From Sandarakinorhabdus sp. (GTDB lineage Bacteria > Pseudomonadota > Alphaproteobacteria > Sphingomonadales > Sphingomonadaceae): 35,932 nt of DNA. Numbering within the stretch: position 1 is the stretch's first letter; each line of letters starts with the position of its first letter. Below the pieces are notes generated by a model, which saw only the letters and a program-made list of their open reading frames with translations, was not told where the DNA came from and made no database searches. Shown one piece after another: positions 1 to 35,932 of this stretch. The stretch is taken from contig JAIMJL010000023.1 of assembly GCA_020693225.1 (NCBI GenBank), forward strand, positions 1 through 35,932, written 5' to 3'. The position numbers and the translations under genes are program-made.

Positions 1-1331
1 CTGCGATCCCCATAGAAGCGGTCATATTCCGCCTCACCCCGGCCGAAATCCGGATCGATCCCCTCCTGCGCTCCGGTATTGAAACGGGCCACCGTAGAAT
101 CCAAGGCATCCGGCGGAACCCCGATTGCCGCCGCCAGTGCGCGCAGGTCGGGTGCCACGGTCATCCAGTCTGGCACATCGGCACCGGGCATGGCGGTGGC
201 AACCGGATTCTGGCTCTTGTAAGCCTCGTCGAACAGCAGCCATGCAAGCCTGTTTGCATAGGAGTAGCTGGCCGGATCGAAGGCATGAAAGGCCCCGGCA
301 AGTGCGGAATAGTTCACGGCTTCGTTGCAGAAACGTTTGCCCTGGCCGTTGATGATGATGCTGCCCGGAAGGGTGCGTTCGATCAGCACCGGCACGGCCC
401 GTGGGGATCCGTCGTCCCAGCTTTCCTCGGTCACGATCGTCGGGCACCACCATGCGCTTGTCATGTTGCCGAGCGCTGCACCCGCCGCCATCGCCAGCTG
501 CAAGCCATCGCCGGTGTTGGTGGGGGGCGATGCCGGATGGGCAATCGGCCCGCGCAGGAAGCAGCGGGCGAGCTCGGCATTCCATTCGAAACCGCCGGTG
601 GCGATGATCACTCCGCGCCCGGCTATCAAATTTTCCGATGCCGACATTTCTACTCCGACAACCCGCCCGTCGGTCACCACAAGCGCCCGCACGCCCATGC
701 CCAGCCGGATTTCCACCCCGGCCTTCAGGCACGCTTCCAGAAGACCGGCCACCAGCGATTGCCCGAAGCCGCGCTCGTCGCGCCCCACTCGCGCCGCCAG
801 GATTTCGCCAGCCGGCATGGCCGTCGCCCCGCCCAGTGGCGTTTCCGCGACCGTCAGGGGATAGACGGTGCCGACCGTGATCCGCTCTTTCCATTTGCCC
901 AGTTCGGAATAGGGAAACAGCCCGCTGTCTAGCGCGCGTCCGCCCTGCGGCCGCGCCCCGGGGCGATCCATATAATAATCCGGATAGCCTTGCAGCGGCG
1001 TCAGTCGAACCCGGCTGTTCGCCTCCAGAAAGCGCATGGCCGCAGCGGCATTGTCTACAAAGGCTTCCAATGTCTCCGCCCGGATGTCGCCACCTTCCAG
1101 CGCATGAAAATAGGCCAGCGCCTGCTCCCGGTCATCTGGATCGGATGCATCGATATGGTCATTCATCGGCGCCCAGATGATGCCGCCGGAAACGGCGGCG
1201 GTCCCGCCAAGCTTGTTAGACTTTTCCAGTATCAGCACCCGCGCGCCGAGGGCGGATGCCGCGAGCGCCGCCATCATGCCGGCCGCCCCTGCCCCGATGA
1301 CGATAACATCGGCCGCTTCCGCCTGCTGCAT
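1..1331 (-). CDS. FAD-dependent oxidoreductase, 3-ketosteroid dehydrogenase-like (C-terminus cut by window edge)
   Basis: The frame is open from an ATG at 1331 down to base 1, giving about 443 residues with the C-terminus missing. The start is preceded by GGGAGG. The N-terminus has a Rossmann dinucleotide motif (GAGAAG at residues 13-18), an acidic residue at the end of beta-2 (E36), and the GGTAAVSGG stretch (42-50) typical of the FAD_binding_2 family (fumarate reductase / KstD). A PDYY motif at 117-120 and a Tyr after a later NEA motif lie where 3-ketosteroid Delta1-dehydrogenases carry catalytic tyrosines. This is from family knowledge, not an alignment. KstD enzymes introduce a ring double bond using FAD. 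The gene is divergent from the TonB receptor operon and probably shares its control region. Fumarate-reductase-like or other ene-forming flavoproteins remain possible because the C-terminal catalytic part is not visible. Confidence 0.85.
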   Translation of the reverse strand, partial: MQQAEAADVIVIGAGAAGMMAALAASALGARVLILEKSNKLGGTAAVSGGIIWAPMNDHIDASDPDDREQALAYFHALEGGDIRAETLEAFVDNAAAAMRFLEANSRVRLTPLQGYPDYYMDRPGARPQGGRALDSGLFPYSELGKWKERITVGTVYPLTVAETPLGGATAMPAGEILAARVGRDERGFGQSLVAGLLEACLKAGVEIRLGMGVRALVVTDGRVVGVEMSASENLIAGRGVIIATGGFEWNAELARCFLRGPIAHPASPPTNTGDGLQLAMAAGAALGNMTSAWWCPTIVTEESWDDGSPRAVPVLIERTLPGSIIINGQGKRFCNEAVNYSALAGAFHAFDPASYSYANRLAWLLFDEAYKSQNPVATAMPGADVPDWMTVAPDLRALAAAIGVPPDALDSTVARFNTGAQEGIDPDFGRGEAEYDRFYGDR

Positions 1332-1408
1332 GATGAGCCTCCCGCACTGCTTGACGTGAAACTCCACGCAATGTCGGGCTGGCGCACCTGTTCATATCAA
1401 TAACTGCC

Positions 1409-1423
1409 CAATACGCGGTATTG
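1409..1423. promoter_or_regulatory. Perfect inverted repeat, candidate operator A
   Basis: CAATAC and GTATTG form 6-base perfect arms around GCG. The site lies in the 187-base region between the divergent KstD-like gene (start 1331) and the TonB receptor (start 1519). It is a plausible binding site for a dimeric regulator. The regulator is not in the window. Confidence 0.45.
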
Positions 1424-1428
1424 CCACG

Positions 1429-1451
1429 CCATAAGCAAAGCCATCTTATGG
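1429..1451. promoter_or_regulatory. Perfect inverted repeat, candidate operator B
   Basis: CCATAAG and CTTATGG form 7-base perfect arms separated by 9 bases, 5 bases after operator A. It lies in the same divergent control region, 68 bases upstream of the TonB receptor start. The arm sequence differs from operator A, so two different proteins, or an operator plus an mRNA hairpin, are possible. Confidence 0.45.
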
Positions 1452-1518
1452 TAAACGGGATAGCGCAGGCAGATCGGCCACAAGAGCAGTCGCCAGCGCA
1501 GCTTTGGGGAGAAGACCG

Positions 1519-3828
1519 ATGCACTCGACACATGCTGTTCTGAAACTGGCCTTGTTGTGCGGTGGCGCGATGATCAGCACCGTCGCAACCGCCCAGGAAA
1601 GCGTGGCCGCCGCGCCCGCTGGGGCAGAGCGCGTGGATGGTCTGGGCGATATCGTTGTCACCGCGCGGTTCCGCAGCGAAAATCTGCAAACAACGCCATT
1701 GTCCGTCAGCGCGCTCGACGCCAGCAAGTTGCAGACCTTCGTGGTTGTCGATGTGCAGAGTGTACAGCGCTTCCTGCCGAATGTGCAGCTCAGCCGCATC
1801 GCCTTTGCCGGCAATGCGCTGGGTGCCTCCATCCGCGGCATCAGCTTTGCCGATCTGGAAAAAACCTTCGATCCGGCCATCGGCGTGGTGATCGACGGCG
1901 TGTTCCTTGGCACCAACACTGGTGCCAACGTCGATTTCGTGGACGTGGAATCGATCGAGGTTCAGCGCGGGCCGCAAGGCACGCTCTATGGCCGCAACAC
2001 CATCGGCGGCACGATCAGTGTTCGCCGTACACGGCCCACCGGTGAGCTTGGCGTGCGGCTGCACGGCCGCTACGGCAGCTTCAACACCTATGATCTGGAT
2101 GCGATCGTCAATCTGCCGAAAATCGGCGATGTGATGTCGGTCAAGCTGTTTGGCCTCAGCCGCAAATCCGACAGCTTCACCCGCAACCGGACCACCGGCG
2201 AGCGCGAGGACGGGCGCGATTACTGGAATGTCGGCGGCGCCGTGCTGCTCGATCTCGGCCCGGATACCACCCTGCTGGCATCGGTCGATTATCAGCAGGA
2301 TCGCAGTTTTTTCCCCTCGGTCATCAACCTCACCAAGGCCAACGGCCTGCCCTTTGGTGGGGGCGGCACCATCTGCGACTTCACCAACGCCATCGGTTTT
2401 GGCGATCTCGCCTGCGACACGCAGGGCGTGATCCGCCAGCGCGCCGAGGACTTCAAGATCGCCAACACCAGCATTCCGTTTCTGAGCTGGATCGAAGGCT
2501 GGAATACCTCGTTCGAGTTCAAAACCCGGTTCGGTGATTGGGACCTCACTGCCGTTACCGGCTATCGCAGCACCCACGATCAGATCGTCGAAGAAAACAG
2601 CGGCACCCCGCCGGTGCCAATCGCACCCGGCGTGACCCTGCCTTTGTTCGTGGCCGCGCGCGACCAGAGCTACAAGCAGTTCAGCCAGGAAATCCGCCTG
2701 GCCGGCGAAGTGACCGACTGGATGGATCTCATTGTCGGCGTCTATTATCTGCACACCGACTACAATATCCGGCCAGCCGTGTATCAAGGCGCACGCACCG
2801 GCAGCGCTTTCCTGTTGAACGGCCCGATCCAGAGCTTCACGGCGGCGCAGAAGCTGGACAGCTATGCCATTTTTGCGGAATCGATTTTCAACCTGTCAGA
2901 CACGGTTCGGCTGACGGTCGGCGGCCGCTACACAACCGAAACCAAGAAATTCAACATCCAGCAGTCCAGTGCACCAGCCTTCACCGCCGAGGCGGAAGCA
3001 ACCTGGAGCGATCCGACCGGCCGGGTCATCCTGGATTGGCGGCCGAACGACGACACGATGTTCTATGGCAGCTGGTCGCGCGGCTTCCGCTCGGGCGGTT
3101 TCAACGGCCGCGCCACCTCCGCCACCTCCATCGGGCCCTATGATCCGGAGCGGGTGGACAGTTTCGAGGCAGGCATGAAGGCAGACTTCGCCGATGGTAC
3201 CATTCGCTTCAACCCGGCGGTGTTCTGGGCGGAATACACCAACAAGCAGGAAGAAATTATCCGCGCCAGTGGGGCGGCCACCGAAACCATCGTCGAAAAT
3301 GCCGCATCCGCGCGGATCCGCGGCATCGAGCTGGACTTCCAGGCACGGCCGATCCCCGAGCTGTTGCTGCGAGCGTCGGGAGGCTATCTCGATGCCAAAT
3401 ACAAGAGCTTCCTGATCCCCGACCTCGCCAATCCGGGCAAGGAAATAGACGTGGCGGATCAGCGCAATTTCCGCCGTGCGCCGAAATGGACGCTGTCTGC
3501 CGGCGGGGATTATACGCTGGGTCTGAACGAGCAGAACGACCTCAACCTGGCGATCAACTTCGCTTATATCGACGCAATCACCACCTCGCCGCAGAAAGAC
3601 CCGACCGGGGACCGTCGCGACATCATCGACAGCCACAGCAGCCTCGATGTCACGCTGGCCCTGCTGCACAGCAGTGATACCATCAAGAATCTGCGCATCA
3701 GCGCCTATGGCCGCGACCTTTTGAAAGGCGGAGGACGGTTGAGCAATACGCTCGATGCCGGGGTGTTCTGGTTCGGCGTGGTTTCGCCGCGGCGTGAAAT
3801 GGGCATCGAGGCGACGCTGCGCTTCTAG
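1519..3828 (+). CDS. TonB-dependent outer-membrane receptor
   Basis: This is a 769-residue receptor that would import a substrate across the outer membrane using TonB/ExbBD energy. The ATG at 1519 is chosen over an upstream in-frame TTG (1504) because GGGGAG sits just before it and a clean signal peptide follows, with likely cleavage after ATA near residue 26. A TonB-box-like segment (DIVVTAR) follows, then a plug domain with the RGPQGTLYGRNTIGG signature, then a long beta-barrel that ends in a terminal aromatic (LRF). It heads the plus-strand catabolic run. The next gene starts 22 bases after its stop. The genes downstream suggest that it takes up the substrate of the SDR and Rieske enzymes. 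The ligand cannot be read from sequence. Confidence 0.93.
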   Translation: MHSTHAVLKLALLCGGAMISTVATAQESVAAAPAGAERVDGLGDIVVTARFRSENLQTTPLSVSALDASKLQTFVVVDVQSVQRFLPNVQLSRIAFAGNALGASIRGISFADLEKTFDPAIGVVIDGVFLGTNTGANVDFVDVESIEVQRGPQGTLYGRNTIGGTISVRRTRPTGELGVRLHGRYGSFNTYDLDAIVNLPKIGDVMSVKLFGLSRKSDSFTRNRTTGEREDGRDYWNVGGAVLLDLGPDTTLLASVDYQQDRSFFPSVINLTKANGLPFGGGGTICDFTNAIGFGDLACDTQGVIRQRAEDFKIANTSIPFLSWIEGWNTSFEFKTRFGDWDLTAVTGYRSTHDQIVEENSGTPPVPIAPGVTLPLFVAARDQSYKQFSQEIRLAGEVTDWMDLIVGVYYLHTDYNIRPAVYQGARTGSAFLLNGPIQSFTAAQKLDSYAIFAESIFNLSDTVRLTVGGRYTTETKKFNIQQSSAPAFTAEAEATWSDPTGRVILDWRPNDDTMFYGSWSRGFRSGGFNGRATSATSIGPYDPERVDSFEAGMKADFADGTIRFNPAVFWAEYTNKQEEIIRASGAATETIVENAASARIRGIELDFQARPIPELLLRASGGYLDAKYKSFLIPDLANPGKEIDVADQRNFRRAPKWTLSAGGDYTLGLNEQNDLNLAINFAYIDAITTSPQKDPTGDRRDIIDSHSSLDVTLALLHSSDTIKNLRISAYGRDLLKGGGRLSNTLDAGVFWFGVVSPRREMGIEATLRF

Positions 3829-3850
3829 GAAGATCGGGGAGAGCGGACAT

Positions 3851-4654
3851 ATGGGACGACTGGCTGGCAAGGTTGCCATCATAACCGGAGCCGCCAAGGG
3901 GTTGGGCGAAGCCGACGCAAAGCTGTTTGCGGCACAGGGTGCGAAGGTCATCGTCACCGATGTGGACGTGGCGGCCGGAGAACAGGTGGCAGTACGCATC
4001 GGCGGCCAGTTTCATCGCCTCGATGTTCGCCACGAGGCCGAATGGGAAGCACTGATCGCCCGGGTTGTGGCCGAGCATGGCCGGCTGGACATCCTGGTGA
4101 ACAACGCCGGCGTGGTGGAAATAGGCACGCCTGAATCGGTCAGCGAAGCCGGCTACCGCTTCGTGATGGCGGTCAGCGTCGATGGCACTGTGTGGGGCTG
4201 CAAGCACGCCATCCCTGCCATGCGGGCGTCCGGCGGCGGCTCGATCATCAACATGGCCTCGATCGCTTCGCTGCAAGGCGAACCCTATGTTGCCGCCTAT
4301 TGCGCCGCCAAAGGCGCAATCGAAGCCTATACCCGCGCCGTCGCCGTCTATTGCGCGCAAGGGCAAATGAACATCCGCTGCAATTCCGTGCACCCGTCCG
4401 GTATCGATACCCCCATGGTGCGGTCGATGCCCGACAAGGTGGCGCAAGCCGACTTGCCAACCCTCGGCGAGCAGGGCCAGGGGGCCGGGTTGAACCGGCT
4501 CGGCGAGCCGGAGGACATTGCCCACATGCTGCTGTATCTGGCATCCGACGAGTCGCGCTTCGTGAGTGGTCAGGCCTTTGTCATCGACAACACCGCCTCG
4601 ATTACCGAAGGCATTGTGCCGAACGGGTCCGGCAAATCGGCCAGCGGAGGCTGA
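3851..4654 (+). CDS. Short-chain dehydrogenase/reductase, hydroxysteroid dehydrogenase-like
   Basis: This 267-residue classical SDR would oxidise or reduce an alcohol/ketone with NAD(H). The cofactor motif TGAAKGLG is at 12-19. Asp37 after beta-2 favours NAD over NADP. NNAG is at 84-87, and catalytic Ser137, Tyr150 and Lys154 are present (MAS...YCAAK). The spacing, the INMAS segment, the NSVHPSGI segment and the LASDES segment resemble Comamonas 3beta/17beta-hydroxysteroid dehydrogenase as I recall it. Cyclopentanol-type dehydrogenases are close alternatives. An oddity is that the helix-4 position, usually Asn in the N-S-Y-K tetrad, appears to be Ser109 (VSVDG). The ATG at 3851 is used; the longer frame from 3755 would overlap the receptor gene. 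It is the second gene of the operon and is followed 3 bases later by the NTF2-like gene. Confidence 0.9.
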   Translation: MGRLAGKVAIITGAAKGLGEADAKLFAAQGAKVIVTDVDVAAGEQVAVRIGGQFHRLDVRHEAEWEALIARVVAEHGRLDILVNNAGVVEIGTPESVSEAGYRFVMAVSVDGTVWGCKHAIPAMRASGGGSIINMASIASLQGEPYVAAYCAAKGAIEAYTRAVAVYCAQGQMNIRCNSVHPSGIDTPMVRSMPDKVAQADLPTLGEQGQGAGLNRLGEPEDIAHMLLYLASDESRFVSGQAFVIDNTASITEGIVPNGSGKSASGG

Positions 4655-4657
4655 AAC

Positions 4658-5215
4658 ATGGCCTATGATTTGGCAAAACTGTCTGCCCGCGCGGATATTC
4701 TCGATATTCTGGCGCTCTATACCCACATCATAGACCGGCGGATGTGGCACCGGATGGGCGATTGCTTCCATGACGATGCCAGCTTTCGCTTCGGCGCCAT
4801 CAACGGCAGCTGGCAGCAGTTCGTGGCCGCCGCGCGCGGGGTGATCGATCCGCTCCGCATGTCGCAGCACAAGCTGGGGCAAACGCTGTTTGCCATCGAT
4901 GGCGATCTGGCGATGACCGAAACCTATATGGTCGCCTATCACCGGGTGGCAGCCGATGCCCCGGCAGACGCGGTGTTTCCTGGCGACGGCACCGAGCGCG
5001 ACATCGTGATCGCCGGCCGTTATATCGACCGCTTCGAACGCCGCGGCGGGGTGTGGAAAATCGCGTCGCGAACAGGGCTGACCGACTGGCGCCAGGATGC
5101 ACCCTCCATGGACGCTGGCCTCTATGGCCTGCCGGCCGACTGGCGCGGTGGCATCGGCGAGGCAGACCCGGCGCATGCGGTGTGTCGCCTGCGCGATTCG
5201 CTGGGAGGCGTATGA
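4658..5215 (+). CDS. NTF2/SnoaL-like protein (dehydratase-like or oxygenase small-subunit-like)
   Basis: This is a 185-residue single-domain alpha+beta protein of the SnoaL_4 / NTF2-like superfamily. Residues seen that match the scytalone dehydratase / BaiE pattern are Tyr21, Asp26 (YTHIIDRR), His71 (SQHKLGQ), and a C-terminal arginine before TDW. BaiE and the Sphingobium enzyme Hsh2 of this fold dehydrate 7-hydroxysteroids. Beta subunits of ring-hydroxylating dioxygenases share the same fold and size. GGAGG precedes the ATG. Its TGA overlaps the start of the Rieske alpha gene (ATGATGA context), implying translational coupling. The coupling favours a role with the oxygenase, while the visible Tyr/Asp/His favour a dehydratase. 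Neither is proven. Confidence 0.8.
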   Translation: MAYDLAKLSARADILDILALYTHIIDRRMWHRMGDCFHDDASFRFGAINGSWQQFVAAARGVIDPLRMSQHKLGQTLFAIDGDLAMTETYMVAYHRVAADAPADAVFPGDGTERDIVIAGRYIDRFERRGGVWKIASRTGLTDWRQDAPSMDAGLYGLPADWRGGIGEADPAHAVCRLRDSLGGV

Positions 5216-6540
5216 TGGCAGACTATTCTCCGCCGCCAGCAGGCGTTGATCGCCGCAAGGCGCCCGAACCCGCGCTGGTTACTGGGCCGATCGAAGGCGA
5301 CCGATACAAAAGCCGCGAATTCGCCCAGCGGGAATGGAACGGCTTGTGGACGAAAGTTTGGCTTGTCGGCGCGCTGGAAAGCGACATGCCGGATGCCGGC
5401 GATTTCATGACCGTGGAGCTTGGCAGCGAATCCATCCTGCTGGCGCGCGGCGATGACGGCAGGGTCCGTGGCTTTTACAATGTGTGCCAGCATCGCGGAA
5501 ACCGCCTGGTGGAGGGGGAGCAGGGGTCGCTCGCCGCCTTCACCTGTGCCTATCACGCTTGGCGCTGGGGCCTTGATGGCAGCCTGCTGTCTGTTCCGGA
5601 CGAAGCGGATTTTCCGCAAGGCTCGCCTTGCGGCAAGCTGCGGCTGGAGCCGGTTCGGGTGGAAAGCTTTGCCGGTTTCATATGGTATTGTCTCGATCCG
5701 GACGCCGCGCCGCTGGCAGACTTCCTCGGCGAAGTGGCCGATCACATCGCCAGCTACCGGATGGAGAATATGGTTCGCACCCACTGGGTCACGGTTGAGG
5801 GGCAGTTCAACTGGAAGTGCGTGCAGGACAATTTCAACGAAAGCTATCATCTGGAGTTCGTGCATCCGCAAACCCGTTTCATCATGGAAACGCGCGGGAT
5901 GGAGCACCAGCAGGATCTCTATCCCACCGGCCATGCCCGCATCCTGATCGAAGGCTGTCGCCCGGATCCGCGCTATGCCGACGACCCGGCAGTTGCCGAG
6001 GGAATGCGCGAAGAGCTGGACTTCTGGGGGCTTGATGCCGCGGATTTCGCCGGCCAGGCAACCGACATGCGGGCGGCCCTGCAACGACGCAAGCGCGAGC
6101 TGGGCGCCGAAAAGGGCTATGATTTCGGCCGCTTCAGCGATGACCAGCTGACCGATCACTATCACTACTCCATCTTCCCCAACCTTTCGCTCAGCCTGAA
6201 GCCCGATGGCTGCATCTTCCTGCGCGCCAGCCCGCACCCCGATGATCCGGCCAAATGCCTGTTCGACATGTGGTATTTCACCCTGTTTCCCGAAGGCGTC
6301 ACCGAATATCACTCACACACGATGGATGAGATGGTGTCGGTGGATGCACAGGTTCCGCATGTCACCGGCATCTGGCCGGAGGTGTCCTGCGGCCCGGCGA
6401 TTGATCAGGATGTCCGCATCTGGAACGCCCAGCAAAAGGGGCTTTCCTCGCGCGGCTATCGCGGCGGCTATCTGGCCTGGCAGGAAAGGCGCGTGCGCTA
6501 TCTGCATCAAACGCTCGATCGCTGGCTCGATGCTTCGTAA
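5215..6540 (+). CDS. Rieske non-heme iron oxygenase, alpha subunit
   Basis: This 441-residue oxygenase would hydroxylate an aromatic or alicyclic substrate with O2 and electrons from a ferredoxin/reductase. The Rieske [2Fe-2S] site is Cys91-x-His93 and Cys111-x2-His114, with the classical 17-residue spacing. The mononuclear iron site is in DNFNESYHLEFVH, with likely ligands His212 and His217 and bridging Asp205. The third ligand is probably Asp399 (QDVRIWNAQQKGL). Start codons at 5212 and 5215 are both possible. 5215 is preferred because GGGAGG is 6 bases upstream. It overlaps the stop of the NTF2-like gene. No ferredoxin or reductase gene is in the window, so electron donors must come from elsewhere. 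Confidence 0.93.
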   Translation: MADYSPPPAGVDRRKAPEPALVTGPIEGDRYKSREFAQREWNGLWTKVWLVGALESDMPDAGDFMTVELGSESILLARGDDGRVRGFYNVCQHRGNRLVEGEQGSLAAFTCAYHAWRWGLDGSLLSVPDEADFPQGSPCGKLRLEPVRVESFAGFIWYCLDPDAAPLADFLGEVADHIASYRMENMVRTHWVTVEGQFNWKCVQDNFNESYHLEFVHPQTRFIMETRGMEHQQDLYPTGHARILIEGCRPDPRYADDPAVAEGMREELDFWGLDAADFAGQATDMRAALQRRKRELGAEKGYDFGRFSDDQLTDHYHYSIFPNLSLSLKPDGCIFLRASPHPDDPAKCLFDMWYFTLFPEGVTEYHSHTMDEMVSVDAQVPHVTGIWPEVSCGPAIDQDVRIWNAQQKGLSSRGYRGGYLAWQERRVRYLHQTLDRWLDAS

Positions 6541-6625
6541 GTTTCGCGCGAGGGGCTAGCTGGCACCTGCCGCCTTGTGGCAAGAGGGTGTTTATGCTTG
6601 CCCCTCGATCCCGAAGCGAATCCGC

Positions 6626-9001
6626 ATGTCCAGCCTGACGACCGACACGCGCGCCGAAACCGTGGCGGCGCTGGAAGCCATCGATGACCGGCTGCGCTGG
6701 CTTTCGTCCTGGACAGTGTACAACGCCAACCATTTGCGCCCCAAGCGCGACGGCATGAAGGTGGGCGGGCATCAGGCCAGCTGCGCCTCGATGACAGCAA
6801 TCATGGCCGCGCTCTATTTTCATGCGCTACGGCCGCAGGACAAGGTGGCGGTGAAGCCGCACGCCGGCCCCGTGCTGCAGGCGATCCACTATCTGCTGGG
6901 GCAGCAATCGCTGGAGCAGCTGCAACGCTTCCGTGGGCTGGACGGCGCGCAAAGCTATCCCAGCCGCACCAAGGACCGGATCCCGGTCGATTTTTCCACC
7001 GGCTCGGTCGGGCTGGGCGTTGCCATCACGGCTTTTTCCAGCCTGGTGCAGGACTATCTGATTGCGCATGGCCACCTCGCCGAAGCGGACGCCGGCCGAA
7101 TGATAGCCCTGATGGGTGATGCCGAGCTGGACGAAGGCAATATCTACGAATGCCTGATCGAAGGCTACAAGCACGATATCCGCAACTGCTGGTGGGTGGT
7201 GGACTATAACCGTCAGTCGCTGGACAGCACGACGGCCGACCGCATGTTCCGCCGCTTCGATGATATTTTTGAAACCTGCGGCTGGCGCGTCATCACTCTG
7301 AAGCACGGCAAGCGCCAGCTGGCGGCCTTCGCAAGGCCCGGCGGGCGATCGCTGGAACAATGGATCGAAACCTGCCCCAATGCCGAATTTGCAGTGCTCA
7401 CCTATCAGGGCGGAGCCGCATGGCGGCAGCGATTGCTGGCCGATATCGGTGCCAAGCCGCATGTGAAGACGCTGCTGGAAAGCTTCGACGATGCGGCGCT
7501 GGCTGACCTGATGACCAATCTTGGCGGCCATTGCGTCGAGACATTGATCGATGCCTTCGACAGCGCACAGGACAGCCGGCCAACCCTGTTCATCGCCTAC
7601 ACGGTGAAAGGGCAAGGCCTGCCTCTGGCGGGCCATAAGGACAATCATTCCGGGATGATGAACCCGGCGCAGATCGATCAGCTGCGGCAAAGCATGGGGA
7701 TTGCCGAAGGGGCGGAATGGGAGCCGTTCGGTGGCCTTGGAAACAATCAAGCCGCGAGGCTCAAGGCCTTCGTTGCGGCAAGCGTGCTGGCGCGCAAGCC
7801 AGCGGAACCGGATGCGCCGGCAATCCCGGTTGCGGATCGGCTTCCCGTGCCGCGCGGAGAGCAGCAATCCACCCAGGCGGCCTTCGGCAATGTGCTGCTG
7901 GAGCTGGCGAAATCCGATGCGCCACTGGCCAATCGGCTGGTCACCACGGCGCCGGATGTCACCCAGACGACAAACCTTGGAGCCTTCGTGAACCAGCGCG
8001 GGCTGTTTCGTCGCGCCGCCGTTGCCGATGCCTTCCGCGCCGCCAATATTCCCTCGGCGCAGAAATGGGCCGCAACCACCGCCGGCCAGCATGTCGAACT
8101 CGGCATTGCCGAAACCAATTTCTTCCTGATGCTCACATCTCTGGGCCTTGCCGCGCCGCACTTCGGCACACGCCTGCTGCCGGTGGGCACGGTCTATGAT
8201 CCGTTCATCGCCCGCGGTCTCGATGCCCTGAACTATGGCTGCTACTCCGATTCCCGTTTCCTGCTGGTGGGAACGCCTTCCGGCCTCACCCTGGGGGCGG
8301 AAGGGGGTGCGCACCAATCCATCAACACCCCGCTTATCGGCATGGGGCAACCCAATCTCACCAGCTTCGAACCGGCCTTCGCCGATGAGGTGGCGCTGAT
8401 GATGCGCTGGGCCTTTGCCCATATGCAGCAGCCTGCGGGCGGTTCGGTCTATCTCCGCCTCAGCACCCGCACGATCGCGCAACCGCAACGTCCGGATGCC
8501 ACGTGGGAGGCCGACGCGCTGAAGGGCGCCTATTGGTTGCACAAGCCATCCAGCCCCGCCGATGCCGCCATTGTCTTCAGCGGCGCGATTGCGCCCGAGG
8601 CAATTGCGGCACATGCCCAACTGGTGGAAGACATGCCCGGCCTTGGCCTGCTGAATGTCACCTCACCTGATCTGTTGCACCGTGACTGGTCGGCCAGCAT
8701 GGCCGGGCGCTGGAATGGCGGTCCGGCCAGCCCGAGCCATATCGAAAGCCTGCTGTCGGAACTGGCGCCTGGTGCCGGGCTGGTGACCGTGATCGATGGC
8801 TCTCCGGGTGCTCTTTCGTGGCTGGGCGGCGTCTGCGGGATGCGGGTCTCGCCTCTCGGCGTGGATCGCTTCGGCCAGACCGGCGATCTGCCAGACCTTT
8901 ATCGGCGCTACCGGCTGGACTCCGATGCCATCATCGAAGCCATGGCCGAGCTACTGGCCGGAGGCGGGCCAGCTTGCAACGGCATGCAAACCGGTCGATA
9001 G
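6626..9001 (+). CDS. AceE-like homodimeric 2-oxoacid dehydrogenase E1 / transketolase-family enzyme
   Basis: This is a thiamine-diphosphate enzyme of about 791 residues with the architecture of the AceE-type pyruvate dehydrogenase E1. The ThDP/Mg motif begins GDAELDEGN and ends around VVDYNRQS. The central catalytic Glu is in the segment ELGIAE. The downstream block with LTLGAEGGAHQS and SFEPAFADEVALMM matches the AceE pyrimidine domain. E. coli AceE is 887 residues, so this copy is shorter. The ATG at 6626 is preferred to an in-frame TTG at 6575, though its ribosome site is weak. No E2 or E3 gene is nearby. It lies 85 bases after the Rieske gene on the same strand and probably acts on a 2-oxoacid from the catabolic pathway. 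The substrate is unknown. Alternatively it could be a non-oxidative decarboxylase or a transketolase. Confidence 0.85.
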   Translation: MSSLTTDTRAETVAALEAIDDRLRWLSSWTVYNANHLRPKRDGMKVGGHQASCASMTAIMAALYFHALRPQDKVAVKPHAGPVLQAIHYLLGQQSLEQLQRFRGLDGAQSYPSRTKDRIPVDFSTGSVGLGVAITAFSSLVQDYLIAHGHLAEADAGRMIALMGDAELDEGNIYECLIEGYKHDIRNCWWVVDYNRQSLDSTTADRMFRRFDDIFETCGWRVITLKHGKRQLAAFARPGGRSLEQWIETCPNAEFAVLTYQGGAAWRQRLLADIGAKPHVKTLLESFDDAALADLMTNLGGHCVETLIDAFDSAQDSRPTLFIAYTVKGQGLPLAGHKDNHSGMMNPAQIDQLRQSMGIAEGAEWEPFGGLGNNQAARLKAFVAASVLARKPAEPDAPAIPVADRLPVPRGEQQSTQAAFGNVLLELAKSDAPLANRLVTTAPDVTQTTNLGAFVNQRGLFRRAAVADAFRAANIPSAQKWAATTAGQHVELGIAETNFFLMLTSLGLAAPHFGTRLLPVGTVYDPFIARGLDALNYGCYSDSRFLLVGTPSGLTLGAEGGAHQSINTPLIGMGQPNLTSFEPAFADEVALMMRWAFAHMQQPAGGSVYLRLSTRTIAQPQRPDATWEADALKGAYWLHKPSSPADAAIVFSGAIAPEAIAAHAQLVEDMPGLGLLNVTSPDLLHRDWSASMAGRWNGGPASPSHIESLLSELAPGAGLVTVIDGSPGALSWLGGVCGMRVSPLGVDRFGQTGDLPDLYRRYRLDSDAIIEAMAELLAGGGPACNGMQTGR

Positions 9002-9009
9002 TCTGGATC

Positions 9010-9462
9010 ATGGAAGCACTAACAGGCTGGCTCGGCGGATTTTACATGCCGATGAAGGCGGCCCACGCCACCGTCACCTTCTTCTGGATCGCCGGCCTGT
9101 TCATGCTGCCGCGCTACCTTGCCTATCAGGCGCAGGAAGCACCCGGCTCGGAGCAGGATCGAAAATGGGCCGAGCGCACGGGGAAGTTGCGCACGATCAT
9201 CCTGACGCCATCTCTCGTGGCAGTCTGGCTGCTGGGGCTGATGGTGGCCACCAGCTACGGCATGGCAGGTGCGGGGTGGATTCACACCAAGATCGCGCTG
9301 GCAGTGCTGCTCAGCGGCTATCATGGCTGGATGGTCGGCGTGTCGCGCAAGATGGCGACAGGCGCGCGCCCGCTTTCGGAAAAATCGCTGCGGCGGTGGA
9401 ACGAAGTGCCGGCGCTGGCTACCATCCTGTTCGTGTTCCTAGCGATCCTCAAGCCCTTTTGA
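9010..9462 (+). CDS. hemJ: Protoporphyrinogen IX oxidase HemJ
   Basis: This is a 150-residue integral membrane protein with four predicted helices. It matches HemJ (UPF0093): KAAHATVTFFWIAGLFMLPR with its conserved His near residue 19, an IILTPSL helix, a GWIHTK segment, and the terminal NEVP...LKPF signature. HemJ oxidises protoporphyrinogen IX to protoporphyrin IX in heme synthesis at the inner membrane. The start ATG lies only 8 bases after the E1 stop codon, so it may be read partly from the catabolic transcript. No clear promoter of its own is visible. A generic CopD-family protein is the alternative, but the C-terminal motif favours HemJ. Confidence 0.82.
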   Translation: MEALTGWLGGFYMPMKAAHATVTFFWIAGLFMLPRYLAYQAQEAPGSEQDRKWAERTGKLRTIILTPSLVAVWLLGLMVATSYGMAGAGWIHTKIALAVLLSGYHGWMVGVSRKMATGARPLSEKSLRRWNEVPALATILFVFLAILKPF

Positions 9463-9546
9463 CGGCCCGGCCATAACGCCGCTGGTCAAAATCGCAGCCG
9501 CCTTCGGTCTTGCACTTTGCCACGGCTTCCACCAATCACATTGGCC

Positions 9547-10548
9547 ATGTCCGTCCTGAACCTCTCCGCCGATACCGAGCGTCACGCCCCCACAAGGCTG
9601 GCCGAACCCGATAGCTTCGTTGACGCCCGCGCGGTGTTCGGCGTGGACATCGACATGCAGGTGCCCGCCTTCTCGGTGCCCGATGAGCGCGTGCCCGATC
9701 GCGACGATACCTATGTGTTCGATCCGGAAACCACGCTCGCCATCCTCGCCGGCTTCACCTTCAACCGCCGGGTGATGATCCAGGGCTATCATGGCACGGG
9801 CAAATCGACGCATATCGAGCAGGTCGCCGCCCGCCTGAACTGGCCGTGCATCCGCATCAACCTGGACAGCCACATCAGCCGTATCGATCTTGTCGGCAAG
9901 GATGCGATCGTGCTGCGTGACGGCAAGCAGGTGACCGAGTTCCGCGAAGGCCTGCTCCCGTGGGCGCTGCAAACGCCAACCGCACTGGTGTTTGACGAAT
10001 ATGATGCCGGCCGGCCTGACGTCATGTTTGTTATCCAGCGCGTGCTGGAAGTGGAAGGCAAGCTCACCCTGCTGGATCAAAACCGGGTGATCCGGCCGAA
10101 CCCGTGGTTCCGGCTGTTTGCCACGGCCAACACGGTTGGTCTTGGCGATACGTCCGGCCTGTATCACGGCACCCAGCAGATCAACCAGGGCCAGATGGAC
10201 CGCTGGAATATCGTGACCACGCTGAACTATCTGCCGGCAGAAACCGAGGCGTCGATCATCGCCGCCAAATGCCCGCAAACCGATCCGAAAACGGTGGCAG
10301 CGATGGTGAAGGTGGCAGAGATGACCCGCAATGGCTTCATCGCCGGCGATATTTCCACCGTGATGTCGCCGCGCACGGTGATCACCTGGGCGCAGAATGC
10401 CGATATTTTCAAGAACCTCGGCTTCGCTTTCCGGGTCAGCTTCCTCAATCGCTGCGATGAAGCCGAACGCGGCATCGTGGCCGAATATTATCAGCGGGTG
10501 TTCGGCGAGGAACTGCCCGAAAGCATCGTTTCAAAGGCCCGGCGTTAG
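9547..10548 (+). CDS. cobS: Cobaltochelatase-type AAA+ ATPase CobS
   Basis: This is a 333-residue AAA+ MoxR-like ATPase with Walker A at about residues 80-88 (GYHGTGKST), Walker B at 147-151 (LVFDE), and the CobS N-terminal [12 protein letters not shown] signature. In aerobic cobalamin synthesis CobS and CobT form the chaperone ring that drives CobN to insert cobalt. The ATG at 9547 is used; an upstream in-frame TTG (9517) would give a longer N-terminus. Its TAG stop (10546-10548) overlaps the stop of the convergent acylase gene. The cobT partner is 5 kb downstream, and cobN is not in the window. Confidence 0.93.
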
Positions 10549-12932
10549 CCTTCAGGCTCCAAGGTCAGCGTCCAGCGCGCCGGCCCCGGCAGGAACGGGG
10601 TTGGTTTGCCTTGCACCCAGTCGGTATGCCCGCCGAGATAGTAGGGCGCCAGCGGGTTGCCGCTCTGCCCGCCGGGCATGTGGAACAGGCCTTCCGCCTC
10701 GTGCCCCGGTGAAACGGCAAAGCGTTCGGATGCGCCGAAACCGGGGGCTTGGGCGCGCACCGTGGCGCGGTCTCCCGGAACCGCAACATCGCGCGGATTG
10801 ACGATCCAGCCGAGCGGCTTGATGGCTGCGGCCAGCGGGTGCGAAACGCCGGCCCGCCCATTTTCGCCCCACACATGCCGCTCCAGCGGCCCCTTCACAT
10901 CATCGGCGGTAGCGGCCAGGGCTGCATCGATCAGCGCGTTCCAGCTTTTGTGTCCGGCAGGCACAAGCCCTGCGGGACGTGCCTGCATGAGGCGCCGCAC
11001 CGTGCCTTCGGCCTGCCCCGGAATGAAGCTGCGCCGGCCGGACGCCTTGTCCGGCTTGCCCAGATACCCTGCATAGGTCTGCTCTACGATTTCGCGGCGA
11101 AACCGGTCGATCAGGCGATACCCCACCGCTTCGGGAACCGCGCGTTCGCCCCAATCGCGCACAAACGGGATCATCGGTGCCAGCCGCGGATCATCAGCGC
11201 GCTTCTGCAACTCGGCCAGCAGCGCTTGCTGCCAGAAACGGTTGCGAACCGAAACATCATCCAGCTGGATGGCTAGAAAATCGCGCGGTGCGAACTGCTC
11301 GCGCGCCAGCAGCCGATCGCGGATGCGGCCCGCACGCGCGCCCGCATCATAGCCGCCGTCACCCAGCTTCGCATAGGCATCGCCGCCCATCACCCGGCTG
11401 TTCGCGGTCCAGATCCGGGCATTTGCGGGATTGATCACCGCGGGCGTCTCCTCCGGTGACAGGTCGCCTGCCCACCCTTTCGTGCCATCGGCAAAGCTCA
11501 CGGCATCCTGCCCGCTGAAGCCGAAGCGCCTGGGCACCCGCCCGATGATGGTCCAGCCGATGTTCCCGGCACCATCGCCAACGGTCAGATTTTGCTGCGG
11601 GATGGCGGATTTCTGGCCGATGGCGATGGCCTCGGCAACGGATGCCGCGCGTTCCATTTCCAGCGCTGCGCCCAGCCGGATCGCGCGCGCGTCATGCGCG
11701 GTCCAGCGCATGGCCAGCGTCCGGCCAAAGGCATCCTTGCCGACAATCGGCCCCCAGAGGGTTTCTTCCACCACCAGCGGGCTGCAATCGGCCCGGACAC
11801 ACAGCGATTCCTCTATCCGCTCGACCACGCGTTCGCCCTCGGGGGTGCGATAGTGCCCCGGTTTCCCCGGCACCCAATCGATTACCACCGCATCCGCCGT
11901 GTCGATATAGCTGTTGGTATAACCCCAGGCGACCTTGCCGTTGCTGCCCGCCACGAGGAAAGGCGTGCCGGGCAGGGTCACGCCGGTTGCGTCGACCGGC
12001 AATTCGGCGGAGGTCGCCGCCGGCTTCACAATCAGCCGCGCCCGATACCAGATCGAAGGCACATTCAGCCCCAGATGCATGTCGTTGGCCACCAGCGCCG
12101 CGCCATTGGCCGTCAGCCTGCCGCCCACGGCCCAATTGTTGGAACCAACCATCTCCGGCAGCCGCACATCCACCGCAGCGGCGGGAATCGGCGGCCCCTG
12201 CATCGGCGCCAGCGTAGTCGGCATCGGTGCCTCTGGCAGCACCGAGCCATCCAGCGGCGCATCCAGCTCGGTGCCGAGGGGAAACAGCAGGTCGGCCAGC
12301 GCAACGCCGCCCTTGCGCATTGCCAGCGCCCGATCCATCTCGCGCTGCGGCACCGCGGGTTGCAGGTTCAGATACATGGCGAAAACCGCCAGAACCGTAT
12401 CTTCCGGCAGCCAGGGTTCAGGCGTGCTGCGGGTGATCGCATATTCATAAGGGGCGCCTGCGAGTTCGGCGCTGCCGCGCCGCACCCCCGCCACATAGGC
12501 CGACAGAAGCGCCTTTTCTGCCGGGTCCATGGCTGCCACCATCGCCTGTGCCCGGGCGCGGAAGCGGTGCACGCGGATGCGCCGGTCGATCGCTTCCGTC
12601 GCCGATCCCGACAATTCCGAAAGTTCGCCCGCCGCCAGCCTTCGCAACGTGTCCATCTGGAAAAGCCGCTCCTGCGCATGCAGCCAACCAAGTGCAAAGG
12701 CGAGATCGTGGCGGGTACTGGCGGTCAGCGTCGGCACGCCATCGGCATCCCGCACGATGCGCACAGGTGCCTGCAAGCCCGCAACCTGGATGCTGCCTTC
12801 CAGCAAGGGTCGGCTGCGCTGCATGCTCCACCACAGCCAGCCCGCTGCGAGCAGCGCCAGCAGCACGGCGGCCAGAAGCAGCCACTTCAGTATGCCAAGG
12901 ATTTTGCCCGCCGCTGTTCGCGCTTGTGCCAT
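10545..12932 (-). CDS. Penicillin acylase family N-terminal nucleophile hydrolase, membrane-anchored
   Basis: This 795-residue Ntn-hydrolase would cleave amide-linked acyl groups (beta-lactam side chains, acyl-homoserine lactones or peptides). Residues 11-34 form one hydrophobic helix after a short charged N-terminus, so it is probably an uncleaved anchor or a signal peptide into the periplasm. The nucleophile is predicted at Ser264 in [10 protein letters not shown], where autocatalytic processing would separate alpha and beta chains. The ATG at 12932 is preferred over a TTG at 12986 because GGGAGG lies upstream and the anchor follows directly. Its stop codon overlaps that of cobS on the other strand. 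It is divergent from the second TonB receptor. The substrate cannot be deduced. Confidence 0.9.
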
Positions 12933-13117
12933 GTGCCCCGCAACCTCCCTTTTGCTCCCGCTAAGGCCCGTTGCCCAGGCATTCAAGCGGTCATCCTACT
13001 GTTGCAGTCTGGTTACAGTCATGCGGCAAAGGCTCTGCATGCGTTAACCATACACTTTCCCGGTGAAACCGAGCGGGTGTAAATACCGCCCATAAAGGTT
13101 CTGGGGAGAAGCTTGCC

Positions 13118-15484
13118 ATGTCTGCCAATGCGTTCCGTTATCTCGCTGCTGCCGCCATTGCTGCTCTCGCCACCTCGGGCATGGCGCAGTCCAACCTCGA
13201 ATCAGAGGCCGGTGGAGACATCATCGTGACCGCCACCAAGCGCGATCTCGCGCTGCAGGATGTGCCCTTTTCGATCAATGCGCAGACGGAGGCGATGCTG
13301 CAACGATCGGGCGCGACCACGATCGAGGATGTGTCGCGCAGTGTGGCCGGGCTTTCCATCCAGAATCTGGGGCCGGGGCAGAGCCAGGTTTCGGTGCGCG
13401 GCGTATCGGCCGGGCAGATCGTGCGCGATCAGCCGGGGGTGAAAGAGCAGGTCGGCTTCTATCTCGACGAATCGGTCATTTCGCTCTCGCTGTTCACGCC
13501 GGATCTCGATCTGTTCGATCTGAACCGCGTGGAAACCCTGCGTGGGCCGCAGGGAACATTGTTCGGCTCCGGGTCGGTGGGCGGCACCATCCGTTACATC
13601 ACCAACCAGCCAACCACGGATCGGGTTGAAGGCACGATCGAGGGCAATCTCAATCTGATCGACGGCGGCTCTGTCGGCGGGCATTTGAAGGCGGCGGTGA
13701 ATGTTCCGCTGTCCGACAAGGTCGCGGTGCGCGCGGTCGGCTATTTCACCCAGTTCGGCGGCTTCATCGACGCGCTGGGCGAAAACGGCCAGGTCCGCGA
13801 GAATGTGAACGACGGCTGGCGGCTCGGCGGTCGGCTGGCGGTGGCCTTCACCCCCACCGAGGATATCACCATCACCCCGCGCATCGTCTATCAGGAGGTG
13901 CGCGCCAACGGCTTCAACCGGCAGGAAATCTTCAACCTTTTCGCCAATCCCAACACCACCACCCGGCCGCCGATCCAGCTCCAGGAACGGCAGCAATATC
14001 TGCTGCTGCGCGAGCGTTTCACCGATGATTTCCTGCTGGCGGATCTGAATGTCAGCATCGGTCTTGGCGCCGTTACGCTCACCTCGGTCACCAGCTATGT
14101 CGATCGCGATATCGTGGTCGGCCGCGATGCCTCGGCGCTCACCGGTTCGGTATCGGTCGATCTTGGCTATCCGAACGCCGCCGTGCTGCTGCCGTCCAAC
14201 CTTGTGGATAGCACCAAGGTGCAGCAGTTCACTCAGGAAGTGCGGCTGTCATCCAACACTGATGGCCCGTTCCAGTGGCTGATCGGCGGATTCTATTCCG
14301 ATGTCGATCGCGGCTACACCCAGCGCCTGCCCACCCCCGGCTATGATGCCTTCACCGACGCCGTGCTGGGCGCCGGCACCTCGGCGGCGGTGGCCAATGG
14401 CTTCCCGGCGGACTCGCCCTACAATTCGGATATCCCATACAAGATCAAGCAGAAGGCGCTGTTCGGCGAAGCCAGCTATGCGTTCGGAACGCTGACGGCA
14501 ACCGCTGGCCTGCGCTGGTATGATTTCTCCGAAACCCGCACGTTCAAGTCGGGCGGGCTGTTCGCCAATGGCGACAATGCGCTGGATGAAACCCAGTCCG
14601 ACGGCTTTACGCCGCGATTCCTGCTGTCGTGGAAGGCAAGCGAGGATGTCACCGTCAACGCGCAGGCCTCCAAGGGCTTCCGCCTCGGTGGGGTGAATGA
14701 TCCGCTCAACCTGCCGCTCTGCACGCCGCAGGACGAGGACATTTTCGGCGGTTTCCAGAATTATGATGATGAAACGCTGTGGAACTATGAGGCGGGCGTG
14801 AAGGCCCGCAGCGGCATGTTCACCCTGAATGCCGCCGGATTCTACACCGACATCCGCAATCTGCAGGTTACGCTGGATGCCGGCAGCTGTTCGTCGCGCG
14901 TGGTGTTCAACGTGCCCAAGGCGCACTCGGTCGGCGTTGAGTTCGAGCTGGGCATGAACCCGGGCGCCGGATTCGATTTCTCGGTTGCCGGCAGTTGGGT
15001 GGAGGCGCGCTTCGATTCGACCGTTGTCGATGGCACCGGCGCGGTGCTGGCCGGTATCCGCGAAGGCAATCGCCTGCCATCGGTGCCGGAGTTCCAGATT
15101 GCCGCCACCGCCGGCTATACCGCGCGCCTGTCCGAGCGGGCCGAAGCATTGTTCACCGCCAGCTTTCAGCATGTCGGCTCGCGCTACACCCAGCCAAGCG
15201 ATCAGGAGAACAACCCGCGCACCTTCGTATCGGGCCTGCCCTTCGGCGGAGCCACCGGCATGGTTGGAACAACGGTGGATCTGAAGCTGCCGTCTTACAA
15301 TCTGGTCAACATTTCCGCCGGCGTCCGGCTGGACAGCGGCACCGACGTGTCCGTTTACGCCAACAATCTGTTTGACGAGAATCCCCTGCTGTCGTTCGAT
15401 CGGGAACGCGGCGGGCGGGCACGGCTGGGCTTTTCGATCGGCCAGCCACGCACCTTTGGCGTCACGGTGCGCCAACGCTTCTGA
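13118..15484 (+). CDS. TonB-dependent outer-membrane receptor (second)
   Basis: This is a 788-residue receptor. GGGGAGAA precedes the ATG at 13118. A signal peptide with likely cleavage after GMA (about residue 23) is followed by a TonB-box-like segment (DIIVTATKR), a plug domain with RGPQGTLFGSGSVGGTIRY, and a barrel ending in VRQRF, a terminal Phe suited to outer-membrane assembly. It is divergent from the acylase across 185 bases and is followed by a hairpin and then cobT. The position between the acylase and cobT suggests uptake of the acylase substrate or an independent insertion. The ligand is unknown. Confidence 0.93.
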   Translation: MSANAFRYLAAAAIAALATSGMAQSNLESEAGGDIIVTATKRDLALQDVPFSINAQTEAMLQRSGATTIEDVSRSVAGLSIQNLGPGQSQVSVRGVSAGQIVRDQPGVKEQVGFYLDESVISLSLFTPDLDLFDLNRVETLRGPQGTLFGSGSVGGTIRYITNQPTTDRVEGTIEGNLNLIDGGSVGGHLKAAVNVPLSDKVAVRAVGYFTQFGGFIDALGENGQVRENVNDGWRLGGRLAVAFTPTEDITITPRIVYQEVRANGFNRQEIFNLFANPNTTTRPPIQLQERQQYLLLRERFTDDFLLADLNVSIGLGAVTLTSVTSYVDRDIVVGRDASALTGSVSVDLGYPNAAVLLPSNLVDSTKVQQFTQEVRLSSNTDGPFQWLIGGFYSDVDRGYTQRLPTPGYDAFTDAVLGAGTSAAVANGFPADSPYNSDIPYKIKQKALFGEASYAFGTLTATAGLRWYDFSETRTFKSGGLFANGDNALDETQSDGFTPRFLLSWKASEDVTVNAQASKGFRLGGVNDPLNLPLCTPQDEDIFGGFQNYDDETLWNYEAGVKARSGMFTLNAAGFYTDIRNLQVTLDAGSCSSRVVFNVPKAHSVGVEFELGMNPGAGFDFSVAGSWVEARFDSTVVDGTGAVLAGIREGNRLPSVPEFQIAATAGYTARLSERAEALFTASFQHVGSRYTQPSDQENNPRTFVSGLPFGGATGMVGTTVDLKLPSYNLVNISAGVRLDSGTDVSVYANNLFDENPLLSFDRERGGRARLGFSIGQPRTFGVTVRQRF

Positions 15485-15496
15485 TCGGCATGCGCG

Positions 15497-15518
15497 GGGC
15501 GGGTTGCCGCACCCGCCC
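15497..15518 (+). terminator. GC-rich hairpin after second TonB receptor
   Basis: GGGCGGGT and ACCCGCCC form an 8-base perfect stem with a 6-base loop, 12 bases after the receptor stop. There is no T-run after it, so it is a candidate terminator or a transcript-stabilising hairpin only. Confidence 0.5.
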
Positions 15519-15571
15519 TCTCAGCATTGCCTGTCTGGTATCGCCGGCCGAACCAATGCTAGAGCCAGTGC

Positions 15572-17413
15572 ATGGCCGAACCCAATCCCCTTGAAGATTT
15601 CCGTCAGGCTCTGGCTGCCGGCATGCGCGCCCTTGGCCGCCGCCCCGAGTTCGAGCTGAGCTACACGGCCGACAAGCCGGCGTGCCACGGCGATCAGGCG
15701 CGTGTGCCGCAGCCGGCGCGCAATCTGACCGGCGAGCAGGTCGCCGAAGCGCGCGGCTGGGCCGACAGCTTTGCCCTGAAGCGCCGGCTGCATGATGCGC
15801 GCGCGCATGCCGATGTGCCGGTTGCACCCGGCCTGGCGCGCGAACTTCTGAATGCCGCCGAACAGGCGCGGGTGGAAGCGGTTGGCGGCAGCGAGATGGC
15901 AGGTGTCGCGGTCAACCTACGCCGGATGACGGAAACGCGCATGCGCACCGACCCGATTGCCCGCGCCCGCACGCCCGACGAAGTGCCGCTGGCAACGGCT
16001 GTGGCTCTGATGGTGCGCGAACGGCTGACGGGCGAGGCACCGCCCGCAAGTGCTGCTGCCGGCGTAGACATGGTGCGCGCGCGGGTGGAAGAAGCCGCAT
16101 CGGGGCATCTCGATGCGCTGGGCGCGCAACGGCACGATCAGGGTGCCTTTGCGGACGCGTTTGTGCGGGTGCTGGCCGATCTTGGCCTGGCCGACGATCC
16201 GGATTCCGAGCCGGAACAGGATGACGAGGCGGAAAGCGAAGAAGGCGAGCAGGAGCAGCAGGGCGAGGACGGCGAGGACGAACAGCAGAGCCAGAGTGCC
16301 GCGGACGACAGCGTGGAAACCCGCAGCGAAGAAGGCGACGGCAGCGAGGAAGGCGAATCGCGCGAAGTCGAAATGGAAACCGATACGGTTTCAGATGCCG
16401 AACTGGGTGACGACGGTGACGAGGGCATGGTGCCCTGGCGGCCGAACCTGCCGGAATCGAAACTGCCAAGCGACTTTGCCTATCGGCCATGGACGACCGA
16501 GTTCGACGAAGTGGTGACGGCGGAAGACCTGTGCGACGCGGATGAGCTCACCCGGCTGCGCGGCTATCTGGACCAGCAGCTGGTGACCTTGCAGAGCGCG
16601 GTCACCAAGCTGGCCAACCGGTTGCAGCGGCGCTTGATGGCGCAGCAGAACCGCGCCTGGGACTTCGATCAGGAAGAGGGGATGCTTGATCCGGCGCGGC
16701 TGACCCGCGTGGTCGTCGCACCGGAACATGCGCTGAGCTACAAGGTGGAGCGGGATACCGATTTCCGCGATACGGTGGTCACGCTGCTGATCGACAACAG
16801 CGGATCGATGCGCGGGCGGCCGATCTCGATTGCTGCCATCTCCGCCGATATTCTGGCGCGCACGCTGGAGCGGTGTCAGGTGAAAACAGAGATTCTCGGC
16901 TTCACCACGCGCGCCTGGAAGGGCGGGCAGAGCCGGGAGAAGTGGCTGGCCGGCGGAAGGCCGGGCAAGCCGGGCCGGCTGAATGATCTGCGCCACATCA
17001 TCTACAAGCCGGCCGATGCCCCCTGGCGGCGGGCGCGCAAGAACCTGGGCCTGATGATGCGCGAGGGGCTGCTGAAAGAGAATATCGACGGCGAGGCGCT
17101 GCTTTGGGCGCACACGCGGCTGATGGCGCGGCGGGAAGACCGGCGCATCCTGATGGTGATCTCGGATGGCGCGCCGGTGGACGATTCAACGCTGTCGGTG
17201 AACAGCGGCAATTATCTGGAGCGCCACCTGCGGCAGGTGATCGGCTGGATCGAGGCACGCTCGCCGGTGGAGCTGATCGCCATCGGCATCGGCCATGATG
17301 TGACGCGCTATTACCGCCGTGCGGTGACGATCATGGACGCCGAGCAGCTGGGTGGCGCGATGGTGGACCAGCTCGCCACATTGTTCGACGAGGCGGGCAA
17401 GACCGGGCGCTGA
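15572..17413 (+). CDS. cobT: Cobaltochelatase subunit CobT
   Basis: This 613-residue CobT protein has an N-terminal CobT-type helical domain, a highly acidic Glu/Asp/Gln/Ser-rich linker at about 210-290, and a C-terminal von Willebrand A domain. The MIDAS motif is D408-N-S-G-S412, and a later SDGAPVDD segment is present. With CobS it forms the ATP-driven part of aerobic cobaltochelatase. The ATG at 15572 gives the expected family N-terminus. It is separated from cobS by the acylase and the second TonB receptor. Its stop is 1 base from the stop of convergent recQ. Confidence 0.93.
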
Positions 17414-17414
17414 G

Positions 17415-19208
17415 CTATCCCTGCTGGCTGACAAGTGCCAGGATCTTGCCGCCATAGCGGTCCAGCTTTGCAGCACCCATGCCCGGAACGGCGGATAGCG
17501 CCGACCGGGATGCCGGGCGACGGGCGGCGATCTCGCGCAGCACACTGTCGTGCAGGATCACATAGGCGGGCACCGCGTCTTCGCGGGCCTGTTCTCGGCG
17601 CCAGATGCGCAAAGCCTCGAACAGCGGTTCATCCGGGCCGGATATGGGCGCAGCCGCGGGTCCGCTGCGGGTGCGGGCCGGTTTTCGCGGTTCCCAGTCA
17701 TCCTGCCGAACGGCCACGGTGGATTGGCCCTTCAGGATATCGCGCGCACTGGCCCCCAGGCGCAAACCGCCATGGTCGGGATCGCGGCTCAGCGCGCCGT
17801 CCGCCTCCAGTTTCCGGCCAAGCCGCATCCATTGTGCTTCGGCCAGTTCGCCGCCGATGCCGAACACGGAAAGCCGGTCGTGGCCATGTTTTGCGACCCG
17901 CTCGTCTTGCGCGCCGCGCAGGACGCGCGCCACATGCTGGAGCCCGAACATCTGCCCGGTGCGATAGACGGCCGACAGCAGCTTGCGCGCCGGCTCGGTC
18001 ACGTCATGGACGCTGGGCGCCTTCAGGCAATTGTCACAGTTTCCGCAGGGAGCGGGTTCGGGTTCGCCGAAATGGGTGAGCAGCGGGATGCGGCGGCAGC
18101 CAAGCGTTTCGGCGAAGCCCACCAGCCGGTCCAGCATGCGATGCTCGTGGTGCTTGCGCTCCACCTCCGCTTCGCCCTCGTCGATCCGCTGGCGCGCGCG
18201 GACCACATCGCCGGCGCCCCAGAGCATGTGCGCGGTTGCCGGTTCGCCGTCGCGCCCGGCGCGGCCGGTTTCCTGATAATAGGCCTCGATGGATTTCGGC
18301 AGGCCGAGGTGCGCCACGAAACGAACATCCGGCTTGTCGATGCCCATCCCGAAGGCGATGGTGGCGGCCATCACCATATCGTCGGCTTCCTGGAAGGCGC
18401 GCTGGTTGCGGGCACGATCATCGCCCGACAGGCCGGCGTGATAGGCCCGCGCGCTGGCGCCGCCGGCGGCCAGCATGGCGGCGGTGCGTTCCGTTTCCGA
18501 GCGGGTCTGGCAATAGACGATGCCGGATTGCCCGGCGTGAGACTTCACGAGCGCCAGCAGCTGGCCGTCGCCGGGGCGCTTCTGCGCCACTTCATAGCGT
18601 ATGTTGGGCCGATCAAAGCCGGCGACCCGCAAGCGGTTGGTGGCGATGCCGAGCTGGGCGCAGATATCGGCCTGGGTGGCCGCATCGGCGGTCGCCGTCA
18701 GCGCCATGCGCGGCACGCCCGGCAGCCGGTCTGCCAGGGCTTTCAACTTGCGGTAATCCGGACGGAAATCATGCCCCCACTGGCTGACGCAGTGCGCTTC
18801 ATCGATGGCCAGAACGGCAACCGGCGCCGACTGCACCAGATCGTGAAAGCCCGGCGTGTTGGCGCGTTCCGGGGCGACATACAGCAGATCGAGCGATCCA
18901 TCCCGGAAGGCGCGCATCGTGTCTGCGGCATCCATCGACTGGCTGTTGAGTGCCGCCGCGCGTACCCCGGCCAGCTTCAGCGCCCGCACCTGATCGGTCA
19001 TCAGCGCGATCAGCGGCGAAATGACTATGCCGCAGCCGGGCCGGGCCAGAGCCGGGATCTGGTAGCAGATGGATTTGCCGGCACCGGTCGGCATGATCAG
19101 CACCACATCCTGTCCGCGGCAAACATCCTCCACCACCTCTTGCTGGATGCCGCGAAAGGCGGGGAATCCGAAGACGCGGTGAAGGATGTCGGCAGGGGCT
19201 TGGAGCAT
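17415..19208 (-). CDS. recQ: ATP-dependent DNA helicase RecQ
   Basis: This is a 597-residue 3'-5' superfamily 2 helicase. Visible parts are Walker A TGAGKS (41-46), DEAH (136-139) followed by the aromatic-rich loop SQWGHDFRPDY, motif VI ETGRAGRDG, the RecQ zinc-binding CGNCDNC, a winged-helix region, and a C-terminal HRDC domain with LSAVPGMG. It acts in recombination and repair of stalled forks. The frame stays open far upstream (to 19652), but the ATG at 19208 gives the standard RecQ N-terminus. The MerT-like gene ends 8 bases upstream on the same strand, so readthrough from the metal operon into recQ is possible. Confidence 0.95.
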   Translation of the reverse strand: MLQAPADILHRVFGFPAFRGIQQEVVEDVCRGQDVVLIMPTGAGKSICYQIPALARPGCGIVISPLIALMTDQVRALKLAGVRAAALNSQSMDAADTMRAFRDGSLDLLYVAPERANTPGFHDLVQSAPVAVLAIDEAHCVSQWGHDFRPDYRKLKALADRLPGVPRMALTATADAATQADICAQLGIATNRLRVAGFDRPNIRYEVAQKRPGDGQLLALVKSHAGQSGIVYCQTRSETERTAAMLAAGGASARAYHAGLSGDDRARNQRAFQEADDMVMAATIAFGMGIDKPDVRFVAHLGLPKSIEAYYQETGRAGRDGEPATAHMLWGAGDVVRARQRIDEGEAEVERKHHEHRMLDRLVGFAETLGCRRIPLLTHFGEPEPAPCGNCDNCLKAPSVHDVTEPARKLLSAVYRTGQMFGLQHVARVLRGAQDERVAKHGHDRLSVFGIGGELAEAQWMRLGRKLEADGALSRDPDHGGLRLGASARDILKGQSTVAVRQDDWEPRKPARTRSGPAAAPISGPDEPLFEALRIWRREQAREDAVPAYVILHDSVLREIAARRPASRSALSAVPGMGAAKLDRYGGKILALVSQQG

Positions 19209-19216
19209 GAAGCCCC

Positions 19217-19603
19217 TTAGAGCAGGATGTCTGCTGCAAGGAAGGCAAAGAAGAAGCCGGTGGCCCAGACCAGCGCCGAAATTGCCAGCATCACCCCGCT
19301 GATCCTGCGCAGCCGGGCACAGGCCTTCGCCTGCTGCGGATCGATCGGGCAGGGCAGGAAACGCGCCCTGCGATGCAGCAGGGCAGCCGCCGCCAGCATC
19401 AACCCCGACCCGGCGAACAGCCAGACCTTGTATTTCGACAACGCCACCAGCCAGGGGGCGGCGCTGACGAATCCGGCCAGGCTGGCCCCGAGGCCCAGTG
19501 TGACCAGCAAGGCCGGCAGCGCACAGCAGAGCAGGGTGCTGGTGCTGGCGAACAGGCTGAGCGTGGGGGCTGCGGTATCCCGCCATCCCATGCTGCGGTT
19601 CAT
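19217..19603 (-). CDS. MerT-like metal transport membrane protein
   Basis: This is a 128-residue membrane protein with about three helices. A Cys pair in the first helix (Cys26-Cys27, LLCCALP) and two further cysteines in the cytoplasmic loop (Cys85 and Cys95) match the layout of MerT-type mercuric transporters, which take Hg(II) from MerP and carry it inward. The ATG at 19603 overlaps the TGA of the upstream HMA gene (ATGA), so the two are translationally coupled. There is no merA or merR in the window, so the metal may not be mercury; copper is possible given the CopL-like protein upstream. Confidence 0.78.
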   Translation of the reverse strand: MNRSMGWRDTAAPTLSLFASTSTLLCCALPALLVTLGLGASLAGFVSAAPWLVALSKYKVWLFAGSGLMLAAAALLHRRARFLPCPIDPQQAKACARLRRISGVMLAISALVWATGFFFAFLAADILL

Positions 19604-19902
19604 GACAGGGGCTTCCGCTCGATGCCGGTGACGGCATAGCCGGAATCGACAATCAGCTTGGTGAGCGTGGGATCGTCCAGCTTTGCATCGGCCTTCAGGC
19701 GAAGGTGCACTTCGCCCTTGTCCAGATCGACATGCACGCCGGACACATCGGGCCGTTTTTTCATGGTCGCCTCGATCGAGCGGGCGCAGAAGTCGCAAAC
19801 GAGGCCATTGACCTTGACCGTTACGCTTTCGGCACCGGCTGCAAAGGTGGCCGACGCAAGTGCGAGGGATGCGGCGAAAGCGAGGATTTTCAGGGATTTC
19901 AT
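19600..19902 (-). CDS. Periplasmic heavy-metal-associated (MerP-like) protein
   Basis: This is a 100-residue secreted protein with a Sec signal peptide (about residues 1-24) and one HMA ferredoxin-like domain. The metal site is CDFC at 36-39 in GLVCDFC, where MerP and CopZ have GMxCxxC. It would bind a soft metal in the periplasm and pass it to the MerT-like partner, whose start codon overlaps its stop. An AAGGA ribosome site precedes the ATG. The upstream outer-membrane-like gene ends 11 bases before it. Confidence 0.87.
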   Translation of the reverse strand: MKSLKILAFAASLALASATFAAGAESVTVKVNGLVCDFCARSIEATMKKRPDVSGVHVDLDKGEVHLRLKADAKLDDPTLTKLIVDSGYAVTGIERKPLS

Positions 19903-19913
19903 GGGATGTCCTT

Positions 19914-20546
19914 TCAGAAACGAAGGGTGGAGTTGAGGATCAGGCCGCCGCGATCGGTCAGCCCGGCCTCCAGCAGCAGGGTGCGATAAAAGATGCGGGC
20001 AACCAGCGCCGGCTGCACGCGATCACGGCTGCCGGAATCCCGCATCACCTGGCCGAACAGCCACAGATGCACATCGCCATAGGCCCCGGCATAGGGTGCC
20101 CAGCCGATCCGGGCCATCTGCATGTCTGCGGTTTCGATGCTGTCTGCATGGGTGAGGCGCGCCATGCCCATCAGCATCACGCGGCGATTCTCCCAATCCG
20201 CCTGCACCTCGGCGAATCCGGCGGGCCGCACCGGACCACCATCTTCCCAGGCGCCGCCGGCGAGGCCGGCGAAGTAGAGATTGGCCTGCGCACCGGGCAT
20301 ATTCCAGCGCTTGGCAAGCCAGGTGGCCTGGGCGCCGGCCATGGTCCATTCGGCTTCGCGCATCCGGGTGATGCGGGCGCCGGCCGACCAGTGGCGGTTC
20401 GGGGTATAGTGCAGCAGGGCCGATCCCATCATGGGATCCAGCTCGCCGATGGCGGTCCAGCCGCCGGGCCAGGACACCGGGCGCGTATGCCCGACGCCTG
20501 CCGACAGCAGGGCAATGGCCGCGAATGCGGCCTTGGAAAGATTCAT
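19914..20546 (-). CDS. Secreted, outer-membrane-like protein of unknown function in the metal operon
   Basis: This is a 210-residue protein with an N-terminal signal peptide (cleavage after about residue 20), no cysteine, many aromatic and Met residues, alternating polar/hydrophobic stretches and a terminal Phe (NSTLRF). That is the profile of a small beta-barrel. I do not recognise a named family. AAGGAAG precedes the ATG at 20546. It sits between the CopL-like and MerP-like genes on the same strand with short gaps (59 and 11 bases), so a role in metal passage or efflux at the outer membrane is inferred from context only. Confidence 0.75.
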   Translation of the reverse strand: MNLSKAAFAAIALLSAGVGHTRPVSWPGGWTAIGELDPMMGSALLHYTPNRHWSAGARITRMREAEWTMAGAQATWLAKRWNMPGAQANLYFAGLAGGAWEDGGPVRPAGFAEVQADWENRRVMLMGMARLTHADSIETADMQMARIGWAPYAGAYGDVHLWLFGQVMRDSGSRDRVQPALVARIFYRTLLLEAGLTDRGGLILNSTLRF

Positions 20547-20605
20547 GGAAGCTTCCTTGACTCGAGACAGAGACGGCCTGCCGGATGGCGGGCCGATGGT
20601 TCGGG

Positions 20606-20956
20606 TCAGGCTTTGGGAGGTCGCTCGGAGGCGATGGTGAGCGTGTTCGCCGGATCTGCCATCAGGGGCGTTTTCTGAGTCGTGCGCTGAAATATGGCGG
20701 CGTATTGCGGCGGCAAGGCAAAGAAGGCCGCGACGGCGGTGCATTGCCCGTAGCATCCGTCTGGGCAGCAATCGGCTTTGCCGGGATTGGCTGGCGCATT
20801 CGAATCATCGTGGCAAGCCGACGCCATGCTGGGCGCATCGGCCCCGGTTGCAGCGTTCATGGCCGGCATTGCCGGATGTGATGTGGCCATGGCGGGTGCG
20901 TGGCTGGTTGCCAGCAGCAGGGCAAGGATTGCCAGCAAAGTGCGCCAGATAGACAT
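20606..20956 (-). CDS. CopL/DUF2946-like Cys/His/Met-rich secreted protein
   Basis: This is a 116-residue protein with a signal peptide (about 1-23), then a Met/His-rich stretch and five cysteines: Cys48, 63, 64, 68 and 72 (CCPDGCYGQC). It ends in SERPPKA. The Cys cluster plus terminal RPP resemble DUF2946/CopL proteins that accompany copper-resistance operons; this is from memory. It is probably a periplasmic metal-binding or sensing protein. There is no ribosome site before the ATG, and the -10 element ends only 6 bases upstream, which predicts a leaderless mRNA. It is the first gene of the minus-strand metal operon. Confidence 0.7.
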   Translation of the reverse strand: MSIWRTLLAILALLLATSHAPAMATSHPAMPAMNAATGADAPSMASACHDDSNAPANPGKADCCPDGCYGQCTAVAAFFALPPQYAAIFQRTTQKTPLMADPANTLTIASERPPKA

Positions 20957-20962
20957 TGCATG

Positions 20963-20991
20963 ACAATAGCGCGAACCGCGCCTTCAGGCAA
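20963..20991 (-). promoter_or_regulatory. Sigma70-like promoter for the metal operon, predicted leaderless
   Basis: Read on the minus strand, TTGCCT (20991-20986) and TATTGT (20968-20963) are separated by exactly 17 bases. The hexamer ends 6 bases before the ATG at 20956, so transcription would start at or next to the start codon. The absence of a ribosome site fits this. Confidence 0.5.
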
Positions 20992-21007
20992 ATATCCGGC
21001 ATTCGGA

Positions 21008-21021
21008 TGTGAATGTTCACA
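21008..21021. promoter_or_regulatory. Inverted repeat TGTGAA-TG-TTCACA
   Basis: The repeat has 6-base perfect arms. It resembles a CRP/FNR-family half-site pair (TGTGA, 4 bases, TCACA) with FNR-like spacing. It lies about 52-65 bases upstream of the predicted metal-operon start and about 150 bases upstream of the predicted sigma54 start, so it could act on either gene. Confidence 0.45.
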
Positions 21022-21023
21022 GG

Positions 21024-21045
21024 AATCGGACTTTTCTTTCCGATT
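21024..21045. promoter_or_regulatory. Inverted repeat AATCGGA-N8-TCCGATT
   Basis: Perfect 7-base arms are separated by CTTTTCTT. The site is adjacent to the previous repeat in the divergent control region. It is a candidate regulator site. It does not resemble a MerR or CueR operator, which would sit between -35 and -10. Confidence 0.45.
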
Positions 21046-21052
21046 TGCGCGG

Positions 21053-21115
21053 ATGGGCCATTTTTGTCGGAAATTTTTACACTGGCGAAAATGGGCCAAA
21101 TTTTTGTTGCGGAAT
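21053..21115. repeat. Direct repeat of about 20 bases, 38 bases apart
   Basis: Copy 1 starts at 21053 and copy 2 at 21091. Both read ATGGGCCA, then TTTTTGT, then CGGAA; copy 2 has two 2-base insertions. They lie roughly 55-116 bases upstream of the predicted sigma54 start, where enhancer sites for a sigma54 activator are expected. Confidence 0.5.
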
Positions 21116-21141
21116 TACAATGTCTTGAAAACGGCGTTGGA

Positions 21142-21158
21142 TTGGCATGATTCTTGAA
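21142..21158 (+). promoter_or_regulatory. Sigma54 (RpoN) -24/-12 promoter of the PEP-CTERM gene
   Basis: TTGGCATG-ATTC-TTGAA has the invariant GG (21144-21145) followed after 10 bases by G at the -13 position (21156). The consensus is TGGCACG-N4-TTGCW; the -12 base here is A instead of C. PEP-CTERM genes in several proteobacteria are driven by RpoN with the PrsK/PrsR pair. The predicted start is near 21169, giving a leader of about 52 bases. Confidence 0.6.
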
Positions 21159-21220
21159 TGTCATGTTGGCGAGGGTGGCGGCTATTTAGCCTTGCTGCTC
21201 CGCAACATGGAGGAAAAATC

Positions 21221-22246
21221 ATGAACCTTTTTACCAAATCCCTGCTGCTCGGCGTGGCCGTGCTGGGGCTTTCGTCGGCTGCGAGCGCGCAGGCGATCAT
21301 CGACAATGGCACCATCCAGCTGGGTGTCGATTCGCTCGGCCAGCTCAACATTCCGGGCTATTTGAGTGCCGGCGGGACCTTTGAAGTTGGTCTGCGCGAC
21401 CTGCGCACCGGCTATGAGTCGACTGCTCCGGGTTGCCTGTGCGAAGGCTGGGGCGTGGCCGACATCACGGCCGGCTTCTCCGGCTATGCCAACAACGACA
21501 GCGGCACCAGCGGGCTGAGTTTCGTGAGCTTCACGGTTGATGGTGCTGGAACCAATGCCAACTCGGTTGGCAGCACGGTGACGACCGTTTCGACCATTGC
21601 CGATGTGACCGGGGCGGCTGCGCTGGAAGTGACGCATGTCTATGCCGGCTCCAGCGAGGCCAATCTCTATCAGGTGGATGTCACCATCCGGAACCTCGGC
21701 AATGTGGCGACCGGCGACATCGTTTATCGCCGGGTGATGGACTGGGACATCGAGCCGACGCCGTTCAATGAATATTCGACCATTCAGGGAACCGCCGGCG
21801 CGGCCAATGTGCTGTTCGCCAGCAATGATGGCTTTGCGACATCCGACCCGCTCGCCGGTGCGAGCGATCTCGGCTTTGTGGGCGATTTCGTGGATGCCGG
21901 CCCGGCCGATCACGGCGCGCTGTTCGATCTGAAGTTCGATCCGATTGCTGCCGGTGAAAGCCTGACGCTGACCATCTTCTATGGCGCTGCGCCCACGGAG
22001 ATCGCCGCGCTCAATTCGCTGAATGCGGTTGGGGCGGAAATCTATGCCCTTGGGCAACCGTCGACCGATCCGTTCGGTCGCGATCCTGCCAACTCGAACT
22101 TCATCTTCGGGTTCAAGGGCGTGGGTGGGGTGATCGTGAACCCGGGTGTGCCCGAGCCGGCGACCTGGGCGATGCTGATCACCGGTTTCGGCCTGGTTGG
22201 CTTTGCCGCCCGCCGTCGCCGCGACACGAGCAGCGTTTCGGCCTGA
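21221..22246 (+). CDS. PEP-CTERM (PEPxxWA) exported protein
   Basis: This is a 341-residue exported protein. The ATG at 21221 follows GGAGG. It has a signal peptide (cleavage after ASA, about residue 23), a beta-rich body with a CLCEGWGV motif, and a C-terminal sorting signal: PEP at 311-313, WAM, a hydrophobic helix and RRRR at 332-335. The PEP-CTERM tail is cut and processed by an exosortase, leading to surface or exopolysaccharide-linked display. The body belongs to a family of unknown function that I recall only from other PEP-CTERM proteins. No exosortase is in the window. A sigma54-like promoter precedes it and a strong terminator follows, so it is a single-gene transcript. Confidence 0.92.
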   Translation: MNLFTKSLLLGVAVLGLSSAASAQAIIDNGTIQLGVDSLGQLNIPGYLSAGGTFEVGLRDLRTGYESTAPGCLCEGWGVADITAGFSGYANNDSGTSGLSFVSFTVDGAGTNANSVGSTVTTVSTIADVTGAAALEVTHVYAGSSEANLYQVDVTIRNLGNVATGDIVYRRVMDWDIEPTPFNEYSTIQGTAGAANVLFASNDGFATSDPLAGASDLGFVGDFVDAGPADHGALFDLKFDPIAAGESLTLTIFYGAAPTEIAALNSLNAVGAEIYALGQPSTDPFGRDPANSNFIFGFKGVGGVIVNPGVPEPATWAMLITGFGLVGFAARRRRDTSSVSA

Positions 22247-22271
22247 TCTTTCAAGCCGAACGGTTTGGGAG

Positions 22272-22299
22272 GGCCGCCCCGGCAACGGGGCGGCCTTTC
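22272..22299 (+). terminator. Rho-independent terminator after the PEP-CTERM gene
   Basis: GGCCGCCCCG and CGGGGCGGCC form a 10-base perfect stem with a GCAA loop, followed by TTTCT. It lies 25 bases after the stop codon. Confidence 0.9.
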
Positions 22300-22330
22300 T
22301 GATTCCGGCTGCCTGCGCTATGCGGCGGGC

Positions 22331-23074
22331 ATGACATTGGTGCAGCAGATCGATCGGGGGGACGGTGTTTCGATCGCCTGCTGCTTGCAGCCGGGCGATG
22401 GGCCGACGCTGGTGTTTCTGCCGGGCTATATGTCGGACATGCAGGGCACCAAGGCACTGGCGCTGGAGGCGTGGGCGGGGCGCACGGGCCGTGCATCGCT
22501 GCGGCTGGACTATAGCGGTTGCGGGCAATCGGGCGGGCGCTTCGAGGATGGTAGCATCCGGCGCTGGGCGGCCGACGCGCAGGCAGCAATCGAAGCGGTG
22601 GCGCCGGGGCCGTTGCTGCTAATCGGGTCTTCGATGGGGGGCTGGATCATGCTGCATCTGGCGCTGGCGCTGGGCGAAAGGGTGCAGGCGCTGGTGGGGA
22701 TTGCCGCAGCGCCGGACTTCACCCGCTGGGGGCTGGCGCTGGATGCCGATGAGGTGGAGCGGCTGGCGCACAGTGGCTTTGTGAGCCGGGCCAGCGGCTA
22801 TGGGCCGGAGCCGTACCGCTATTGCCGGGCGCTGCTGGAGGATGCCGAGGGCGCCTGCCTGCTGGACGCGGAGATTGCGATCGATTGCCCGGTGCGGCTG
22901 TTGCACGGCCAGCTTGACGCCGATGTGCCGTTTGACATTTCGGTGCGGCTGGCGTCCCGGCTGCGTTCGGCGGATGTTCAGACGATCTTGATCAAGAGCG
23001 GGGATCATCGGCTTTCAATGCCGGACGATCTTGGCCTGCTGTTCCGCACTCTGGAAGGATTGCTTGCCCCATGA
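22331..23074 (+). CDS. Alpha/beta hydrolase
   Basis: This 247-residue cytoplasmic alpha/beta hydrolase has the nucleophile elbow GSSMGG, with Ser101 as the likely nucleophile. A later HGQLDADVP segment carries the Asp and GDHRLS carries the His. The FLPGY segment near residue 30 supplies the oxyanion hole. The overall pattern is close to ABHD10-type esterases/thioesterases, with unknown substrate. The ATG at 22331 follows the terminator of the previous gene. Its stop overlaps the start of the TPR gene (ATGA), so the pair is coupled. Confidence 0.85.
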   Translation: MTLVQQIDRGDGVSIACCLQPGDGPTLVFLPGYMSDMQGTKALALEAWAGRTGRASLRLDYSGCGQSGGRFEDGSIRRWAADAQAAIEAVAPGPLLLIGSSMGGWIMLHLALALGERVQALVGIAAAPDFTRWGLALDADEVERLAHSGFVSRASGYGPEPYRYCRALLEDAEGACLLDAEIAIDCPVRLLHGQLDADVPFDISVRLASRLRSADVQTILIKSGDHRLSMPDDLGLLFRTLEGLLAP

Positions 23075-23826
23075 AGATGCCTTTCGCGCTTGTCGCATTG
23101 CTGATGGCCGGCCCGCTTTGGGCGCAGGGGCCGGATTCCACGCTGGACAAGCGCCGCTATGAGGGATGCGTGAACGCCATTCCGACCGATGCGGCCAAGG
23201 CGGAGCAGTTTGCCGTGCAGTGGCGAGCCGAGGGCGGCGGGCTGCCGGCACGGCATTGCCAGGCGCTGGCGCAGCTGCACCAGGAGCGGTTTGCCGAGGC
23301 GGCGACCACATTGGCGCAGGCGGCGGCGGCCGCGGAGGCTGCGCGCTCGCCCTTTGCCGCCGATTTCTGGGGGCAGGCGGGCAATGCGGCCTTTCTGGCC
23401 GGAGACAGCAAGGCGGCGGTGGCGCATTTCGGCACGGCGATTGCCCAGGCCGGGGACTATTCGCCGAAGCGGACTGCGGCTTTGCATGTGGACCGGGCGC
23501 GCGGATTGACCGAGCTGGGCGATGTGGCCGGTGCGCGGGCCGATCTGGACAAGGCGCTGGCGCTGACCCCGGAGGATCCGATCGCGCTGGCGCTTTCGGC
23601 GGCGCTTGCCAGGCGCGAAGGGGATGCCGCGCGGGCGGCCACAGACATTGCGCGCGCTTCGGCGCTGGCGCCGTCCAACCCGGACGTGATGCTGGAGCAG
23701 GGCAATGTGGCCGCCGCTGCCGGCGATCTGGCGACGGCAAAACAGGTGTGGGCGATGGTGGTGCGGGCGGCCCCGCAGACGGCGGCGGCGCAGATCGCCG
23801 AGCGGGCACTGGCGGCTGCGAAATAG
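23071..23826 (+). CDS. Exported tetratricopeptide-repeat protein
   Basis: This is a 251-residue, strongly Ala-rich protein with a signal peptide (cleavage after LWA, about residue 18) and several helical TPR units between about 90 and 250 (for example GDVAGARADLDKALALTPED). It would act as a periplasmic or envelope scaffold; partners are unknown. The ATG overlaps the TGA of the hydrolase. It is followed by a tandem 9-base repeat and an AT-rich hairpin. Confidence 0.82.
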   Translation: MKMPFALVALLMAGPLWAQGPDSTLDKRRYEGCVNAIPTDAAKAEQFAVQWRAEGGGLPARHCQALAQLHQERFAEAATTLAQAAAAAEAARSPFAADFWGQAGNAAFLAGDSKAAVAHFGTAIAQAGDYSPKRTAALHVDRARGLTELGDVAGARADLDKALALTPEDPIALALSAALARREGDAARAATDIARASALAPSNPDVMLEQGNVAAAAGDLATAKQVWAMVVRAAPQTAAAQIAERALAAAK

Positions 23827-23828
23827 CC

Positions 23829-23846
23829 CGAAGGTTACGAAGGTTA
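23829..23846. repeat. Tandem 9-base repeat
   Basis: CGAAGGTTA occurs twice in direct tandem just after the TPR stop codon. It is probably a small slip duplication; no function is evident. Confidence 0.5.
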
Positions 23847-23872
23847 CGCCCAGAACGGGTATCCGAATTTTT

Positions 23873-23908
23873 GCATTTATTAAATATATTTGTTAATAAA
23901 TGCTTTTA
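23873..23908 (+). terminator. AT-rich hairpin in a low-GC island
   Basis: GCATTTATTAA and TTAATAAATGC form an 11-base perfect stem around a 9-base loop, followed by TTTTAT on the plus strand. It lies between convergent genes. It would terminate the TPR transcript and perhaps also the opposing one, although the minus side lacks a T-run. The region 23866-23935 is strikingly AT-rich for this genome. Confidence 0.6.
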
Positions 23909-23935
23909 TCCTATTGTTATTGATTGAATATTATT

Positions 23936-25996
23936 TCACGCTTTGGTTTTGCCGTCGAAGGCGGCGAGCAGGAAGGCATATTCCTCCGCAATCTCGCGCA
24001 AACTGTCGAATCGGCCGGATTTGCCGCCGTGGCCGGCGCCCATGTTGATCTTCAGCAGCAGCAGATTGGCGTCGGTTTTCAGGGCGCGCAGGCGGGCGGT
24101 CCACTTGGCCGGTTCCCAATAGGTGACGCGCGGATCGGACAGGCCGCCGGTGATCAGCATGGCGGGATAGGCCTGCGCGCGGGTGGCATCATAGGGCGAC
24201 AGCTGCAGCAGCCGTTGGAACACCTCCGGGTCGGTGCGCGGATCGCCCCATTGCGGCCACTCGCCGGGCGTCAGGGGCAGGCTTTCATCGACCATGGTGT
24301 TGACGATATCGACAAAGGGCACATGCGCGACGATGGCGCGCCAGAGCCCTGGCTCCTGGTTGACCACCGCACCCATCAGCCAGCCGCCGGCCGAGCCGCC
24401 GCTGGCCGAGGTGAAGCCGGGGCGGCCGAAGCCCTGGCTGTGCAGATGGTGCGTTACGTCAAGAAAATCGTCAAAAGTGGTGCCGCGCTTCGCCAGCTTG
24501 CCATCGAGATACCATTGATAGCCGAGATCGTCGCCGCCGCGCACATGCGCGATGGCATAGGCGAAGCCGCGATCGAGCAGCGACAGGCGGGCGGTTGAGA
24601 AACCGGGCGGGATGGCGATGCCGTAGGAGCCATAGCCATAGACATGCAGCGGCTGGCTGCCGTCTTTCTTGTAGCCTTTCTTGTAAACCACCGAGACGGG
24701 CACCAGCGTGCCGTCGCGCGCGGGGGCCATCAGCCGTTCGGTGGCATAGAGCGAGGCATCATAGCCGGAGGGGATCGGCTGCACCTTGCGGGTGACGAGG
24801 TGATTTGCCGCGACATCATAATCGAAAACGGTGCGCGGGGTGACCATCGAGCTGTAGTCGAGGCGCAGCGCGGGCGCGTCGGCTTCGGCATTGGTGCCGA
24901 TGGCGGCGGTGTAGCTGGCCTCCGGGAAGGCGATGCGGCGCTCGCTGCCATCGGGGAAGCGCAGGCGGATCTGATCGAGGCCGGCCACCCGCTCCTCGAT
25001 GGCGAGATAGCGGGTGAAGGCGGTGAGTTCGGTGAGATAGACTTGCGCGGAGCCGGGGATGAGCGGTGCCCAGTCGCCGGGTGTCGAGACCGTGGCGGTG
25101 GCGATGCGGAAGTTCACATGATCGTCGTTGGTGAGCACATAGAGCGTGTCGCCGCTGGCATCGACGGAATAGCGGACGCCTTGCTTGCGCGGGCGGACGA
25201 TGCGCGCCGGGGCGAGCGGGTCGGCGGCGTCGAGCAGCTGCTGCTCGCTGGTGTCGCTCTCGCTGCTGGTGACGACAATCCAGCGCCTGTCTTGCGTGGT
25301 TGATACGGAAAGCCAGTAGCTTGCGTCTTGTTCTTCATAGAGGAGCGCATCGCTTTCCGGCGCGGTTCCGAGGCGGTGGAGATAGAGCTTGTTGGGCCGC
25401 CATTCGGCCGAGGCGCGGGTCCACAACAGGGCCATCGAGTCGGCGGACCAGGCGACCGCGCCGATGCTTTCGGTGGTGATGGTTGCGCTGTCCTGACCGG
25501 TGGCGAGATCGCGGATCACCAGGGTGAAGCGTTCCTTGCCGTCGCTATCGTGGCTGTAGGCCAGCCGCCTGCCATCGGGGGAGACTGCGAAGGTGCCGAG
25601 GCGGAAATAGTCTTTGCCTTTGGCGAGCGCCGGCTCGGACAGCAGCAGCTGATCCGGGCCGCCGGAGCGGGGCTTGCGATACCAGTTGCGATATTGGCCG
25701 CCGGCTTCGAAGGCCCACCAGTAGAGCCATTCGCCATCCGGCCAGGGGACGCTGGACTCGTCCTCCTTGAGGCGGCCCTTCAGCTCCTGGAACAGGGTTT
25801 CGACCTGCGGGGCATGTTCGGCCATGCGCTGTTCGAAATAGGCGTTTTCGGCGTTCAGATAGGCGAGGATGTCCGGATCATTGACCTTGGGATAGGCCTT
25901 GTCCCGCAGCCAGGCATAGGGATCCTGCACGGTGATGCCGTGCAGGGTGAAGCGGTGATCGCCGACGGGCGCGACGGGAGGCCGGGGGTTGGTCAT
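23936..25996 (-). CDS. S9 family prolyl oligopeptidase, oligopeptidase B-like
   Basis: This 686-residue serine peptidase has an N-terminal beta-propeller and a C-terminal alpha/beta hydrolase domain. The triad is Ser535 (GGSAGG), Asp621 (SDPRVTYWEPAKW) and His656 (GAGHGG), at positions close to those of oligopeptidase B, which cleaves small peptides after basic residues. The ATG at 25996 gives the MTNPRPPVAP start; the open frame extends upstream but has no better start. No signal peptide is visible, so it is probably cytoplasmic. It is the last gene of the minus-strand run and starts 64 bases after the DMT transporter stop. Confidence 0.92.
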   Translation of the reverse strand: MTNPRPPVAPVGDHRFTLHGITVQDPYAWLRDKAYPKVNDPDILAYLNAENAYFEQRMAEHAPQVETLFQELKGRLKEDESSVPWPDGEWLYWWAFEAGGQYRNWYRKPRSGGPDQLLLSEPALAKGKDYFRLGTFAVSPDGRRLAYSHDSDGKERFTLVIRDLATGQDSATITTESIGAVAWSADSMALLWTRASAEWRPNKLYLHRLGTAPESDALLYEEQDASYWLSVSTTQDRRWIVVTSSESDTSEQQLLDAADPLAPARIVRPRKQGVRYSVDASGDTLYVLTNDDHVNFRIATATVSTPGDWAPLIPGSAQVYLTELTAFTRYLAIEERVAGLDQIRLRFPDGSERRIAFPEASYTAAIGTNAEADAPALRLDYSSMVTPRTVFDYDVAANHLVTRKVQPIPSGYDASLYATERLMAPARDGTLVPVSVVYKKGYKKDGSQPLHVYGYGSYGIAIPPGFSTARLSLLDRGFAYAIAHVRGGDDLGYQWYLDGKLAKRGTTFDDFLDVTHHLHSQGFGRPGFTSASGGSAGGWLMGAVVNQEPGLWRAIVAHVPFVDIVNTMVDESLPLTPGEWPQWGDPRTDPEVFQRLLQLSPYDATRAQAYPAMLITGGLSDPRVTYWEPAKWTARLRALKTDANLLLLKINMGAGHGGKSGRFDSLREIAEEYAFLLAAFDGKTKA

Positions 25997-26060
25997 TCTG
26001 GCCTTTCCGTGGGTGCCGGGTGCCGGCGTTCTGGCGCGGCGGGCGCGCGATGGCAAGCGA

Positions 26061-26927
26061 TCAGCGGCGGATGATGAGGAGGGCGGCAGCAATCAGCGCG
26101 GCGCCCAGCAGCTCCAGCGGGCCGAGCTGCTCGCCGAAGGCCAGCCAGCCGGCGGCGGCGCTGACCAGGGGTTGCAGCAGCAGGCCGATGCTGACGATGG
26201 CGGCCGGGAGGCGGCCGGTTGCGAACACCATCAGCCCCTGGCCCGCGAGCTGGCTGGAGATGGCGAGGGCGACCACCGGCTGCCAGTTTCCGGGCCAGAA
26301 GGCGGCCGGCTCGATGAGGGCGGCGGGCAGCAGCAGGATGGCCGACATGAGGGTGGACATGGCGAGCACGGTGCTGGTGCCGAGGGTATCGCGCAGGCGG
26401 ATGATGGTGAGCAGGTAGCCGGTGTAAAAGGCGGCGGCGAGCAGGCTGAGCAGATCGCCAAGCAAATGCTCGGGCGACACCTGCGCCGAGGTGCCGAACA
26501 GCAGCAGCGCGCCGGCAAAGGCGAGCGCCAGCGCCCGCAAAGTGGCGGCGGCGGGCTTTTCGCCGCGCACGAAAATGGCCCAGCCGGCCAGCATGAAGGC
26601 GGTGGTGTTGGCGAACAGGGTGGCGTTGGCGGTGCTGGTGCGGACGATGCCGAGATGCCAGGCGGCGAGATCGGCGGCGAAGAAGCCCCCGGCAACGAAG
26701 GCGAGGCCCCAGGGCAGCTGCGCGAGCGACAGGGGCGGCGGGTCGCGGCGGCGGACCATGAGTGCGACCAGCAGCAGGACAGGGGTGGCGAGCGCCATGC
26801 GCCAGAAGGCGGAGGCGACCGGGCCGACATCCGCGAGGCGCACCAGCATCGGCCCGAAGGCGAGCAGGGCGGAGCCGAGCAGCAGGGCGACAAGCGGCCA
26901 GCGGGGCAGGGTGATGGGGTTGGTCAC
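26061..26927 (-). CDS. DMT superfamily transporter (EamA)
   Basis: This 288-residue inner-membrane protein has about ten helices in two EamA repeats (roughly 10-135 and 145-285). It is a drug/metabolite transporter family exporter with unknown substrate. The ATG at 26927 begins MTNPITLPRW. It is 33 bases after the epoxide hydrolase stop on the same strand and probably belongs to the same operon. Confidence 0.9.
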   Translation of the reverse strand: MTNPITLPRWPLVALLLGSALLAFGPMLVRLADVGPVASAFWRMALATPVLLLVALMVRRRDPPPLSLAQLPWGLAFVAGGFFAADLAAWHLGIVRTSTANATLFANTTAFMLAGWAIFVRGEKPAAATLRALALAFAGALLLFGTSAQVSPEHLLGDLLSLLAAAFYTGYLLTIIRLRDTLGTSTVLAMSTLMSAILLLPAALIEPAAFWPGNWQPVVALAISSQLAGQGLMVFATGRLPAAIVSIGLLLQPLVSAAAGWLAFGEQLGPLELLGAALIAAALLIIRR

Positions 26928-26960
26928 CCGAACCTCTGGATCAGCGGATTGGAAGCGGCT

Positions 26961-28094
26961 TCAGGCGAGGCCGGAGACGAAGGCGCGCAAATCGGCCAGC
27001 AGCAGCTCCGGCTCTTCGAGGCCGGCGAAATGGCCGCCGCGCGGCATCACGGTGTAGTGCTGCACATTGTAGCCGCGCTCAACCATGCTGCGCGGCGGGA
27101 AGGCAAGCAGGTCGTGCGGGAAGGCGGCGACGCCTGTGGGGATTTCGATGCGGCGGCCTTCGGGGATGCTGAAGCCGCCTTCCAGGAACATGCCGCGATA
27201 GACCCAGCTGGCCGACAGGAAGCTGCGGGTGGTGAGGTAGATCATGATGGTGGTGAGCAATGTGTCCATCGGGAAGGGCGGCTCCACCACCTTGCGTTCG
27301 GTGTGCGACCAGCCGCAGTATTTTTCCGCGAACCAGGCGGCGACGCCCATGGGTGAGTCCATCATGGCGAAGCCGAGCGATTGCGGCTTGGTGGCTTGCA
27401 GCATGAGATAGCCGGTTTCGGTCATGCGGGTGAAGCGGGCCTTGGCGAGCCAGGCCTGCTCGTCCGGCGCGTCTGCATGCATGTCGGCCGAGCGCAGGCC
27501 GTAGCCGTTCAGGTGAATGGCCTGCACGCGGCTGCTGTCGAGGCCGAGCCAGCCGCCGATGACGCTGCCCCAGTCACCGCCCTGGTAGACATAGCTTTGG
27601 TAGCCAAGCTCGCCCATCAGCCGATCATAGAGGCTTGCGATGGCGCGCGGGCCGAGCGGATTTTTCGGCTTGTCTGACCAGGCGTAGCCGGGGAGCGAGG
27701 GGGCGACGACGTGGAAGGCGGGGTGTGCCGGGCTTTCCGGCTCTGCCAGGCGGTCGATCAGCGTGTCGAACTCCAGCACCGATCCGGGCCAGCCGTGGGC
27801 GATGAGCAGCGGCCTGCCATCGCGGCGGGACGAGCGCTTGTGGATGCAATGCAGATGCAGCCCGCTTTCCACCGGCACGCGAAACTGTGGGTGGCGGTTC
27901 AGGCTGGCGACGGCGGCGGGCCAGTCATACTGATCGAGCCAGTGGGCGCGCAGCCGCTGCATATAGTCGCGGTTGGCGCCATGTCCCCAGCCGTGGTTTT
28001 CCGGTTCCTCGAAGAAGCGGAAGGCGGCGACGCGGTCGCGGATCCAGCGGACTTCGTCGGCATTTTCCGGGATCCGGAAGGCTTCGATGCTCAT
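26961..28094 (-). CDS. Epoxide hydrolase (EHN family)
   Basis: This 377-residue alpha/beta hydrolase with an N-terminal EHN domain would open epoxides to diols. The oxyanion motif HGWPGS is at 100-105, the nucleophile is Asp174 (GGDWGS), and the charge-relay His355 is in GGHFAGLEEPE. The ring-activating tyrosines are likely in the cap. The ATG overlaps the stop of the GMC oxidoreductase (ATGA). It could act on an alkene oxide made elsewhere. No epoxidase is in the window. Confidence 0.92.
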   Translation of the reverse strand: MSIEAFRIPENADEVRWIRDRVAAFRFFEEPENHGWGHGANRDYMQRLRAHWLDQYDWPAAVASLNRHPQFRVPVESGLHLHCIHKRSSRRDGRPLLIAHGWPGSVLEFDTLIDRLAEPESPAHPAFHVVAPSLPGYAWSDKPKNPLGPRAIASLYDRLMGELGYQSYVYQGGDWGSVIGGWLGLDSSRVQAIHLNGYGLRSADMHADAPDEQAWLAKARFTRMTETGYLMLQATKPQSLGFAMMDSPMGVAAWFAEKYCGWSHTERKVVEPPFPMDTLLTTIMIYLTTRSFLSASWVYRGMFLEGGFSIPEGRRIEIPTGVAAFPHDLLAFPPRSMVERGYNVQHYTVMPRGGHFAGLEEPELLLADLRAFVSGLA

Positions 28095-29701
28095 GCGGCG
28101 ATGCTCGCTTTTTGTTCGCGCCGGAGGGCGGCGGCGGTTTTTTCGGCGATCATGATGGTGGGGGCGTTGGTGTTACCGGAGATCAGGAAGGGCATGATCG
28201 AGGCATCGACGACCATCAGGCCTTCGACGCCGTTGACATGGAGCGCGGTGTCGGTGACGGCTTCGGCGTCCGGCCCCATGCGGCAGGTGCCGACCGGGTG
28301 GTAGATGGTTTCCGCCCAGCCGCGCAAGCGATCGAGGACGGCGGGGCCTTGCACATCGGGGCCGGGCCAGACTTCGCCGGCATTGTAGGGGGCAAGCGCG
28401 GGCTGGCCGCCGATGGCGCGGGCGAGCTCGACGCCTTTCAGCAGGGTTGCCACGTCTTCGGGGGCGGAGAGATAGCGCGGGTCTATCGCCGGATGCGCGC
28501 CGGGATCGGCGGAGGCGAGGCGGATTTCGCCGCGGCTTTCGGGGCGCACCTGGCAGACATGCACCATATAGCCATGTTGCGGCGCCAGGCCGCCTTCGCC
28601 GTGCGCCTTGCCGAGCGCCGGGATGAAGTGCAGCTGGATATCGGGCGCTGCCAGGCCTTCGCGGGTGCTGATGAAGCCGCCGACGGCGGTGGGCATATAG
28701 CTGGCATTGCCTTCCTTGCGGACGATCCAGTCGATCGCGGCGCCCATTTTGGTGAGGAACTTGCTGTTGCCGTTCAAGGTGATGGGCTGGGTGCAGCGCC
28801 ACTGGATGAGGACATCGAGATGATCTTGCAGATTCTGGCCGACCTGGGCGCGATCGGCGACCACGGCGATGCCGAGCGATTGCAGATGCGCGGCCGGGCC
28901 GATGCCGGAGAGCATCAGGAGTTGCGGCGAATTGATGGCCCCGCCCGAGAGGATGATGCGGCGGCCCATCACCTGCTGGCCGCCCGAATAGGCGACGCCG
29001 GTGGCGCGTTTGCCTTGGAACAGCACCCGTTCGGCCAGTGCACCGGTGAGGATTTTCAGATTCGGGCGGCGGCGGACTTCGGGGGTGAGATAGGCGCGGG
29101 CGGCGGACCAGCGCTGGCCGCCGGCGATAGTGCTGTCGTAGGCGCCGGCGCCTTCGAACTGCTCGCCGTTGAAATCGTTGCTGCGGGGGTGGCCGGCCTG
29201 GACGGCGGCTTCGATGAAGGCGTGGTTGAGCGGGTGCGGCAGGGCGCGGCGGGTGGTGGCCAGCGGGCCGCCGCTGCCGTGCCAGGCGCTGGCGCCGCGA
29301 TCGGAATCCTCGGCCTTCAGGAAATAGGGCAGCACATCGGCCCAGCCCCAGCCAGTGCAGCCGACCTGCGCCCAGCGATCATAATCGGAGGCGTGGCCGC
29401 GGATATAGACCATGCCGTTGATCGAGGAGGAGCCGCCCAGCACCTTGCCGCGCGGCCAGTAAAGGCGGCGATTGTTCAGCTCCGCCTGCGGCGCGGTGAA
29501 ATAGCCCCAGTTCATGGGATTGGCCTTTTCCGGCGGCAGCAGCTGGGCGAGGCCGGCGGGCATGTTGATCATCATGGCGCTGTCGTTGCCGCCGGCTTCC
29601 AGCAGGGCGACGCGGGTTTGCGGATCTTCGGACAGGCGGCCGGCCAGCGCGCAGCCGGCCGAGCCTGCGCCGACGATCACGAAATCGAAACTGTCTGCCA
29701 T
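28091..29701 (-). CDS. GMC oxidoreductase (FAD-dependent alcohol dehydrogenase)
   Basis: This 536-residue flavoenzyme has the FAD motif VGAGSAGCALAGR at its N-terminus, the GMC signature around GGSSSINGMVY, and the catalytic His468 in YHPVGTCRMG with Asn510 in GNTNAPT. It would oxidise an alcohol to an aldehyde or ketone. It starts the operon; GGGAGG lies before the ATG at 29701. It is translationally coupled to the epoxide hydrolase, so the diol or alcohol made by one may be used by the other. The choline dehydrogenase annotation common for this family is not supported by context. Confidence 0.93.
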   Translation of the reverse strand: MADSFDFVIVGAGSAGCALAGRLSEDPQTRVALLEAGGNDSAMMINMPAGLAQLLPPEKANPMNWGYFTAPQAELNNRRLYWPRGKVLGGSSSINGMVYIRGHASDYDRWAQVGCTGWGWADVLPYFLKAEDSDRGASAWHGSGGPLATTRRALPHPLNHAFIEAAVQAGHPRSNDFNGEQFEGAGAYDSTIAGGQRWSAARAYLTPEVRRRPNLKILTGALAERVLFQGKRATGVAYSGGQQVMGRRIILSGGAINSPQLLMLSGIGPAAHLQSLGIAVVADRAQVGQNLQDHLDVLIQWRCTQPITLNGNSKFLTKMGAAIDWIVRKEGNASYMPTAVGGFISTREGLAAPDIQLHFIPALGKAHGEGGLAPQHGYMVHVCQVRPESRGEIRLASADPGAHPAIDPRYLSAPEDVATLLKGVELARAIGGQPALAPYNAGEVWPGPDVQGPAVLDRLRGWAETIYHPVGTCRMGPDAEAVTDTALHVNGVEGLMVVDASIMPFLISGNTNAPTIMIAEKTAAALRREQKASIAA

Positions 29702-29720
29702 CTTGTCCTCCCGGCGTTTT

Positions 29721-29736
29721 GCCTATCGGTTTAGGC
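29721..29736. promoter_or_regulatory. Short inverted repeat upstream of the GMC gene
   Basis: GCCTA and TAGGC are 5-base arms around 6 bases, 20-35 bases upstream of the GMC start in the 117-base divergent region with the GDPD gene. The match is weak and could be chance. Confidence 0.25.
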
Positions 29737-29818
29737 GAGCCGGGCAACGGCTGCCAGCCTGATTGATAGGGGGGTTTGCGTCTTTGCGTTGCCATCTTCG
29801 CCCGCTAGGGTTTGCGGC

Positions 29819-30742
29819 ATGCGAACCCTTCCCCTGCTTCTGTTGCTTGCCGCCTGCACCGTGCAGACGCCTCCGCCCGCCCAGCGCGCGGCGCCGCTGA
29901 CGCTGGACCTGGCCGCCGTTTTCGATTGCCTGCGCGAGAAGCGGCTGGCGCTGGTTTCCGCGCACCGCGGGCAGGCTGATCCTTCCAAGGCGGAGAATGC
30001 GCTTTCGAGCTTTGCCGAAACGCAGAAAGCCGGGCCGATCTTCATGGAGATGGATATCGGCCGCACGGCGGATGGCGAGCTGGTGCTGCTGCACGATGAC
30101 ACGCTGGACCGGACAACGACCGGGCAGGGGCGGCTTGACGCGCGGACGCTGGCCGAGCTGCAGGGGCTGGCCCTGAAGGATGCCGACGGGCGGCAGATTC
30201 GCGACAGCGTGCCGACGCTGGAGCAGGCGCTGGTGTGGGCGAAGCGCAACGGGGCGTTTCTGCAACTGGATGTGAAGCGCGGCACGCCGTTCGAGGCGGT
30301 GATTGGCGAAGTGCGGGCGATGGGGGTGCAGGACCGGGTGATTCTCATCACCTACAATCTGGCTGACGCCAAGCGAGTGATGGCGCTGGCGCCGGAGATG
30401 ATGCTGTCGGCCAGCGGGCGGACGCCGGAGGAGACCGCGCAATTGCTGGCGATCGGGCTGAGCAATCCCCGGCTGCTGGGGTTTACCGGCGTGGGAGAGC
30501 CTGCGCCGGAGCTGATTGCGCGGATGGATGCGGCCGGCGTGGAGGCCATCACCGGAACATTGGGGGCCGCCGGGCGGCGGCTGGACGACCTTTACATGGC
30601 CGATGGCGACGGCGGCGAATATGCCGCGCTTGCGGCGCGCGGCACGGCGCTGATTGCCAGCGACCGGCCGCTGGATGCCTGGGCGGCGTTGCAGAAGGCC
30701 GGCCGCAGCGGCGAGATTTGCCTGACAGGAGAAACGCGATGA
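29819..30742 (+). CDS. Glycerophosphodiester phosphodiesterase, lipoprotein
   Basis: This 307-residue GDPD TIM-barrel enzyme would hydrolyse glycerophosphodiesters to glycerol-3-phosphate and an alcohol. Catalytic His49-Arg50 (AHRG), metal ligands Glu77/Asp79 (MEMD) and His92 (LHDDTLDRTT) are present. A lipobox LLLAAC with Cys13 predicts a lipoprotein anchored in the envelope. The ATG at 29819 is used because the lipobox follows at the right distance. The stop overlaps the start of the quinone oxidoreductase gene. Confidence 0.92.
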   Translation: MRTLPLLLLLAACTVQTPPPAQRAAPLTLDLAAVFDCLREKRLALVSAHRGQADPSKAENALSSFAETQKAGPIFMEMDIGRTADGELVLLHDDTLDRTTTGQGRLDARTLAELQGLALKDADGRQIRDSVPTLEQALVWAKRNGAFLQLDVKRGTPFEAVIGEVRAMGVQDRVILITYNLADAKRVMALAPEMMLSASGRTPEETAQLLAIGLSNPRLLGFTGVGEPAPELIARMDAAGVEAITGTLGAAGRRLDDLYMADGDGGEYAALAARGTALIASDRPLDAWAALQKAGRSGEICLTGETR

Positions 30743-31704
30743 AGGCGATACGGTTCGAGACGGCCGGTGGGCCGGAGGTGCTGCAGCTGGTGGATGTGCA
30801 GGTGGGCGAACCCGCCGCGGGCGAAGCGCGGGTGCGGCATAGCGCCATCGGGGTGAATTATATCGACACCTATCACCGCAGCGGCCTGTATCCGCTGCCG
30901 CTGCCTTCGGGGCTGGGCGTGGAAGCGGCGGGCGTGGTGGAGGCAGTGGGCGAGGGCGTGACGCATGTGAGCGTGGGCGACCGGGTGATCTATTTCACCA
31001 ATGCGCCGGGCGCCTATGCCACGCACCGGCTGATTGCCGCGCGCTGGCTGGTCAGGCTGCCGGACGCGGTTTCCGATGATGTGGCGGCGGCGGTGTGGCT
31101 GAAGGCATGCACGGTGGAGTTTCTGGTGGAGCGGTGCGCGCGGGTGCAGGCGGGCGATGCGGTGCTGGTACAGGCGGCCGCCGGCGGGGTGGGTGTGCTG
31201 CTGTGCCAGTGGTTGAAGGCGATCGGGGCGACGGTGATCGGCACGGTGGGATCCGATGACAAGGTGGCGACCGCGAAGGCGGCAGGCGCGGATCATGTGC
31301 TGGCCTATGCGGATGTGCCCGCCAAGGTGCGCGAGCTGACCGGCGGCGAGGGGGTTTCCTGCGTGATCGACGGGGTGGGCAAGAGCACGTTCATGGGATC
31401 GCTCGATTCGCTCAGGCGGCGCGGGCTGCACATCAGCTATGGCAATGCTTCGGGGCCGATCGGGCCGGTGGATTTCGGCATCCTGGCGATGAAGGGCTCG
31501 CTGTTTACGACGCGGCCGACGCTGTTTGACTATTATGCCGCCGACAGCGATTTCGCCGCCGGCAGCGCGCGGGTGCTGGCGATGCTGGCCGCCGGGTATA
31601 TTGCCCCCACGATCGGCCAGAGCTTTGCGCTGGCCGATGCAGTGGACGCACACCGGGCGCTGGAAGGCCGGGCAACGGTGGGTTCGTCTTTGCTGCGCCC
31701 CTAA
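30739..31704 (+). CDS. NADPH:quinone oxidoreductase (zeta-crystallin type)
   Basis: This is a 321-residue medium-chain reductase without catalytic zinc cysteines. It has the N-terminal GNYID-type segment (GVNYIDTYHRSGLY), the AAAGGVG nucleotide motif near residue 155, and the usual quinone oxidoreductase length. It would reduce quinones with NADPH. The ATG at 30739 is preceded by AGGAGAA and overlaps the GDPD stop. It is convergent with gltA, with 11 bases between stops. Confidence 0.9.
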   Translation: MKAIRFETAGGPEVLQLVDVQVGEPAAGEARVRHSAIGVNYIDTYHRSGLYPLPLPSGLGVEAAGVVEAVGEGVTHVSVGDRVIYFTNAPGAYATHRLIAARWLVRLPDAVSDDVAAAVWLKACTVEFLVERCARVQAGDAVLVQAAAGGVGVLLCQWLKAIGATVIGTVGSDDKVATAKAAGADHVLAYADVPAKVRELTGGEGVSCVIDGVGKSTFMGSLDSLRRRGLHISYGNASGPIGPVDFGILAMKGSLFTTRPTLFDYYAADSDFAAGSARVLAMLAAGYIAPTIGQSFALADAVDAHRALEGRATVGSSLLRP

Positions 31705-31715
31705 CGTTCAGACGG

Positions 31716-32999
31716 TCAGCGTTTGTCGAGCGGCACGAAGGGCCGCTGCGGGGCGCCGGTGTAAAGCTGGCGGGGGCGGCCGATCTTCTGTTCGGGATCG
31801 CCGATCATTTCATTCCATTGCGCCACCCAGCCCACGGTGCGGGCGAGTGCGAACAGGGCGGTGAACATCGACGTTGGGAAACCGATCGCCGACAGGATGA
31901 TGCCGGAATAGAAATCGACATTGGGGAAGAGTTTTTTCTCGATGAAATAGGGATCGTTAAGCGCCATCTCTTCGAGTTGCAGCGCCACATCGAAGATCGG
32001 ATCGGTGACGTTCATTTCCTTGAACACTTCGCGCACGGTTTGCTGCATCACCGTGGCGCGCGGATCGTAATTTTTGTAGACCCGGTGACCGAATCCCATC
32101 AGGCGGAAACTGTCGTCCTTGTCTTTGGCGCGGGCGATATAGTGCGGGATTTTGTCTGGCGTGCCGATTTCGCGCAGCATGTTGAGCGCCGCTTCGTTGG
32201 CGCCGCCGTGCGCCGGGCCCCACAGGCAGGCGATTCCGGCTGCGATGCAGGCGAATGGATTGGCGCCCGATGAGCCGGCGAGGCGCACCGTGGAGGTGGA
32301 TGCGTTCTGTTCGTGATCGGCGTGCAGGATGAAGATGCGGTCCAGAGCGCGTTCGACCACCGGATTGACCACATAGGGTTCGGCCGGGACGGCGAAGGTC
32401 ATGCGCAGGAAATTGCCGGTGTAGCTGAGCGAATTGTCGGGATAGATGAAGGGCTGGCCGATGGAGTATTTATAGGCCAGCGCGGCAATCGTCGGCATCT
32501 TGGCAATCAGCCGGTGGCTGGCGATCATGCGCTGCTTGGGATCATCGATGTCGGTGGAATCGTGATAGAAAGCGCTGAGTGCGCCGACGACGCCGCACAT
32601 GATGGCCATCGGGTGCGCGTCGCGGCGGAAGCCGCGGAAGAACTGCATCAGTTGCTCGTGCACCATGGTGTGCCGGCTGATGGTGTATTTGAAGGTTGCC
32701 AGCTCTTCGTGGGTGGGCAATTCGCCTTCGGTGAGCAGATAGGCGACTTCCATGAAGCTGGAATCGCGCGCCAGATCCTCGATCGAATAGCCACGGTGCA
32801 GCAGCACACCCTGATCGCCATCGATATAGGTGATGCCGGATTCGCAGGCTGCCGTGGAGGTGAAGCCGGGATCGAAGGTGAAGGCGCCGGTGCGCGCATA
32901 GAGCTTGCGGATATCCAGCACATCGGGACCGATGCTGCCTTCCAGCACGGCATAGTCCTGCGCCGGACCGCCGAGGGCCAGTGTTGCAGTCTTGGTCAT
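31716..32999 (-). CDS. gltA: Citrate synthase
   Basis: This 427-residue type II (Gram-negative) citrate synthase condenses acetyl-CoA and oxaloacetate in the TCA cycle. Catalytic His residues lie in LHADHEQN and GHRVYK, and the catalytic Asp is in NVDFYSG. HGGANE is also present. GAGGTGA precedes the ATG at 32999. It lies 48 bases downstream of gltX on the same strand. Confidence 0.97.
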
Positions 33000-33047
33000 G
33001 GCTTCACCTCGTTCGCTGCTTGCTGCACGGCATGAAAATGCCGGGCC

Positions 33048-34511
33048 TCAGTGTGCTGTTGCATGCGCCGCATCCTGAATGCGATGCAAGGATTCGTCGC
33101 GCCCCAGCACCGCCATGATGGCGAACACGCTGGGGCTGGTTGTCTGCCCGGTGAGCGCCGCCCGCAGAGGCCCCGCCACCTTGCCAAGGCCCACGCCCGA
33201 AGCCTCGGATACGGCCTTGGCAGCCGCTTCGAGCGGCTCCCTTGACCAATCCTCGATCCCCGTGAGGGCGCTTGCCACGGCACCCAGCAACGCCAGGCCG
33301 GGCGGGTCTAGCAATTTTTCGGCGGCTTCGTCCATCACGATTGGGCGATTGCGAACGAGATAGCGGGCGGAATCGGCTAACTCATTGAGATTTTTTGCCC
33401 TTGGTTTCAGTTCGTCCATGCTGCGAAGCAGCAGATCATGATCGGCTTCGCGGAGCGGACGGCCAGCAGATTCGGCCAGACGGGGGGCGATGAGGGCGAC
33501 GAGGCGCGGGTTTTCGGCGCGCTTCAGATAGTAAGCGTTGACGCTTTCCAGCTTTTTCAGATCGAAGCGGGCGGGCGAGCGACCGACACCGGCGAGATCG
33601 AACAGCGCGATCGCCTCATCGCGGCTCAGCAGTTCGGTGTCGCCATGCCCCCAGCCGAGCCGCAGCAGATAATTTTCCAGCGCCTCGGGGAGGATGCCCA
33701 GCTCGTCGCGATAGGCCTCCACGCCGAGCGCGCCGTGCCGCTTGGAGAGTTTCGCCCCATCCGGCCCGTGAATCATCGGCACATGCGCATACGCCGGTTC
33801 CGGCCAATCGAGTGCGCGAATGAGCGCCAGCTGGCGGAAGGCGTTGGAGAGATGATCGTCGCCACGGATGACATGGGTGACGCCCATGTCATGATCATCG
33901 ACCACGACGGCCAGCATATAGGTTGGGGTGCCATCGGAGCGCAGCAGCACGAAATCATCGAGCGTACTGTTCTGTACGGTGACGTTGCCCTGCACCTGAT
34001 CGGCGATCGTGGCTTCGCCTTCGATTGGGGCTTTCAGGCGCACGACATAGGGCTGGTTGGCCGGCCAATCGGTGCGGTCACGCCAGCGGCCATCATAGCG
34101 TTGCGGCTCGCCATTGGCCTTTTGCGCGGCGCGCATGGCTTCCAGCTCTTCCGCTGTGGCGTAGCAGCGATAGGCGCGGCCTTTGGCGATGAGATCATGT
34201 GCGACTTCGGCATGGCGGGCGGCGCGGGCAAACTGGAACACCGGCGGCTCGTCGGCTTCAAGGCCCAGCCAGGCCATGCCATCGAGGATGGCGCGGATGG
34301 CATCATCGGTGGAGCGGGTGCGATCGGTGTCTTCGATGCGGAGCAGGAAGGTGCCGCCGTGGTGGCGGGCATAGAGCAGGTTGAACAGCGCGGTGCGGGC
34401 GCCGCCGATGTGCAGATAGCCGGTGGGCGAGGGGGCGAAGCGGGTGACGGGCGCGCCGGGCTTGCGGCGGTTGCCGCTTTGCGGGCCAGTTTGTGGGGTT
34501 GCGTTTGGCAT
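33048..34511 (-). CDS. gltX: Glutamyl-tRNA synthetase
   Basis: This is a 487-residue class I synthetase with the HIGH-type motif HIGG at about residue 34 ([17 protein letters not shown]) and the KMSKS-type motif KLSKRHG. A C-terminal anticodon-binding helical domain follows. The ATG at 34511 gives a short extra N-terminal tail before [10 protein letters not shown]; the much longer open frame upstream is antisense to comEC. Alphaproteobacteria often have two gltX copies, and which of the two this is cannot be told here. Confidence 0.95.
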
Positions 34512-34565
34512 GAAAGGGTCCGAAGGTTTTGCCGGGTCGGCTGATGGCGAGGGATTTGCCTTTGC

Positions 34566-35932
34566 GTGGCTAGCAGCTTGTCCGACGCGCCGCAAAAGGC
34601 GTTTTTCCCGAGCTTGGGCCGTTGGGATCGCCTGCTGCCGCTGATGGCTGCCGAGCAGGGGCGCTGGATCCTGTTTGCGCCGGTGCTGCTGGGGGCGGGG
34701 ATTGCGCTGTGGTTTCTGCTGCCGACGGTGGCGGATCGGCAATTTGCGCTGGCGCTGGCGGCGGCCTTGGCGATCGCGGGGCTGGCCATGCATGGCCTTG
34801 CGGCGCGCCTGCTGGCGGGGGCGGGGCTTCTGCTGGCGCTGGGGCTGGTGGTGGCGGAGGTGCGCAGCCTTTCGGTGGCCGCGCCGGTGCTGCACCATCG
34901 GCTGGGGGCGGCGGCGATGACCGGCGAGGTGCTGGCGGTGCAGGCGCGCGCCGGGGGGGAGCGGTGGCGGCTGCTGTTGCGGCGCGATGCCAGCGATATC
35001 GATCCGGCAGTGACCTTGCAGATCGGGCTTTCCGAACGGCCGCCGGGCGATGTGCTGCCGGGCGCGCGGGTGCGGGTGGTGGCGATTTTGCAGCCGCGCG
35101 CCGGGCCGGTGCTGCCGGGCGGGCATGATATGGCGCGGGCGGCGTGGTTTGACGGGATCAGCGGTTTTGGCCGGGCGATCGGGCCGCCGGCGGTGCTGGT
35201 GCCGGCGCCGCCGGAGCGGCTGTGGCTGGCGCGGCAGCGGGTGATGCTGACCGGATTTGTGCAGCAGCGGATCGGCGGAGATGCCGGGCGGATGGCGGCG
35301 GCGCTGGTGACCGGGGATCAGGGGCAGGTGCCGCCGGAGAGGCTGGAGGCGATGCGGACTGCCGGGCTGGCGCATTTGCTGAGCGTGTCGGGCTTTCACA
35401 TTTCGGTGGTGGCGGGTGGCGCGTTGCTGCTGTTTCGCTCGCTGCTGGCCTTGTGGCCGTGGTTTGCGCTGCGCTTTTCGGTGCGAACGGCGGCGGCGCT
35501 GCTGGCCGGGCTGGCGGGGACGGCCTATGCCCTGCTGGCGGGGGCCGAGGTGCCCGCGGTGCGAGCGGCGATCACCGCCTGGATCGTGCTGCTGGCGCTG
35601 GCGGCGGGGCGCAATCCGCTTTCGCTGCGGCTGATCGCCTTTGCCGCCTTTGCCATTCTGCTGCTGCGGCCCGAGGCGCTTTTGACGCCGGGGTTTCAGC
35701 TGAGTTTTGCCGCTGTGACTTCGCTGGTGCTGCTATCGCAATCGGCGGTGGGTGAGCGGTTTTTGCGGGCGGATCCGGAAGCCGGGATGCTGGCGCGGGC
35801 CGGACGCTATGGGCTGGCGCTGCTGGCTTCGGGGCTGGTGGCGGAGATTGTGCTGGCGCCGATTGCCATGGCGCATTTCGGGCGCACCGGCGTTTATGGG
35901 GTGTTTGCCAATCTGCTGGCGATCCCGCTGAC
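34566..35932 (+). CDS. comEC: ComEC/Rec2 family DNA uptake channel (C-terminus cut by window edge)
   Basis: About 455 codons are visible and the frame is open to the right edge. It starts at a GTG (34566), 54 bases from the divergent gltX start; an in-frame TGA at 34542 sets the limit. N-terminal helices and an OB-fold-like region (about 115-210) are followed by the competence domain, with LLSVSGFH around 272-278 and [10 protein letters not shown] further on. ComEC moves single-stranded DNA across the inner membrane. The missing part would hold more helices and the metallo-beta-lactamase domain, if present. Confidence 0.88.

Follow-up and report, generated by a model that had tools for sequence, protein, structure and literature searches.

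A putative catabolic island for a cyclic hydroxy or keto compound in Sandarakinorhabdus sp., and its probably unrelated AceE-like neighbour

Analysis of the window, i.e., the whole stretch of 35,932 nucleotides, revealed part of a real and uncharacterised gene island. With moderate confidence, we propose that a catabolic island of roughly 10.7 kb, which would take up and oxidatively degrade a cyclic hydroxy or keto compound, has its right half at positions 1 to 6540, and that the AceE-like E1 gene located downstream is separate from it. The window is one complete contig (C52) of the Sandarakinorhabdus sp. genome (G000), and the island corresponds to C1:3-4150 adjoining C52:1-6540. Five window genes, coding for a KstD-like flavoprotein, a TonB receptor, an SDR, a SnoaL protein and a Rieske oxygenase, are half of this island (Table 1). 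The first-pass annotation had described these genes and E1 as one divergent locus of six genes. All six ORFs are present at the positions it gave, and Pfam domains confirm their families, but the divergent locus has five genes; E1 follows after an 85-nt gap, and comparative data argue against its membership.

Table 1. Features of the island half carried by the window, and the adjacent E1 gene
Feature	Position	Strand	Characteristics
KstD-like FAD dehydrogenase, first 455 aa	3..1367	-	Pfam FAD_binding_2; last 97 codons on C1
Intergenic region	1368..1518	.	Flanked by the divergent start codons of the KstD and TonB-receptor genes
TonB-dependent outer-membrane receptor	1519..3828	+	Plug and barrel domains; G338 has a 75% identical receptor in the corresponding position
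Classical SDR, 3beta/17beta-hydroxysteroid-dehydrogenase-like	3851..4654	+	adh_short_C2; top PDB match 1hxh, E 7.5e-47
SnoaL_4 (NTF2-like) putative lyase/dehydratase (SnoaL1)	4658..5215	+	PF13577; Tyr21/Asp26/His71
Rieske oxygenase alpha subunit (Rieske1)	5212..6540	+	Pfam Rieske and Ring_hydroxyl_A; Glu replaces bridging Asp
AceE-like (homodimeric type) 2-oxo-acid dehydrogenase E1	6626..9001	+	Transketolase_N/PDH_E1_M; judged outside the island

The KstD gene crosses the contig end in frame, from the window to contig C1 of the same genome, with GDR followed by SRSGAF at the junction, as in locus L201. The KstD ORF noticed earlier is thus present in the window but truncated, its C-terminus being encoded at C1:3-272, where its own terminal IYAGAG motif is found. 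On the left side, C1 encodes one protein of the NmrA type, three of the SnoaL family and a further Rieske oxygenase (Rieske2), so that the island comprises ten genes in total, including two Rieske, four SnoaL and one KstD. On the right side, the TonB-SDR-SnoaL-Rieske genes are tightly packed, with successive spacings of a 22-nt gap, a 3-nt gap and a 4-nt overlap. Four promoter-like sites were detected, none of which falls inside the divergent intergenic region.

With regard to the flavoprotein, the closest solved structure is the 3-oxosteroid 1-dehydrogenase 7p18. The active site of KSTD1 (4c3x) is formed by Tyr119, Tyr318, Tyr487 and Gly491. Alignment to 4c3x shows the equivalent residues in the KstD of G338, whose genome belongs to a different genus, and the island KstD likewise retains the three Tyr and the Gly. 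The Tyr residues of the PDYY and NEAVNY motifs are present in 19 out of 19 KstD sequences, and the third Tyr and the Gly in all 17 that are long enough. KstD thus resembles Delta1-dehydrogenases in its FAD_binding_2 domain and active-site residues, but it is a distant relative, falling under every NCBIfam cut-off shown. The window fragment scores 307 and 302 bits against steroid-dehydrogenase models, and the full-length G338 protein does not reach their curated cut-offs either (405/788 and 378/789 bits). The model for 4-oxocyclohexanecarboxylate 2-dehydrogenase is slightly nearer than the steroid models, with 434 bits for the G338 protein compared with 405 bits for 3-oxosteroid 1-dehydrogenase, both far under cut-off.

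The SDR has exactly the Ser137/Tyr150/Lys154 spacing recorded in the first-pass annotation, and R-specific alcohol dehydrogenases score close behind 1hxh. The Tyr/Asp/His set previously assigned to the NTF2 protein was located in SnoaL1: Asp26 and His71 are invariant in an alignment of 46 sequences (SnoaL1 and 45 homologues), and Tyr21 is found in 32 of them. The Asp/His dyad, accompanied by a Tyr in BaiE, marks NTF2 lyases of the LinA/BaiE/Hsh2 type and is shared by SnoaL1, a putative lyase. Rieske1 harbours seven residues (C92, H94, C112, H115, E210, H213 and H218) that are invariant in 24/24 sequences. Its top profile model is GbcA, yet with 137/670 bits, and CntA is among its PDB matches. 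A Glu at the bridging-Asp position is a CntA feature, and Rieske1 has in common with the CntA/GbcA type this Glu, the CxH/CxxH motifs and the His pair.

Gene order is conserved in G338, which presents the same divergent arrangement, NmrA (78% identity) and KstD (74%) on one side, and TonB (75%), SDR (86%) and SnoaL (71%) on the other. A second G338 contig carries homologs of Rieske2 (66%), SnoaL (74%, 53% and 54%) and Rieske1 (56%). Among 397 genomes of the family, including G000, the KstD subfamily occurs in 29 and the Rieske1 subfamily in 23, and 14 possess both (Fisher p 2e-12, odds ratio 37, in statistics that ignore kinship). The order kept in one other genome and this co-occurrence support the assignment of a catabolic island for a cyclic hydroxy or keto substrate. 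In just three of the 13 other genomes with both genes (L142-L144) do they lie in one fetched locus; they are separated by about 34 kb in G227 and 23 kb in G367, and in the remaining eight they sit on separate contigs or 400 kb from each other. Relatives of SnoaL1 and NmrA were found in 11 and 8, respectively, of the 18 KstD loci read, drawn from the 28 other genomes having this KstD subfamily. The TonB-SDR part was matched in one of these loci, and molybdopterin oxidoreductase (9/18) or P450 (7/18) genes occur instead of it or besides it. A CoA ligase is encoded in 11/18, the orthologue of which is missing from G000 (best match 47% identical). Nor did the ORFs examined in the island and on C1 include a recognisable electron-transfer partner or CoA ligase, and the pathway in G000 may therefore be incomplete.

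The first-pass annotation had combined the AceE-like E1 with the island as a unit. Its ATG is 85 nt past the Rieske1 stop on the same strand, and the protein might decarboxylate a 2-oxo acid or cleave a cyclic acyloin or diketone formed by the upstream enzymes. Some observations are consistent with this role: a different, heterotetrameric E1alpha/E1beta with E2 is encoded in 5 of 22 Rieske1 loci (L148, L156, L157, L162 and L163) and also in the N. resinovorum locus L169, some other Rieske gene, about 30% identical to Rieske1, lies within 10 kb in 21 of 80 E1 loci, and oestrogen degraders employ a 2-oxo-acid enzyme of the indolepyruvate oxidoreductase family, EdcC (PMC7793797). However, E1 is absent from all 22 Rieske1 loci and all 18 KstD loci read (three loci being common to both sets, and some ending at contig edges), and it does not co-occur with KstD or Rieske1 across 298 genomes: 4 of 19 KstD-positive and 4 of 15 Rieske1-positive genomes carry it, compared with 97/298 overall, its relatives sharing mostly 64% to 81% identity. 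We thus regard participation in the pathway as very unlikely; E1 is most likely a bystander, brought next to the island by chance.

By its sequence, E1 is a distant relative of AceE and not AceE proper, with 176.5 bits against the TIGR00759 cut-off of 859.9. Among the best 80 of 215 relatives, a divergent Lrp/AsnC gene lies within 400 nt in 51 loci (in the other 29, Lrp is absent or the locus is cut), and E2 follows directly in 23. Amino-acid permease and aminotransferase genes are further neighbours of E1 elsewhere. Lrp also stands beside E1 in the four named plasmid loci opened. In G212, of the same genus, the neighbour of E1 is a HemJ-like gene, with no match to any island gene at that locus. 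We thus view it as an independent, widely conserved gene, probably coding for a separate 2-oxo-acid dehydrogenase E1 of amino-acid catabolism. It belongs to the homodimeric type, like these Lrp-linked proteins ('transketolase'), for which MdeB of Pseudomonas is, by description, a possible functional relative; aceE/mdeB is placed under methionine catabolism in PMC10256816. Unlike the Lrp-linked units, E1 here has no adjacent Lrp gene (best Lrp in G000 44% identical) and no dedicated E2 was found; three same-genus E1 loci likewise lack an Lrp match. Given the gap of only 85 nt to Rieske1 and the missing Lrp partner, read-through into E1 is possible. The AceE-like E1 is an attractive link, but probably a wrong one, and is unsuitable as evidence on the pathway chemistry.

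For the island itself, the probable substrate is a polycyclic molecule resembling a steroid or a terpenoid. It would enter across the outer membrane through the TonB receptor, the SDR would oxidise a ring hydroxyl to a ketone, and the KstD-type flavoprotein would desaturate the ring adjacent to this ketone, in an order that we infer. The two Rieske oxygenases may introduce hydroxyl groups into the skeleton, drawing electrons from a reductase whose gene lies elsewhere. The four SnoaL proteins could use their Asp/His dyads to catalyse water elimination or double-bond shifts, and the NmrA-type protein might serve as an extra NAD(P)H reductase. SnoaL_4 proteins and Rieske beta subunits both belong to the NTF2 superfamily, and one may ask whether the former are oxygenase beta subunits rather than lyases, given that SnoaL genes are near the Rieske1 gene in most Rieske1 loci compared, and that a putative dioxygenase beta subunit, 3eby, is a weak PDB match (E 0.004). 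This is extremely unlikely, as Pfam gives SnoaL_4 and no Ring_hydroxyl_B match, LinA is a better, although weak, PDB match (1.9e-5), the dyad is invariant, and in G338 no Rieske1 match accompanies SnoaL1 within the 20 kb read.

Among oxygenases, KshA is the hallmark of steroid degradation by bacteria. The earlier suggestion of a steroid pathway, taken as the canonical 9,10-seco route or as a bile-salt cluster like that of Sphingobium Chol11, draws on the structural match and active site of KstD, the similarity of the SDR to 3beta/17beta-hydroxysteroid dehydrogenase and a SnoaL dyad like that of BaiE/Hsh2-type enzymes. The TonB receptor fits too, since N. tardaugens needs one to grow efficiently on oestradiol (PMC7793797). 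Against this, the best KshA_C match in G000 reaches 21.6 bits, under the cut-off of 23.3, and strong KshA (KshA_C domain profile, E below 1e-20), present in 65/397 family genomes, is found in 1/29 genomes with the KstD subfamily (p 0.06) and 2/23 with Rieske1 (p 0.4). Furthermore, no second KstD-like protein was found in G000 (the next matches are short, E 3.8e-5), compared with three Delta1-KstD and five 5beta-Delta4-KstD candidates in C. tardaugens (PMC12882949), and the model preference of the G338 KstD also points elsewhere. A canonical steroid cluster is hence unlikely, the island being apparently a KshA-independent alicyclic one, and the earlier caveat that other alicyclic substrates would fit was fair. 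Somewhat less probable still is a detoxification or partial biotransformation island, which would alter, but not mineralise, a toxic polycyclic compound from plants or algae. The small assembly (just 2.63 Mb) and the missing ligase orthologue would suit it, as would the gene content, the ORFs examined in the island and on C1 including none recognisable as coding for a CoA ligase, ring cleavage or beta-oxidation. A dedicated TonB receptor nonetheless points to nutrient uptake. Leftward extension had also been proposed to reveal acyl-CoA enzymes, but the C1 ORFs examined yielded none recognisable as such. For a full pathway, later steps could come from further Rieske loci of G000 (C20, C53 and C89) and its other AMP-forming ligases.

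TonB receptor, SDR, KstD-type and Rieske/SnoaL-type proteins are also encoded in the clusters of Caenibius/Novosphingobium tardaugens (edc, SD) and Sphingobium Chol11 (PMC7793797, PMC12882949 and PMC8399759). By description, the island differs by its sub-cut-off KshA, one KstD, two Rieske and four SnoaL, and according to Pfam none of its ten genes belongs to the edc-cluster classes P450 EdcA, 4,5-dioxygenase EdcB or IOR EdcC. Plasmids pNL2 of Novosphingobium aromaticivorans DSM 12444 and p1 of Novosphingobium sp. ES2-1 carry homologs of Rieske2 (46% to 47%), SnoaL (45%) and, more distantly, Rieske1 (39% to 40%), to which pNL2 adds a TonB receptor (30%) and an SDR (45%) inside 20 kb. Both clusters differ by an extra P450, VOC and third Rieske gene, and by a FAD enzyme just 28% identical to the island KstD. 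In pTomTYG64a of Sphingobium sp. TomTYG64, SDR (45%), KstD (42%) and Rieske (41%) homologs lie inside 7 kb, but the part read shows no SnoaL match, and there are further KstD-like genes, with acyl-CoA dehydrogenase and E1alpha/beta genes nearby.

We can tentatively propose, as a possibility with rather modest chances, that the island represents one version of a KshA-independent route found in several sphingomonads, by which the polycyclic skeleton of a steroid or triterpenoid would be opened. Two Glu-bridged Rieske oxygenases, a divergent KstD and several Asp/His SnoaL lyases would then take the place of the 9,10-seco enzymes. The KstD/Rieske pair, found together in 14 of the 397 sphingomonad genomes searched, is not tied to KshA. 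The island supplies clear gene targets in the search for a route that degrades alicyclic or steroid-like compounds, and its plasmid cousins in N. aromaticivorans DSM 12444 and Novosphingobium sp. ES2-1 represent distant named leads to such a route.

The six genes that the first-pass annotation had placed at the left end of the window were all found there, namely those for a KstD-like flavoprotein (KstD), an SDR, an NTF2 protein (SnoaL1), a Rieske oxygenase (Rieske1), a TonB receptor and an AceE-like 2-oxo-acid dehydrogenase E1 (E1). The window corresponds to all of contig C52 in the Sandarakinorhabdus assembly (G000), which comprises 2.63 Mb in 134 contigs, with a completeness of 98.25, and the KstD gene is truncated by the contig end. 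When this assembly was searched with a full-length relative, the missing C-terminus was located at the beginning of another contig, C1, and the two halves join in frame, GDR being followed by SRSGAF, the same residues as in the relative from G338, a genome of another genus; C1 thus adjoins the window on the left. It contributes an NmrA protein, a SnoaL gene codirectional with KstD, and, in convergent orientation, the group Rieske2-SnoaL-SnoaL. With Pfam applied to selected ORFs, none of the island genes was recognised as encoding a ferredoxin or reductase. Farther along C1, an Lnb_N gene (Pfam) and genes that we take to encode a helicase, a release factor and a riboflavin-type protein look like ordinary background.

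Features of the island and of the adjacent part of the window (window coordinates unless C1 is stated)
Feature	Position	Strand	Remark
Island	C1:3-4150 and 1-6540		spans both contigs
KstD, C-terminal part	C1:3-272		
KstD	3-1367	-	truncated
SDR	3851-4654		
SnoaL1	4658-5215		
Rieske1	5212-6540		
E1	6626-9001	+	
UPF0093/HemJ-like gene	9010-9462		
cobS-type gene	9571-10548		name presumed
PvdQ-like acylase	10545-12986	-	name presumed
Second TonB receptor	13118-15484		
cobT-type gene	15572-17413		name presumed; separated from cobS by acylase and second TonB receptor

The presumed cobS and cobT genes also lie apart, by approximately 7-10 kb, in three genomes of the same genus; in one of these, an acylase match lies in the interval.

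With regard to conservation, G338 harbours a divergent block of like composition and order (NmrA 78%, KstD 74% / TonB receptor 75%, SDR 86%, SnoaL 71% identity) and, on a second contig, the order Rieske2-SnoaL-SnoaL-SnoaL-Rieske1 at 66, 74, 53, 54 and 56% identity; both of these 20-kb stretches are devoid of an E1 match. Among 397 genomes of the family, the KstD subfamily is present in 29 (cut-off 52% identity; the remaining 20 of the 49 genomes above the E-value limit have at most 47%) and the Rieske1 subfamily in 23 (of 68; cut-off 49%, next best 44%). Fourteen genomes, including G000, possess both, corresponding to an odds ratio of 37 (p 2e-12, kinship being ignored). The linkage of the two genes is looser than their co-occurrence: they share one locus in three of the 13 other genomes (L142-L144), are about 23 and 34 kb apart in two, and are distant or on separate contigs in eight. 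The three shared loci, whose gene order is largely common and includes several SnoaL genes, also carry two P450, an AMP-forming ligase, a molybdopterin oxidoreductase and zinc-type reductases, and this arrangement is perhaps a fuller form of the pathway. More broadly, the survey took in 18 of the 19 KstD loci fetched (L211, at 44%, was excluded and the G000 locus was not counted), representing 18 of the 28 other KstD-positive genomes, with gene sets of unnamed loci consisting of ORFs picked by homology. Scoring neighbours only above chosen identity limits (35-45%) and over half their length, we found a SnoaL1 relative and the ligase in 11 loci each, the molybdopterin enzyme in nine, NmrA in eight, one of the P450 in seven, Rieske1 and SDR in three each, and the TonB receptor in one.

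A functional combination of E1 with these genes, the surprising element of the first-pass annotation, is not supported. E1 occurs in none of the 18 KstD loci, and it is without association with KstD or Rieske1 across the 298 genomes tabulated for this gene, being present in 4 of 19 KstD-positive (p 0.32) and 4 of 15 Rieske1-positive genomes (p 0.78), compared with 97 of 298 overall. Neither a KstD nor a SnoaL1 match was found in the best 80 of 215 E1 loci, where Rieske matches did not exceed 34%; a different Rieske gene of this kind lies within 10 kb of E1 in 21 of them. What recurs in this sample is a divergent Lrp/AsnC gene within 400 nt of E1 (51/80), an E2 gene directly 3' of it (23/80), a class-III aminotransferase (21 loci) and an amino-acid permease (14 loci). 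An Lrp gene accompanies E1 in all four of the named plasmid loci inspected (Novosphingobium, Tistrella, Mesorhizobium and Azospirillum), two of which have a threonine synthase or transsulfuration gene nearby. In G000, as at three E1 loci of the same genus, no Lrp partner stands beside E1. In G212, of the same genus, E1 adjoins a divergent HemJ-like gene, a 69% relative of the window copy, and no island gene is matched there. The window copy itself, 8 nt behind E1, scores 86 of 138 bits, under the HemJ curated cut-off. In Croceicoccus estronivorus MH-B5, an E1 relative lies on contig NZ_JRQQ01000003.1, whereas a published account places the oestrogen cluster of A. estronivorus MH-B5 on NZ_JRQQ01000001.1 (PMC7793797), the strain name and accession prefix being taken to mean a single assembly.

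E1 is distantly related to AceE (176 of 860 bits). Its relatives in the family mostly share 64-81% identity; two fall to 54-55% and a few are fragmented, those split in G007 C1, G276 C1 and G231 C388 being perhaps decaying or misassembled. Since copies from several other genera are closer (about 80% identity) than the three same-genus copies read (69-71%), the gene may have arrived by a route other than direct descent within the genus. The best reading of E1 is as the E1 of an MdeB-like 2-oxo-acid dehydrogenase serving amino-acid catabolism, by analogy with the P. putida mde operon; no paper on this operon was among the matches listed from openly licensed PMC literature. A published source places aceE/mdeB under methionine catabolism (PMC10256816). 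Two points speak against this reading: E1 of G000 has no Lrp partner, and the search of G000 gave a single close E2 (62% identical, on contig C83), which adjoins another lipoyl-domain match and is regarded as the putative E2 of an ordinary pyruvate dehydrogenase. A promoter and terminator scan of window positions 1-9600 gave 4 and 8 sites, respectively, against 2.3 (sd 1.4) and 7.0 (sd 2.8) in shuffled sequences, and with counts so close to those of the shuffles it neither joins nor separates E1; base composition in 1.5-kb steps displays no break at 6540. On neighbourhoods and co-occurrence, membership of E1 in the pathway was rejected, and E1 is most likely a bystander. Separately, several Rieske1-type loci (L148, L156, L157, L162, L163 and L169, the last with additional acyl-CoA dehydrogenases) carry a heterotetrameric E1alpha/E1beta-E2 set, which would act on some 2-oxo acid or acyloin. 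Another Rieske gene of G000 lies beside classical E1alpha, E1beta and E2 genes and a TRAP transporter (C20:8001-28000, 2891-10562 of that stretch).

Regarding the island enzymes, the nearest solved structures to KstD are 3-oxosteroid 1-dehydrogenase 7p18 and ketosteroid dehydrogenase 4c3x, and three Tyr and a Gly are retained at the positions that we take to form the KSTD1 active site. No NCBIfam cut-off was passed among the models shown, and 4-oxocyclohexanecarboxylate 2-dehydrogenase scored slightly ahead of the steroid models, so that a steroid and a smaller cyclic ketone are equally possible as substrates. The SDR, with Ser137/Tyr150/Lys154 exactly as first annotated, has 3beta/17beta-HSD 1hxh as its top solved match, closely followed by R-specific alcohol dehydrogenases. 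SnoaL1 possesses the expected triad (Tyr21/Asp26/His71), matches LinA in the PDB (1.9e-5) and shares Asp26 and His71 with all members of a 46-sequence alignment; in view of this match and invariance, a Rieske beta subunit was judged unlikely. Its single-sequence AlphaFold model (mean pLDDT 34) was discarded. The metal ligands of Rieske1 are invariant in 24/24 sequences, with a Glu in place of the bridging Asp present in most Rieske oxygenases, a replacement that has a precedent in CntA.

A steroid-like polycycle is a candidate substrate given the conserved KstD residues, the SDR type and the TonB receptor, a kind of protein reported to act in oestradiol uptake (PMC7793797); however, a canonical steroid cluster is not supported. 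No KshA_C domain, KshA being the hallmark oxygenase of bacterial steroid degradation, exceeds the cut-off in G000. Of the 397 genomes of the family, 96 have any KshA match, 83 exceed the curated cut-off and 65 have a strong match (E < 1e-20), but a strong one is present in only 1 of the 29 with the KstD subfamily (p 0.06) and 2 of the 23 with Rieske1 (p 0.4), values for which "no enrichment" is the safe wording. Further, a single KstD-like protein was found in G000, compared with the eight candidates that one study reports for C. tardaugens (PMC12882949). For Chol11, another study reports heterologous activity of three of the five KshA homologues (PMC8540908).

Among named strains, Novosphingobium aromaticivorans pNL2 and Novosphingobium sp. 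ES2-1 p1 carry distant versions of the island (Rieske2 46-47%, SnoaL 45%, Rieske1 39-40%, FAD enzyme 28%), those on pNL2 being SARO_RS18545 to 18575. Relatives of the SDR, KstD and Rieske enzymes (41-45%) also lie inside 7 kb on plasmid pTomTYG64a of Sphingobium sp. TomTYG64. Sapogenin 3beta-HSD and Delta4-dehydrogenase genes have been proposed in tomato Sphingobium RC1 (PMC10653915), but no link between that work and the pTomTYG64a region was found. Within openly licensed PMC literature, no title among the matches listed names the gene set of the island, a weak guide to novelty in print, and no paper combining Sphingobium, steroid, Rieske and SnoaL was found. The catabolic island is real and uncharacterised, though its kind is broadly known, and its candidate substrates, unranked, are a simpler alicyclic ketone, a terpenoid or a polycycle of steroid-like type. 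As G000 lacks an orthologue of the AMP-forming ligase of the KstD loci (best match 47%), the pathway in this organism would be a variant or partial one.
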